Assembly: GCA_905221615.1 (NCBI GenBank)
Contig: CAJNDT010006131.1
Location: 32,501 to 96,500 of the forward strand
Source: Symbiodinium sp. CCMP2592
Taxonomy: Eukaryota; Sar; Dinophyceae; Suessiales; Symbiodiniaceae
DNA: 64,000 bases
Direction of reading: 5' to 3'
Of the stretch, positions 1 through 64,000 are shown one piece after another. Within the stretch, counting starts at the first letter, position 1; each line of letters begins with the position of its first letter. A program made the translations under genes and the position numbers. Under the pieces are notes generated by a model that was not told the DNA's origin, made no database searches, and worked only from the letters and a program-made list of their open reading frames with translations.

Positions 1-198
1 GGACCACCGCCAAACAGGACCTTGGCGAACCCAGCGTGGAAGTCAGCCCCACTGACGGAAGAAGCCCGCAAAGAACGCAACCGCCGTGACAGAGCGGACT
101 GGAGAGAAAGACGCCGCGTCGACGCATGGGACTGGAACCTGGCTACTTCTACCCGAGTGGTGCGAAACGCAAGAAGTGACCGAGAAGGTGAACACTAG
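1..198 (+). CDS. 3' end of an unidentified ORF entering from the left edge
   Basis: Frame 1 is open from the first base to a TAG at 196-198, giving about 65 codons. The product is very basic and charged (many Arg, Glu, Asp and several Trp; for example 'RDRADWRERRR'). I see no start, so this can only be the C-terminal part of a gene or retroelement beginning outside the window. The charge pattern could fit the end of a retroelement protein, but nothing identifies it. Chance openness over 198 bases in GC-rich DNA is also possible. Confidence 0.3.
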   Translation, partial: GPPPNRTLANPAWKSAPLTEEARKERNRRDRADWRERRRVDAWDWNLATSTRVVRNARSDREGEH

Positions 199-1011
199 CT
201 TTCTCCGCTTAGTTAGCTAGGGGGCTAGCTGAGTGCCAACCAGTGAGGGGACACCAAACCAAGTTCCACTATGCTGCCGGGGCCCCAGCGCACTTTCCCC
301 CAAGTGTTTGATAACCGCTCGCTGGTTAGCTACTATGATGAGCCTAGCCGGACTCCTGCAGCTCAAAGGGGCCGCAGCATCGGGGTTTTGATTTAAGAAC
401 GGCCGACAGCACCACCACCAGCGACCACTTCAGGGGCCTCCGGTGTAGTGTGTGATGTTCCCTTACCGGCTTTAAACCTGCCCCCCCTTTTGCTTCCTGC
501 CCCGACAACACCGGAGCCCCACCGCAGCACCACCACCACCAACAGTGCAGCAACCCCAGTTTTGTGATGTTCCCCTAGGTTTGCAGTGCCTTGGCCCTCT
601 CTGCTTCCTCTCGGGGACCCGCACTGACACAAGCAACGTAAGTCCACCAAACCAGTAGCCAAATTAGGAAAGACTGAACAGGAGCCGCCCCGAGCCACAG
701 TAATCGAGCCTACGCATACCCTGTTGCACGAAGTGGTGTACTGCTTCCGCGGAACGCAAACAGCTCGGGGATATGCGGCCACCATGTAGAATACCTACAT
801 GCCTCTTGCACCAACACAAAGTGCTCAGCCAGGCAGGGGGTGATTTCGGGAACTAAAAGGTCGCATGCTTGTTGTATCGGGGACGTTCGAATCACTCCCG
901 ACCTGGCCCTGCACCTCGCGTCTCACACCAAACTTGGACACTGGCGTAGCGCTCGCGCGCAGGGGGGCAGGGTTCCGTGCTCTGCTTCTCATACGCCTTG
1001 CAAGCAAGCAA
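199..1011. other. Non-coding stretch, nothing recognised
   Basis: No frame carries a recognisable domain or a convincing exon. Cysteine- and valine-rich short frames on the minus strand come from (ACC)n-like clusters around 410-545 and look like composition, not genes. Confidence 0.4.
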
Positions 1012-1039
1012 GCAAGACAGACAGACAGACAGACAGACA

Positions 1040-1074
<35 letters not shown>
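1012..1074. repeat. (AGAC)n followed by (AT)n microsatellite
   Basis: A tetranucleotide AGAC tract runs directly into about 16 AT dinucleotides, followed by a C9 run. The AT/C9 boundary recurs in inverted orientation near 2.49-2.53 kb. Confidence 0.95.
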
Positions 1075-1076
<2 letters not shown>

Positions 1077-1379
1077 TACCCCCCCCCAGATACCAATAGA
1101 ATTGTGTGTTTTGTGCTCTAAACCCTGCAATTCATGACACCAAGACACTCGAAGGTCTCAGATACTTCTAGTGCACGACCAGAAGGTGATTTTGTTCATC
1201 CCCTAGATCCCGCAATTCAAGACGCATGCATCCAGGAGGCGCTTAATACAGGGCCAGGCAAGCCTGACTACATTGATGCCATACACATACAGGATGCTTC
1301 AGCACATGATAGGTAGTAACGGTTTAATGGAACCCTCTGTATTACTTAGACGTGCCTCTAATCTATCACCCATCCTTCC

Positions 1380-2160
1380 TTATCACACGCTAATAACAGT
1401 ACAACCCTAACACCAACAACTACCACTACCACTCCTCCTCGTGCTGCTGCTGCTATTACTGCTACACCCCATTACTACATGTTTAGTAAGGTCTATGTGT
1501 TTCAGCGTCATTCCACATCTTGCCCCAAATGTATCCAGGCGACCTTTTCCTAGACCATGTCTTCTCGCCATATTGCTCCTAAATTTCGTATCATGATATT
1601 AAGTTAAATCTTGTCACATATCCAACTATTATCAAGATGGTCATAACAAACCATCACAAGAACCGTACTACGACTACAATCTACTACTGATACTACTACT
1701 ACTACTATTACTGCTGCTACTACTACTACTACTATCACTACTATCACTACTACTACAACTGCTACTACTACTACTACTACCACTACTAGTCAATCCATAG
1801 TATTAAACACGATTACACTGTACCTATATCCTGTTATACTACTACCGCCATACCCTTATGCTATTCATCATATTCCTGCCACAATGCCTTAAGCAAGCTT
1901 TTCCATCCTATCATAAATCAAAAAGCTACCCATATTTATGGGTTTAGATGTAATTAAGGACACAGTATTAACATATCATTCACTTACATCAGTCTATCTC
2001 ATTTACCTAACACACGTAAACAGTGCTCACTGAAGTAATCAAATATCACACCCAAAACCCTAAACATAAGACGTCAGTGAGACTGGCAACCAGAAACAAA
2101 ACACACCCTTCTACCATCTCCAACAAACACTTACAAAAATAAGGGTACATTAACTAATCA
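1380..2160. repeat. AT-rich stretch with (TAC)n trinucleotide tracts
   Basis: This stretch is clearly richer in A+T than its flanks. It contains imperfect CTA/TAC tracts, densest at about 1674-1792, and shorter CTG/CTA runs near 1440-1465. No coding frame of interest was seen. Confidence 0.8.
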
Positions 2161-2161
2161 T

Positions 2162-2272
2162 AGTGAACCCCAGAAAGTTGGAACATTGATTTAGGGTGAT
2201 TAGTGTTTGATTTACTTTGCCTTTAGTATAAGGGCATTAGGATACTGATGTTTCAACTTTCTGGAGTTCACT
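2162..2272. mobile_element. Small hairpin (MITE-like) element
   Basis: Bases 2162-2188 and 2246-2272 form a 27-bp inverted repeat with 24 of 27 positions paired; the left arm begins AGTGAACCCCAGAAAGTTG. A 57-bp AT-rich loop separates the arms and TA lies just outside both ends. The size (about 111 bp), the terminal inverted repeats and the TA flanks fit a non-autonomous Tc1/mariner-type MITE. A simple folded-back hairpin is the alternative. It encodes no protein. Confidence 0.6.
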
Positions 2273-2490
2273 GTAGAATAATTTACAATGAAACCAGATC
2301 TCAAGTTGACGGCAAAACAAAAATCTGCTGTAAGTCAAAGCTAACAGAGCGCGAGAAGAAAATCTGCAGTGCGTTTTGCGCGGGCGCGAGAGTCTTGTCA
2401 CAAGTCTCAGCCAAGAGGGTGCTCGAATGCTCTGTTTTTGTCTCATGGTGCTGCCTGCAGAAGGAAAACACAGGAATGTATTGGTAACTG

Positions 2491-2501
2491 GGGGGGGGGT
2501 A

Positions 2502-2534
<33 letters not shown>
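2491..2534. repeat. G10 run plus (AT)n, inverted copy of the 1.04-1.10 kb motif
   Basis: Read on the minus strand, an AT tract is followed by a GGTAC-type junction, a C-run and AGTTACCAATA. The + strand at 1043-1100 reads AT tract, GCTAC, C-run, AGATACCAATA. The shared order suggests one dispersed repeat in two orientations. Confidence 0.6.
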
Positions 2535-2535
<1 letters not shown>

Positions 2536-5500
2536 GGTGTTGGTGCTTCACTGTCGATAGACGCTGGATAGACGGTGCATGGCTGATCTGCCGAGTGGAT
2601 TGAGCTTCCAACTTGCCAGGCGCAACATGAGGAGGAGGAGTGGATGGAACGGAAGAGGCCCTGTTCTCGTTCCACTTTTTTGCTTTCAAAGGGCCACGGA
2701 GTCTGCTCGGACAGGGTCACTGGAGTCATTGGCCGACTGGCCTCGCCCTGACCGGTGGTCCGGTGGTTTTCCTGCCCCTCTGCCGGAGCAGCCCAGCATC
2801 TCTTACTCAGGTGCAGTACCAGATGGGGGAGATTCCCTCCAAGGCCCGTCAGACTTTGTGCCTCGCCGACACCTCGAGAACTGTTTTCGGTGTCAGGATG
2901 TTCTGGGCTTGCATCGGACGTGCCCAGCCCCTGGAAGCATCAACGCGTGAAGCCGCAAAGGTGGTAGTCTGGTAGATGCCAGCCCAGCATTCAGACACAT
3001 TACGACCCCTTTGCTCAGGTCAAGGGCGCCTGATGGTGACGGCAGTTCGCGGGGACCAGCACTGGGCTTGTAGTAGAGGTTTCATGGGCCAATGGGCTTC
3101 TTCGCGCGTTTTCGCGTTCTTTCGCTGCGATTGCCAGTAGCTGCAAGGCTAAAGTGTCTAAGGGCGTTTCGAGAAGGACGGGCCAGCTGCCCGTGCTGGT
3201 GTTGTCGCCGGAGACCAGCTGATTTCCATCAACGGTGGGCCTTGGGGGGTCTTGGCTGCTTGTAGGTTGTGGATGCTGCAGATAAGGGTCAAGTGTGGGA
3301 CAACAGTGTTAAGCCGTCGACGTTCCTCCGGGCAGGCGAGAAGATCTGGGAGTACTATCCTGCGAAGGCTGGAACTTCTCATGGAATGGTGGTGGCCAGT
3401 GATTTCCTGCATGTGTTCCCTGACTCGGTGCATCCCAGTACAGTCCAGGAGGGCTTGTTCAACATCAGCATTAACTGCAGTTGTGCAGTTACCAGCTTTC
3501 CCAGGCGGTGCTCAGCGGTGTTCGAGGGCCTGCCACCCTCATCTTCCTTGGCTTCTCCGGGAAGCTCCAGGCTTTCTGGCGGGAGGTACACATTGGACAT
3601 CAGCAAGTCTTTGCTTTACATCTTGAGCAGGCCGAAGTGCGGGTGAAGCAGCCCGCTGCGGTCTGAGCATGTTGAGGTTCTTCTGCCCTTTTCGAATCGT
3701 GGTGCCCTCTGGCTTGAGCCGACAACGCATTGGTCCTGTTAAGGACGAACCGCGCTTGGGACTTCCTGCTCAGGTAAGTGTGTCTACCAAGGCCCAAGAT
3801 GGAGCTGTCACCCCCCCGTAATGTGTCAGCATGCATGACCAGCTTGCCTCTGTCGTGCAGGTGCTGCAGAAGTCTAAGCGCGCGTGGATCTTAGACAGGG
3901 TGGAAGCAAGATGCTAGTGGTGCAGCATGATCAACCTGACGGCGGAGGAAGAAGATCGAAGACGGCGCTGGGTCGAAGCCGAGCATCGGCACGTCTTTTT
4001 GAAGCTGAGGCTGTGGCCTTGAACTCGCCAGGTCCAGAAGCCGGCGAACCCGCCGTCCCTGCGTTTGCTGGATCCGGTCATCCCCCAGTCTCATGTCCAA
4101 GCCTTCGAGCTTTGAGACTCCTGGACTGCACTGCAGTGCGTTGATAGAACGGGCCAAGGCCAATGCTTGTCTGCCTCCTGCAGCCGGCTTGGCTTTGAAC
4201 ACCGGCAGCCGCAACCCGTATGCGTGCGCTATCGCAGATGTTGATATGGTCATGCACTGCAGCTACAAGCAAGCTTCCAGACTCTGACCCATCGATAGAT
4301 CTAGTGCAGATGTAGGGCACCTGCCTCAAAGCCCTATCCACGAATGCTTCAGTGCACCTGACCCGGAGCTCCGGAGCCCTGAACCCCAACACCGCACCTT
4401 CAAGCCAGACGACCCATGCCCGAAAACCCCCAAAAAGACGACTTAGAAGTCGGCATGAGCCCACCCGTGTAGCTCCAACCCTCTCAGCTCGCATGGCGCC
4501 AAAGAAGTCGGCTCCCTGGCTTCCGGGGGCACAGAAGTTCGTAGAATCGATGCTATTGTGGTGGGTCAAAAAAAGGTATGTTCTAATAGGGCGTAATACG
4601 GGATACCATGAAGCAAAAGTGCAGGATAGCGGAGAATCGAAGACTACTTAATGTAACAGAAGCTAGTGTGGTACCCATGCCGGAAGTCCAAGCCAACATG
4701 AAATACGCCGCATCTAAGTCTCTATGGCTGAATTTGTGCATTTCTCACACTTCTTGATTCCAGTACATATCATATCTCTACAGAAACCACGATTTCGTTG
4801 TGTCCTCACCATCTCTGCAAACCTAGTTGGGAGAGTAACCCAGGAAGTTGCGAGTCCTGATGTGATTCTTTGCACTTATCTTTCAATTAACTCATACTTT
4901 CAGAATTATGACCAGCTACGACGTCATGGATTCTGCAACAACCTCGTCGAAACCCTGTAAAGTCCTTGCCCTGCAGCCGTCGATACAATTTCGTATTTCA
5001 TGCCTGTGTGACGGCTCCCTAAACTCTAAACCCCCGTAGATCCAATTTACTGCCAAATGCGTCTTTAGTCCTTGAGTCATTAGTCTGGTTCAGTCATTCC
5101 CTACGGCGATCTAGATGTGAGAATTTAGAGCGTTCAATGTGTTTGTTTTTCTAAGCCTCTTGAGCATTGGTGCGAAGTTCTGTGCAGCTCTCAATAACGC
5201 CCGTGCTTTAAAACGCTGGTATATCAGGTATATGCGGGCATGTGGGTATCATTCTGCATAATGACAGCCTCGTAACATTTTCCAAACTTGATACTGCACG
5301 CTTCGCAAACGTTGCATCGTGGCTTCTCCTGTGGGACAAATCAGGCTTGACACTGTGCCGATATACCCAGCGACGAAACCTTTGCTTTTTGTATCAGCAT
5401 ACTAACACATATCCAAACCACAGTCTATTGTTATTATTATTAGTATTATCATTATTATTATATTGTTTCTGTTATGATTAATATTGATATGATTAGTATG

Positions 5501-5851
5501 GGGTCGGGGTGTGGTAAAGCCCATGTTCTCAGCAAGGCGGGCGAAGGCCAAGGCCAAGGCGAAAGTCATGGCCAAGGGCAAGGCCAAGGCAGGGCTTTTT
5601 TGCCCCTGCGCTGGATTTCTGATTTCTGGGTGCTTCAGGGAGGGGCCTCGGCTCGGTCTTTTCTGAGAGTTTGGGATGGAGTAGTCAAGGGAGTTGTTTT
5701 TTTTTTCATTGTGGTCATGGGTCGCCAGAGGGCCCTAGTGGCACGTGGCCTCTCCACTAAGTTTTGATAATTCCGAGACCTCCATGATGACCGCTGCCCA
5801 AGCACTGGTACTTGGTAGCCTGCAGCTGGTTGTTTCTTCGAAGCCTCAGCC
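2535..5851. other. No confident gene; unassigned
   Basis: Several short + strand frames near 2.58-2.95 kb and 3.25-3.65 kb have exon-like composition, but I could not link them with splice signals or recognise a domain. A TTA-rich tract lies at about 5430-5465 and a purine-rich GGCCAAGG-type tandem at about 5545-5590. 4.65-5.45 kb is AT-richer and empty. Confidence 0.35.
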
Positions 5852-6480
5852 ATGGCCGGATCACATCGAGTGGAGTATCGTTTCACCTTTCTTGATGTGA
5901 CAGAGAACGAGAGGATGCATGGAGTCCGCCTGTCCAGGGCCCGGAGCCTTCCCCCTGAGCCCTCCGTCACAAACACGGAGGTAGCTCAGGACGCATGGGC
6001 ACGTCGCCATCTTCATACTCTCCGGCAAGGGCAGAATGCAACAGTCGTCGATGTTCCCGCCCCGACCAGGGGCAGTTCGGGACACCCAACTTTGTGCAAC
6101 CGCCCATGTATCCTCGTAGCAAAGCGGGGGGAATGCCACAAAGGTTCATCCTGTGGCTTTTGCCATCACCAGCACCCCTGTAGTCCGAAGCCTGACAAGT
6201 TGCAGCGCGTCCTGATGCGCACGATGCCCACCGCAGAGCTGCTCGGCCTCCTCGCAGAGCTGCTACAGGAGCATGTGGAGCAAGACGGACTCGAAGAAGC
6301 CCGCTTCGTCGTGGCGGTGCCTTGGCTGAGCGGGTGCCATCCCAGGCGTGCTTGTGAGAAAGTCTCCGTCGCTCGAGGTGGGTGCTGTCCAAGTAAGCAG
6401 GACTTCCTGCGCACCGTCTTCAGACGAAGCCCCGAAAGCTTCAAAACTTGCGGCAGGTGCCACGTAAGGGAGTAGGCTGT
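5852..6480 (+). CDS. CCCH-type zinc-finger protein exon (putative RNA-binding protein)
   Basis: An open frame of about 207 codons contains a classic C-x8-C-x5-C-x3-H finger at 6107-6166 (within 'CILVAKRGECHKGSSCGFCH'). The basic segment KPDKLQR and a leucine-rich helix (LLGLLAELLQE) follow. Single fingers of this spacing, followed by a PxLDKxQR-type segment, are common in dinoflagellate proteins that probably bind RNA. The true gene is likely spliced: the frame after about 6310 loses protein-like character, and 6500-6681 looks like a further exon. The ATG at 5852 is only the first in frame and may not be the real start. The finger is well supported; the gene boundaries are not. Confidence 0.55.
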
Positions 6481-6681
6481 CTTTCGTTTTCCATCATTTG
6501 TCAAGTCTGCAGCTTGGGACAAAAGTGCCAGTTGGAAGTGATGCCACGCCCCGAAGAGCGCCAGGTGATGCGGTCCATGAACTTCGCCCAAATTCTCGCA
6601 ACTGCCGCGCGCCACTCCGTTGGCCGCAGCAGGGCTGTGATACTGCGTGAGTTGAGAGCTCTGCAAGCCAGGATGCCGTGA
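6481..6681 (+). CDS. Possible downstream exon of the CCCH gene
   Basis: This frame ends at TGA 6679-6681 and contains the protein-like stretch RPEERQVMRSMNFAQILATA, followed by an Arg/Leu-rich end. It lies on the same strand directly after the zinc-finger exon. The link is by proximity only; no domain was recognised. Confidence 0.3.
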   Translation, partial: LSFSIICQVCSLGQKCQLEVMPRPEERQVMRSMNFAQILATAARHSVGRSRAVILRELRALQARMP

Positions 6682-7643
6682 CATTTGAGAAGCGCTGTAC
6701 TTTCTGTCCCCCCCCCAGGGCAAGGGCTTCCATTAATAGGTTTTCAGAAAGCCAGAGTCACGAGTAGAAGAACGTGCATCACTTGCAACTCACGAATTTT
6801 GGTGCCTGGGGAGGAGGCAGGCTGGGCTGTTGTGTCTATGTGCGACTGCTTGAAGCACCCTGCCATCCTTCTTCGTTTCGTTTCTCAGCACGGTCATCGG
6901 ATCAAGAAGTGTGAACTGAGAGAGTTGTTCCATGTGCAGATGGACTGAAGTCAATGTGTCTCCGACAGGGCATGTGATGCCAAAGGATAGACACAGGGAC
7001 GAGAGTGTTTCTATCGCAGGCTGGTCCTGTTGATACTTGTTCCAAAGATGCTCACCATTGAGCATCGCCGGTTTCTTCCATGCTGGGTGTGGGAGTGCTG
7101 GCAACCCCCTTGGCCTGGTCAGGTTTCACATCCACAGGAAATCTATCATGTCTGATGGAATGCGGCATGTGCTTTTCCAATGATGTCGGTCAGCATCGGC
7201 GAAGCCGAAACACCTTTGGCAGTGAGGCCTAGAAGCTGCCGACGAGCAAAGCAAGGAAAGCAAGAAAAGCTGGGATGGTGTCGTTGCTGTCTGAAATGTT
7301 CTTTCTGGTGCAAAAGCCGGAAGCCACCGGCTTTGTGAGGGGAGCCCCCAGAAGCCGGTGGTCGACCCTCTCGGCGAGGAGGCCATCGCATGCTATCACC
7401 GTAGCTGCGAAAACACAGTTTCTCGGCAGGACCTCGCGCCGGATGCGGATGCAGAGGCTCCAGACGAGGCGCAGGGGGGAAGAGACTTCGGCTTGTGGAT
7501 ACCAGGGTCTCAGAGGTGGCTCCGACAGAGGATGGCCCGCCCCAAGCAGCCAGCGAGGCTGCAGAGGGCCAGGCACCGGGCTCCGCTTGAGCACCGCTTG
7601 CGCATGTGCGCTTGGGAAGGCTGTCCTCATGTGTCCCTTGCAG

Positions 7644-7871
7644 GGCGATATCGACGAGGAGCTGCCAAGGTTTGAGGCGCGAGGGCTGTGCCCTCAGCTA
7701 GCTCTTAAGCATTCCAAGTTGGGCGTATTCTTTTTCCGTAGATCATCCGCGATTTGTCGCCGCAATGGGCTGCTTGCAGGATGAGGACGACATGCCAGTC
7801 GTGAACCTGGTGAAGTCCAAGGCTGCACGTCCTGCTTGCTGCACAGGACATTGAAAGTAGGCCTTTTGCTG

Positions 7872-7911
<40 letters not shown>

Positions 7912-8457
7912 TTCTACTTCTACTAGTAAGAATCCTTATTGCACAGACCGCACGACTGCAGGCAGAGCCCACAGCTTCTCTGAAGCGCTCCAGAGAAGAG
8001 GCCCAGCAGTTCTCTCATGCCGAAACCCCAAGAAAGACGGTGCCCCATCATCTAATGTGGTCGTCCGTAGTAGCCATCCCCTTCGACCTTCTCCTTCGAG
8101 GACTTAGATGTCCCCCCCTTCGGCCGCCTCGTCGGGGGCTCGTGCTTGTCCTGGTTCGTTCGTTGGTTCGTTGGTTCGTTCCTGTCCGTAAGGCCCGTAA
8201 GAGCTTGAAGCCCTGAATCCCTAAAGCCCTGCATGAAACCACCGTGCATCGCACGGTCAGCGCGAATCCCAAATCTGGCGCTTTCACGGTTCTCTACCTT
8301 TGTCTATGCCCTATACCGTTGGGCAGATGCAAGTGCTTCCATGGCTGACACTGACTCCGGTATGCATTCTGCTAATGAGCTTTTCTGGTCAACTCTTTTG
8401 CGAGCATTCGCGGAGGCTGGCGTCGACTTAACGGAAGACGGCGATGGAGAGGGTTGA
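7644..8457 (+). CDS. Cluster of exon-like islands, unidentified gene
   Basis: Short + strand segments bounded by AG and GT have coding-like character: 7644-7669 (GDIDEELPR), 7780-7840 (DEDDMPVVNLVKSK), 7962-8039 (LKRSREEAQQFSHAE) and a last piece ending at 8457 (LLRAFAEAGVDLTEDGDGEG). Acceptors are preceded by TTGCAG or CTGCAG. A (CTA)n tract at about 7868-7925 would lie in an intron. No domain is recognised, and exon phases were not all reconciled, so treat this as a hypothetical multi-exon gene. Confidence 0.3.
7868..7925. repeat. (CTA)n/(CTT)n trinucleotide tract
   Basis: About 18 near-perfect CTA triplets, degenerating to CTT/CTA at the right end. Confidence 0.95.
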
Positions 8458-8459
8458 AG

Positions 8460-9865
8460 ACCCAGCTTCGGGGGCTCGTGGATTACTTGCTTTTGCACTT
8501 GAGAGGCGATTTGGTTGTCAAGCCAGTGTGTTCGTTGTTGCGATCACGGCATTGTGCTCCCGCGAGGTGACGTGTGGCAGCAATTAGAAAACGAGCTTCA
8601 GGCATCCAAAAAATCTGTGCAGATTGCCCTTCGCATGCAGCGTTCTTGAATTTATCAGATCGAGAACTCGTAGCAGCCAGAAGGGGAACACTTTAAGCAT
8701 GTGGAGTTGTGAGGCCGTGAGGTTTCGATTGTAACCATTGAGCCATAGTAACAATATCAGGAGCGGTTGCAGTAATTAGTGGCATGATTGAGAATGGAGA
8801 TATTGCAAGTAATAGGAACGGCAATGAATTTGATTCTAGAGACAACGAGCAAGATGAGAACAATGGCAATATTGTGCGTCCTAAGAAGCAGGTGACGCTG
8901 TTTATTGACAGCAAAGGGAACACTGCGAAAAGTTTGAACACTGGACAAACAAGAAAGTACGAATCTCAGACTGGCTACTAGTTTCAGTCACAACGGCTGA
9001 AGTTGTCGAATAAGCAGTGGCTTCGTAGTCTGTCTGTGAAATGTGTAGTAGGACCTGTGGCGATGACAATGGTGATGCTTGCAAATGCATTGGTCAAAGG
9101 CAGCAATGACAGTCATGAAGCCGTATGTGGACCTAATGTGCAGGTACGTTATACTGACGGCCCAATACGAGCAGCCCTGCAACGGTAACGGGGTACAGCA
9201 CTGAACAAGACCGCAGCATTGTGACAGCAGCCATTCTGATTTCGGACTGAACACGGGGGTGATGGTGGTGGCGGCAGTGGTGGAGGTCAGGATGATCTTG
9301 ATTCTTGATGATCTGTCATGGTGATGAGACTGAGGATGATGATTCTGATAATGAGGATCCGGAGGATAGGATGAGGAGGCAACGACGTTAGGAAATCAGT
9401 GGCAAGCAGAGACAGCGCAATCTTTTGATGGAGGCACCGTTGAACCTGCCCTTGGCCTGGCCAGCGGCTGACGACGGCTCCAAGCCGACGGACATCCCAA
9501 ATGAAGATTGAGTGCTCCTTTCGTACTTGTGATTGATGGTCAGATGGTCAAGGTCTGGTTCGCAAAGGCTAGGGCTAGGACACAGTGCAGATTGTCGCTG
9601 AATTTAGTGTGCTCTGAAAGTTGGTCTCGGCGCGGTTGCAGGAGCCAGTTGTGCACACTGTGGACGACAAGGCTCGTGGCTCGCACGCGACTTTGGAGTG
9701 GAAGGTGAAGCAGAGGTCGGCGTCCGTCCCATCCGAGTGTAGGAGGACTCCGACGACGACTGGGGCTACCTGTGGAAGCAATCAGGCCTCCGCCCGTAGA
9801 GACAGGAGCTCGGGTTGCTCTGATGGCAGGCTGCTAGGCTGCTAGAAGGTCTCCATGGCAGTGGG
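8460..9865. other. No gene recognised
   Basis: Mixed-composition DNA. A GAT/GGT-rich low-complexity patch at about 9255-9375 is the only structure seen. Confidence 0.4.
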
Positions 9866-9869
9866 GCAG

Positions 9870-11472
9870 GTGTAGACGCCAAACAGACGTCGAACATCTT
9901 GGAAGAGATCGAGAAGAATGTGGTCGCAGCCCCAGGGATCTGGATCACGGGCACTTGAAGTCATGAGTCTGGTGAGGGCAGGCCTGCTTGTTGAATTCTT
10001 TCGAGTCCAGACTGGACCCACGCAAGCCCGAGAGAGCCCCTCCCCCTCTCCGAAGAGCGTGAACCCCGTGCAGAAAGCGGCCGCTGACTTTCACAAGGAG
10101 TCGGCGGCTGAGACTTCGCGCCTACGGCAAACAGCAGTGCTTTGGGAACCCGTCTGCGAATATCGCGGGGAAGACTGGTTTCCCTCGGCCCCGACCAAGG
10201 AAGTGGCAGAAGAAGGAGCAGCCCGAAGAGGAGGCGCTGGAGCCTGTCCCAGCCCTTGCACGGCTCGCCGCGATGCCCCGCACAGGAGGCACAGGAGGAT
10301 GAAGAATGGGGCGCGGCGCTGTACGAGACGGAGAAGGCGCAGCAAGGGAAGAGACACGGTCGCGTGGGAGTCGTGGGATTCTAGGATCAGGATTCCCAGC
10401 AGCTTGCAGTCTTGAGGCTCCTTTGGGCCCAGGCCCGTAGGTTAGGCAGGGGTTCGGGTGGAGTCGTTGGACAGGCTGAGACTTTGAGGGCCTCGCGCCT
10501 TGCCGCGCCAGTAACCTCAGTTATTTCGCAGTTCCGGGAGGAGAAGGAAATCTCCAAAGATTTCTGGGTGCCCGACGAGTCGTGGAGCCGGATCCCGAGC
10601 TCTGGACAAGATGGCGACGGCTGGTCACCTGAGAATGGAGGGCTTTCAATGGTCTTGAAGCTTGCATGGCAGTACTTGTAGATTCGTAGATGACTGTTCC
10701 CGGTTTTGCCGGACGACGTGGTCCGGTAATGTCCGGTAATCGGGCCATGGTTGGGCGCGAAGCGCGTTGGAGTGCAGGTCCAGTATGCCGGAGTGCCAGT
10801 AGCGGGATGCGCCAAGCCCCAAAACCAATGCTACAGGTGGCTCAGAACCAAACTCCAAAGTCCGCTAAGCCGGAGGAAGGCGCAGAAGCGCTTAGTCCTA
10901 AGGTGCCTGGGAGTGCAACTCCAAGGAGGCCGTGGCTGCTCAGCGCCTCGTGTGCCTTGGCGAAGGCTTCTTGCGGGCTGTTAGGAGTTCCTCAACCGCG
11001 GTGCCGGAATTGCCAAAAGCCCTTGAGCCGCAGTGTCGCTAACCCGGTGGAAAGGAGAAAAGACGTGGCCACTGAAACACGATGGGCTCTGTCAGCTCGG
11101 ATCTTCATGCGTCATCATCACTGTCATCATCATCCCTCTTAGCATCACAATGCCAATCTTCGCTTTGGTTGCAGCCCGGTCGCAGTCGCTCTCACAGTCC
11201 CCCGCCCGTTAATGTTTCAACGGCAGCACGAGTTTTGGATGAATTGGGAAGGCCTCGGACATTGGTGCTTAGGCAGAAGATTCGCAGCCGCGCCGCCAAG
11301 AAAGATACAAAGCAGGAACAGCCGGGACCCCGGTAAAGCTTAGGGGTCAGCCGATTTGTTGCGAGCTTCTGCCGGTCCTGCGTTGCAGAGTGTCATTTTG
11401 TTCGGGTATGAGGATAGCAGCGACGAGGATGATGATCATCCATGTAGCATGGCTTTTTACAACCCACCTATG
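9870..11472 (+). CDS. Exon-like islands of an unidentified acidic/RS-like protein
   Basis: Islands with protein-like sequence lie on the + strand. They are about 9870-9957 (NILEEIEKNVVAAPGIWI), 10007-10220 (KAAADFHKESAAETSRLR), 10530-10610 (REEKEISKDFWVPDESW), 10840-10900, 11172-11336 (HSPPPVNVSTAARVLDELG) and 11370-11472 (FGYEDSSDEDDDHP, ending at TAG 11470-11472). Several are preceded by a pyrimidine-rich CAG. The run of islands on one strand suggests one spliced gene of typical dinoflagellate form. I do not recognise the family, and the exact exon joins are uncertain. Confidence 0.3.
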
Positions 11473-12148
11473 TAGCTTTCCAAAGGCAAGGTCGCGTTTC
11501 TGTGACAATTCGTTTCTCTGTGGTTGTTGTGCATCGTGACGAGTACGACTTACTGGATCGTGATGTGTCCCAGTATCTCCCAGTTCTTGTTGTAGTTATC
11601 TGGTTCTCCTTCCATTTCCGAGTTCTCAGCCGCAGGGACGTAGTGGTGCTCTTGGGCCTAAAAAATGCGTGAGGAACAGCGAGCAGGAAGACTTCCCCAA
11701 CGAGGTCTTGCTTGAGGTGGCCACGCGTTGCGTTCGTTTGCTCAGGTGGTGCCTGGGTTGAACGGACATGTTTTGTTCGTGTAAAGCCTCTGAGGTTTCC
11801 TCAGCAGCCTTCATATTGACCCAAAGCTTTGCTCTCCCAAGCCCCCATCGGTCTCACGGATACGTCCTGATTCGTTGCCTTCGTCCCGCCTTTGGAACCC
11901 CGGAAGCGCATCTTTTTTTCCAGGTCTTGCAGCTCTGGATTGGCCGGCAGGGACCCCAGGGAAGGGGTCCGATGGGGTGTTGAGTCTCGTCGGGAGGTAC
12001 TCGTACTGTATCGTGGTGGGGGAGGGCAGGGGCCTTTCGGGATGGCAGTTCTTTTCCTCCGAGGGAGCTTCCCGAGCAGCGCATGCTGCTGGCGATGCTG
12101 CTCTGGATCGAGGCTCTTGGAAGCTTCGGGCATAGGGGAAGGACGGTC
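11473..12148. other. No gene recognised
   Basis: No domain or convincing exon chain; short frames only. Confidence 0.35.
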
Positions 12149-12337
12149 AACCCTAAACCCTGAACCCTAGAAACCCTAGAACCCTAGAAACCCTAGAACC
12201 CCTAGAAACCCTAGAAACCTCTAAGAGGAACGGAGAGTGCCCAGACTTTTGCAGAAGCCCTGAACCCCCAACCCCTAGAAACCCTGAAAAACCCTAAACC
12301 CTAAACCCTAAACCCAAACCCTAAACCCTAAACCCTA
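12149..12337. repeat. Interstitial telomere-like (CCCTAAA)n tract
   Basis: Two blocks, 12149-12222 and 12259-12337, carry degenerate CCCTAGAAA units and, at the right end, several perfect CCCTAAA units (TTTAGGG on the other strand, the plant/dinoflagellate telomere repeat). The blocks are followed by diverged copies of the same flank (12226-12257 and 12339-12376: an ACGG(A/G)GAGTGC core, then TTTTGCAGAAG), so the unit 'telomere block plus flank' is duplicated. It may be a healed break or an old terminal repeat. Confidence 0.85.
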
Positions 12338-12435
12338 TGAAAGGGCACGGGGAGTGCAGAATTTTTTGCAGAAGTTTTGACGGTTTCTGGCGCAGGCGAT
12401 CACCGTGGAGGTCCCAATCGTCCGGCCCGGAGCCG

Positions 12436-12565
12436 AGATGATCATGAATATAATAATAATAGTAATAATGATCATAGTAATATAATAAAAGAAGTAATAA
12501 TAGTAGTAATAATCATAGCCCATAGCAATAAGAATAAGAATAGTAATAATGAATATAATGGTGAT
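12436..12565. repeat. (AAT/AGT)n-type AT-rich low-complexity tract
   Basis: Imperfect AATAATAGT-like triplets, almost free of C and strongly A/T-biased compared with its GC-rich flanks. Confidence 0.85.
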
Positions 12566-12623
12566 AACCCCAAGCTAGACATATTTATGTAGTATAAAGG
12601 TTCGGGATTCATCTTCGCTTCAG

Positions 12624-13905
12624 GCCGGACCTGAACCAGTACGCGATGCAACTCCTTTCCAAAGAGGAGCCCCGTGCTGCGAAAGGTAGGACCGCGTGTA
12701 GGGGAAAAGCACACGGTTTTTCGGGCAGTGCTGCCTTCGAATCCTCCAAGTTGGATCCGTCCAAGCAGGAGTTTCAGGTTGCCCTGCGGTCCGCCTGTGA
12801 TCACGCGGCCGCCTGAAAGTGGGGGGTGTGCGAGGGGGTGTCTGCCTCTGACTCGGGCGCCGGAGGTCTCCCACGATGTGCTCTTGGTGAAGGCCGGGGT
12901 CCGGCGCTCGATGCGGCTCGTCGAACGCCGCTGAGTAAAGACGGAGGCCGGCGCTCCGATCCCCGATGCGCAGCTGCGCAACGACGAGGCTCCCAAGGCC
13001 AGAAGGGCCAGAGGGCCGAGGGGTGGAGCGGGGAGCGGGTGGAGGAGCCGTGGTCTTTCATTCGCTCCCCACTTGTCGTATTCACGAGGTGCAGAAGCGC
13101 TTGATCTCATCGCTGAGCGGCATGATGGGGCATGCAGACTTCACAATGGAGGAGGACCTCAGAGCGGGAGTCAGGCATGCAGCCTCGGTTTGGCTTCACG
13201 TCAAGCCATCCTCGAGTCATGAAGGACGATCTTACATCCAAGTTCGAGGAGATCTTTGCAGATGTCCATCCCCCAGCTGGAAATGGTCCCCTGCACTTCA
13301 GCTTGGCTGAGTCAAAGCCTTCATAAGCCAAAAAGAAAGGATTGAGCCGAAGCCCTAGCAACCATGCCGTCTGGTTTTGCGCCAGCTTCCGCTGTCCTTG
13401 CGAGTGGCTTCCCTAGCCGCGAGCTCAGCAGACTTGATTGCTGTGGAGGTTCCTGGAACGGTTTTGGTTTCGGTCATTGGGATTGGGCTTGCCCCGGGGG
13501 GTGGGGGTTGTGGTGACGGTCGACGTCGTCGGCACAAGTGTCGGTGGTGGTGGTGGTGGTGGTGGCGGCAGTGGGCCTAGTGGTAGCAACAGTGGCAGCA
13601 GTGGCTGGGGTAGCGGTAGCGGCAGGGAGTGGAAGCGGTGTTGATCACGTACTGAAGATGCTAACGTTTCTGCCCGTCATGCTGGCCACCACAGGCCCAC
13701 CTCAACGAGATGGCTGAGCTGCTGAAGACGCTGCAGCTTGGCTACACAAAGGATTCAGAGGTAGCCGAGTGTTGAGGATCCTGCGGCTTGAGTTTTCGTA
13801 GAGGTTCCAATGTGTGCAATCGGGGAGTGTTCAGGTGGGAGACCAAGGATGAGTTCATTGAGATGATGAAGCCGGGGCCAGAGATGTGGCTGTCACGGCA
13901 GGTTT
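12624..13905 (+). CDS. Exon-like islands, unidentified gene
   Basis: Several short + strand islands have protein-like sequence: 12624-12685 (PDLNQYAMQLLSKEEPRAAK, between CAG and GGTAGG), 12729-12777 (FESSKLDPSKQEFQ), about 13098-13176 (QKRLISSLSGMMGHADFTME), 13190-13312 (VMKDDLTSKFEEIFADVHPP), about 13696-13760 (HLNEMAELLKTLQLGYTKD) and about 13833-13900 (WETKDEFIEMMKPGPEMWL). The strand is consistent and splice-like boundaries recur, but the first two islands do not join in phase with the simplest boundaries. I do not recognise the protein. Confidence 0.3.
13540..13635. repeat. (GGT)n/(GGC) low-complexity tract
   Basis: A run of GGT triplets followed by GGCAGT/GGTAGC-type repeats, which would translate to Gly/Ser. 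It is probably intronic within the island cluster. Confidence 0.8.
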
Positions 13906-14761
13906 CACGATGTTAAGGCATTGGAGCCCGTCAGGTTACGACTGCCCTTGTTGGCAGAGCAATGCTTCTGCGAACGTGGTTTATCGTTGGGACATTGGAT
14001 TTGAGGTTTCAGCACAAGCAATGGATCGGGGGACAGCACTGCGCACCAACTCGAGTGTATCGCGGTGAGAGGTGTTGCTTCCCCTCATTTCAAACATGTT
14101 ACATGATGAGATTACATGAAACTCTGGCTCCTAACAGACCATAAGTCGCAAGTGAAGGTGGTGTGGGAAAGTGAACGTTCGAAATGTTTAGGATGGAGGA
14201 TGTCCAGACGCAGGTTCATGGCGTCGGATTGAGGCATCAGGGTGCAGGCTTCCATCATCCAGCCACAGCATATCAAGTTTCTGGATGCATTTGCATTCCC
14301 ACAGACCTCGAGCGATGAAGCCTTTTAGCCTGAGACTGCACACAGCTCTTTAGATGTTGCTCAGGCTAGACAGGACTTGTGCTTCAAGGGTTGGGTTTCA
14401 CAGCTCGGAGAGTGTTGCAGGCCATCACCATTCGTCTTTGGGGGCAGTCCCAGTTTTTTGATCTATTTGGCGCCTCACGGCATCATAACGGACTTCGTTA
14501 CTGTGCAGAATATGCAGATTTTGTGCAGAGTGCGAGTGATGCAGTGCAACGAACGGGACGCAACAGACTGGGGCAGAAGGCTTTGGAGTGTAAGGGCACT
14601 GGACGAAACGACGGAAGATAGCAGAAGGTGGTGGCACGATGTGGCAAGATAGCACAAAAATCGAGCACAGAACTGCAACATCCTACTCGTATAGTTCTCC
14701 TAGCCCAAACCCGGTTCCGGTTTTGGGGTCTCGGTTTTTAGGCAGCCGGTGAGGTGGTTCT

Positions 14762-15215
14762 GTGCACGGGCTCCCCCGAACTTCGGGATTCCAACTGTGC
14801 TTGCACTTGAAAACGGCCTGCGACGAAAAGCACAAAGCCACAAAACTCAAAGCCCTGAGGAAGCTCGCCTCCTTCGACCGGGCCTGTGAGGTGACGTCTG
14901 CCAAGCTTCTCTTGGAGACGCCTTTTGACCGATGGTCCTTGTTACACCCCCTACGCCCTAAAAGGTACTAGAATACTAGAAGACTAGAAGGTCCTAAATC
15001 CTGCAACCAAACTGCCGGTGTTCGCTTGGCAGGTGACCTGCCGGCTGACCCTCACGCACGCGATCGAGCTGGCCGGGAGCCCTGATGAGCCGCTCTTGAG
15101 GCCTTCCGCGGGTCGGAGACAAGACGAAACAACTGCCCAGCCTGCAGGGCAATCAGGCCCTGAACAAGGACTTCAAAGACTTGCGGGTCTGCAAGGTGGC
15201 CGGGGTCCCGGAATG
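14762..15215 (+). CDS. Exon-like islands, possible 3' end of a gene
   Basis: A Lys/Leu-rich island at 14762-14968 (KHKATKLKALRKLASFDRAC) is followed by 15034-15108 (VTCRLTLTHAIELAGSPDEP, after GGCAG) and 15149-15215 (NQALNKDFKDLRVCKVAGV, after CCTGCAG, ending at TGA). These look like the last exons of a + strand gene. The family was not recognised. Confidence 0.3.
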
Positions 15216-15495
15216 AGCTTCTCGCTGTGGAGTCCCGGCCCAACCGTGCGAGGTTTGCGCCGCGTTCTTGGGCTCAAGACCCGAATAGACCCGTCCACGA
15301 CATTGCTGCACAAAAGCATCCCAAGCCAGGGCATCTCAGGGCACTGCGCCCGCAGAGCCTTCGACCCCTCAGTCCTCAGAAGCTTTGCCCCTACGACTTT
15401 TAACTCTTAGCCCGGCTGCGACAATGCTGACCGACATGGACCTGCAGTTCACGCTGACGGAGGTGCTTCATGTTTTCATGAAAGAAGCATACACT

Positions 15496-15503
15496 GCGGC
15501 GGC

Positions 15504-15535
<32 letters not shown>

Positions 15536-15600
15536 TCCTGCTGCTACTGCTCTTTTGGCTACTACTGCTACTAATGTTAGTGATGTTGTCACTGCGACTG
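15496..15600. repeat. (CTG)n/(CTA)n trinucleotide tract
   Basis: About ten perfect CTG triplets, then degenerate CTN triplets. The poly-Leu frame it creates is not a gene. Confidence 0.95.
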
Positions 15601-16034
15601 ATGTTTCTCATGTTACTGCTCGTGTTTCTACGAGGACGAGAGGTTGACGCCTACCTGATCCTACCTAGGTTTGTTCCACTTAGAGTTAGAGCCGTGGCTT
15701 GGTGTGGTTGGGGTTGAGGGCGAGCACCGAGACTTGCAAGAGCTCGTTGCTTGATCAGTTTCAGTTTGAGCTTTGCCTTTTCTCTGTAGCTTACTCGTTT
15801 CGCCACTTGCACTTCTTGGAACGTGAATGGGTGTGCTTCTTCATAGCTGTCCTCTCTCTTCCGGAAGGCACTCACCGAGATTTCCCACCTCAGTGCTTTC
15901 GAGAGCAGCGCCGAGAGCAAATCCTGGCCGGAGCCCCGAGAACAGCGGCAATGAGAAGGCATGAAGCATTCCGCAGTATCGTGCTAAGACTACATGAAAC
16001 GCTGCAATGCTACCTTTCGGTTCCTTGGGACTTA

Positions 16035-16235
16035 AGAGTTTATTCTGTTCTGCTCTATTCTATTCTATCGTTTCTATTCTGCTCTAGTCTGTTCTACTCT
16101 GTTGTATTCTATCCTGTTGTAGTCTGTTCTATTCTCTTCAGTTCTGTTCGCTTCTACTCACTTCTATTCGCTTCTATTCTATTCTGTTAGTTCTATTTTA
16201 GGTTATTTCAGTCTAGTCGGTTCTATTCTTGAGCG
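16035..16235. repeat. Degenerate (TTCTA)n pentanucleotide array
   Basis: About 200 bases of TTCTA/TTCTG/TTGTA variants. The period is five, unusual beside the trinucleotide arrays elsewhere in the window. Confidence 0.9.
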
Positions 16236-16764
16236 ACTCAGGACTCCGAGCATCACGCACCTTCGGCAGCCCACGAGCCTGCCCACAGGGAAGGCCTGGG
16301 ATGGGGTTCGGGCATTGGACCGAGGGGCAGCGAAGGAAAACTGGGAATGTGGTTCAGAGGGAATGAACAAGGCCTGCGCGGATTGACAAAGTGATCCTAG
16401 TGCCCTTGAAGTGAACTGCTAAACCTCTGACTCAGGAGGGTTTCGAGCAGCCGCTCGGATGGCACCGGTGCACCGTGGCATCTGAGAAGCGCCCACGCGA
16501 GAACGCACGATGCCGTTATCTCCAAGCCGAAGGGCAGGGGCTCTTTGCGGGTTTGGCTCATCCGAGGTCCTCCGCAACGACGTGCAATGACTCGAGTCTC
16601 GCAGGCCCCGGCCTGCTGCATAAGCAGGATATGGGTGGGTTGCGGTGTCGCGGATGGTATCCGTCAGAAGGGACTTTGGATGCTTCCGACTTCGCTTTCG
16701 CCTTGCAGGCCTGGGCTCCCGAGCCCTCACTTCTTTGTGCCTGAAGCCCGTGGAATGTAGTGTG

Positions 16765-16965
16765 TTGCACAACATGATCATCCTCATCCTGATCCTCATC
16801 CTCGCCCGCATCGTCATCGTCATCGAACTCGTCCAGTCCTAGCATGTCAGCAAGTCCTAGTTGTTTCCTCCACTGCTCCTCTAGCTCTCGCCTGCTGCTA
16901 CGATGGTCGCTGCCCTTCTGTCGCTCGGGCTGAGCCAGAGCCAGGCACAGCCTCTTCCATGTGCC
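16765..16965 (-). CDS. Possible minus-strand exon with acidic tract
   Basis: On the minus strand a segment reads ELEEQWRKQLGLADMLGLDE, then a long Asp/Glu-rich run. An amphipathic helix followed by an acidic tail looks protein-like, and it sits in a longer open minus-strand frame (16558-17028). No domain is recognised and no partner exons were found. Confidence 0.25.
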
Positions 16966-17029
16966 TGTCCCTGGAAGACCGGGAGCAGCGGGAGCTGGCA
17001 GAGAGCGCCGAGGCGAGTTCTGGTCCAAG

Positions 17030-20000
17030 GGATCTGATGTCAGAGTGTCTTACGGCGACTCCCATCTTTGCTCTTTGCTACGGAGCTGGAGAACACGCAG
17101 AACATTCTGTTGCAGTCGGTGCATTCGTCCCTTCAGACTGGGCCGACCTCAGGGTCAGAGCTATTTTGCTAGTGTAGCGGTGGTCTTCTGTGCTGCGTTT
17201 GAAGTGGAACTAGAATCGCGTATGGTCCCATCGGTATCGTTTCGTCTAGTGATCTTAAAGGGCTCAGGCCCATCTTATCTTGTCGAAGTTCGGGCGGCAC
17301 AGCCGCAGAAGTCACACGTGCGCCCGAGGCCTCCCCAGGTGCTCACTTCGAAGGGCCGGCCATCGCCAGGCCTGTCGAAGTTCTGAAGGCTTGTACAGGC
17401 GAAACAGACAGCACTCAGCACGACAACACCAAAGCTATCGAAAGCTCGTCCTTCGCCCAGTACGATCTAGTCATATCTTGCCCTCCAGTGCGGAAGCTCA
17501 GTGACGACGCACGACGCAGGCGCCAGGTCGCCAGCGACGAAGCCGGTACCGACGATGCGCTGCTGCAACTGTTAGACATGAGGCCAGCACAGCACGCCTC
17601 TTGAATGCCTGCAAGCAATGTGGAATGGGGTATATCGGTACAAGGAGTCGTACAGTTGTGCACACACACGTTGCCATTCTTGATGTGGCCTTGTAAACGT
17701 CAAACAAACACAAGCACTTTCGGGTGAATGTGCTAGTAATTGCAACATTTACAAGACTCGTGCAGCATTGCATGGCACAATATAGCACAAGGCCGTGCGT
17801 CTCCATTAAAGCGCTTAAAGAGCCCCAGAGACCGCTGCCAGGGGAAGCTTCTGCTTCGGAAAAGAACAGGCTGGGATCCTGACCTCGTTCTGAGAGATTC
17901 CAGCTGGTTCGGTGAGTCGCAGTTGTTAATCTCTGCCAAGAAATCTCCCCGTTGCCTCGCCTAGACGTGCCAGCTCAAGCAGTAGATTAGTCGCTTTTCC
18001 GTGCTTTGCCTGTGGCGTAGCAGTGTTGGGCAGCTGGTGGACGCTTGCCATCGCTTGCGTGTTTCGCTTGTCCTGTCTGTCCAACTCTTCGAACTGCGGC
18101 CAGGTATCGGTTCATGCCCGTTTGGGTGTTCATGTGTCTTCGTTCGTCAGTTTGATCCTCCAATTTGCAGCGCGGTCCGACACAGCAGTTTCTGCGTGCA
18201 TTGATATGGATTCTCCTTCACCTGGACTGCAGACTGGGGATCACTTGTGCCATGTTTTGGTTGCATCTTGATTTTGGCATCGTTCCTTGTCTCAGACATT
18301 GCATTCGAATGGCTCTGCTTCTTGCAGCTTCAGGTGTGCCAGCAAATGCACATGACTCCTGAACGCTGATCATGAAAATCTGCGTTGGTGTTCAGGAGTT
18401 TATCTGCTGTACTGTCAGGAGAGTCTTCCTGCGTGAACTTGAATAGTTGAGTTGAGGATGTTGATCTCCGACAGATTGTTTCCTCTCAGGTTAAAATCGT
18501 TCAATGCTTCTTCAGTCAAGTCGCACATCATGCTTGCATGAAGTCGCGTGGCGAGAGGGTGCTCTCCAGATGACATTTCTTACGAAATCTTGTAGGAAGG
18601 CGATGGCTTCCGTCGTTCCTTTTGTTACAGAGCGCGACTTCGTTTAAACGGGTGGGTTTCAAACTCCGAGTTTCCTCTTGCTTCGTTTTTTGACGAGATG
18701 TGCCACTCGACCATGTCGACGAATCAACGACGTGCACAATGGTCGTGGATCCACTTCTTCGATGTAGGTGGCATCTACCTGGGGTTTGATGCGTCCTATC
18801 TTCATGACCAGCTCGAACACCAGCTCTCAGAATTTGGGGCCAGGGCACATGACCTGTGCAGAAAAGGATGTTAAATCCCGGCTGGTATATTGTTATAGCC
18901 TTATAGCTTGACCATGTTAGATCACAGCGAAGCGAACGGAGGCGCAGAACTTCTGCACGATTTGAGTTATTCTGCTGCACATGCGAGAAACTTTGCATCG
19001 GTCATGTTGTCATGCCAGTTTTTGTTGATCTGATTCGCCTGCCGATTTTCGTGTCCGCAATATCGCTCTCGTCGTCGCGGCGTACTCGTTCACATGGGCA
19101 GAGTGCTGGCAGCCAATAAACCGTGATGCCAACGAAGCTAGCGGAATAGTTGGATGGATTTTGGACGCAGGAATACCGGCAGCGGACGCGACCCTGTTCT
19201 GCGTAAAATCTTCAACTTTTGCTTTGCGACAAAAGCAGGTTCTCCGGCAGTGACGAGCGCATCGGCTTGTCCTTGTGTCTTGTTCAGTGCTCGCTCGTAA
19301 GGATGTTGACAGTCCCATGTACACAGCATGGGGGCATTTGCAAACATGCATCCCTAATCAACGACATTATGTCGTCGTCGACATCAAGCTTGGGTCTCGC
19401 CTCCTATTTTGCCGGTTGTAATTGTAATGTTCAGATCCACTGTACACTGAAGTCTGGGGGTCGTGGCCCGATCGATGCGTTTCGAGTATTTTCGAGTGCT
19501 GTATTGAAGATGGTTTTTCATTTGCTAAAGCACGGCTTTCAGCCGTAGTTCCACTGCATGTCGCACCCCGGGCGAAAGAATCCCAGACAAAACAAGCTCT
19601 CCGCTCCAATTCCTTGACCCAAACCATGACTTCACGAGACCGCCGCCAACAGATCAAACCCAGCAGCCTAACGAAGCCCTAATATAAAACAGCTTGTAAA
19701 GAGCTTCAAGCTCCAAAATAACATTGAACCACTCTGAACTTGATATTTTCTCAGGCTGCTGCTGCATCGACCGAGCAACCGAACGGCTGTCTCTCGGGTG
19801 GCTTGGGTTGAAGACCGAACAGGCAAGGTTTGTGCGGAGGGCTTGTGGGGCAGCAATGCTGCAAAAGCTGTCGCGTGACATCCTTTGCTTGTTTTCTTCA
19901 TGTTCCATATCGGCCTGTTCATTATTCATGTCGCCGCACTAATCCTAAAGGTCCCAAAGAGCGTCAGGGACAGCAGCGATGTCATGCTTGACATCTGGAG

Positions 20001-20100
20001 ACTTGTGAAGTTGACGACGCTAATGCTAAGTCTCGACTAGCAAGACAGATGATCACAAGAAAAGACTTGCAAAAGGCACTTCAAAGCTCACAGAAGCGAT
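17030..20100. other. No gene recognised
   Basis: About 3 kb without a domain or a clear exon chain on either strand. Short frames are of chance length. Confidence 0.4.
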
Positions 20101-20103
20101 AGT

Positions 20104-20147
20104 AGCAGCACTTGTACTCGTCGTAGTAGTAGTCGTCGTCGTAGCAC

Positions 20148-20228
<81 letters not shown>

Positions 20229-20290
20229 TAGTAGTAGTAGTAGTAGCAGTAGTAGTAGTAGTAGTAGTAGTAGTCATCGCTGTAGTCGAA
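20104..20290. repeat. (AGT)n microsatellite
   Basis: About 50 AGT triplets, nearly perfect through the middle, with GTC variants at the edges. Confidence 0.97.
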
Positions 20291-20742
20291 GTCGTGGTGG
20301 TGCTGGTGGCAGTGGTGGTGAGCACTGGTGAGGTAGTGGCGGTGGCGGTGGGAACGCAGTATGCAGCAGCACGAGCAATTAACAGCAGGACCTCAACAGG
20401 AGCAGTGACTATATTATATGAAGATAGATGCTGACACCCGAGGTGCGAGCAGGGCTCCGTGCACTGACAGCCGGGCAGCCAGGAAACCCGACCGAAAGTT
20501 TGTATTCCGGGTTCGAGAAGACTCCCTCATAGTCGTATTCAAGGCGTAACATTGACCTAACACCCTGTTCTAGGTTGGATACAATGAGGCCCCCCATATT
20601 GCGTCTTGTGAGGATAGTCGTTGTCAGCCTATGCTCCGCACGGGTTGCGAGGTAAGTTCTGCTTGCTCTCAATCTTTCTTTGGCTGACCAGTTCAGTTGA
20701 GCATGCTCAGGTCCGATTGGGTGTTGTTGTTATGTTTGAAGT

Positions 20743-22128
20743 TTGAAGTGCTACCTGTTGATGAAGCGATGGCGCGCGGAGTGGAATCATGCAGGAAGCC
20801 GGAACACGAGGAGCAAAAATCAAGGAATTCTGACTGGGAGGGACCTTGATTTGTCGCCTCTATGCCCCACGAGGCACGTCGGCGATCCTGAGCAAGCGCC
20901 ACAAGCGCCAGTGCCCAGGGATGCACTGGACGGCGTGCTAATGCAGAAGACGCTTGCCAGCCTCGCAGGCTCAAAGTGTGGGCTTGACTTCTACCAGCGC
21001 TGCATGGAATCCCATGAGATGCAAGCTTTGTCAGGCAGCCCTGTCCTTGCGCAAGTGGCTGCGAGCAGCCGACAGGGCACTCCGAAAAGCTTTTCCGTGG
21101 ACTCGCGGGTGGCCACGCCAGGCTCTTCCGCAGGCATCGTCGGCGCATACTCGCGCACGCTACCAGATTTCCTGAAAGTGGGACTGGCAAAGCTCCTCAG
21201 GTGTGGCCGGAACTGATCGAACCTTGCAGCGTTCACGAACGTGACTTGGTTGCTGCATGGGCGATTCCTTTGAGTCTGGGCATCACACCGGTCGCTTCCT
21301 TTGACATTCCCTGTGTGAGCCACACCGAGGTTTGCCAGCATCGGCCGTTCCATTTTCCGCGGTCCCGAGCCCCGAAGTGGCCCTAAGGGCCTCTATGTCC
21401 AGGGCAACGGCTGGGGAAAAAGCATCGACATCGCAGTCCGACGCATGTGCTGCGCAGCACTCACCACCACTGCACTCGTCGTAAGTCGGCCCACCGCATC
21501 GATTTGTGGCGGTGCTCAGGATTCCTTGAACCGCTTGGGCACCGCTGATGCCTCAGTCCGGGTAGCGGTTGGGGCAAGCATAGTTGAGCATGTGAACTTG
21601 ATGTGGGCCCTCGCACTGAGCTTTGATCTGTAGACAGTAACTTCAGGTAGGCAGGCCGTGAGTGCCTCCATGACCCAAGATGGTCCCCAATTCCGCCTGC
21701 CTGCGCGCAGGAGTGGCGGATTGCCCCGTCGCAGGAGCGCCTGAGGGGCCAAGCACGGGGCGGTTTTGGCAGTTGCTGGCTTGGCCCGTGCAGAGCTCCG
21801 GAAAGGAACATCTGATGCAGTTGCACACGCTGACCATACAGCGGCAGCTCCAGGCAGCACAGTACAGTACAGTTCCTCAACTCCTCTGCCCTTAGGCTTC
21901 TCGTGGGTCCCGACTCCCGGCTGCCACTTGCCAGATCATGCTCAGCATCGAGCGGGACATCGAGATCAAGTGGAGCACGCTGTCGATGAAGGTCGTCGGT
22001 GCTTTGACAGACGGCGCAAGCCTTTCCGTAGCCTTGACGCCTTCAGGTGAAGGCTCCGGAGGAGTGCAGCAGCAACCTCAGAGTCGATGGCCAAAGTCAG
22101 GTCTCACATGGCGTCACAAGATTGCCTG
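20743..22128 (+). CDS. Exon-like islands, unidentified gene
   Basis: + strand islands include 20805-20880 (SKNQGILTGRDLDLSPLC), 20930-21190 (KCGLDFYQRCMESHEMQALS) and 21925-22050 (MLSIERDIEIKWSTLSMKVV, then GALTDGASLSVALTPSGEG). Some are preceded by CAG. They look like parts of a spliced gene, but no domain is recognised and the joins were not resolved. Confidence 0.28.
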
Positions 22129-22634
22129 ACGCATGCCGCTTGTTTCAGATTGTCCAAGTGCAGCAGTGAAGGAAGGCATCTGCTTCTGCTCCGATCTCCA
22201 GGCAAGCAGATCCGCGCCTATCTCAACTTCAGAGACCGGCTCAGGCCGGAGCCGAGTCTTTGCAAAAAGGCGCTGAAAGTCGCTCAGTCGCTTCCCTTCG
22301 AGGCCCTACCTCCTGGAGGAAGATCTCGTGGGAGGCGCAGAGATCGTCTTTTTTTCATCCTTCTCAGTACTTGTGCCTTTTTGTCGTGTGCCAGGCAAGC
22401 AAGCCAGGGACTTGCAGACGGAGAGCGGGATGAGGCCCCTCGGAAGCGCGGGCCAAAAACCTGAGAGTCCGTCCCACAGCGAGGCGAGGAGGACTCGGAG
22501 GCTTAAATCCCGAAGCCACAAAGCCTCTCAAAAGACTCCCCGCATCTCAAAGCCATTCCAAGCCCCGGACCGCAGCTTGGAGACCAAAGACCTCGCCGGC
22601 GTCCGCCAGGGCCAGGGCCTTAGTTGAATCGTGA

Positions 22635-22712
22635 CGGCGACGACGACCGTGAAGATAACGATGCGGTTCGGAATGATGATGGCGATGATGATGGTGACGA
22701 TGATGATCGATG
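22635..22712. repeat. (GAT/GAC)n low-complexity tract
   Basis: Imperfect GATGATGGT-type triplets. Confidence 0.8.
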
Positions 22713-23724
22713 ATGGGCTTCTTGCCCAGAAGTCGTCAGTCAGAGCAAGTTTCCTTCTTGTTCTACGCAATTTTATGCCCGTGCCTGAGGCGTGACGGAG
22801 ATTTTGAAGAAGCTGAAGCAAAGGCCGGCCTTCTCCGCAAGTGAACTCTAAGCCGATTCCCAGCTCTCCTTGCAAGGAGGCCTCTGCTAAAGCGATCGTC
22901 CTTCCGAGCCCTAGCAACTATTGCGTATCATACTGGGGATCCCCGGATCGGTCAGGTACCAGTGGAAGCCGAACATGACCTCCCGCCTCGACCCCGGTGT
23001 GCAGCAGCGACTGCCATGCAGGGAGGAGGTCTCAGGAGGGGGTGCGGCAAAAGATTAGGGAATCGAATCCGCAGAGCACTCATCTACGCAAGCATGCATG
23101 AGAATTGCCCCAAAGGCCCTACACAGATGACCCGACATTCCGTGGATGCTCACTCCAGGCGTCGAGATCTCCCGTGTGAACTGGGCCTGCTTCCCGGGAC
23201 TGTACACGTGGCATCTCATGGAACTACTATGTTAAAACCGCATACCGACGGCACCAAAACGACTCCCAGCCAGTCCTTTCTCGGCGTGTAATAGGTTATC
23301 ACATTTCGCTAGGACGTTCGTGCAACATATCGCGAATGGTACGTCATATTAAGGATCTTATCTTTTTCCGAAGTCCGAAGTATAGACGACTCGCACGTGT
23401 AAAAGGCGCGTATGGGCTGAGTGAGTTTGTGCAGGACTCGGACTAAGTGAGCAGGCTTTGCTAACGGCAGCTTCAGGGTCTAGGCTCGTGACATAAGCAG
23501 ATGGCTGCAGATTCAGTTCCGCGAAGAAGATCTCAAACTCCCACGATGTTTGCAAAGCAACAGCCGAACCTTGGCAAGCTGGCCAAAGTAGTGCGACCCA
23601 AACTTCAAATCTACGTAACTTTTCATGAACCGGCCCTCGAAGCTGGCTTCGAGGAGCCGAAGCCGGTATGTGTTGCTACAACTTTCCCAGCGCCACCACC
23701 TTCACCTGCACAGCGTGAATATTA

Positions 23725-23930
23725 GATAGTACATACTACGTACTACGTGCTGCATACTACATAGTTCATGCTACGTGCTGCATGCTACGCGCTAGTTACT
23801 ACATAGTACATCATACATAGTACAAGTACATACTGCATAGTACATAGTACATAATAGTAATCACTGCTTAGTACATGATACATGCTACTTACTACATAGT
23901 GAGATATAGTGAGTACTACATGTGACGACT
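23725..23930. repeat. TACATAGTA / TACTACGTGC repeat array
   Basis: About 200 bases of short palindromic-looking TAC, ATAGTA and GCTACGTGC units in irregular order, leading into the CTG/CTA-rich block at 23.94 kb. Confidence 0.85.
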
Positions 23931-23934
23931 ACTC

Positions 23935-24150
23935 TACTGCTCTTACTCCCACATCTACTCCTGCTGCTGCTCCTGCTGCTGCTCCTGCTCCTGCTCCAGC
24001 TCCTGCTCCTCCCGCTACTGCTCCTGGTCCTACTCCTACTCCTGCCACTGCTACTGCTACCGCTGCAGCTACGGCTACGGCTACTACTGCTGCCGCTTTC
24101 TGCTACTGCTGCTGCCACCACTACGACAGCGACTACGACGACGACTAGCT
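23935..24150. repeat. CTG/CTC/CTA-rich triplet block
   Basis: Imperfect CTGCTC and CTACTG triplets. The long Leu, Pro/Ala or Ser frames it creates are low-complexity artefacts. Confidence 0.85.
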
Positions 24151-24154
24151 TCTG

Positions 24155-24396
<242 letters not shown>

Positions 24397-24496
24397 GCTT
24401 CTACTGCTACTGCTTACCGCTACTGCTTTTGCTACTGCTACCAGTGCTGCTACTGCTACGGATACGGCTGCGGACAAACTGCTACCGCCAATTCCA

Positions 24497-24501
24497 CCAC
24501 T

Positions 24502-24535
<34 letters not shown>

Positions 24536-24545
24536 CCACCGTCAG
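24497..24545. repeat. (CCG)n/(CCA) tract
   Basis: About 15 CCG/CCA triplets in a GC-rich setting, beside the AGT/ACT arrays. Confidence 0.9.
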
Positions 24546-24854
24546 CGCCACCGCTCGCATCACTGCTGTTCCTACAAACATGATTGATCTCCCGAGCAGT
24601 TTTCTTACATTGCTGTTTCCGCTTCCTTCCCAGTACCCATCCCCGTTGACCTGATCAGGTTGCTCGCCTCTCTGCGATGATCCGCCTGGCGATGAAAACG
24701 CTCGGCCCTCTCTGAGCTTGGCAAAGAGGCTCTCAAGCCAAAGAAACGTGTCGCAGTCGCAGTTGTTGTGGTTGTCGGTTGTTGCTCTACAAGCCCTGGA
24801 CCTGGTGAAGTCGGTATGGGCCTCCCATGCTAAGCCATCTACACAAATGTTTCC

Positions 24855-25397
24855 GTGAGCCCAGCCGTGGCAATCCGCTCCCGGCATTTTGAACCATTTG
24901 CCGTCGGTGGGAGGTGCGATGTTGCTTGGGGTGCGCTCAGGTCCTGCCTCTTCGCGGATCAGGAGCTGCGGCAGCTACTGAGGGAAGACGAAAAGAGGCA
25001 GGGCCCTAAAAATGCCGTCGCCCTGGGGGCATGTCCCACTGTGCTCAGGAAGCTAGGGAAGGAAGTCTTCGACCAGTACCGGCAATGGTACAAGCTGGAA
25101 CGAGGCCGCGCAGCTGGGGCACAGCTGGGGCAGAGCTCATCAAAGCACCTCAGCCTCGGCTCAGGCGATGGCATGGCGATCAAGGGCGTCAAAGTCGTCG
25201 CGTCCTCGTGTGCCAGTCCTCAAGCTGCCCTCGAACCCAAGCAGCAAGGCTCCCCCCGACGTCGTGGCCAAGATTCGCAAGAAGTACGAGGAAGGGCAAA
25301 AGGATTAGAATTATTCTCTTTGCGGCAGGAGACAGCCAAAGTTCAGTCAGTTGATGAAAGCAACAGCCTCCGGGTTCTGAACGATGACAGGGTTTGA
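24855..25397 (+). CDS. Hypothetical ORF, about 180 codons
   Basis: One of the longer non-repetitive + strand frames left of the LINE. It contains charged, helix-like segments (DQELRQLLREDEKRQGPKN; LGKEVFDQYRQWYKLERGR) and a basic Arg/Lys-rich second half. No domain is recognised. It may be an exon or chance openness in GC-rich DNA; the ATG is simply the first in frame. Confidence 0.25.
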   Translation: MSPAVAIRSRHFEPFAVGGRCDVAWGALRSCLFADQELRQLLREDEKRQGPKNAVALGACPTVLRKLGKEVFDQYRQWYKLERGRAAGAQLGQSSSKHLSLGSGDGMAIKGVKVVASSCASPQAALEPKQQGSPRRRGQDSQEVRGRAKGLELFSLRQETAKVQSVDESNSLRVLNDDRV

Positions 25398-25399
25398 GC

Positions 25400-27427
25400 C
25401 GTTGGTAAGTCCGAGCCTCAAGACTGCAATGAGGATTACGGTGTGTTTGTCAACCAGCAGCCGCAATTCCAGTCAGGGACTCGGTGACAGCGGCATCTGG
25501 GCCCTGCTCTTTCAAGCGCAAAGCACAAAGTGCCCGACTTTTCTTTCCTAGTTTGCTGAGAGCTATATCTGAACGTGTTCGTCAGCAAGACAAAGACTTA
25601 CCGTATCCAGTTTGAATCCAGGCAGCTAGTTTGCTAGGTGGCTTTGTAGGCTTAACAGTCTGCAGCAGCCTCTAGTTTGTTTGCCCATGTTGTTGATTTC
25701 TCTGCTTTGTGCGTGACAGACACAGACCCTGTCTGTTTGTCTGTCTGGCTGGCTGTCTGTCTCTCTCTGTCCCGTTTGTCGCTGTTCTTCTGCGAACCTT
25801 TCCGTCTTGTGTTTCTTGTTTGGCCGTGTCTCTGTGATCATCCGTTCCGTTGGCTGGGCGGGTCAGAGGGAAGGTCGGTAGGCATGCGTGCCTGGATGCA
25901 GACAAATGTCCATCTGCATTTACATGCACAAAGATGTGCCAAGCATGTGTGCAGTTGGAGAGGCAGAGTGCTATTCTCTGATATTGCAGTGTGTTTGTTG
26001 GCACGAGCTGCCCAAGCCGGACACACCTGGATGATTACAGACACAAGTAGGTCGACTCATCCAGATCAAAGGGAGATAGTTCGCGCAGGTGCACACTACA
26101 CCCATTAAGGTATTTCATTCGTATCCGGGAGTTTGTGTTTTTTTTTGCCTTTCTCAGCTCCAGGCCCTCCACTCCGGCTGGCCTTGGTGCGGACTCTTGG
26201 CGGCAGCGAAGCCGCGAGCCTGAAGAAACCCAAACTTTACCCTAAAATATACTGAAATCCTTGAATGAACAATCCCCAGCGAGATCCCGTCCGTCAACCT
26301 TGCAGCGAGAGAGAGAGAGGGCCAGCTTCTGAGAAGGCCACCTCATGTACAGCCGATCCCTCCCAAGGGAGGGACAATCCCGCGCAAGAACCGCGGGTGT
26401 GCCCTCGCGCCCGAGGAAGGTTGCTGCAAGCCAGTAGCAAGCAAGCAATAGCCGTTCTAAAGAAGAAGACGAGCAGGGACATTGATAATGCCTCTTCTTT
26501 TACCTGGCTGCCATGTGCGGATATTCCACACCGTCGTGAGTTCCAACCACAGGCCATGACACCTGGAGTTGCAGGCGGCATGACGCCAGGCATGAGCAGG
26601 GCTGGCTTTTGCAGGTCATTTGATGGTTGCAGCGGCAGATCTTGCTGGAAGTCCCTTGAACAGGAATTTGCAAGGGTACGATTCATGAAAGACGCCGCAT
26701 TGCATCGTTCTGTTGACTGTTTGTATTTTAGACTCAAACCCCTAGCACCCTAGGGCCTTAGCAAGCCGGAAAGCCCAAACTCCTACGAGCAGCGGAAGAC
26801 CTCGGCAGGATTGAATCCTGGCACACCGGGTTTGGCCGGGTGTGGCGCTCAGGGTGCCTTGAGACTTGGGGGCCCTTCAGGATGTTCTGGAGCCCTGTGC
26901 AGGAACCTGACGCCCGGTGGAAATCGCACGCCCTTCCAGATGCCAGAGCCGTTTGCGCCCTCAGTTTCTATCCACGAAAGCCGGAGTAGAACGACGGGCC
27001 GGGTGTTTTCTTCGTCGCCTCGGCGAAGGTTTGCCTCTGGCTATGAGAAGTCTGAGGGCAACACTCCTCAATGGTGCCTGCGGCTTGTTTGGTGAAGCCC
27101 TCTGAACCTGTAGCACTAGCTGTTTAAGCAAAGCACGGCACAACACATCTGTCGCAAGAGTGCCGAATTGACTGCCGACCGACTTGCATTCTTGCTTCCG
27201 AACACGAACGCGGCTTGTTCCAGCCTCGAGCTTCAAGAAGCCGTGCTCGCGACCACACGAAGTATGACTCTGCACGAGATGAAGTCTCATATTCGATTGC
27301 TATCCGCGCCGTTCGCCGTGGCATCGTGATGATGGCTGTGCCGCTCTTGGAGACTTTTTCGGCTTGTTACTTTTTTGTGTTATTTTCTTACAGGGACCTC
27401 CAAAAGCCATACAAGTGTGTGTACATG

Positions 27428-27430
<3 letters not shown>
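25400..27430. other. No confident gene
   Basis: Contains a CTGTCTGT-rich patch at about 25715-25770. An isolated + strand frame at 26265-26753 carries a Met-Thr-Pro-Gly repeat (MTPGVAGGMTPGMSRAG at about 26559-26609). Nothing can be assigned. Confidence 0.35.

Positions 27431-27483
<53 letters not shown>
27431..27483. repeat. (AG)n tract at the 5' edge of the LINE
   Basis: A perfect AG dinucleotide run of about 53 bases ends where the spliced-leader relic begins. A second AG run of 20 bases lies at the LINE's 3' edge (34985-35004). Together they look like the two sides of an insertion into one GA microsatellite. Confidence 0.95.
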
Positions 27484-27487
<4 letters not shown>

Positions 27488-27502
27488 CCATTTTGGCTCA
27501 AG
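27484..27502 (+). other. Dinoflagellate spliced-leader relic
   Basis: Bases 27484-27502 read GTAGCCATTTTGGCTCAAG, an exact match to the last 19 nt of the 22-nt spliced leader that dinoflagellates trans-splice onto nuclear mRNAs. Only the first three leader bases are missing, which is usual for relics left when an mRNA is copied back into the genome. The next ATG on this strand is the LINE ORF1 start at 27901; I find no ATG between. The relic therefore marks the 5' end of a reverse-transcribed, trans-spliced LINE transcript. Confidence 0.92.
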
Positions 27503-27900
27503 CCGTGAGCGGTTCAAGGGTGACGAGGTGGCTTCCGCCCCCCTTTCTCTTTCCTCTTTCCTCCTCTCACTTGCTCTCGCCACCTCGCACTCCAACCGAG
27601 GGCTTGCTTCCTTCCTCTCTTCTGCCGCGATTGCTGTACACGGGGAACGGCAAGTGTGCGCTGTACATCGCAGGGGTTGAGCCGGGCGAGTACGTCAAGA
27701 GTGCAGCCCAACGTGATCCCTCTTGGAGGCGTGCGGGGGACCTTGACTACAACTACCTGACCGGCTTGGCGGCACTACAGGTGCATTACCTGCAGGTCAA
27801 CTAGGCCCGGTCCAACGAGGCTGGGAGATCAAACCCATTGCGGGAGAGAACGTGATATCTATTTGCAGCTCGCGAACCTAGTGATCTTCTGGGGGGAACC
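27503..27900 (+). promoter_or_regulatory. LINE 5' untranslated region without ATG
   Basis: These 398 bases lie between the spliced-leader relic and the ORF1 start. They contain no ATG on the + strand, are pyrimidine-rich early on (27535-27570) and end in a good initiation context (ACCATGG). An LINE internal promoter is expected near here, but no motif can be named. Confidence 0.55.
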
Positions 27901-29542
27901 ATGGCCGCACAAAGCAGTGCAGCACAAGACATGGCTGTCGACCGCCTTGGGGGATCTGCTGGAGCCCCAAAGCGTAAAGTACCGGACGCAGAGAACCCAG
28001 CACTCACCATCGATATTATTCGTGAAGCCGTTCGGGGGGAGCTCCAAGACGCTATGTCTGACTTCAAGCAAGAGCTCTGGGGATTTGGGCGCCGAATCGA
28101 CAAGGTGGAGCACCAAGTCACCACCCAAATGCAGCAGACAATCAACCTTTGTGACTTTGTGACTTTGTGACTTTGTGGGACTCGGTCAGGCGGAGCTAGA
28201 ACATTGCTAGCGAACTCCGGGCGAGCCTAAGCATCTAGGGGCAAGACGACGGAGAGGGCCTGGGGAGCTAGGTTGCTTAAGCGAGGGCAGGCTGCACAGG
28301 AAGCTACGCCATCACGGGCGAAGGGTTCCAACACAGACAAGGCAGAGATGCACACAGCTCCAAGCTGAACCTGAACCGCGCAGCATCTTTCAGAAGGCGG
28401 CTAAGGAAAAGCCTGTGCATCTAGCCTTGCAGCCACCAGACGAATACACTCTGCTGCAAATTTGATTGGCCCATCCAGCTGGCGACTGTCGGTGGAAGGT
28501 CTCGTGGCGAAAATATTGTGCAAAAAAATGCTGTCAGTGACCACAGTCTCAATCCTGAAAGATCGCCTGAGCGATCGTGTTTGAGAACAATATTTGAGCA
28601 GATGTAACAGCGTCACATCGCGACAATGGCACAAAGGACAGTGCGGGAGCACCCTGGGTGCAGAGTGGATACCAAGGGGTGCCCAAGCAAAGCGCCCCGT
28701 GGCGCGAGCCAAACTCCAAATCTTATAGTCTTGCCATGTACCCAGCGGCCATTGGGCAAGCAGTAAATGCCTAGGCAGTGGTTCAAGGCATGGCTGAAAT
28801 TGATAGTAACCTCTTGGACGAAGTGCCCGGGAAACACACAGCACACGGAGAAGTTCTACAGCAGTTGCAGGATGCGAACCGAGAGGTCACCTACCGTCTG
28901 GAGCAGTTGGAGAAGCACGGAGGGGGGAGCTCCACTGCAGAGAGTACAGTCCTCCCTTCTGAGCCTGGACGGCGACCAGCTCTGGTGATTGGCGGTTGGG
29001 AAGCCGATCAAGACGCAGCCACTACCAAAGAAGCCGTCTCCGACCTGCTCAACTCGGTGGATGCACCCATCGATCTCCAAGCAATGTTCGTCCTTGGCGT
29101 CCGAAGGGGATACGCCATTCTTCCCATCGATGAAAGACCGGGGGAGCATTTTGAACAGCGACGTCAACGAGTACAGGATGTCATCAGCAAAGTTCGGGGA
29201 GCTAACGTGTGCTTAGGAGCACGCTCAGATGGATCAATCAGGCGGGTCTGGATCGCTATGTCGCAGCCGCCAGATCGTCGCAGACGTGCCCGCCTTGCTG
29301 CGAAAACCAAGCGACTTTACCTCACGCTTGGGGGAGACAAAGCCCTCCTACAAACGGAGTTCAGCACGGGAAGCTCCTGGGTCGACGCAGTCAAAGTGAG
29401 CTCAGCCTCCGCCCCGCAGCCACGGGGGACTGAAGAAGCCGGCCCGGGGTGGATCAATCTGGACGCCATCGCCAAGGCCACGCGTCACACACGTGAAGAA
29501 GTCGACAAAGTGTGGGGCCCGCTCAAGGCGGAGCTCAACTGA
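27901..29542 (+). pseudogene. LINE ORF1 (RNA-binding/coiled-coil protein), interrupted
   Basis: ORF1 starts at ATG 27901 in strong context. Its first part (27901-28146) gives an acidic, helix-rich N-terminus ending in a coiled-coil-like stretch (GRRIDKVEHQVTTQMQQ). It is cut by a nested LINE fragment and resumes at about 28775-29539, where ALVIGGWEADQDAATTKEAV and a following beta/alpha pattern resemble the RRM-like domains of LINE ORF1 proteins. The frame closes at TGA 29540-29542, but the same frame stays open beyond it into the endonuclease. LINE ORF1 proteins bind the element RNA. The interruption makes this copy non-functional. Confidence 0.6.
28147..28770 (-). mobile_element. 5'-truncated LINE 3' fragment nested in ORF1
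   Basis: On the minus strand this segment encodes a LINE C-terminus with a zinc-knuckle-like C-x2-C-x8-H-x3-C motif (CPLCHCRDVTLLHLLKYC, about 28576-28629). It ends in a short tandem GTCACAAA-type tail (28148-28171), as many LINEs do. It sits in reverse orientation inside ORF1 of the larger LINE, so it inserted later. Target duplications are not clear. Confidence 0.6.
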
Positions 29543-30352
29543 GACGACTTCGGGGAGGACCAGTTTCATCCCCAGGTCGGGGGGGGCACCACGCTCGACC
29601 AAACGAACGCTGGCAGACATACAGCCGGCGAGCCTTCGTCTCACCTCCGTGCCGGGGGGAATACAACCGGCAACAACCTTTGGATCTTCTCTTGGAACGT
29701 CGGCGGTGTCTCGGCCCAAAAGATGCTGGACATCCTCGAAAGCTTCCGGGGGAACTCAGAACTGGCATGCGCCGACGTGGTCCTGGCGCAAGAAATCATA
29801 ACGCAGCCTGGTTTGTTTCATGAAGAATCCGAGCATTGGCAGATCGTCTTTGGCAAGCAAGAGGGAGAGTTCAGAGGAGAGGCAGTCGCACACCGATCCC
29901 AAGTTTTCACCCATCACCACAGTGTCATCGTAGCAGCAGGGGTGGCCACCACACTCAAGAACAAGCACACCACCAAAACCTGCCGGGTCCTCGCAGGCCA
30001 CATCCCACACCACGCGACAATTGCACACACCGAACAAATTCTAGCAGACTGGGGAGAGCAGCTGAACGGAGCAGGGAAAGCTTACATTGGCCTTGACGCC
30101 AACGAGACCTTTTCTACACACCACCCCAACCTACCCGGGGGAGTCGCACACACTGGCAGAGGGGACCTTTTACAGCAGTGGATGGCACAGCAAAGCTTCA
30201 CACTCCCGCCACAGCAACTTGACGTCCCCACCTACCACCCTTACAACCACTTGATGCAACCTCGACGGCTGGATTACATCATTGTGCCGGGGGGGGAGTA
30301 GGGGGTGGCTCCGTGTGCCCCTGCAAGGACAGGGCAGCCTCGGATCATGATG
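29543..30352 (+). pseudogene. LINE ORF2 endonuclease (APE type)
   Basis: Apurinic-like endonuclease that nicks target DNA to prime reverse transcription. Visible motifs in order: FSWNVGG (29695-29715), the catalytic Glu in VLAQEI (about 29780-29797), GLDANET (about 30091-30111), RRLDYIIVP, and the terminal SDHD at 30340-30351. The last motif is one frame away; the shift falls in the G8 run at 30289-30296. The frame is the same as ORF1 and no ATG lies between the ORF1 stop and the first catalytic motif. Expression by TGA readthrough is therefore possible; a single nonsense mutation in a fused ORF is the alternative. Confidence 0.75.
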
Positions 30353-32626
30353 CGGTGAAAGTCCCGGTCGTGGCACATAAGGGAGGGGGGGCAGTCCAGT
30401 CTACCTGGGGGCCGCGCAAGCTACGGCCCGACAGCCAAGTGCATCAACTCCTGAGGGTACCCGCTCCGACTGGTGACGACCCTTGCCACACACTCGCAAC
30501 CATTGCCAAAGCTATTACAACACCGGGGGGGGGCTGCAACCGCTTCACGGAGAGCGTGGCGCTCAAACAACTCAGGCGGCAAGCACAACACTCGCAGCCC
30601 GGGGGAGCCTCCCGAACGCTCTGGAAACAAGTACACAAGCAACGCAAACAAGAGCGACGAGCATGGGAAGCCAAACAAGCCACCCTCGCAGCAACCCTCG
30701 ACTGGAAAGCCATGAGGTCTCTACACCATGCAAGCACCAAAAAAGGATGGCATCTACACCTGCAGGACGATGGGCAGTGGCAGCAGGAACTCAGCAAGCA
30801 CATGCGAGGCATCTTTGCAAAGCCGCAACCAGTACATAGTACGGCACGCATCCTTGCCCTACAACACCAGCTTCGGGGGAAGTGCAAGATCACACCTTGG
30901 CAGCCCTTTCAACGCCACGAGCTTGAACACACATCAGCTACCTGGGCAAAGAACAAGAGCACAGGGCCCGACGGCATCTCCCACGAAGCAGCCCGTGCGC
31001 TCCAAGCTGACCTTTACTGGGGGGACAAAATCCTCTACGTCCTAAATGACATCTTCTACGTCGCGAAGGTGCCGGAAAGTGTGGATAGGGGGATAACAGT
31101 CCTCCTGCCCAAGATTCCACAGCCACTCCACTGGGGGGAAACTAGACCCATCATGTTAAGCTCAACCTTGCTCAAATGGCTGGCGCAATTGCTACTTGCC
31201 AGGGGGGACCTGCTGAGATCAGGCGCTGCGCGCTTTTCTGCAGTGGGCGCGCAAAGGCAGGCAAGGGGTGGAACTCATCGCAACAATTCGTCGCGTAACA
31301 CGAATGGCGCGCGACTGGGGGGTGGGGATGTGGCTCATTAAGCTGGACATCCGCAAGGCATTCGATAGTGTCTGGCAACATAGTCTCAGTGAGCTCGTTG
31401 CCGCCAGAGTGGGGGGCGTGCCGTCCTCAAGATGCCCTGTACCTACCGACGGTGGGGGGATGCCATGGGAGGCGTTGCTCTGGCTGAGCATCTTACACAC
31501 ACGCTCACTCAACATTGCAGTGGGGGACAGCATCACACCTGTCCCACAAACCAACGGCATCCGACAAGGTTCCCCCCGACTCTCCGGACCTTTTTGGAGC
31601 CATTGTGGCACGAGACCTCCAAACAGCAATCGCAGCAGGGGGGGAACAACCACCAGACGCCAAAGGCGGACCACCACCTCCAAGAACCGGGGGATCGTTC
31701 CTGGATGATACTTATCTCTGGTCGCAAGACCGAGACCACCTCCAGAGGACGCTATCCTCCCTCGAAGAGGAGCTCGCAACCGATGGCCTTGAAATTCACC
31801 CCACAAAAACAGCCATACTCTACAGCCAACCAACCGGAGGGGGGAGTTTCAACATTGGAGGCGAGACCGTGGACTGCGCTCCACACAAGACCATCATCGC
31901 AACGCTGGGTTCCCAAATCACCTTCGGGGAACAAACAGCGGCACTGGTTGCAGAGATGAGCCGCCGCGGAAGACAAGCCTTCGCCAAGCACAAGAAGATC
32001 CTCATGGCCCGCACACACATCAACACCAGGTGGACTGCATACAGCACTTTAGTCCGCAACTCAGCCCTTTACGCCGCCGAGACATGGCCAGTCCACCACC
32101 GGCTTCTCAAAGCAGCAAATTCTCTCCAAATGCAGCACTTGCGGGGAATGCTTTTCCTGCACCGGCAACCCACAGAGGCGTGGGCCAGCTGGCACACTCG
32201 AAGCCTACGGGCAGCCAGAGTGCATTTGCACCGCATGGGGGGAGAAAGATGGTCAACCTACATCCTGCGACGCATTTGGACACTATGGGGGCACATGGCC
32301 CGCGGAGGGGAAGAAGTCAATGCAATGGTCACCTGGAAAAACCTTGCTTTCTGGCGGGAACAGCAGAGCAAACCGCGAAAGAAGAGAGTCACCCATGTGG
32401 GCCACTTCAACCCAGAAGCAGACGTGGAGAGAGCAATCGAGGCCATTGCAGGCACACACACTGGGGGGAGATAGCACATGACCGACTAAAGTGGCACGAC
32501 CTCACCCAAGCCTTCGTGAACCGCTATGATGTACCATGGGCCACTGGGAAGCAACAAACAATACAAGACAACCTCCTGCCCAATGGGAGACGTGGCCCGC
32601 CCACCCGGCGACTCACAGTTGAATGA
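30353..32626 (+). pseudogene. LINE reverse transcriptase and C-terminal domain
   Basis: RNA-templated DNA polymerase of the LINE. Motifs in order: KNKSTGPDGIS (about 30951-30983), ITVLLPKIP (about 31096-31122), WGETRPIMLSS (about 31132-31164), motif A LDIRKAFDSVW (about 31343-31375), TNGIRQGSP (about 31551-31577), active-site FLDD (31698-31709), a helical C-terminal region with LRRIWTLWGHMARG (about 32266-32307), and a tail ending at TGA 32624-32626. Frame changes occur between 31200 and 31217, at the C6 run near 31572-31577 and at the G6 run near 32463. The domain is certain; the copy as read is not one intact ORF. Confidence 0.85.
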
Positions 32627-32925
32627 TGACCTTGTCGGAGAAACTGTGATCTCCGACACTGAAGGGGGAGCGGGGGCTGCAACAGACAGGGAGGAGCAAC
32701 AACCACAACACCGTGAAACACCTTCATGCAACCTTCTCTTTACGGCAACACAGCATGCACCAACAACACCACAAGCCCACACCCTACAGCACCAGAGAGC
32801 GCAACCAAGAGAAGAGCAACTGTCAGTTCGTCTTGCTGAGAACAGTGCAGTTCTATGCCAGTGCCATGTGCAGTTCGCCTACGTACCTGCAGCCAGCACC
32901 TCGAGACTCAGCCAAACAAGCAGCC

Positions 32926-34538
32926 ATGGCGACCTCGGAGGTGGAGCAATGTTACATTTGTAACAGTGGGAATATGGGCCGCCACGTAGCCCATAACCGC
33001 CTCGCACCTGGATGCAAGTACTACGGGGTGCCGCAAGGGCGCCGCAAACCCCCAACAGTGGGGGAGTCTTCACCAAGCGCTAGCACGGCAGTCCCTCATC
33101 CACCAGCTGCTGGGGGACCACCGGAGCCTGACACAGAGGATGATACCGTGGAGGAGTGCACGAGCTCCACTAGTGAAAGTGGAGAGCCTGGTGCTGACCC
33201 CCTTCGGGGGACGCACCAACAGAGGCGCTCAGCGCGCACCTGGGTCACTAACCGTTACCAGCCACTCCTCGGTCAACAACTCTGGTGGGACAAAGCTGCA
33301 GGGCTGCTGCATGTCCCGGGGGAGACCGTCAACCGCAGCACTATGCGAAGTTGGGGGAGGAACAAAGCTCGGAGTTGGTCAACAAGCTAGCCGAGTTCGC
33401 CTACGAAACCATGATGATGCTCAAAGTGTTCGACGGGGAGGACATGAGAGAACAGATCATGAACCAGCTCACGGACAACCCGCTCCTCGCCAAGGACCTC
33501 CATACGGCATGCAAGATTAGGTTCCAGAGAGAGTTGGGGGTGCCTTTCGCCGAAGTGAACCATGTCCTTCAGAGCACCGGCCGGGGGAGAGGCAGCGGCA
33601 CACCATCGCCGCCTGCACTGCAACCCTCTCAGCCGTCGGTGCAGTGTGTCAAAGGGGGGGAAGAAGCTCCTCCAAACCAAGCGTCTTCACAACGACCCGT
33701 CAGCGGAGGGGAACAACCTGCACCTGAATGGACAGACCCAGCGCTGGATGTTGCTCCAAGAACGCCGGATCCAGACTGGAGTGACCCGGCAGGGGAAGCG
33801 GCACCTTCTACACCTGACCTACCTGTTCCCGTGGTGAACAGCCCTACAAGCCCAGCGGGGGACTTACATGGATTCCTCGAAGATGAATCTGCTGAGGAGG
33901 CGGGGGAGACAGTGTGGCCAACCCGAGCGGCCATCGAGACTGTCTTCGGCAACGTCTCCAAAACCGATCTCAAGAAGATCTGTGGAGTCAGTGCAGGGGG
34001 ACACACGAGCAGCGCCGCTGATGGTTCCAGTGCGCACCCTGAGTCTAAGGGAACCAGGGAGCACGGCATCACCGAAGAAGCCGCAGCAGAGCAACTCTAC
34101 TCCAGAGTCTTACAAGACATCGACGACGAGGCCGGGGTGGCAATCGTGGTCGTGGAGGAGAGTGTACAAACCAACGCCGACAGTAGCACTGCCAAAGCGG
34201 GGGAGAACTTTGCGAAAAAGCTCAAGGAAGGCAAGAAGACCAGGCAGTTCGTCGTGCGAGGAAAGAGCCACTCGCACCAAGCACGCAGTCTACGTGTTAC
34301 CAAACCGAAGAGTTCGGGGAGACCAACCTCTAGCTCAGCTCGGGGGACGTCTGGCATCGCCAACCCCTTCCTACGAGTTGCAATGGAAGCGGACACACAA
34401 GAAAGGAGCACGGCGGCGGGGGAGAGTCGACGAGAACACCCAGCTGGCGCCGCTCCTGAGAAACCACGTCTCAAGCGCAAAAAGTATGGTGGCAAGAGGG
34501 GGAGTGAGCGCTCCAGCGAGCAGTACGGTGGCGTCTGA
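32926..34538 (+). pseudogene. Third LINE ORF with CCHHC-type zinc finger, unknown function
   Basis: ORF3 begins at ATG 32926 (GCCATGG context). Near its start is a putative metal-binding cluster C-x2-C-x7-H-x2-H-x6-C (CYICNSGNMGRHVAHNRLA, then PGC). A one-base shift near the G5 run at about 33354 moves it to the frame that ends at TGA 34536-34538. The second part has a short helical domain (LVNKLAEFAYETMMMLKVF), a Pro/Ser/Thr-rich acidic middle and a Lys/Arg-rich C-terminus (PRLKRKKYGGKRGSE). It could be a nucleic-acid-binding accessory protein. LINEs usually have one or two ORFs; whether this belongs to the LINE or is a captured gene is unclear, but its G-run signature matches the LINE. Confidence 0.5.
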
Positions 34539-34946
34539 GAGGGAACTGAGCGCTCAAATGAGCCGAACCGGGGGAGGCCCTGCCGGTGCAGTAGAGTGCC
34601 GCAGTAGAGTGCCACATGTCGTATTCAGTCTGTCGTGTGTTTCCTTTGCACACTGCGCCTGGCCGGGACCTCAGCTTTCACCTGTAACCGCTCTTCCTTG
34701 TACTGAGCAAATTGGGGGAGATTGTTTTCGCTTGTTGTGTTGTGTTGTAGTGGGTACTTCGGTTTGCTTTGGGGGCGAATACAACTCCGCCGTGGTTGCA
34801 ATGGGCGACGAATAGTCACCAACACTGCACCCCTGGACAAACACTGACTGGGGGAACTTGTTTTCGTACAGCCGAGCCCTCTGGGGTCGTGAAACCCTTG
34901 GGGGGACATCGCCCCGCCAAGCGTTGCGGGTGTGCGGACCGCACGG

Positions 34947-34973
34947 GAGAAGGGCCAGGACGCTGCCCTTCTC
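34947..34973 (+). other. Stem-loop at the LINE 3' end
   Basis: GAGAAGGGC (34947-34955) and GCCCTTCTC (34965-34973) form a perfect 9-bp stem with a 9-nt loop. A second short palindrome, GTGCGG/CCGCAC, lies at 34932-34944. LINE reverse transcriptases of several clades recognise 3' hairpins, so this position, a few bases before the GA tract, fits the 3' end of the element. Confidence 0.55.
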
Positions 34974-34984
34974 TCCTACCCGGA

Positions 34985-35004
34985 AGAGAGAGAGAGAGAG
35001 AGAG
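34985..35004. repeat. (AG)n tract at the 3' edge of the LINE
   Basis: A 20-base AG run. It pairs with the longer AG run at 27431-27483 as the likely target-site duplication, although microsatellite length change prevents exact definition. Confidence 0.85.
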
Positions 35005-35762
35005 GCCTAAGGTGGAGGAGCAGGAGGAGGATCAGGAGGATGAGGATGAGGAGAAGAAGGAGGAAAGGAGCCTGTCACAAGGTGTCAAGTTTTGCACTGT
35101 GCATGTGGCAGTCTTGTGGCAGAAGCCTGAATAGAAAAATGATCGTCGATTGCTAGCGAGAAGCCAGGAAGCCTCCGGAGACGCCAATGGGGTGTGCTGC
35201 TCAGGTATGGGTGGGGGAGTATTATGTAATAGTGGGTTTTGCATAACGCTAAAACGCAGCGGCCTCAGATGCACCAGTGAGGGTGCCCGTCCTCTGGTAT
35301 CCGTCAATTCAGTTTCCAGCTGACCTCCCAGCCCACGACCCCTCCCATCGTTTCTATCCAGGCCTGGACCCAGCTGGCAGCTCAGTTCGATGCCCTTCTA
35401 AGCAGAGTTTGGTAGAGGTGCAGGATGAGTTTTGTCAAAGACTCCTTGTGCCCAACTTCTTACGTAGAATCCGTGTTAAGTGCTCAGCAGACAGAAGGGA
35501 AGCACACGCAAAGGTTCTGGCACACCTCAGTTCCAGGCCCGGAAACCCAGATGGTCCGTGGCCGGATAGCTGAGACATCTCCCACGAAAGGGCCGAACAG
35601 GTATATGAATAGGCCGGAGTGACAGAAAAGTGAGCATCCGAGTAGAGGCGCGGGCATCCGGAACCCCGGCTGGGCCTCCTCCTCCCACCCCGGCACAGGC
35701 TCGCGAAGCAGTGTATGTCGGATTTCCTTGTTCCAGGCTAGCGATTTGCGGCGGTTTAGGGT
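35005..35762. other. Purine-rich patch, then nothing recognised
   Basis: 35008-35078 is almost pure purine (GGAGGA, GATGAG). It gives a Glu/Asp/Lys-rich frame that is low-complexity. No gene was recognised in the rest. Confidence 0.4.
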
Positions 35763-35940
35763 GTAGTATTTGGACGGATGGATGGGTGGATGGATGGACG
35801 GACGGACGGAGGGATGGAAGGATGGAAGGATGGATGGATGGATGGAAGGACGGAGGGATGGAAGTATGGAAGGATGGAAGGAAGGAAGGAAGGATGGATT
35901 GATGGATGGATGGAGGGATGGATGGATGATGGACTGATGG
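35763..35940. repeat. (GGAT)n/(GGAC)n tetranucleotide array
   Basis: About 170 bases of GGAT units with GGAC, GGAA and GGGA variants. The Pro-Ser-Ile-His and Trp-Met-Asp-Gly frames here are artefacts. Confidence 0.95.
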
Positions 35941-36215
35941 TGTGTATGTATGTGTATATCATATATCTATATCCATATATGTATCTTTATTTGTTTTTAC
36001 ATTTGCATCTATAGCTATATCCGCATTTATATATATATACACACACATCTATATCTGTTTCTATACCTATACCTACATCTAAATCTATATATCTATCTTC
36101 CAACTGTATATGTACATTTCTGTGCATCTACATGTTTACACATATACACACGTATGTATGTATGTATGTATGTATGTATGTATGTGTATATATATATATA
36201 TACAAAGCAAAACTA
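35941..36215. repeat. TA-rich arrays with (TATG)n
   Basis: TATATC/TATCTA-rich low-complexity DNA containing a clean TATG tetranucleotide run at about 36152-36186 and TA runs on each side. Confidence 0.9.
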
Positions 36216-36601
36216 CTATCGCATTTGAGGTAACCCCCCAAGACGCCTGGGCCTGTGGCCTCGGCGGATATACTATAATGTTATTATGTTATACTGTATC
36301 ACCGTATGTTATATAATAGTGAATATCTGTACGATATCATATATAAGATTACGGTGAAGTTTATTGAGCAAGTAGGGGGCGGCCGGACCGCCAAGACCAT
36401 GGAGGCAATAAAGAAGGTTTGTTCAAGCTTTCCCGCATGTTCGAGAACCACAGGTTCACCATTGTCACTGGACTTAGCGGCCCGAGCCCGACGGCCACGG
36501 AGGTAGTATAACATATCTGTTTAGATGTTTGAAATCTGCATGTCTAAGCATCGTCCGTACAACATCGTATGCGACATGATGCGAAAATAATGTTTAGTGT
36601 A

Positions 36602-36634
<33 letters not shown>

Positions 36635-36962
36635 TTTTTTCATGTATGAGTTACGAAATGGAAATACAAGCTAATAGAGGGCAGTACGCGATGATATAGG
36701 ATAATCTGAGATACTAGAAGAGTCTTCGAGGCTTGACCTCGAAGTATCTTGAGCCCAGCCTTCTGTGCCAGGGCGTCAAGGGATCCATGACGCCTCCGGG
36801 GCCCAGCTCTCGGCAAGTTAGAGGAGGATGTAGGGCTCGGCCGCATGTTGCGAATAAATTTTGCGGTTGGTCGGCACGTGCTGGGTGTCAGTAATGGACC
36901 ATGCAATGGATGACATGCTATAGCCGGTGGATGGGGCTTTGGCCGTGCTCGCTGAGGCCCGC
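36216..36962. other. Intergenic, with a (TA)n(CA)n tract at about 36603-36634
   Basis: An AT-rich section, then a short TA/CA microsatellite. No gene recognised. A short frame at 36370-36506 is too weak to call. Confidence 0.4.
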
Positions 36963-37248
36963 CGGGCCCGCAGCTTCCACTCCGAACATCAACCCCTTCA
37001 CCCCAGCCCAAGGGCCAGGAGGTGCAGGTGCAGCCGGAGCCGGAGCACCATCGACCCCCTTCGGAGCATTCGCAGCACCTTTCACCCCGGGGCAAGCGCA
37101 GCCCTTCACCCCCGCAGGTGCACCGCCGCTAACCCCAGGTGCTCCACCACGGACACCCTCCAACCTCCCCGGCTCCGCCAATGCGCCGACCACGCCAGTC
37201 GCAGCGCATCATAAAGACGAGAAGTCGGTCAAGACCGAAAGTGCATAA
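36963..37248 (+). CDS. Probable 3'-terminal exon of a Pro/Thr/Gly/Ala-rich protein
   Basis: The + strand frame from about 36981 to TAA 37246-37248 encodes a repetitive tail with Phe-Thr-Pro and Leu-Thr-Pro units (INPFTPAQGPGG, APFTPGQAQPFTPAG, PPLTPGAPPRTPS), then a charged end (HKDEKSVKTESA). A CAG-type acceptor (CCCGCAG, about 36964-36972) precedes it. 'TP' repeats of this kind resemble phospho-regulated disordered tails of nuclear or RNA-processing factors, but I cannot name the protein. Upstream exons were not found. Confidence 0.4.
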
Positions 37249-38852
37249 AAGTCAGCGGGCAGCCATGTTGCGCCTGCAGTCGGCACAAAGCAGATGGTGC
37301 AAGCAGTCAAGCAGTGTAAGTTGCTGGGGTCTTTTTCTGCGAGTCGACATGCGAGTTGTGTTCGCGCAGGTGGTCTTCGAGCAGCGCTGCAGTAGCTCCC
37401 TGCTCATCGCCACGGAGGCTCCGCCCTGCTGGGCTTGTGGCGTTTTTCTTGCGGTGTTTGCGGGAGGCCGAGGGCGAACAGGCCGACGTGCAGCCGCCGG
37501 GGCCCAGAAGAGAGGGCCCAGGAGGCCTAGACTTAGACGCTCATGGCTAGTCTGAGGGCGCCGCCTCCTCCACAGCTCGGAGTCTACGAGCTTCACCAGC
37601 AGGTGGGGCGGTGGGGTGTTGAGCTCCGCTTTTTCTGTTCGAAGCTGCTGTGGCAGAGCTCTTTCCCAGGATGCTCGGGAGATCCTGTACCAAGCCTTGA
37701 GGACGGCTCTTTGGGTGGGGGCTCCTCTGGAGGACGTCAAGGGAGCTTGCCATTGCGATTGCTTGTGATTTGATGGTTTGGGAACCGCGGACCTTACGAC
37801 ATTTTGGAGCGGGAGTTTGCCGTCCTCTTGTGACTTGCTATGACTGTGACGGTTGCGACAGGATAACATAGACGGGACATGCTTGGATCATGGCCCTCCC
37901 CGCCACACAACAGAGACCACAGCCTTCTCCCAGAAACATGATCCACAACACGGAGGGATTCAAGCTTCCTGATGCAGTGCAGGGCTCAGCCGCTGAGTAT
38001 GCCCAGTGAAGCGACGGTGTCACAGCACCGGGTGAGTTCTCGCCAGTCCGACGTGGTGAATTTCTAACTCCGGAGCGCTTGGTGTGGAGGGAAAGTCAGC
38101 CACGTGAAGGTTTCAGCATGCCAGGCCATCCCGCCGTGCTGTATTTCCTGTCTAGCAGAAGCAGCCCCCCGTCACCCTCTTACTCTTCGGCGCTTTGCCG
38201 GTGCCTGCATCTCAATGCAGCACCGAAGCTTCCTGGCGGCTTTCGACCAGAGCCCGATCTTCACAGCAGCGCTGCTAATGCAGCTCCGAATCTGCTGACG
38301 TGTCACCGCAGCGGGCCAGCGTCCCTTTGCAAGGCCGGGCGGGCAGAGGGCCGCCGGTTATATCGGAGAGACATCCATTTGCAGTTGCGCTTCGCAGTGC
38401 TTTGTTGACCTGCCCGCTGCACACATCGGGAAAGCATGCGGCTGCAAAAAAGTATTTCCGGCCCAGTGTCTTTCCATGCCATGGTCATGTGGCAGCGGAA
38501 GAGTGCTCGGTTGTTGGCTGAGCGAAGGCAATTGAAACAAACCTGCTTCGGCGAGCATGCAACTTCAAGTATGGGAAGGGCACACGTCCCAAATTACTGT
38601 TTGATGATGGCGACGTGCTTCGACCTTCAGATTGATTGAGTGGCTTGGCAGCATTTCGGTCAATGCCCTTGCAGGGCACACAGATGACTTTAAGCTTGTG
38701 TCCTGCGTGGCACAGCATGCAAAAGTTGTTCCCTGAATTCTGGCAGAGACTAGTTACTCGTGCCAGCTGTATGTTGCCGCAGCCGACTGTGCGTAAGCTT
38801 CACAAGGCTTAAGAGTTTGCTCCATTGTAGCAAAAGGTCCCCTGCATTTTCC
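37249..38852. other. Left flank of the Rubisco array
   Basis: No Rubisco-related sequence occurs left of 38853, so gene A is the first copy of the array within the window. Short frames at 37.25-38.6 kb have no recognised domain. The putative promoter and trans-splice acceptor of gene A should lie in the last few hundred bases (one candidate is CCATTGTAG at 38822-38830). Confidence 0.45.
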
Positions 38853-39162
38853 ATGTCGCAGCGCACATCCGCAGCGGTGGCCCTGGGCGGCTTGGCCGGG
38901 TTGGCGTACCTGAGCTCGGGCAGCCAGACTTTCGCGGCCGCGCCGGCGACCGCGAACCTTCGCCATCAGCACACCGCCCAGACCGCGCAGGCGCCTTCTT
39001 CCTCGGCTTCGACATCTCTGCCGGCAATGATGGCTGGCGGTGCAGTTCTCGCCGCTGCGGCTGCCTCTGGACGTGCTAGCCGCTCGCATGGCAGCGCGCC
39101 CCTCCCCACCAGCGTGATGCCAGTGAGGAAGTCGGTCACAGCTCGCAGGGCCCTGGACCAGT
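38853..39162 (+). other. Plastid-targeting leader of gene A
   Basis: Residues 1 to about 103 before the mature Rubisco start ([11 protein letters not shown]). A hydrophobic signal-peptide-like segment ([14 protein letters not shown]) is followed by TFAAAP, close to the Phe-x-x-Pro motif often seen just after signal cleavage in dinoflagellate plastid leaders. A Ser/Thr/Ala-rich part and a second hydrophobic segment ([17 protein letters not shown]) come next. That is the class I (signal, transit, stop-transfer) layout expected for a three-membrane peridinin plastid. Genes B, C and D carry near-identical leaders at 45937, 55232 and 63786. Confidence 0.75.
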
Positions 39163-42100
39163 CCAGCCGCTATGCGGACCTCTCCCTGGATGAGGCGACG
39201 CTCATCAAGAACGGCAAGCACGTGCTGGTGGCTTACATCATGAAGCCGAAGGTCAGGAACCAAAGAGCCACCGACCCGTAAGCTTTTGGGCAGGATGTCC
39301 CTGCATGCCCGTAGTAGACCAGCTTAATCTAGGGTAGGGTTAGGGCCGGTTAGGGGATACCCACTGCCTCATGATTCGTGCCTGTGTTGTGTGCTGGCTG
39401 CGGTCCCGGATAGGCAGGCTACGACTACCTTGCCACCGCTGCGCACTTTGCTGCCGAGTCCTCCACCGGAACGAACGTGAACGTGTGCACCACGGATGAC
39501 TTCACCAAGTCTGTGGATGCCTTGGTCTACTACATCGACCCGGATAGTGAAGAGATGAAGATCCTTAGTAGCTGAGTGGATACACTTTACGCTTTTTGGG
39601 ATAATATTACCCACTACAAAACTGAAAGTATACACGTTTTTGGGCTTATGAACTCAGCAACTAAGGATCGCATATCCCACCTTGCTCTTCGACCGCAACA
39701 TCATTGATGGTCGTGGCATGATGTGCTCGTTCCTGACCCTGGCCATCGGAAACAACCAGGGCTGCTTTGCCAGCACTATCACACCCTCATGCATGTGGGT
39801 TGTGTCGCATGTAGCTGTCATAGGCGCTCCAAGAAAGTGTTTGGCATCAAGACTGATGGTAGGAGATCGCTTGAGGCATGGGCGACGTCGAGTACGGCAA
39901 GATCTACGACTTCTACCTGCCCCCGTCCTTCCTGCGCCTGTATGATGGGCCCGGCGTGAACGTGGAGGACATGTGGCGCATCCTGGGCAAGGGCACCAGC
40001 AACGGTGGTCTCGTGGTTGGAACCATCATCAAGCCCAAGCTCGGCCTGCAGCCCAAGCCTTTCGGCGAGGCCTGCTATGCCTTCTGGCAAGGCGGTGACT
40101 TCATCAAGAACGATGCTAAATTGTGCTGGAACAAAAGTTTTAAATAAGCTTTAACATTAACATGGTATATTCCAGATAGAGGGAGCAAGAAAATCGGTGG
40201 TTGAAGAGCCTCCATGCAGCCCAGGATGAGCCGCAGGGCAACCAGGTGTTCTGCCAGATGAACGAGTGCATCCCCGAGGTCGTGAAGGCCATGAGGGCTT
40301 GCATCAAGGAGACCGGTGTCGGCAAGCTGTTCTCGGCCAACATCACCGCGGATGATCCAAACGAGATGATCGCCCGCGGCAAGTACTGCATGTCCCAGTT
40401 CGGACCTCTGTCCGAGAACTGCGCCTTCTTGGTGGATGGATACGTCGCGGGAGGCACCGCTGTGACCTGCGCTCGCCGCAACTTCCCCAAGCAGTTCCTG
40501 CACTACCACCGAGCCGGCCACGGCTCCGTGACCAGCCCCCAGACCCAGCGTGGCTACACTGCCTTTGTCCACACCAAGATCTCTCGTGTTATCGGTGCCT
40601 CCGGCATCCACACCGGCACCATGAGCTTTGGCAAGATGGAGGGAGATGCCTCCGACAAGAACATTGCCTTCATGCTGCAGGACGATGAGGCCGATGGCCC
40701 CTACTACCACCAGGAGTGGGAGGGCATGAAGCAGACCACCCCCATCATTTCTGGTGGCATGAACGCGCTCCGCCTGCCGGCCTTCTTCGAGAACCTGGGC
40801 CACTCCAACGTGATCCTCACTGCCGGTGGCGGCGCCTTCGGCCACAAGGATGGACCCAAGCCTGGTGCCATCTCTTGCCGCCAGGGTGAGGAGGCCTGGA
40901 AGGCCTGGAAGGCTGGCCAGTACGGCAACATCAGCCTGAGTGACGGAGTGATTGAGTTCGCGAAGACCCACGAGGAGATCAAGGGTGCCTTCCTGACCTT
41001 CCAGAAAGATGCCGACCAGATCTACCCAGGATGGAAAGAGAAGCTGGGCTACACAGGCGAGTCCTCCGTGCAGGCTGCCAGCTTCGACTGGGCCAAGAAG
41101 GCGTCGGCCGCGGCCTTCGTCGGCGCCAGCGTGGCCCCTGCCAAGAAGGAGAGCAGCGTCTCGCGCAAGGCCCTGGACCAGTCCAGCCGATACGCGGACC
41201 TGTCCCTGGACGAGGCCACCCTGATCAAGAGACCAAGCTGCAAGTCGTGCTAGGAATGCTTGGGATTTGTCTGCACATAAACGATCCCACAGTTCGAGGT
41301 GCACGTGTGTACTGCCGTCCCAGGTGTGAGTGCATGTATCTCTAAGGAACGGCAAGCACGTGCTGGTGGCATACATCATGAAGCCGAAGGTCAGGAACCA
41401 AAGAGCCACCGAAACGTAAGCTTTTGGGCAGGATGTCCCTGCATGCCCGTGGTAGACCAGCTAATTCTAGGGTACAAGTGGTTGCGTTGAATCGTCCCGC
41501 CCTGTGTGAAGTCATCCCTTTTGCGCGTGGACATGGGGATAAGCATATCCTAGCCCTATTGAGTCAATGAGGCAGTATTCGTAAGTAGTCATGAAGTTTT
41601 GGCTGGTGGTTGCTTTAGATGGGTTGTAGCGCCTGTTCGTGATCTCGTCGCTAGGCTTCTCCTTGCGTGTCGATGGGGATTTACATGTCTAAAGTTCGAA
41701 CTTCAAAGATTGGTGGACTAGAGTGTCCAGAATGAGTGTGTTTTGTAAACATCTTGGGGCGGCGTCTATCTGCGGAACGGACAAACCAGTGCTATGTGCT
41801 TTGTAACACCTTCTGCGACGGCGTCTACTTGCAAAACTGTCGAACAGACTGTCTGGAATATGTGTTTTGTAACCGTTTCGGCGGCCGCATCTACTTGCAG
41901 AACGGAGCAAACGCAAGGGCTTTGCCGCGAAGACCTTCAGGAAAAAAGGGTTACACTACTTGTTACTTATATAAGCTTGCTATGCACAGGGGATCTGGGT
42001 CAGCCTGATCGGCGCTGAACACACCCACTAACGTTAAATACAGGGTTGGATAGGTTGGATAGGTTTTAAGAGCAGTATAGAGCGCTGAATAGGCTTTTGC

Positions 42101-45100
42101 TGTGATGCCAATGACGTGTCTTGAGCTTGTGCTTCTGAAATCGTGCGTCGGCTTGGGGAACTGGATCTGTTTTGGAAGGGCCATGATATCACACCGGAGG
42201 GTATCGTTCACCCCAATATTTAAATCTACGACCGGGTTTCGTTCAACCTGATGTAAAACTTGGAACCGGAATGGGAGCGGGTGGTGCATCCCTCGCGCCA
42301 GCGGGTGCTTGTGAAATCGAGCGTGTACATGGGGAATGGCTGCTTGTCGTGCACCGCGATGCTAATGATGTGTGTCTTGAGCGGGTGCTTCGAAAATCGA
42401 GCGTCTAGTTGGGGAATGGCTGGTTTTGGAGTGCTGTTTGTCTTGACCGGGTGCCTCTGAAAACGAGCGTCTACATGACATGGGGAACGACTGGTTTTCC
42501 TCAAGTCTGTGCACTGTGATGCCAATGATGTGGGTCTTGAGCGGGCGCTTGTGACCTGTCTGCAAGCGGAGCTGCCAACCTAGCAGACTTATCAGGGCTC
42601 CGGGACATAATTTCCAACGAAAACCTGTGTGTAGCACTCGAAATCCTAAGTTGACGTCTGCGCCAGGAATGTGCTAGGAAGCGCGTGGCCATGCGGAAAG
42701 CGATGTGCAGCCATGCTTGTGGTTTGACTTCAAACGCCCTGGTGTGACTTCGCGCGTTCCCACGTGACCATGCGGTGGCGCGACTTCACGCGCCCTGGGG
42801 CGACATAAAGCCACCTCTTGTAGGGTTAGGGTCGGTTAGGGGGCACCCGGATACCCACTGCCTCATGATTCTTGCTTGTGTTGTGTGCTGGCTGCGGTCC
42901 CGAACAGGCAGGCTACGACTACCTTGCCACCGCTGCGCACTTTGCTGCCGAGTCCTCCACCGGAACGAACGTGAACGTGTGCACCACGGATGACTTCACC
43001 AAGTCTGTGGATGCCTTGGTCTACTACATCGACCCGGATAGTGAAGAGATGAAGATCCTTAGTAGCTGAGTGGATACACTTTACGCTTTTTGGGATAATA
43101 TTACCCACTACAAAACTGAAAGTATACACGTTTTGGGGCTTATGAACTCAGCAACTAAGGATCGCATATCCCACCTTGCTCTTCGACCGCAACATCATTG
43201 ATGGTCGTGGCATGATGTGCTCGTTCCTGACCCTGGCCATCGGAAACAACCAGGGCTGCTTTGCCAGCACTATCACACCCTCGTGCATGTGGGTTGTGTC
43301 GCATGTAGCTGTCATAGGCGCTCCAAGAAAGTGTTTGGCATCAAGACTGATGGTAGGAGATCGCTTGAGGCATGGGCGACGTCGAGTACGGCAAGATCTA
43401 CGACTTCTACCTGCCCCCGTCCTTCCTGCGCCTGTATGATGGGCCCGGCGTGAACGTGGAGGACATGTGGCGCATCCTGGGCAAGGGCACCAGCAACGGT
43501 GGTCTCGTGGTTGGAACCATCATCAAGCCCAAGCTCGGCCTGCAGCCCAAGCCTTTCGGCGAGGCCTGCTATGCCTTCTGGCAAGGCGGTGACTTCATCA
43601 AGAACGATGCTAAATTGTGCTGGAACAAAAGTTTTAAATAAGCTTTAACATTAACATGGTATATTCCAGATAGAGGGAGCAAGAAAATCGGTGGTTGAAG
43701 AGCCTCCATGCAGCCCAGGATGAGCCGCAGGGCAACCAGGTGTTCTGCCAGATGAACGAGTGCATCCCCGAGGTCGTGAAGGCCATGAGGGCTTGCATCA
43801 AGGAGACCGGTGTCGGCAAGCTGTTCTCGGCCAACATCACCGCGGATGATCCAAACGAGATGATCGCCCGCGGCAAGTACTGCATGTCCCAGTTCGGACC
43901 TCTGTCCGAGAACTGCGCCTTCTTGGTGGATGGATACGTCGCGGGAGGCACCGCTGTGACCTGCGCTCGCCGCAACTTCCCCAAGCAGTTCCTGCACTAC
44001 CACCGAGCCGGCCACGGCTCCGTGACCAGCCCCCAGACCCAGCGTGGCTACACTGCCTTTGTCCACACCAAGATCTCTCGTGTTATCGGTGCCTCCGGCA
44101 TCCACACCGGCACCATGAGCTTTGGCAAGATGGAGGGAGATGCCTCCGACAAGAACATTGCCTTCATGCTGCAGGACGATGAGGCCGATGGCCCCTACTA
44201 CCACCAGGAGTGGGAGGGCATGAAGCAGACCACCCCCATCATTTCTGGTGGCATGAACGCGCTCCGCCTGCCGGCCTTCTTCGAGAACCTGGGCCACTCC
44301 AACGTGATCCTCACTGCCGGTGGCGGCGCCTTCGGCCACAAGGATGGACCCAAGCCTGGTGCCATCTCTTGCCGCCAGGGTGAGGAGGCCTGGAAGGCCT
44401 GGAAGGCTGGCCAGTACGGCAACATCAGCCTGAGTGACGGAGTGATTGAGTTCGCAAAGACCCACGAGGAGATCAAGGGTGCCTTCCTGACCTTCCAGAA
44501 AGATGCCGACCAGATCTACCCAGGATGGAAAGAGAAGCTGGGCTACACAGGCGAGTCCTCCGTGCAGGCTGCTAGCTTCGACTGGGCCAAGAAGGCGTCG
44601 GCCGCGGCCTTCGTCGGCTCCAGCTCGGTGGAGCGAACTCCCCAGGTTGCCCGTGCGGTCACTCCCTACGAGTTGAACGGGAACGTCCTCGCCGACTTGG
44701 AGTTCAGCAACGACATCGGCTACCTTCCGGATGGCACCCCTCTGAACAGGGCCGGCAACGCCATCAACCACCCGGAGAACATTGGTCCTGACAGCCATGC
44801 GCCTGGCTCGCCTTTGCCCCGTGCCAACTTCGTGAACTCCGTGGGCTACCTTCCTGATGGAACCCCGCTGAACAGGGCCGGCAACGCCATCAACCACCCG
44901 GAGACCATTGGCCCAGACATGCACACGCCTGGATCGCCGCTGCCTGCCTCCAGCTACAAGGCGGACATTGGCTATCTGGTGGATGGCACTGATCTGGCGA
45001 CGGCCGGCAACCTCTCCGTGCAGGGTGGTGCTGCGCCTGCGGCAGCACCAGCGGCGGCAGCTGCACCGGCCCCTGTGGTTGCAGCGGCCTTCGTCGGCTC

Positions 45101-45506
45101 CTCCGCAGCCACCCCCTCGAAGGTCAGGCATGCAGGAAACTTCGCGTATGGGTTCCAGAGAGACTCCTGGGCCGACTTGGAGTTCAGCAACGACATCGGC
45201 TACCTGCCGGATGGCACCCCCCTGAACAGGGCCGGCAACGCCATCAACCATCCGGAGAACATTCAGCCGGACAGCCATGCGCCGGGATCTCCCTTGCCTT
45301 CTGCCATCTTCGCGAACGACGTGGGCTACCTGCCGGATGGCACTCCGCTCAACAGGGCCGGCAACGCCATCAACCACCCGGAGAACATTGGCCCTGACAT
45401 GCACACGCCTGGCTCGCCGCTGCCTGCCTCCACTTACGCGCAGGACGTGGGCTACCTGGTGGACGGCACTCCCATGGAGACGGCCGGCAACCTCTCCGTC
45501 CAGTGA
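38853..45506 (+). CDS. rbcII: Form II Rubisco polyprotein gene A (two units plus repeat tail)
   Basis: Plastid CO2-fixing enzyme (RuBP carboxylase/oxygenase, L2-type). Exons: 38853-39251, 39414-39559, 39666-39760, 39876-40111, 40225-41228, 41347-41389, 42908-43053, 43160-43254, 43370-43605, 43719-45506; total 4188 bases, 1395 codons plus stop, in frame throughout. The leader is followed by Rubisco unit 1, a spacer ([15 protein letters not shown]), unit 2 and a 295-residue repeat tail. By Rhodospirillum rubrum numbering each unit keeps N111 (GNNQG), K166 (IIKPKLGL), carbamylated K191 with D193/E194 (DFIKNDE), H287 (HYHRAGH), loop-6 K329 (SFGKMEG) and the S368 loop (SGGMNALR). Intron 4 splits the codons of N192 and D193. 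Donors are GT, GA or GC; acceptors are AG|G. Intact and probably active. Confidence 0.93.
39564..39665. mobile_element. 102-bp TIR introner forming intron 2 of unit A1
   Basis: The element begins CTTAGTAGCTGAGT and ends ACTCAGCAACTAAG, a 14-bp terminal inverted repeat with one mismatch. It is flanked by GATC at 39560-39563 and 39666-39669. Removing 106 bases as a GA...AG intron (39560-39665) restores the Rubisco frame (EEMKIAYPT). The same site in gene B has a single GATC and no insert, so this is an intron born by DNA insertion. The centre is AT-rich and codes for nothing. Confidence 0.9.
41475..42820. mobile_element. 1.35-kb TIR element inside the inter-unit intron of gene A
   Basis: The intron 41390-42907 matches the short leader intron of gene A (39252-39413) at both ends but contains an extra 1346 bases between two TA dinucleotides (41473-41474 and 42821-42822). 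The element begins CAAGTGGTTGCGTTGAATCG; the reverse complement of its end begins CAAGAGGTGGCTTTATGTCG, 14 of 20 identical. It carries no transposase frame. Inside are roughly 60-bp tandem units (about 41735-41925) and GAGCGGGTGCTT-type repeats (about 42290-42560). It is likely a non-autonomous, TA-targeting DNA element. Confidence 0.7.
43058..43159. mobile_element. Introner copy in unit A2
   Basis: Same 102-bp TIR element as at 39564, with GATC at 43054-43057 and 43160-43163. Differences from the first copy are at most a few bases. Confidence 0.9.
44619..45503 (+). other. 295-residue repeat tail fused to Rubisco (gene A)
   Basis: In frame with the Rubisco C-terminus, right after AAAFVG. Two modules each hold two full 42-residue repeats of the form [20 protein letters not shown], then N/TIGPD(S/M)H(A/T)PGSPLP and a variable 8-residue joint, closed by a short third unit (GYLVDGT...TAGNLSVQ). 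The modules are separated by an Ala/Pro linker that ends again in AAAFVG. The second module begins with [16 protein letters not shown] recognise no known domain. Regular spacing and repeated hydrophobic GYL patches fit a multivalent binding or scaffold peptide, for example in the pyrenoid. Function is inferred only. Confidence 0.85.
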
Positions 45507-45936
45507 GGACAGTACTTTTCCAAGTTTTCCCCACAGAATTTGCAGAGCAGACATGCATCCCATCCTCTGGTCGTGGGCTGGAGCTTGACATTCTAATGAT
45601 CTGCTATCTTGGTGGAGCGAACAAACGCACCGCCCCCACTTCCGCGTGGTTCTTTTCCTGCAAGCCGCAGGGCTCGCTTGATTTAATCTCAGCTCACGCA
45701 GCATCTCTCACCAGCCGCAAAAAGTGTCTTCTGCTAATATTTGCGGGATGCCAATCTGTTTGTAGATGTTTTTTCGCGCGCAGTTGCCTGCATCTAGACT
45801 CTAGACCAGGAGCTGACTCGCGAGTCAATACTTTCGGCCACCGCTTTCAGCACTCCCATCAGCCTCCGATGACGGCCTCTGCAGCATTTCAGCAAAAGAG
45901 GTGTTTCAGAATAAAGGGTGCCTTGTTTTCCTGATC
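45507..45936. promoter_or_regulatory. Intergenic spacer A-B
   Basis: 430 bases hold the 3' end of A and the promoter/5' end of B. No TATA box or AATAAA signal, as expected in dinoflagellates. About 20 bases after the stop is TTCCAAGTTTTCC, similar to CTCAAAATTTTCC after gene B and CTCCAAAATTTTC after gene C. The last bases before the B start read GTGCCTTGTTTTCCTGATC, repeated before gene D. TTTCAG at about 45904-45909 is a candidate trans-splice acceptor. Confidence 0.45.
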
Positions 45937-48900
45937 ATGTCGCAGCGCACGTCCGCAGCGGTGGCCCTGGGCGGCTTGGCCGGTTTGGCGTACCTAAGCT
46001 CGGGCAGCCAGACTTTCGCGGCCGCGCCGGCGACCGCGAACCTTCGCCATCAGCACACCGCCCAGACCGCGCAGGCACCTTCTTCCTCGGCTTCGACATC
46101 TCTGCCGGCAATGATGGCTGGCGGTGCAGTTCTCGCCGCTGCGGCTGCTTCTGGACGTGCTACCCGCTCGCATGGCAGTGCGCCCCTCCCCACCAGCGTG
46201 ATGCCTGTGAGGAAGTCGGTCACAGCTCGCAGGGCCCTGGACCAGTCCAGCCGCTATGCGGACCTCTCCTTGGATGAGGCGACGCTCATCAAGAACGGCA
46301 AGCACGTGCTGGTGGCTTACATCATGAAGCCGAAGGTCAGCAACCAAAGAGCCACCGAAACGTAAGCTTGTGGGCAGGATGTCGCTGCATATCCATGGTC
46401 TATCGGCTTACTCTAAGAGAGGGTGAGGGCAGGTTACGATGCAGGCGGGTAGGACGCTGCTCGATCACCCAAGCTGAGTCGTGACCAGAACCATGCTGAG
46501 CAGAGGCACCATGGACGGCACAAGCGGTCGAGGTCTTTTTTGCTACCTTCAGCAGTGTCTTGATCACTAAAGTTGCATACACACGACGTAGAGTGTGAGC
46601 AGCCGAGCGCATTACACTTGCATGCCCCCTTCCGGATCGGATTTTCGCGAAATCCTTTTTCATAATTTGACTCACCACTTTTGTCACTGCTGTTCGCCAA
46701 TGGTTCTATTCCTTCAGCTTTACTGCACCCGCAGAGCGCATGTTCTCGTCTTCGACGATGCACCAATGACCACCCATCATCTTGAAGAAGAGACAGAGCT
46801 CATGGCCAGCACCCTGCTTCGTCAAACTATTGGCCAAGTGGGCCTCTGAGTGCACCCGTCGGATTGGAGACAGCAGTTCAATTTTGGAGCACTTCTCCAG
46901 GGTCACGACCTCAGTTCGCAGTTTGTCATACACATTTTGCGAATCCGTCACAATGACCCCTACAACAGACTCCCGCGTCAGGACTTCGAACATCCACTTG
47001 ACCCTGCAACATGTCAGTCCACTGAAATCTAGCCAGATATAAGCTATCTTCCATGTCCACAGCTGCTTGGGATTCAGCTGCACCAGGACTCCGGCATGTT
47101 CTCTTAATCCTGTTGGAATGCCAAGCCACTAAGAACACCTTGCCCACATCACCTTGAAACATGCTTCGGGGTCCTAAATCCTAAGGCTATCAATATGCCA
47201 TGAGTGCTCTCACGGTCAGATCGGTTCTGGTTTGAGGCATCGACCCGAGCAAGCATACACAGTTCCTCTTCAGCCGGGAACTTATGAATGACAAGATCAT
47301 GCGACCTCGGGGCTCTCACAGCAGTTGATTAGCATCCATACTGGTCGAAACAGTACTTTGTGCCACTTCGGAAAGGAGTAGACTGACTGGTGCCGAGAAA
47401 TGCGGGGCCACTTGCTGGGCATGCCAGCTGATGGCTCCCAACGAAGGCTTCCACTGGGACTTCTCTCGTTCGGTAGTTTCCTGATCCTTTTCCCGGCATC
47501 TCCCAGAACTCGGCGGAATCCCTTCAATGATTTCCGCGTACTTGCTTTGAGACATGTTAAAGCCTTCTCCACGTTGGTCAGTCTGCACCCCGCTCTGAAC
47601 GAACCGATGGCATTCCCGGTCTGACCGCTTGAACTTTTCGCGAATCAGCTGCAGAACCTGCTGCCAACCTTGATCACTGGTTGCACTTCCAAACAGAAAG
47701 GCATCTACATGTCCTGAAATGCATCCTCGGAGCCTGCCTTCGGGTCGCCACATCCACATGCAAGGATCCGCCCACGATCTTCCCAGTCTTATGGATTCAA
47801 AAATTTCCGACGCTGTTCGGTACCACTCCAGTGGCGCATCCACCGGCCCATAACGGGCCTTTCTCAAACCGAGTGATGCTGCCTCGTTCTATGTTCATTG
47901 CGTCGCAGACCTCATCACACGGTATATAGTCAAGCTTGTCCGGATTGTCCCGGCTTTGTAAAAAAGGCTCCTGTGACATCTCCCTGCCAGACTTTCCAGG
48001 AACGGTTTGCAGATAGCTGAAGGAAAAGCTGTCTAGACAACCTCGTCAGTACCGAGGCCGAGACTTACCTAGTCCCGGATTTACTATTGATTCTGAGCAA
48101 GATCGCGGAGAAGGTGAAGCAACTGGAGTCTGTCAAGGATGTGGAGCCGAACTTGAACTTACATGCCAACGACCACGGACTCTGGAGATCAATCGGTATC
48201 CGCGAGTACCAGAACTGTATCCTGGCGAGGAACGTTACCTCAGACAACAGAGGAAACTTCGGAGCGAAGGAAAGCCATACGACAGGAAGGCGATCGAAGA
48301 CTCTGTAGAAAGGGACAACGAATGGATTCAGTGTCGCATCGACGCGGAGAAGGCGGACAAAGATGAGCGCGATTGAGACAAAGTTCGGATGGTTTGTAAA
48401 GAGTTTCATGACGTAGCGGAATGGTTTGTCATGGATGCCACAGACGAAGATAGTGACTGGCTTGTGGTAGTTGTCTGGCACAGACGTCCACCACGCCTCG
48501 GCAGCGAAGGTGGTTCCTACAGGATTAGTCCGTGCACTCCTGGACGGACGAAAGGCTTCTGAGGGTTCTGGGTTGCTTTCCATGGTGAAGAAGTCTAAAC
48601 CATGGAAACCCGCCAAAGGGGCTAGGCCTCGTCCTACTTATTCGGAACCTTGGGGAACCTCTTCCTGACTTGGGTCTTGAGCCCGATGCCATTCTTCGAC
48701 CTTTGGCAGCTTCAGATAGGTTTCCACCAATCTTTTCAACGACCCTGTTGTACGTCCGTGCATGGGGTTCCACCATCACTATCATCCTTGGCCAAGGTCT
48801 AAACTCTCAACCAAAACCGCGCCTGAAATCTGACCCTCTTTTCGAAACAATCGGACAGTCAAATCAGGGTTCCTTCCGAAAGCGTGCGGAATTAGTGAGA

Positions 48901-51900
48901 ACCCTCGAGTCTCTTCCCGGCTTTTAAAAATGTGCATAGCTGTTGACGGAGCTTCTTCGGCAGACAGGTCTGGGTGGTGCGTACAAATCTTTTCCATAAC
49001 TTGTTGGGTTCCTTGCACTGCTTGTTCGCGCACGCCAATCTGCCAATGGGAGTCAGCATGAATGAGATCAAGGTAGATCAAAGGTCTGTCGCAAAATGCC
49101 TGAACTTGTTGGCTTTGAAGACACCTGCCGGATCTAACCTCAAAGCTCCAGGCCATCCGAAAATCTGAGCCCAGCCTACCCGAAAGTAAGCCGGGCAAGT
49201 GGCAGCGTTTGGCTGCTGCTTACTGCCCGACTGAGAGTCTTCCCAATCCCAACATGAGTGCGCTCGGATGAACCCAATGATCTATACCAGCTGAGATCGT
49301 ATGCCACTTCGGTGGTAAGGTCTTGAGGGATGCTAAGTGGCAAACAGAGCATCGGAAATTGCGGGCTAGTTCCGCGGTATGCGTAGCGCTGCGGGCTTGA
49401 TGGTTTCAACCATAGTACGATGGCTTCCATGACCAGTGGCGGCATGGAGAAGATAAAGTTGCTTCAGGATTTGGGCCTCAGCTTACTACCCACGGACTTC
49501 CTCTCCTACCAGTGGCCTCGGGACCATTTGCGGCAGGACAGCTCTGGGTATTTCAGGTATGACCATCAACTCAAAACCCACATTCCGAAGTCCTTCCTTC
49601 ACCTCTCCGGAAGCCTCACGAATCCCTCTAATCACACAAGAACTCACAACTGTCCTGGTGCTTTCCCATGCTTCAGACTGCTGCCACATTGCGGGTGTGA
49701 AACGCATTACTTACTTGTTTCGTGCCATGGACTATGCTTTGATAAATGGTGCCGTCGAGCAAGATTCGAGGTTGTTGGTCTTTGAAAGTGGAGGCTGTTG
49801 CGGGTGATGTTGGATCCACAGCCCCCCTCTAGTGTAGGCATATAATATATATATATATATATCACGCAGTTGTCACAGGACTGATCAAAGCGCCTATCGG
49901 TGTACAAAACATTGTTGACATTCGCGACGATGGAAACTCGGGGAAGTCGTTGGGGATTGTGATGGTGAATGAGCTTGGGAACACCCATGTCCGGTTCGTA
50001 GTGCCATGCATGTTGCCGTACGAGTACAACCCAAGCACAACATACACAGACTTTTGATCACCCAGCGTTCGGCTATGCTTCACAGCAGGTTGAACAGGAA
50101 GTTGCTGCAACAAGTGCTCGCAATTTCGATGAGTGCGTTTGCCTTCCTTCTGCAGTACATCGGCTAACTTCTCAATGAGTTCCCGGGCCTCTAGGCTGAT
50201 TAGGGCCTCATTCTCTTCGTCCGTAATCGCACCTTCAAGAACCCCTTCAGAGCTATGACTCGACACATAACACCGTTGGCTCTTTTCCTGAAGGTCAAGT
50301 TGAGTTTAGAAGCTTTGCAGGCTACACATACGTCGTGGCACTTGGTTCTCGGTTGGCGGAGATCCACTCGGCAGTTAGGTCACTGCCGAATGCCGAATGC
50401 TATTTACACTTCTTAATCTTGGGGCTCGGCATGATGGTTTGGGAGCGAAGTGTCTAGAGGTCGTTGCTGCGAGCAGTCACGTTGTTCAGAAGGATCACCG
50501 AGCACAACTGTTGGTTTCGAAATCTTCAGTCTCGTTTCGTGGTGCTCTGCAAACACTGAGTCAAATGCGTGACATTCAAACCTAACTCTCTTCGAACTAC
50601 TTTCCTGAAGTGTCTCACCGGTTCACGTCACGGCCGTAAGAAGATGTCCTACTCTGTGATTAAACCCGTCTGCTGGTCTGTACGATGGCAGGAGTTGTCC
50701 CTACTTTTCGGTAGGACGGTTCTGCGCAAAGTCACTCAGCATCAGACTTTTTCGGCAGGGTCATCACTTGGTGGCCGGTTGCGGATCTCCTCAGCCTGAT
50801 GATTCGCTTCCTGTTCAACTTGCTCAAAACCGTCAGATCGTTCCTGAAATCCATCAGCGCTCCAAGACGTCAGAAAGGAGCACCGAACCCTTGCCCACGA
50901 TGCAAGCCATGAATCTTCATCTGTCCTGGCTGTCCTGACATCGGTCGCAGCTTGAGTTCCCAAAATTGTCTGGCCTACGTGCTTGACGGCCGCATCATCA
51001 TTCTCTTTGATGTTGCGTGCCATGTGCTTCTTCAGGGCGTAGTAGATCGGTCGCAGACTTTTGGAAGCCCCAAAGTTTATCACGCACTTGACCTGTGCCA
51101 CTGCCTCGGCTGTGGTCTGCACGGGGCTGCTGCTGCTCCAGGCACACTGCTCCTCGGGAACGTCCACGTGCATCACATTGGGGGCCTCTTCCTGCAACAT
51201 GGTGTTTGCCGATGACTTCAAAGGGTTCGGGAATGCTGGCGTAGTTGTCACCTGCCGCAGTCTGTCTGATTCCGTTCTTGCTGATCCAAGTTGGCGTTTT
51301 GAAGAAGTATCCAACCTTGAACGAAATCTGGTAGAAGTTCGGAAAGTGCCGGCTGGCTTGCCGAGCTCCTCGTTGATCGGGCCCAGCTCGACCATCCATC
51401 CCACCTTAACTGATTTAACTGGTTCTGCCAGTAACTGTAGCTGGACCGGGCAACTGGTACGCCATGAGGGGTCGGTCCACCCATGGTTCCTGTCACTGCC
51501 ATGACTAGCGCTCCGCCCTTGAGCCCCATCATCACCAGGTTCCGGCTTGCGATTCCATCGAGGTCCGACGGCTCCACATGGGTGCGTTGTAGGTCAGTGC
51601 CTCCTGGTAAAAGGCTTCGTTCTTCGGCTGGCCTTCAAGTACTTGTTCAAGTGTTCGGTCACTTCCATGATCCATGGCTGGCCTAGCCCTTGCCGAAAAT
51701 ACTCTGACAACCTGTCCACACCGCCGTGGTACGCCAGCCAGTGTGCTGGCTGACCGACGACATAGCGCCTCGCAACTCCTGTGAGTTCTGCTGCGATCTG
51801 GGGTCCTGCTTGAGCTCGTTTGTGACGTGGCACGGATTGTTCGTATAGCCGAGCTTTTTGTGCGAAATCCGTGTACGAGGGCGTATCTCCGTCCCACAAC

Positions 51901-54731
51901 GTCCCATCTTTATTTCGGGTCGGCTGCGCTGCTCCCACTAACAGATCGCCTTTGGCTTCTAACAGACGGCGACCTTCTCCTCGTGGCTTCCGTGGATTTC
52001 AAGCCTCATTCTTTGGAGCAACACTCTGCTACAATGCAAGCGTGTAGCACGCTGCACGATCACCCAAGCTGAATCGTGACCAGAACTATGCTCAGCAAAT
52101 ACAGTACGGACGGCACAGGCCTTCCAGGTCTTGTTTGCTACCCCAGCAGTCTCTTGATCACTAAAGTTGCATACACACCACATACCCACTGCTTCATGAT
52201 GCGTGCTTGTGTTGTGTGTTGGTTCGGGTCCCGAAAAGGCAGGCTACGACTACCTTGCCACCGCTGCGCACTTTGCTGCCGAATCCTCCACCGGAACGAA
52301 CGTGAACGTGTGCACCACGGATGACTTCACTAAGTCTGTGGATGCCCTGGTCTACTACATCGACCCGGATAGTGAAGAGATGAAGATCGCATATCCCACC
52401 TTGCTATTCGACCGCAACATCATCGATGGTCGTGGCATGATGTGCTCGTTCCTGACCCTGGCCATCGGAAACAACCAGGGCTGCTTTGCCAGCACTATCA
52501 CACCCTCATGCATGTGGGTTGTGTCGCATGTAGCTGTCATAGGCGCTCCAAGAAAGTGTTTGGCATCAAGACTGATGGTAGGAGATCGCTTGAGGCATGG
52601 GCGACGTCGAGTACGGCAAGATCTACGACTTCTACCTGCCCCCGTCCTTCCTGCGCCTGTATGATGGGCCCGGCGTGAACGTGGAGGACATGTGGCGCAT
52701 CCTGGGCAAGGGCACCAGCAACGGTGGTCTCGTGGTTGGAACCATCATCAAGCCCAAGCTCGGCCTGCAGCCCAAGCCTTTCGGCGAGGCCTGCTATGCC
52801 TTCTGGCAAGGCGGTGACTTCATCAAGAACGATGCTAAATTGTGCTGGAACAAAAGCTTCAAATAAGCTTTAACATTAACATGGTATATTCCAGATAGAG
52901 GGAGCAAGAAAATCGGTGGTTGAAGAGCCTCCATGCAGCCCAGGATGAGCCGCAGGGCAACCAGGTGTTCTGCCAGATGAACGAGTGCATCCCCGAGGTC
53001 GTGAAGGCCATGAGGGCTTGCATCAAGGAGACCGGTGTCGGCAAGCTGTTCTCGGCCAACATCACCGCGGATGATCCAAACGAGATGATCGCCCGCGGCA
53101 AGTACTGCATGTCCCAGTTCGGACCTCTGTCCGAGAACTGCGCCTTCTTGGTGGATGGATACGTCGCGGGAGGCACCGCTGTGACCTGCGCTCGCCGCAA
53201 CTTCCCCAAGCAGTTCCTGCACTACCACCGAGCCGGCCACGGCTCCGTGACCAGCCCCCAGACCCAGCGTGGCTACACTGCCTTTGTCCACACCAAGATC
53301 TCTCGTGTTATCGGTGCCTCCGGCATCCACACCGGCACCATGAGCTTTGGCAAGATGGAGGGAGATGCCTCCGACAAGAACATTGCCTTCATGCTGCAGG
53401 ACGATGAGGCCGATGGCCCCTACTACCACCAGGAGTGGGAGGGCATGAAGCAGACCACCCCCATCATTTCTGGTGGCATGAACGCGCTCCGCCTGCCGGC
53501 CTTCTTCGAGAACCTGGGCCACTCCAACGTGATCCTCACTGCCGGTGGCGGCGCCTTCGGCCACAAGGATGGACCCAAGCCTGGTGCCATCTCTTGCCGC
53601 CAGGGTGAGGAGGCCTGGAAGGCCTGGAAGGCTGGCCAGTACGGCAACATCAGCCTGAGTGACGGAGTGATTGAGTTCGCAAAGACCCACGAGGAGATCA
53701 AGGGTGCCTTCCTGACCTTCCAGAAAGATGCCGACCAGATCTACCCAGGATGGAAAGAGAAGCTGGGCTACACAGGCGAGTCCTCCGTGCAGGCTGCTAG
53801 CTTCGACTGGGCCAAGAAGGCGTCGGCCGCGGCCTTCGTCGGCTCCAGCTCGGTGGAGCGAACTCCCCAGGTTGCCCGTGCGGTCACTCCCTACGAGTTG
53901 AACGGGAACGTCCTCGCCGACTTGGAGTTCAGCAACGACATCGGCTACCTTCCGGATGGCACCCCTCTGAACAGGGCCGGCAACGCCATCAACCACCCGG
54001 AGAACATTGGTCCTGACAGCCATGCGCCTGGCTCGCCTTTGCCCCGTGCCAACTTCGTGAACTCCGTGGGCTACCTTCCTGATGGAACCCCGCTGAACAG
54101 GGCCGGCAACGCCATCAACCACCCGGAGACCATTGGCCCAGACATGCACACGCCTGGATCGCCACTGCCTGCCTCCAGCTACAAGGCGGACATTGGCTAT
54201 CTGGTGGATGGCACTGATCTGGCGACGGCCGGCAACCTCTCCGTGCAGGGTGGTGCTGCGCCTGCGGCAGCACCAGCGGCGGCAGCTGCACCGGCCCCAG
54301 TGGTTGCAGCGGCCTTCGTCGGCTCCTCCGCAGCCACCCCCTCGAAGGTCAGGCATGCAGGAAACTTCGCGTATGGGTTCCAGAGAGACTCCTGGGCCGA
54401 CTTGGAGTTCAGCAACGACATCGGCTACCTTCCAGATGGCACCCCTCTGAACAGGGCCGGCAACGCCATCAACCATCCGGAGAACATTCAGCCGGACAGC
54501 CATGCGCCGGGATCTCCCTTGCCTTCTGCCATCTTCGCGAACGACGTCGGCTACCTGCCGGATGGCACTCCGCTCAACAGGGCCGGCAACGCCATCAACC
54601 ACCCGGAGAACATTGGCCCTGACATGCACACGCCTGGCTCGCCGCTGCCTCCCTCCACTTACGCACAGGACGTGGGCTACCTTGTGGACGGCACTCCCAT
54701 GGAGACGGCCGGCAACCTCTCCGTCCAGTGA
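45937..54731 (+). CDS. rbcII: Form II Rubisco gene B (single unit plus repeat tail)
   Basis: Exons: 45937-46335, 52239-52479, 52595-52830, 52944-54731; 2664 bases, 887 codons plus stop, in frame. Leader, one complete Rubisco unit with all catalytic residues, then the same 295-residue tail (53844-54728). It differs from genes A and C in three ways: only one Rubisco unit; no intron 2 (exons 2 and 3 are fused across a single GATC at 52385-52388); and a 5.7-kb copia element in its first intron. Without that element the intron would be about 164 bases, like the 162-base first intron of gene A. It may show the array's older structure. Expression depends on splicing a 5.9-kb intron. Confidence 0.9.
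46440..46584 (-). repeat. 3' LTR of the copia element
   Basis: On the + strand it starts TGCAGGCGGG and ends near GTTGCATACACAC; it shares GATCACCCAAGCTGA and CTTGATCACTAAAGTTGC with the other LTR. TG...CA termini can be drawn. Confidence 0.75.
46706..47083 (-). pseudogene. Copia RNase H / polyprotein C-terminus (remnant)
   Basis: The minus-strand frame contains [20 protein letters not shown] and [20 protein letters not shown], typical of the RNase H end of dinoflagellate Ty1/copia polyproteins (the Asp-Ser-x-x-x-Tyr-Asp and His-x5-Asn-x-Leu-Thr-Lys patterns). The frame is damaged toward the reverse transcriptase. Confidence 0.75.
47316..47867 (-). pseudogene. Copia reverse transcriptase remnant
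   Basis: Reads [20 protein letters not shown], then [20 protein letters not shown] and [20 protein letters not shown], the conserved order of Ty1/copia RT (active-site block usually HVDD; here the second Asp is Ala, so inactive as read). Confidence 0.85.
48782..49198 (-). pseudogene. Copia integrase remnant
   Basis: Reads [20 protein letters not shown], then a stretch with [13 protein letters not shown] and [19 protein letters not shown]. This is the C-terminal part of the integrase core (the His-Trp-Gln-x-Gly-x-x-Glu block with the third catalytic Glu region, then the Gly-Arg-x-Pro block) typical of dinoflagellate copia elements. The zinc-binding part was not identified. Confidence 0.8.
50742..51938 (-). 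pseudogene. Copia gag-like region (remnant)
   Basis: Two overlapping minus-strand frames: one with [20 protein letters not shown] and [20 protein letters not shown], the other with [20 protein letters not shown]. These are characteristic of gag segments in dinoflagellate copia-like elements. At least one frameshift separates them. Confidence 0.65.
52035..52178 (-). repeat. 5' LTR of the copia element
   Basis: Partner of the repeat at 46440. Just inside it the minus strand reads TTGTAGCAGAGTG, which could be a primer-binding site of the initiator-Met tRNA kind used by copia elements. That match was judged by eye only. Confidence 0.75.
53844..54728 (+). other. Repeat tail of gene B
   Basis: Same 295-residue, two-module architecture as in gene A. 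Silent differences inside repeat copies (for example CTTCCAGATGGCACCCCTC near 54428-54446) match other repeats in the same tail, a sign of exchange between repeats. Confidence 0.85.
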
Positions 54732-55231
54732 GCATTACTGCTTTTTCTCAAAATTTTCCTGATCAAATCAACTGCCATGCTTTAGTCATGGACTTGAGGC
54801 TGATGGTCCTGCAACCTAGGTGGAGCCATGGTCCATCACCCAGCTGTGAGCCTCTCTTTCGCAGTTCTGGGCTAAATTCCTGATTGTGATGCCACCAAGG
54901 TCCGTTTGTTTGGCGCAAATGGTCCAATTATCCGGTATCAAGAAATCGGCCGTTTAGAACGACTGCATGCCAATCCCAATTTGAAAACTACTTTGATGTC
55001 CTGTGATCTGCGTTTCGGTTCGCACGAACCTCGGTGTCCTGTCAAGAAAGGTGTGTGTCTGTGTGTGTGTGCTGCACAGAGGCCATCTCACATTCGAATT
55101 GCGACACGTTGCGAAGCATGCAAGAGCCTTTTCTTCATGGATGCAAGATGCCACGCGTCTCCAGCTCTCTCAAGGAGCGTTGTGGCACTTTAGATTTGGG
55201 CGTAGACCAAGAACTGCCGACATACCTGATC
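54732..55231. promoter_or_regulatory. Intergenic spacer B-C
   Basis: 500 bases, mostly unlike spacers A-B and C-D. Contains a short (TG)n at about 55050-55070. The start of gene C is preceded by CCTGATC, as in genes B and D. The upstream frame is open from 55034, but the conserved leader Met at 55232 is the start shared by all copies. Confidence 0.45.
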
Positions 55232-58200
55232 ATGTCGCAGCGCACGACCGCAGCGGTGGCCCTGGGCGGCTTGGCCGGGATGGCGTACCTGAGCTCGGGT
55301 AGCCAGACTTTCGCGGCCGCGCCGGCGACGGCGAACCTTCGCCATCAGCACACCGCCCAGACCGCGCAGGCGCCTTCTTCCTCGGCTTCGACATCTCTGC
55401 CAGCAATGATGGCTGGCGGTGCAGTTCTCGCCGCTGCGGCTGCCTCTGGACGTGCTACCCGCTCGCATGGCAGCGCGCCCCTCCCCACCAGCGTGATGCC
55501 AGTGAGGAAGTCGGTCACAGCTCGCAGGGCCCTGGACCAGTCCAGCCGCTATGCGGACCTCTCCCTGGATGAGGCGACGCTCATCAAGAACGGCAAGCAC
55601 GTGCTGGTGGCTTACATCATGAAGCCGAAGGTCAGGAACCAAAGAGCCACCGAAAAGTAAGCTTTTGGGCAGGATGTCCCTGCATGCCCGTGGTAGACCA
55701 GCTAAATCTAGGGTACAAGTGGTTGCGTTGAATCGTCCCGCCCTGTGTGAAGTCATCCCTTTTGCGCGTGGACATGGGGATAAGCATATCCTAGCCCTAT
55801 TGAGTCAATGAGGCAGTATTCGTAAGTAGTCATGAAGTTTTGGCTGGTGGTTGCTTTAGATGGGTTGTAACGCCTGTTCGTGATCTCGTCGCTAGGCTTC
55901 TCCTTGCGTGTCGATGGGGATTTACATGTCTAACGTTCGAACTTCAAAGATTGGTGGACTAGAGTGTCCAGAATGAGTGTGTTTTGTAAACATCTTGGGG
56001 CGGCATCTATCTGCGGAACGGACAAACCAGTGCTATGTGCTTTGTAACACCTTCTGCGACGGCGTCTACTTGCAAAACTGTCGAACAGACTGTCTGGAAT
56101 ATGTGTTTTGTAACCGTTTCGGCGGCCGCATCTACTTGCAGAACGGAGCAAACGCAAGGGCTTTGCCGCGAAGACCTTCAGGAAAAAAAGGGTTACACTA
56201 CTTGTTACTTATATAAGCTTGCTATGCACAGGGGATCTGGGTCAGCCTGATCGGCGCTGAACACACCCACTAACGTTAAATACAGGGTTGGATAGGTTGG
56301 ATAGGTTTTAAGAGCAATATAGAGCGCTGAATAGGCTTTTGCTGTGATGCCAATGACGTGTCTTGAGCTTGTGCTTCTGAAATCGTGCGTCGGCTTCCCG
56401 AACTGGATCTGTTTTGGAAGGGCCATGATATCACACCGGAGGGTATCGTTCACCCCAATATTTAAATCTACGACCGGGTTTCGTTCAACCTGATGTAAAA
56501 CTTGGAACCGGAATGGGAGCGGGTGGTGCATCCCTCGCGCCAGGGGGTGCTTGTGAAATCGAGCGTGTACATGGGGAATGGCTGCTTGTCGTGCACCGCG
56601 ATGCTAATGATGTGTGTCTTGAGCGGGTGCTTCGAAAATCGAGCGTCTAGTTGGGGAATGGCTGGTTTTGGAGTGCTGTTTGTCTTGACCGGGTGCCTCT
56701 GAAAACGAGCGTCTACATGACATGGGGAACGACTGGTTTTCCTCAAGTATGTGCACTGTGATGCCAATGATGTGGGTCTTGAGCGGGCGCTTGTGACCTG
56801 TCTGCAAGCGCGTGCGCATGGTGATTAGCTGCCAACCTAGCAGACTTATCAGGGCTCCGGGACATAATTTCCAACGAAAACCTGTGTGTAGCACTCGAAA
56901 TCCTAAGTTGACGTCTGCGCCAGGAATGTGCTAGGAAGCGCGTGGCCATGCGGAAAGCGATGTGCAGCCATGCTTGTGGTTTGACTTCAAACGCCCTGGT
57001 GTGACTTCGCGCGTTCCCACGTGACCATGCGGTGGCGCGACTTCACGCGCCCTGGGGCGACATAAAGCCACCTCTTGTAGGGTTAGGGTCGGTTAGGGGG
57101 CACCCGGATACCCACTGCCTCATGATTCTTGCTTGTGTTGTGTGCTGGCTGCGGTCCCGAACAGGCAGGCTACGACTACCTTGCCACCGCTGCGCACTTT
57201 GCTGCCGAGTCCTCCACCGGAACGAACGTGAACGTGTGCACCACGGATGACTTCACCAAGTCTGTGGATGCCTTGGTCTACTACATCGACCCGGATAGTG
57301 AAGAGATGAAGATCCTTAGTAGCTGAGTGGATACACTTTACGCTTTTTGGGATAATATTACCCACTACAAAACTGAAAGTATACACGTTTTGGGGCTTAT
57401 GAACTCAGCAACTAAGGATCGCATATCCCACCTTGCTCTTCGACCGCAACATCATTGATGGTCGTGGCATGATGTGCTCGTTCCTGACCCTGGCCATCGG
57501 AAACAACCAGGGCTGCTTTGCCAGCACTATCACACCCTCATGCATGTGGGTTGTGTCGCATGTAGCTGTCATAGGCGCTCCAAGAAAGTGTTTGGCATCA
57601 AGACTGATGGTAGGAGATCGCTTGAGGCATGGGCGACGTCGAGTACGGCAAGATCTACGACTTCTACCTGCCCCCGTCCTTCCTGCGCCTGTATGATGGG
57701 CCCGGCGTGAACGTGGAGGACATGTGGCGCATCCTGGGCAAGGGCACCAGCAACGGTGGTCTCGTGGTTGGAACCATCATCAAGCCCAAGCTCGGCCTGC
57801 AGCCCAAGCCTTTCGGCGAGGCCTGCTATGCCTTCTGGCAAGGCGGTGACTTCATCAAGAACGATGCTAAATTGTGCTGGAACAAAAGTTTTAAATAAGC
57901 TTTAACATTAACATGGTATATTCCAGATAGAGGGAGCAAGAAAATCGGTGGTTGAAGAGCCTCCATGCAGCCCAGGATGAGCCGCAGGGCAACCAGGTGT
58001 TCTGCCAGATGAACGAGTGCATCCCCGAGGTCGTGAAGGCCATGAGGGCTTGCATCAAGGAGACCGGTGTCGGCAAGCTGTTCTCGGCCAACATCACCGC
58101 GGATGATCCAAACGAGATGATCGCCCGCGGCAAGTACTGCATGTCCCAGTTCGGACCTCTGTCCGAGAACTGCGCCTTCTTGGTGGATGGATACGTCGCG

Positions 58201-61200
58201 GGAGGCACCGCTGTGACCTGCGCTCGCCGCAACTTCCCCAAGCAGTTCCTGCACTACCACCGAGCCGGCCACGGCTCCGTGACCAGCCCCCAGACCCAGC
58301 GTGGCTACACTGCCTTTGTCCACACCAAGATCTCTCGTGTTATCGGTGCCTCCGGCATCCACACCGGCACCATGAGCTTTGGCAAGATGGAGGGCGATGC
58401 CTCCGACAAGAACATTGCCTTCATGCTGCAGGACGATGAGGCCGATGGCCCCTACTACCACCAGGAGTGGGAGGGCATGAAGCAGACCACCCCCATCATT
58501 TCTGGTGGCATGAACGCGCTCCGCCTGCCGGCCTTCTTCGAGAACCTGGGCCACTCCAACGTGATCCTCACTGCCGGTGGCGGCGCCTTCGGCCACAAGG
58601 ATGGACCCAAGCCTGGTGCCATCTCTTGCCGCCAGGGTGAGGAGGCCTGGAAGGCCTGGAGGTCCGGACAGTACGGCAACATCAGCCTGAGCGATGGCGT
58701 CATCGAGTTCGCCAAGACGCACGAGGAGATCAAGGGTGCCTTCCTGACCTTCCAGAAAGATGCCGACCAGATCTACCCAGGATGGAAAGAGAAGCTGGGC
58801 TACACAGGCGAGTCCTCCGTGCAGGCTGCTAGCTTCGACTGGGCCAAGAAGGCGTCGGCCGCGGCCTTCGTCGGCGCCAGCGTGGCCCCTGCCAAGAAGG
58901 AGAGCAGCGTCTCGCGCAAGGCCCTGGACCAGTCCAGCCGATACGCGGACCTGTCCCTGGACGAGGCCACCCTGATCAAGAGACCAAGCTGCAAGTCGTG
59001 CTAGGAATGCTTGGGATTTGTCTGCACATAAACGATCCCACAGTTCGAGGTGCACGTGTGTACTGCCGTCCCAGGTGTGAGTGCATGTATCTCTAAGGAA
59101 CGGCAAGCACGTGCTGGTGGCATACATCATGAAGCCGAAGGTCAGGAACCAAAGAGCCACCGAAACGTAAGCTTTTGGGCAGGATGTCCCTGCATGCCCG
59201 TGGTAGACCAGCTAATTCTAGGGTACAAGTGGTTGCGTTGAATCGTCCCGCCCTGTGTGAAGTCATCCCTTTTGCGCGTGGACATGGGGATAAGCATATC
59301 CTAGCCCTATTGAGTCAATGAGGCAGTATTCGTAAGTAGTCATGAAGTTTTGGCTGGTGGTTGCTTTAGATGGGTTGTAGCGCCTGTTCGTGATCTCGTC
59401 GCTAGGCTTCTCCTTGCGTGTCGATGGGGATTTACATGTCTAAAGTTCGAACTTCAAAGATTGGTGGACTAGAGTGTCCAGAATGAGTGTGTTTTGTAAA
59501 CATCTTGGGGCGGCGTCTATCTGCGGAACGGACAAACCAGTGCTATGTGCTTTGTAACACCTTCTGCGACGGCGTCTACTTGCAAAACTGTCGAACAGAC
59601 TGTCTGGAATATGTGTTTTGTAACCGTTTCGGCGGCCGCATCTACTTGCAGAACGGAGCAAACGCAAGGGCTTTGCCGCGAAGACCTTCAGGAAAAAAAG
59701 GGTTACACTACTTGTTACTTATATAAGCTTGCTATGCACAGGGGATCTGGGTCAGCCTGATCGGCACTGAACACACCACTAACGTTAAATACAGGGTTGG
59801 ATAGGTTGGATAGGTTTTAAGAGCAATATAGAGCGCTGAATAGGCGTTTGCTGTGATGCCAATGACGTGTCTTGAGCTTGTGCTTCTGAAATCGTGCGTC
59901 GGCTTCCCGAACTGGATCTGTTTTGGAAGGGCCATGATATCACACCGGAGGGTATCGTTCACCCCAATATTTAAATCTACGACCGGGTTTCGTTCAACCT
60001 GATGTAAAACTTGGAACCGGAATGGGAGCGGGTGGTGCATCCCTCGCGCCAGCGGGTGCTTGTGAAATCGAGCGTGTACATGGGGAATGGCTGCTTGTCG
60101 TGCACCGCGATGCTAATGATGTGTGTCTTGAGCGGGTGCTTCGAAAATCGAGCGTCTAGTTGGGGAATGGCTGGTTTTGGAGTGCTGTTTGTCTTGACCG
60201 GGTGCCTCTGAAAACGAGCGTCTACATGACATGGGGAACGACTGGTTTTCCTCAAGTCTGTGCACTGTGATGCCAATGATGTGGGTCTTGAGCGGGCGCT
60301 TGTGACCTGTCTGCAAGCGCGTGCGCATGGTGATTAGCTGCCAACCTAGCAGACTTATCAGGGCTCCGGGACATAATTTCCAACGAAAACCTGTGTGTAG
60401 CACTCGAAATCCTAAGTTGACGTCTGCGCCAGGAATGTGCTAGGAAGCGCGTGGCCATGCGGAAAGAGATGTGCAGCCATGCTTGTGGTTTGACTTCAAA
60501 CGCCCTGGTGTGACTTCGCGCGTTCCCACGTGACCATGCGGTGGCGCGACTTCACGCGCCCTGGGGCGACATAAAGCCACCTCTTGTAGGGTTAGGGTCG
60601 GTTAGGGGGCACCCGGATACCCACTGCCTCATGATTCTTGCTTGTGTTGTGTGCTGGCTGCGGTCCCGAACAGGCAGGCTACGACTACCTTGCCACCGCT
60701 GCGCACTTTGCTGCCGAGTCCTCCACCGGAACGAACGTGAACGTGTGCACCACGGATGACTTCACCAAGTCTGTGGATGCCTTGGTCTACTACATCGACC
60801 CGGATAGTGAAGAGATGAAGATCCTTAGTAGCTGAGTGGATACACTTTACGCTTTTTGGGATAATATTACCCACTACAAAACTGAAAGTATACACGTTTT
60901 GGGGCTTATGAACTCAGCAACTAAGGATCGCATATCCCACCTTGCTCTTCGACCGCAACATCATTGATGGTCGTGGCATGATGTGCTCGTTCCTGACCCT
61001 GGCCATCGGAAACAACCAGGGCTGCTTTGCCAGCACTATCACACCCTCATGCATGTGGGTTGTGTCGCATGTAGCTGTCATAGGCGCTCCAAGAAAGTGT
61101 TTGGCATCAAGACTGATGGTAGGAGATCGCTTGAGGCATGGGCGACGTCGAGTACGGCAAGATCTACGACTTCTACCTGCCCCCGTCCTTCCTGCGCCTG

Positions 61201-63272
61201 TATGATGGGCCCGGCGTGAACGTGGAGGACATGTGGCGCATCCTGGGCAAGGGCACCAGCAACGGTGGTCTCGTGGTTGGAACCATCATCAAGCCCAAGC
61301 TCGGCCTGCAGCCCAAGCCTTTCGGCGAGGCCTGCTATGCCTTCTGGCAAGGCGGTGACTTCATCAAGAACGATGCTAAATTGTGCTGGAACAAAAGTTT
61401 TAAATAAGCTTTAACATTAACATGGTATATTCCAGATAGAGGGAGCAAGAAAATCGGTGGTTGAAGAGCCTCCATGCAGCCCAGGATGAGCCGCAGGGCA
61501 ACCAGGTGTTCTGCCAGATGAACGAGTGCATCCCCGAGGTCGTGAAGGCCATGAGGGCTTGCATCAAGGAGACCGGTGTCGGCAAGCTGTTCTCGGCCAA
61601 CATCACCGCGGATGATCCAAACGAGATGATCGCCCGCGGCAAGTACTGCATGTCCCAGTTCGGACCTCTGTCCGAGAACTGCGCCTTCTTGGTGGATGGA
61701 TACGTCGCGGGAGGCACCGCTGTGACCTGCGCTCGCCGCAACTTCCCCAAGCAGTTCCTGCACTACCACCGAGCCGGCCACGGCTCCGTGACCAGCCCCC
61801 AGACCCAGCGTGGCTACACTGCCTTTGTCCACACCAAGATCTCTCGTGTTATCGGTGCCTCCGGCATCCACACCGGCACCATGAGCTTTGGCAAGATGGA
61901 GGGAGATGCCTCCGACAAGAACATTGCCTTCATGCTGCAGGACGATGAGGCCGATGGCCCCTACTACCACCAGGAGTGGGAGGGCATGAAGCAGACCACC
62001 CCCATCATTTCTGGTGGCATGAACGCGCTCCGCCTGCCGGCCTTCTTCGAGAACCTGGGCCACTCCAACGTGATCCTCACTGCCGGTGGCGGCGCCTTCG
62101 GCCACAAGGATGGACCCAAGCCTGGTGCCATCTCTTGCCGCCAGGGTGAGGAGGCCTGGAAGGCCTGGAAGGCTGGCCAGTACGGCAACATCAGCCTGAG
62201 TGACGGAGTGATTGAGTTCGCAAAGACCCACGAGGAGATCAAGGGTGCCTTCCTGACCTTCCAGAAAGATGCCGACCAGATCTACCCAGGATGGAAAGAG
62301 AAGCTGGGCTACACAGGCGAGTCCTCCGTGCAGGCTGCTAGCTTCGACTGGGCCAAGAAGGCGTCGGCCGCGGCCTTCGTCGGCTCCAGCTCGGTGGAGC
62401 GAACTCCCCAGGTTGCCCGTGCGGTCACTCCCTACGAGTTGAACGGGAACGTCCTCGCCGACTTGGAGTTCAGCAACGACATCGGCTACCTTCCGGATGG
62501 CACCCCTCTGAACAGGGCCGGCAACGCCATCAACCACCCGGAGAACATTGGTCCTGACAGCCATGCGCCTGGCTCGCCTTTGCCCCGTGCCAACTTCGTG
62601 AACTCCGTGGGCTACCTTCCTGATGGAACCCCGCTGAACAGGGCCGGCAACGCCATCAACCACCCGGAGACCATTGGCCCAGACATGCACACGCCTGGAT
62701 CGCCGCTGCCTGCCTCCAGCTACAAGGCGGACATTGGCTATCTGGTGGATGGCACTGATCTGGCGACGGCCGGCAACCTCTCCGTGCAGGGTGGTGCTGC
62801 GCCTGCGGCAGCACCAGCGGCGGCAGCTGCACCGGCCCCTGTGGTTGCAGCGGCCTTCGTCGGCTCCTCCGCAGCCACCCCCTCGAAGGTCAGGCATGCA
62901 GGAAACTTCGCGTATGGGTTCCAGAGAGACTCCTGGGCCGACTTGGAGTTCAGCAACGACATCGGCTACCTGCCGGATGGCACTCCGCTCAACAGGGCCG
63001 GCAACGCCATCAACCATCCGGAGAACATTCAGCCGGACAGCCATGCGCCGGGATCTCCCTTGCCTTCTGCCATCTTCGCGAACGACGTGGGCTACCTGCC
63101 GGATGGCACTCCGCTCAACAGGGCCGGCAACGCCATCAACCACCCGGAGAACATTGGCCCTGACATGCACACGCCTGGCTCGCCGCTGCCTGCCTCCACT
63201 TACGCGCAGGACGTGGGCTACCTGGTGGACGGCACTCCCATGGAGACGGCCGGCAACCTCTCCGTCCAGTGA
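55232..63272 (+). CDS. rbcII: Form II Rubisco polyprotein gene C (two units plus repeat tail)
   Basis: Exons: 55232-55630, 57165-57310, 57417-57511, 57627-57862, 57976-58979, 59098-59140, 60674-60819, 60926-61020, 61136-61371, 61485-63272; 4188 bases, 1395 codons plus stop. Exon lengths equal those of gene A. Leader, unit 1, spacer, unit 2, tail (62385-63269). Both the leader intron and the inter-unit intron carry the 1.35-kb TIR element, and both units carry the introner. Unit 1 has a short divergent patch (58661-58719) that changes Lys-Ala-Gly to Arg-Ser-Gly; catalytic residues are unchanged. Intact and probably active. Confidence 0.93.
55716..57077. mobile_element. 1.36-kb TIR element in the leader intron of gene C
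   Basis: Near-identical to the element at 41475 (it retains about 16 bases at about 56810-56826 that the gene A copy lacks), with TA on both sides. Confidence 0.7.
57315..57416. mobile_element. Introner copy in unit C1
   Basis: 102-bp TIR element with GATC duplications at 57311-57314 and 57417-57420. Confidence 0.9.
59226..60586. mobile_element. 1.36-kb TIR element in the inter-unit intron of gene C
   Basis: Third copy of the element, same position relative to the intron ends and same TA flanks as the copy in gene A. Confidence 0.7.
60824..60925. mobile_element. Introner copy in unit C2
   Basis: 102-bp TIR element with GATC duplications at 60820-60823 and 60926-60929. Confidence 0.9.
62385..63269 (+). 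other. Repeat tail of gene C
   Basis: Same 295-residue tail as genes A and B. Near 62970-63000 its first module-2 repeat has the GGCACTCCGCTCAACAGG codon pattern of the following repeat, where gene A has a different silent pattern. Confidence 0.85.
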
Positions 63273-63785
63273 GAGCTTTAGATACCAGATCTCCAAAATT
63301 TTCATTTCAGTCCTGAGAGGAACTTGGCTCCGGCTTCGGCCACGAGTGCATTTTTCCGATGTTTCGAGTAGTTGATGGCTTGAACATGCTACAAATAAAA
63401 GCTGAATAAATAAATGAATACAAATAAACCTGAATATAAATGTAAGTGTATATATATATATATATGCACATATATATAGCCGTAATCGTCCGCCTCGCAG
63501 AAGGTTGCTTGTCTTATCGATACTGTCTGTGCTAATCATGCTGTTGGACTACTGGTTGGGCAGCCGGCCTGATTTAAAGCAGTCAGATCTTGGCATGGCT
63601 CATGGAGTACTGCGATGAAAATGAGAGCCCGCGCACAAAGCTCAGGTCGCGCAAGGCTGCGTTACAACATGCAATGCAAAGCAGATCCACGCCAGATGTG
63701 CCACATATTCGGAAAATTCGCGGATGGTGTCCGCAGCATTTCGACAACACGTGTTTGAAACGGAAGGTGCCTTGTTTTCCTGATC
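63273..63785. promoter_or_regulatory. Intergenic spacer C-D
   Basis: 513 bases with AAATAAAT-type repeats (about 63390-63435) and a TA microsatellite (about 63447-63478). Begins with the CTCCAAAATTTTC motif shared by the 3' flanks and ends in GTGCCTTGTTTTCCTGATC directly before the gene D start. Confidence 0.45.
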
Positions 63786-64000
63786 ATGTCGCAGCGCACG
63801 ACCGCAGCGGTGGCCCTGGGCGGCTTGGCCGGGTTGGCGTACCTGAGCTCGGGCAGCCAGACTTTCGCGGCCGCGCCGGCGACCGCGAACCTTCGCCATC
63901 AGCACACCGCCCAGACCGCGCAGGCGCCTTCTTCCTCGGCTTCGACATCTCTGCCGGCAATGATGGCTGGCGGTGCAGTTCTCGCCGCTGCGGCTGCCTC
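63786..64000 (+). CDS. rbcII: Form II Rubisco gene D, leader exon (cut by window end)
   Basis: The first 71 codons of another leader exon, starting [20 protein letters not shown]. It is near-identical to those of genes A to C, so the array continues to the right. The number of Rubisco units in D cannot be seen. Confidence 0.9.
   Translation, partial: MSQRTTAAVALGGLAGLAYLSSGSQTFAAAPATANLRHQHTAQTAQAPSSSASTSLPAMMAGGAVLAAAAA

Follow-up and report, generated by a model that had tools for sequence, protein, structure and literature searches.

The repeat tail at the C-terminus of form II Rubisco in Symbiodinium sp. CCMP2592 is probably a variant of a plastid module of dinoflagellates, carried by proteins that would share the pyrenoid and whose repeats would gather Rubisco and its partners. 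Judged from the distribution of its sequence, the repeat is a strong candidate for the component that assembles the CO2-fixing compartment of dinoflagellates. The module is encoded in three ways: at the C-terminal end of the Rubisco polyprotein, in free proteins of plastid type with several repeats, and in fusions to iota-carbonic anhydrase (iota-CA) and CSP41b. The initial annotation of this DNA had proposed a built-in pyrenoid scaffold. A pyrenoid role has become more likely, because the repeat is common to iota-CA, CSP41b and free plastid-type proteins, while the built-in part of the proposal is now doubtful.

Rubisco gene array

The window, i.e. the whole analysed stretch of 64,000 nucleotides, contains five form II Rubisco coding units, and presequences start at 38853, 45937, 55232 and 63786. 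All genes lie on the forward strand. Gene A (38853..45506) was delimited by landmarks, sequence and Pfam, and comprises a presequence, two form II coding units (end motifs at 41074 and 44568) and the C-terminal repeat tail. Gene B (45937..54731) has a presequence, a long gap without Rubisco landmarks and then one coding unit with its tail at 53844-54728, while gene C (55232..63272) has a presequence, two coding units and a tail at 62385-63269. Gene D starts at 63786 and continues past the window (63786..64000 within it), with two units, a fourth tail (C5269:102045-102929) and then a repeat-only gene. The complete genes A, B and C thus hold two, one and two units, and the tail is found on the last unit only. 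The three tailed genes reported initially are present, with the qualification that the coding units number five and only last units are tailed. The Rubisco of the fourth gene aligns at 95% or more with that of a relative, P0146, which is assigned to form II by NF010002 (E=3.5e-227, above the cut-off), a much better match than those to the general and form III models.

In gene A, the last Rubisco unit ends with a stretch of 17 residues (44568..44618) that carries the AAAFVG boundary motif, followed by the tail of six repeats and 295 aa (44619..45503; stop at 45504-45506). This tail is in frame with the RuBisCO_large domain (PF00016, E=1.9e-83) in a single 610-aa frame with the stop at its end. 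The tails of genes B and C are also located in 610-aa frames and likewise follow this Rubisco end, which lies at 53793 and 62334, respectively. An in-frame tail of 295 residues after the Rubisco C-terminus was therefore confirmed by open translation in all three genes, and by reading through to the stop in gene A. In relatives, 41 of the 89 proteins with Rubisco and tail read across the position of the window's last intron; some of these 41 are predicted gene models and seven come from contigs of 2.0-2.5 kb. Spliced sequences spanning the Rubisco/tail junction, whose absence the initial annotation had named as evidence against its proposal, are thus found in relatives.

Structure and conservation of the tail

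The six repeats follow a 42-residue register in two modules of three, as first described. In gene A, module 1 (44691..45023) has its repeat cores at 44718, 44844 and 44970, and module 2 (45171..45503) at 45198, 45324 and 45450, all on the forward strand. The core spans 23 residues and has the motif GYLPDGT, the full repeat is 42 residues long, and the third repeat of each module is shortened. When the tail is aligned with itself, 97 residues are identical at an offset of 42 and 101 at an offset of 160, far above the maximum of 40 observed in 2000 shuffled tails (offsets 20-199). A spacing of 42 residues was counted 440 times and one of 44 residues 65 times.

The tails at 44619-45503, 53844-54728 and 62385-63269 are all open and encode 295 aa each. 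The first and third proteins are identical and the second differs by one residue; the pairwise differences are 9, 3 and 11 bases, of which 1, 0 and 1 are nonsynonymous. All three are therefore intact, as had been noted, but their near-identity is weak evidence alone because it is partly due to homogenisation of the tandem array, in which the coding-unit exons also differ by only 0-12 bases; it was set aside as proof of function for this reason. Comparison of module 1 with module 2 gave a dS of 0.33 and a dN of 0.084, and the tail repeats are under purifying selection. Conservation of the repeat across species is stronger evidence than the near-identity of the three tails.

Searches for a known family returned Pfam matches with best E-values of 0.094 and 0.22 and a best match among solved structures of E 0.54, all taken as chance, and tblastn against the plasmid collection gave no match to the tail. 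A known unrelated family, which according to the initial annotation would speak against a scaffold, was thus not found in Pfam or among solved structures. A carbohydrate-binding reading (CelD_N, CBM_5_12_2) was rejected, since it had matches of E 0.03 to 0.22 only. The tail is acidic (pI 4.57) and has a single Trp, located in RDSWADL. A charge/hydropathy rule places the window tail on the ordered side and the Polarella tail on the disordered side. A structural model of the tail had a pLDDT of 38.6, a value that means little given that Rubisco itself failed in a second model (mean of 31.1 for Rubisco plus tail).

Distribution of the module

Among 222 hit proteins, the recognised partners were form II Rubisco (89), iota-CA (13), CSP41b (6), phosphoglycerate kinase (PGK; 1) and a cupin (1), with no partner recognised in 112, a group that includes fragments. 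The search started from the Rubisco tail and is biased toward Rubisco partners, which make up 89 of the 110 partnered proteins. In five of these 89 (P0152, P0153, P0197, P0215 and P0223) the repeat lies ahead of the point at which the Rubisco match ends; by appearance they are merged neighbours or chimeras, and they were kept in the count with no argument built on them. The PGK and cupin fusions are leads only, as each is one sequence with one member. Four large predicted proteins that combine the repeat with ankyrin, PPR, ribosomal or other parts (P0138, P0149, P0151, P0160) may be merged gene models, and were counted as having no partner.

The iota-CA partner P0159 matched 7c5x with E=1.6e-223 and LHHSS aligned, and NF047901 with E=7.3e-60, which is below the curated cut-off. 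The HHSS motif is described as defining iota-CA, and a diatom iota-CA as chloroplast-localised and made at low CO2 (PMC8425729). CSP41B of Chlamydomonas is listed as a pyrenoid-matrix protein (PMC8633747).

A crude hydrophobicity test for presequences was passed by 32 of the 112 proteins with no partner, among them P0200 and P0210, which seem to differ from the others; an F[VLA][AVT]P motif is present in 16 of the 32. Clean examples of free proteins have 3, 6, 9 or 12 repeats. Public genomes list, under the name Rubisco, several repeat-only proteins in which no Rubisco domain was found. A divergent short-repeat relative (L026, P0216, P0217) ends in a hydrophobic C-terminal stretch.

In the window's own genome, the counts of module-bearing copies comprise six genes for Rubisco plus tail, two iota-CA loci in which a single open frame covers a module together with the beginning of iota-CA, and one CSP41b locus. 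There are also five long frames that encode repeats alone (631-801 aa, 11-14 repeats). One repeat-only gene lies directly downstream of the array (first frame C5269:103316-105649). Here, a Rubisco-type presequence (80-81% identical at the DNA level) is joined straight to the tail (81% identical) with no Rubisco between them, and a ten-residue element directly follows the presequence. P0128, from a relative, is built in the same manner. This adjoining gene consists of presequence plus tail without Rubisco, so fusion to Rubisco is not obligatory for the tail.

Junction between Rubisco and tail

The same ten-residue element is found at the junction in gene A (44631..44660, forward strand) and right after the presequence in repeat-only genes, and is a candidate processing region. 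The DNA match of the gene A tail to the free repeat-only gene begins at 44631. AAAFVG is also present at the end of the inner unit of gene A and between the two tail modules, and motifs of this type recur at several domain boundaries. The junction in the window species resembles the end of a transit peptide. On these sequence grounds, the chances are about even that the last Rubisco unit loses its tail by cleavage close to the junction of AAAFVG and the ten-residue element, in which case the Rubisco gene would co-produce a linker instead of an enzyme with a permanent tether. Polarella-like taxa have no such element at the junction, and their tail may remain on the enzyme.

Rubisco tails and free modules share junction sequence in several lineages; P0176 and P0122 aligned over it with a score of 173, while the maximum of 2106 shuffled alignments was 50. 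They are also nearest neighbours in several lineages of the module tree, which is built on few columns and has unsettled bootstrap values.

Alternative interpretations

That the tail stays covalently on the last Rubisco unit, its repeats binding neighbouring Rubiscos and setting the linker-to-enzyme ratio, is possible but rather less probable than the shared module. The two readings have the pyrenoid role in common and differ in topology, and their probabilities overlap. Tail and enzyme do share one frame, and one spliced sequence in relatives, and in all seven non-Symbiodinium polyproteins showing both kinds of junction the one between coding unit and tail is short and has no arginine after the alanine run, unlike their own spacers between coding units. 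However, the window junction combines AAAFVG with the element that directly follows the presequence of the repeat-only neighbour, free linkers are encoded in the same genome, and a tail may go with either one or two units. The earlier suggestion that a fused tail fixes the linker-to-enzyme ratio genetically is doubtful for these reasons, one of the separately encoded free copies lying beside the array.

It is unlikely that the repeat is a general plastid clustering or anchoring module, recruiting Rubisco, carbonic anhydrase and further proteins to a surface (e.g. thylakoid, starch sheath or Calvin-cycle enzyme complex) without condensing Rubisco. The diversity of partners and the hydrophobic end of the short-repeat relative (L026, P0216, P0217) would suit such a role, but most recognised partners are Rubisco (89/110, in a search with a bias toward it), Chlamydomonas CSP41B belongs to the matrix, and no surface- or carbohydrate-binding family was matched at significance. 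A removable helper, aiding import, folding or cleavage of the polyprotein before being degraded, would explain the AAAFVG-type motifs at domain boundaries but is very improbable, as repeat-only proteins with their own presequence need none, the even spacing and the purifying selection point to a function that persists, and Prorocentrum polyproteins end without a tail.

Under the preferred reading of a shared pyrenoid module, the repeats would provide multivalent contacts, to Rubisco, to one another or to both, that gather the enzyme and its partners, and the module-bearing proteins would meet in one place, the pyrenoid. A wider and more tentative proposal is that, in peridinin dinoflagellates, one repeat module may serve as the common assembly code of the form II pyrenoid: the Rubisco tail would deliver it, free proteins of 3 to 12 repeats would add valency, iota-CA and CSP41b (in some taxa perhaps PGK) would be recruited, and lineages would differ in release or tethering. 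If so, the scaffold code of this pyrenoid would be borne by Rubisco itself, and its matrix may contain a carbonic anhydrase. For coral symbionts, the module is a specific candidate that could be purified, and it implies a set of proteins expected to come together in the pyrenoid, including carbonic anhydrase. The literature examined, available in part, names no candidate for gathering form II Rubisco in dinoflagellate pyrenoids. Inserts specific to dinoflagellates in the C-terminal domain of Rubisco have been proposed as binding sites for an unidentified partner (PMC8395205).

Comparison with known systems

The module is analogous in pattern to the linkers EPYC1 and PYCO1 and to the Chlamydomonas Rubisco-binding motif. 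EPYC1 binds the Rubisco small subunit, and form II Rubisco has none. A pyrenoid review, which treats the generality of shared Rubisco-binding motifs as an open question, describes evenly spaced motifs in EPYC1 that recur on further proteins of its compartment (SAGA1/2, RBMP1/2), a pattern like that of the module (PMC10473226). This pattern of a shared motif was found here, the same module being present on the candidate for gathering Rubisco and on other proteins, including loci of the window's own genome, with a pyrenoid location in dinoflagellates predicted. The Chlamydomonas motif differs in being reported only from Volvocales, basic instead of acidic and not fused to Rubisco.

Regular repeats, as in linkers of the EPYC1/PYCO1 type, are present in the tail. 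Some of its free forms carry presequence-like leaders by the crude test, with a Rubisco-type presequence in the neighbour gene, and may be targeted to the plastid. PYCO1 of Phaeodactylum is likewise a repeat protein, described as condensing Rubisco through conserved Tyr-containing and sticker motifs; it has repeats of about 80 residues, a pI of 10.03 and a KWSPR sticker, whereas the tail has a 42-residue register, no KWSP(R) in its sequence and a location on Rubisco itself (PMC10288592). The basic pI of such linkers is thus not shared by the tail (4.57 versus 10.03 for PYCO1). The Rubisco polyprotein of Prorocentrum also has tandem form II units with short spacers and an AAA boundary, but ends Leu-Ser-stop without a repeat tail (PMC3747160). 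Multivalent repeats gathering Rubisco are also described for the carboxysome scaffolds CsoS2 and CcmM (PMC13159521); unlike the tail, these belong to a bacterial shell compartment, and the likeness noted is one of pattern.

Structure and organization of the Rubisco tails

Translation of the three in-frame tails reported in the initial annotation (44619-45503, 53844-54728 and 62385-63269) confirmed that each is open over 295 residues. The first is fused in frame to a RuBisCO_large domain in a single 610-residue frame with the stop at its end, and the other two also lie inside 610-residue frames, preceded by the same Rubisco end. The six repeats per tail could be resolved in all three as two modules of three repeats, with the GYL[PV]DGT cores spaced by 126 bases inside each module and the third repeat shortened in both modules. 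All 18 occurrences of the core pattern in the window lie inside the three tails, and none was found on the opposite strand. Self-comparison of the tail gave 97 identical residues at an offset of 42 and 101 at an offset of 160, with a maximum of 40 in 2000 shuffles (taken over offsets 20-199).

Rubisco presequence starts were located by a landmark search of the window at 38853, 45937, 55232 and 63786. The number of Rubisco coding units in the three complete genes is two, one and two, in that order; the tail follows only the last unit of each gene, and an inner unit leads through a short spacer into the next one. In the 1.1 Gb source genome, where the window corresponds to C5269:32501-96500, a fourth tail ends the fourth Rubisco gene beyond the window (C5269:102045-102929) and is preceded by two coding units. 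No frame of at least 30 residues resembling Rubisco or the repeat was found in the 20 kb immediately upstream of the window (excerpts L027 and L028). A series of long overlapping frames upstream of the array (28775-34815, forward strand) is probably a decayed retroelement, since the frame 31488-32471 matched the reverse-transcriptase family PF00078 below threshold (E=3.3e-05, 24.1 bits with a cut-off of 29.6).

The tails differ pairwise by 9, 3 and 11 bases, of which 1, 0 and 1 are nonsynonymous. For module 1 versus module 2, dS was 0.33 and dN 0.084, and for individual repeats 0.33-0.64 and 0.08-0.21, respectively. In an alignment of 33 Rubisco proteins, the most common residue of a column had a mean frequency of 0.93 across Rubisco, 0.75 across the tail and 0.56 across the junction.

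Distribution of the module and its fusion partners

Searches of 5.8 billion proteins with tail sequences gave 181, 122 and 63 matches (120, 120 and 63 listed). The listed matches, pooled and excluding the window's own, comprise 222 proteins, which were assigned to classes in BLAST comparisons with five reference domains. The partner was Rubisco in 89, iota-carbonic anhydrase (iota-CA) in 13, CSP41b in six, phosphoglycerate kinase in one and cupin in one, with none in 112; since every search began from tail sequences, these shares are skewed towards such tails, and the counts are uninformative on the frequency of tail-less dinoflagellate Rubisco. Prorocentrum Rubisco lacks the tail (PMC3747160). 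Sources of the listed matches include several Symbiodinium species, Durusdinium trenchii, Cladocopium goreaui, Effrenium voratum and Polarella glacialis, and successive cores are spaced by 42 residues in 440 cases and by 44 in 65, the next most frequent spacing occurring 12 times.

Forty-one of the 89 listed Rubisco proteins span the position of the window's last intron, seven of them from contigs of just 2.0-2.5 kb; the fusion, first noted in genomic DNA, is thus present in spliced sequences of relatives. In one EukProt transcript (P0175) the Rubisco tail is followed by approximately 115 more residues, charge-rich and coiled-coil-like (precomputed PF27720).

The anhydrase domain of P0159 matched Bigelowiella iota-CA (E=1.6e-223), the HHSS motif being in register, and P0150 of S. 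necroappetens carries, in order, a module, two anhydrase domains and a module. At two loci on contig C5251 of the window's genome, a three-repeat module and the iota-CA start share a single open frame, and further parts of both lie downstream. One iota-CA of a diatom localises to the chloroplast and is produced under low CO2 (PMC8425729). Contig C2924 has two tail frames behind a frame that matches 17 residues of the CSP41b end; Chlamydomonas CSP41B is located in the pyrenoid matrix (PMC8633747). These two tail frames (3939-4451 and 4555-5145 of excerpt L018) are nearly identical and would be either copies from an exon duplicated recently or last exons used alternatively. The phosphoglycerate kinase fusion, a single sequence (P0199), would add a Calvin-cycle enzyme.

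Besides free proteins, the class without a partner contains fragments and gene models that are partial or merged. Among the 112 listed, 32 have an M start and a leader of 55-140 residues containing a hydrophobic stretch, and 16 of these 32 carry an F[VLA][AVT]P motif. P0007, P0011, P0019 and P0133 are publicly named rbcL or ribulose bisphosphate carboxylase, yet are repeat-only: none of the four showed a Rubisco domain. Divergent sequences that combine three short degenerate repeats with a hydrophobic segment close to the C-terminus (P0210, P0216, P0217 and 3954-5309 of excerpt L026, contig C203) are possibly membrane-anchored relatives.

Free forms and the Rubisco/tail junction

The Rubisco array is immediately followed by a repeat-only gene, whose first frame is C5269:103316-105649 and whose last exon probably lies near C5269:107606-107785. 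In this gene, a Rubisco-type presequence runs straight into the start of the tail (11 residues) without any Rubisco, and four modules follow. At the DNA level the gene shares 80-81% identity with the Rubisco presequence and 81% with the tail, the alignment to the tail beginning at window position 44631. P0128, from a relative, has the same build, and four further long repeat-only frames with 11-14 repeats are located on C2046 and C3257. From such sequences we infer that the module works without attachment to Rubisco.

The Rubisco/tail junction of P0176, from a different lineage, is nearly identical to the presequence end of the free proteins P0116 (score 168) and P0122 (173), with a maximum of 50 among 2106 shuffled comparisons. 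In a tree of 200 modules, Rubisco tails and free modules were neighbours in several lineages (P0116/P0122/P0176, P0120/P0175, P0064/P0096), as were a P0128 module and the window tail; the tree has only 117 columns, 61 open forks and an unsettled bootstrap. In Symbiodinium sp. CCMP2592, processing at the Rubisco/tail junction may resemble that at the end of a transit peptide. Counting against such processing as a general feature, in seven of seven other polyproteins showing both junctions, the coding unit/tail junction lacks the arginine after the alanine run, whereas all eight spacers seen between their coding units have it, so the tail may stay attached to Rubisco there.

A 416-residue frame on C476 (4742-5989 of excerpt L021) carries a 56-residue repeat variant, apparently an independent expansion. 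Scattered degenerate module copies on C299, C3979, C5127 and C1391 (excerpts L019, L020, L022, L023 and L025) are probably decaying duplicates.

Possible role of the module

The scaffold role proposed for the tail is supported only in part. Because the module is found on Rubisco, on a carbonic anhydrase, on a protein whose Chlamydomonas counterpart lies in the pyrenoid matrix and in free multi-repeat forms, we lean towards its being an assembly and targeting code, as is the Rubisco-binding motif shared across proteins in Chlamydomonas (PMC10473226). The conserved GYLPDGT core and NHPE segment would be the obvious candidate contact sites, and the inserts of dinoflagellate Rubisco, for which an unknown binding partner has been suggested (PMC8395205), could serve as a docking site. 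Among the open-licence PubMed Central articles listed by the literature searches, no title or abstract beginning described the repeat or a dinoflagellate linker, and prior publication elsewhere is possible. A pyrenoid-type motif system borne by Rubisco itself and by carbonic anhydrase would be a variation on known motif systems.

However, the tail is acidic (pI 4.57) and the diatom linker PYCO1 has a pI of 10.03 (PMC10288592), a difference that counts against the linker analogy. The pLDDT of the tail (38.6) carries little weight and is uninformative on disorder, since in the second model, with a mean of 31.1, the Rubisco part failed too. By a charge/hydropathy rule, the window tail falls on the ordered side and the Polarella tail on the disordered side.
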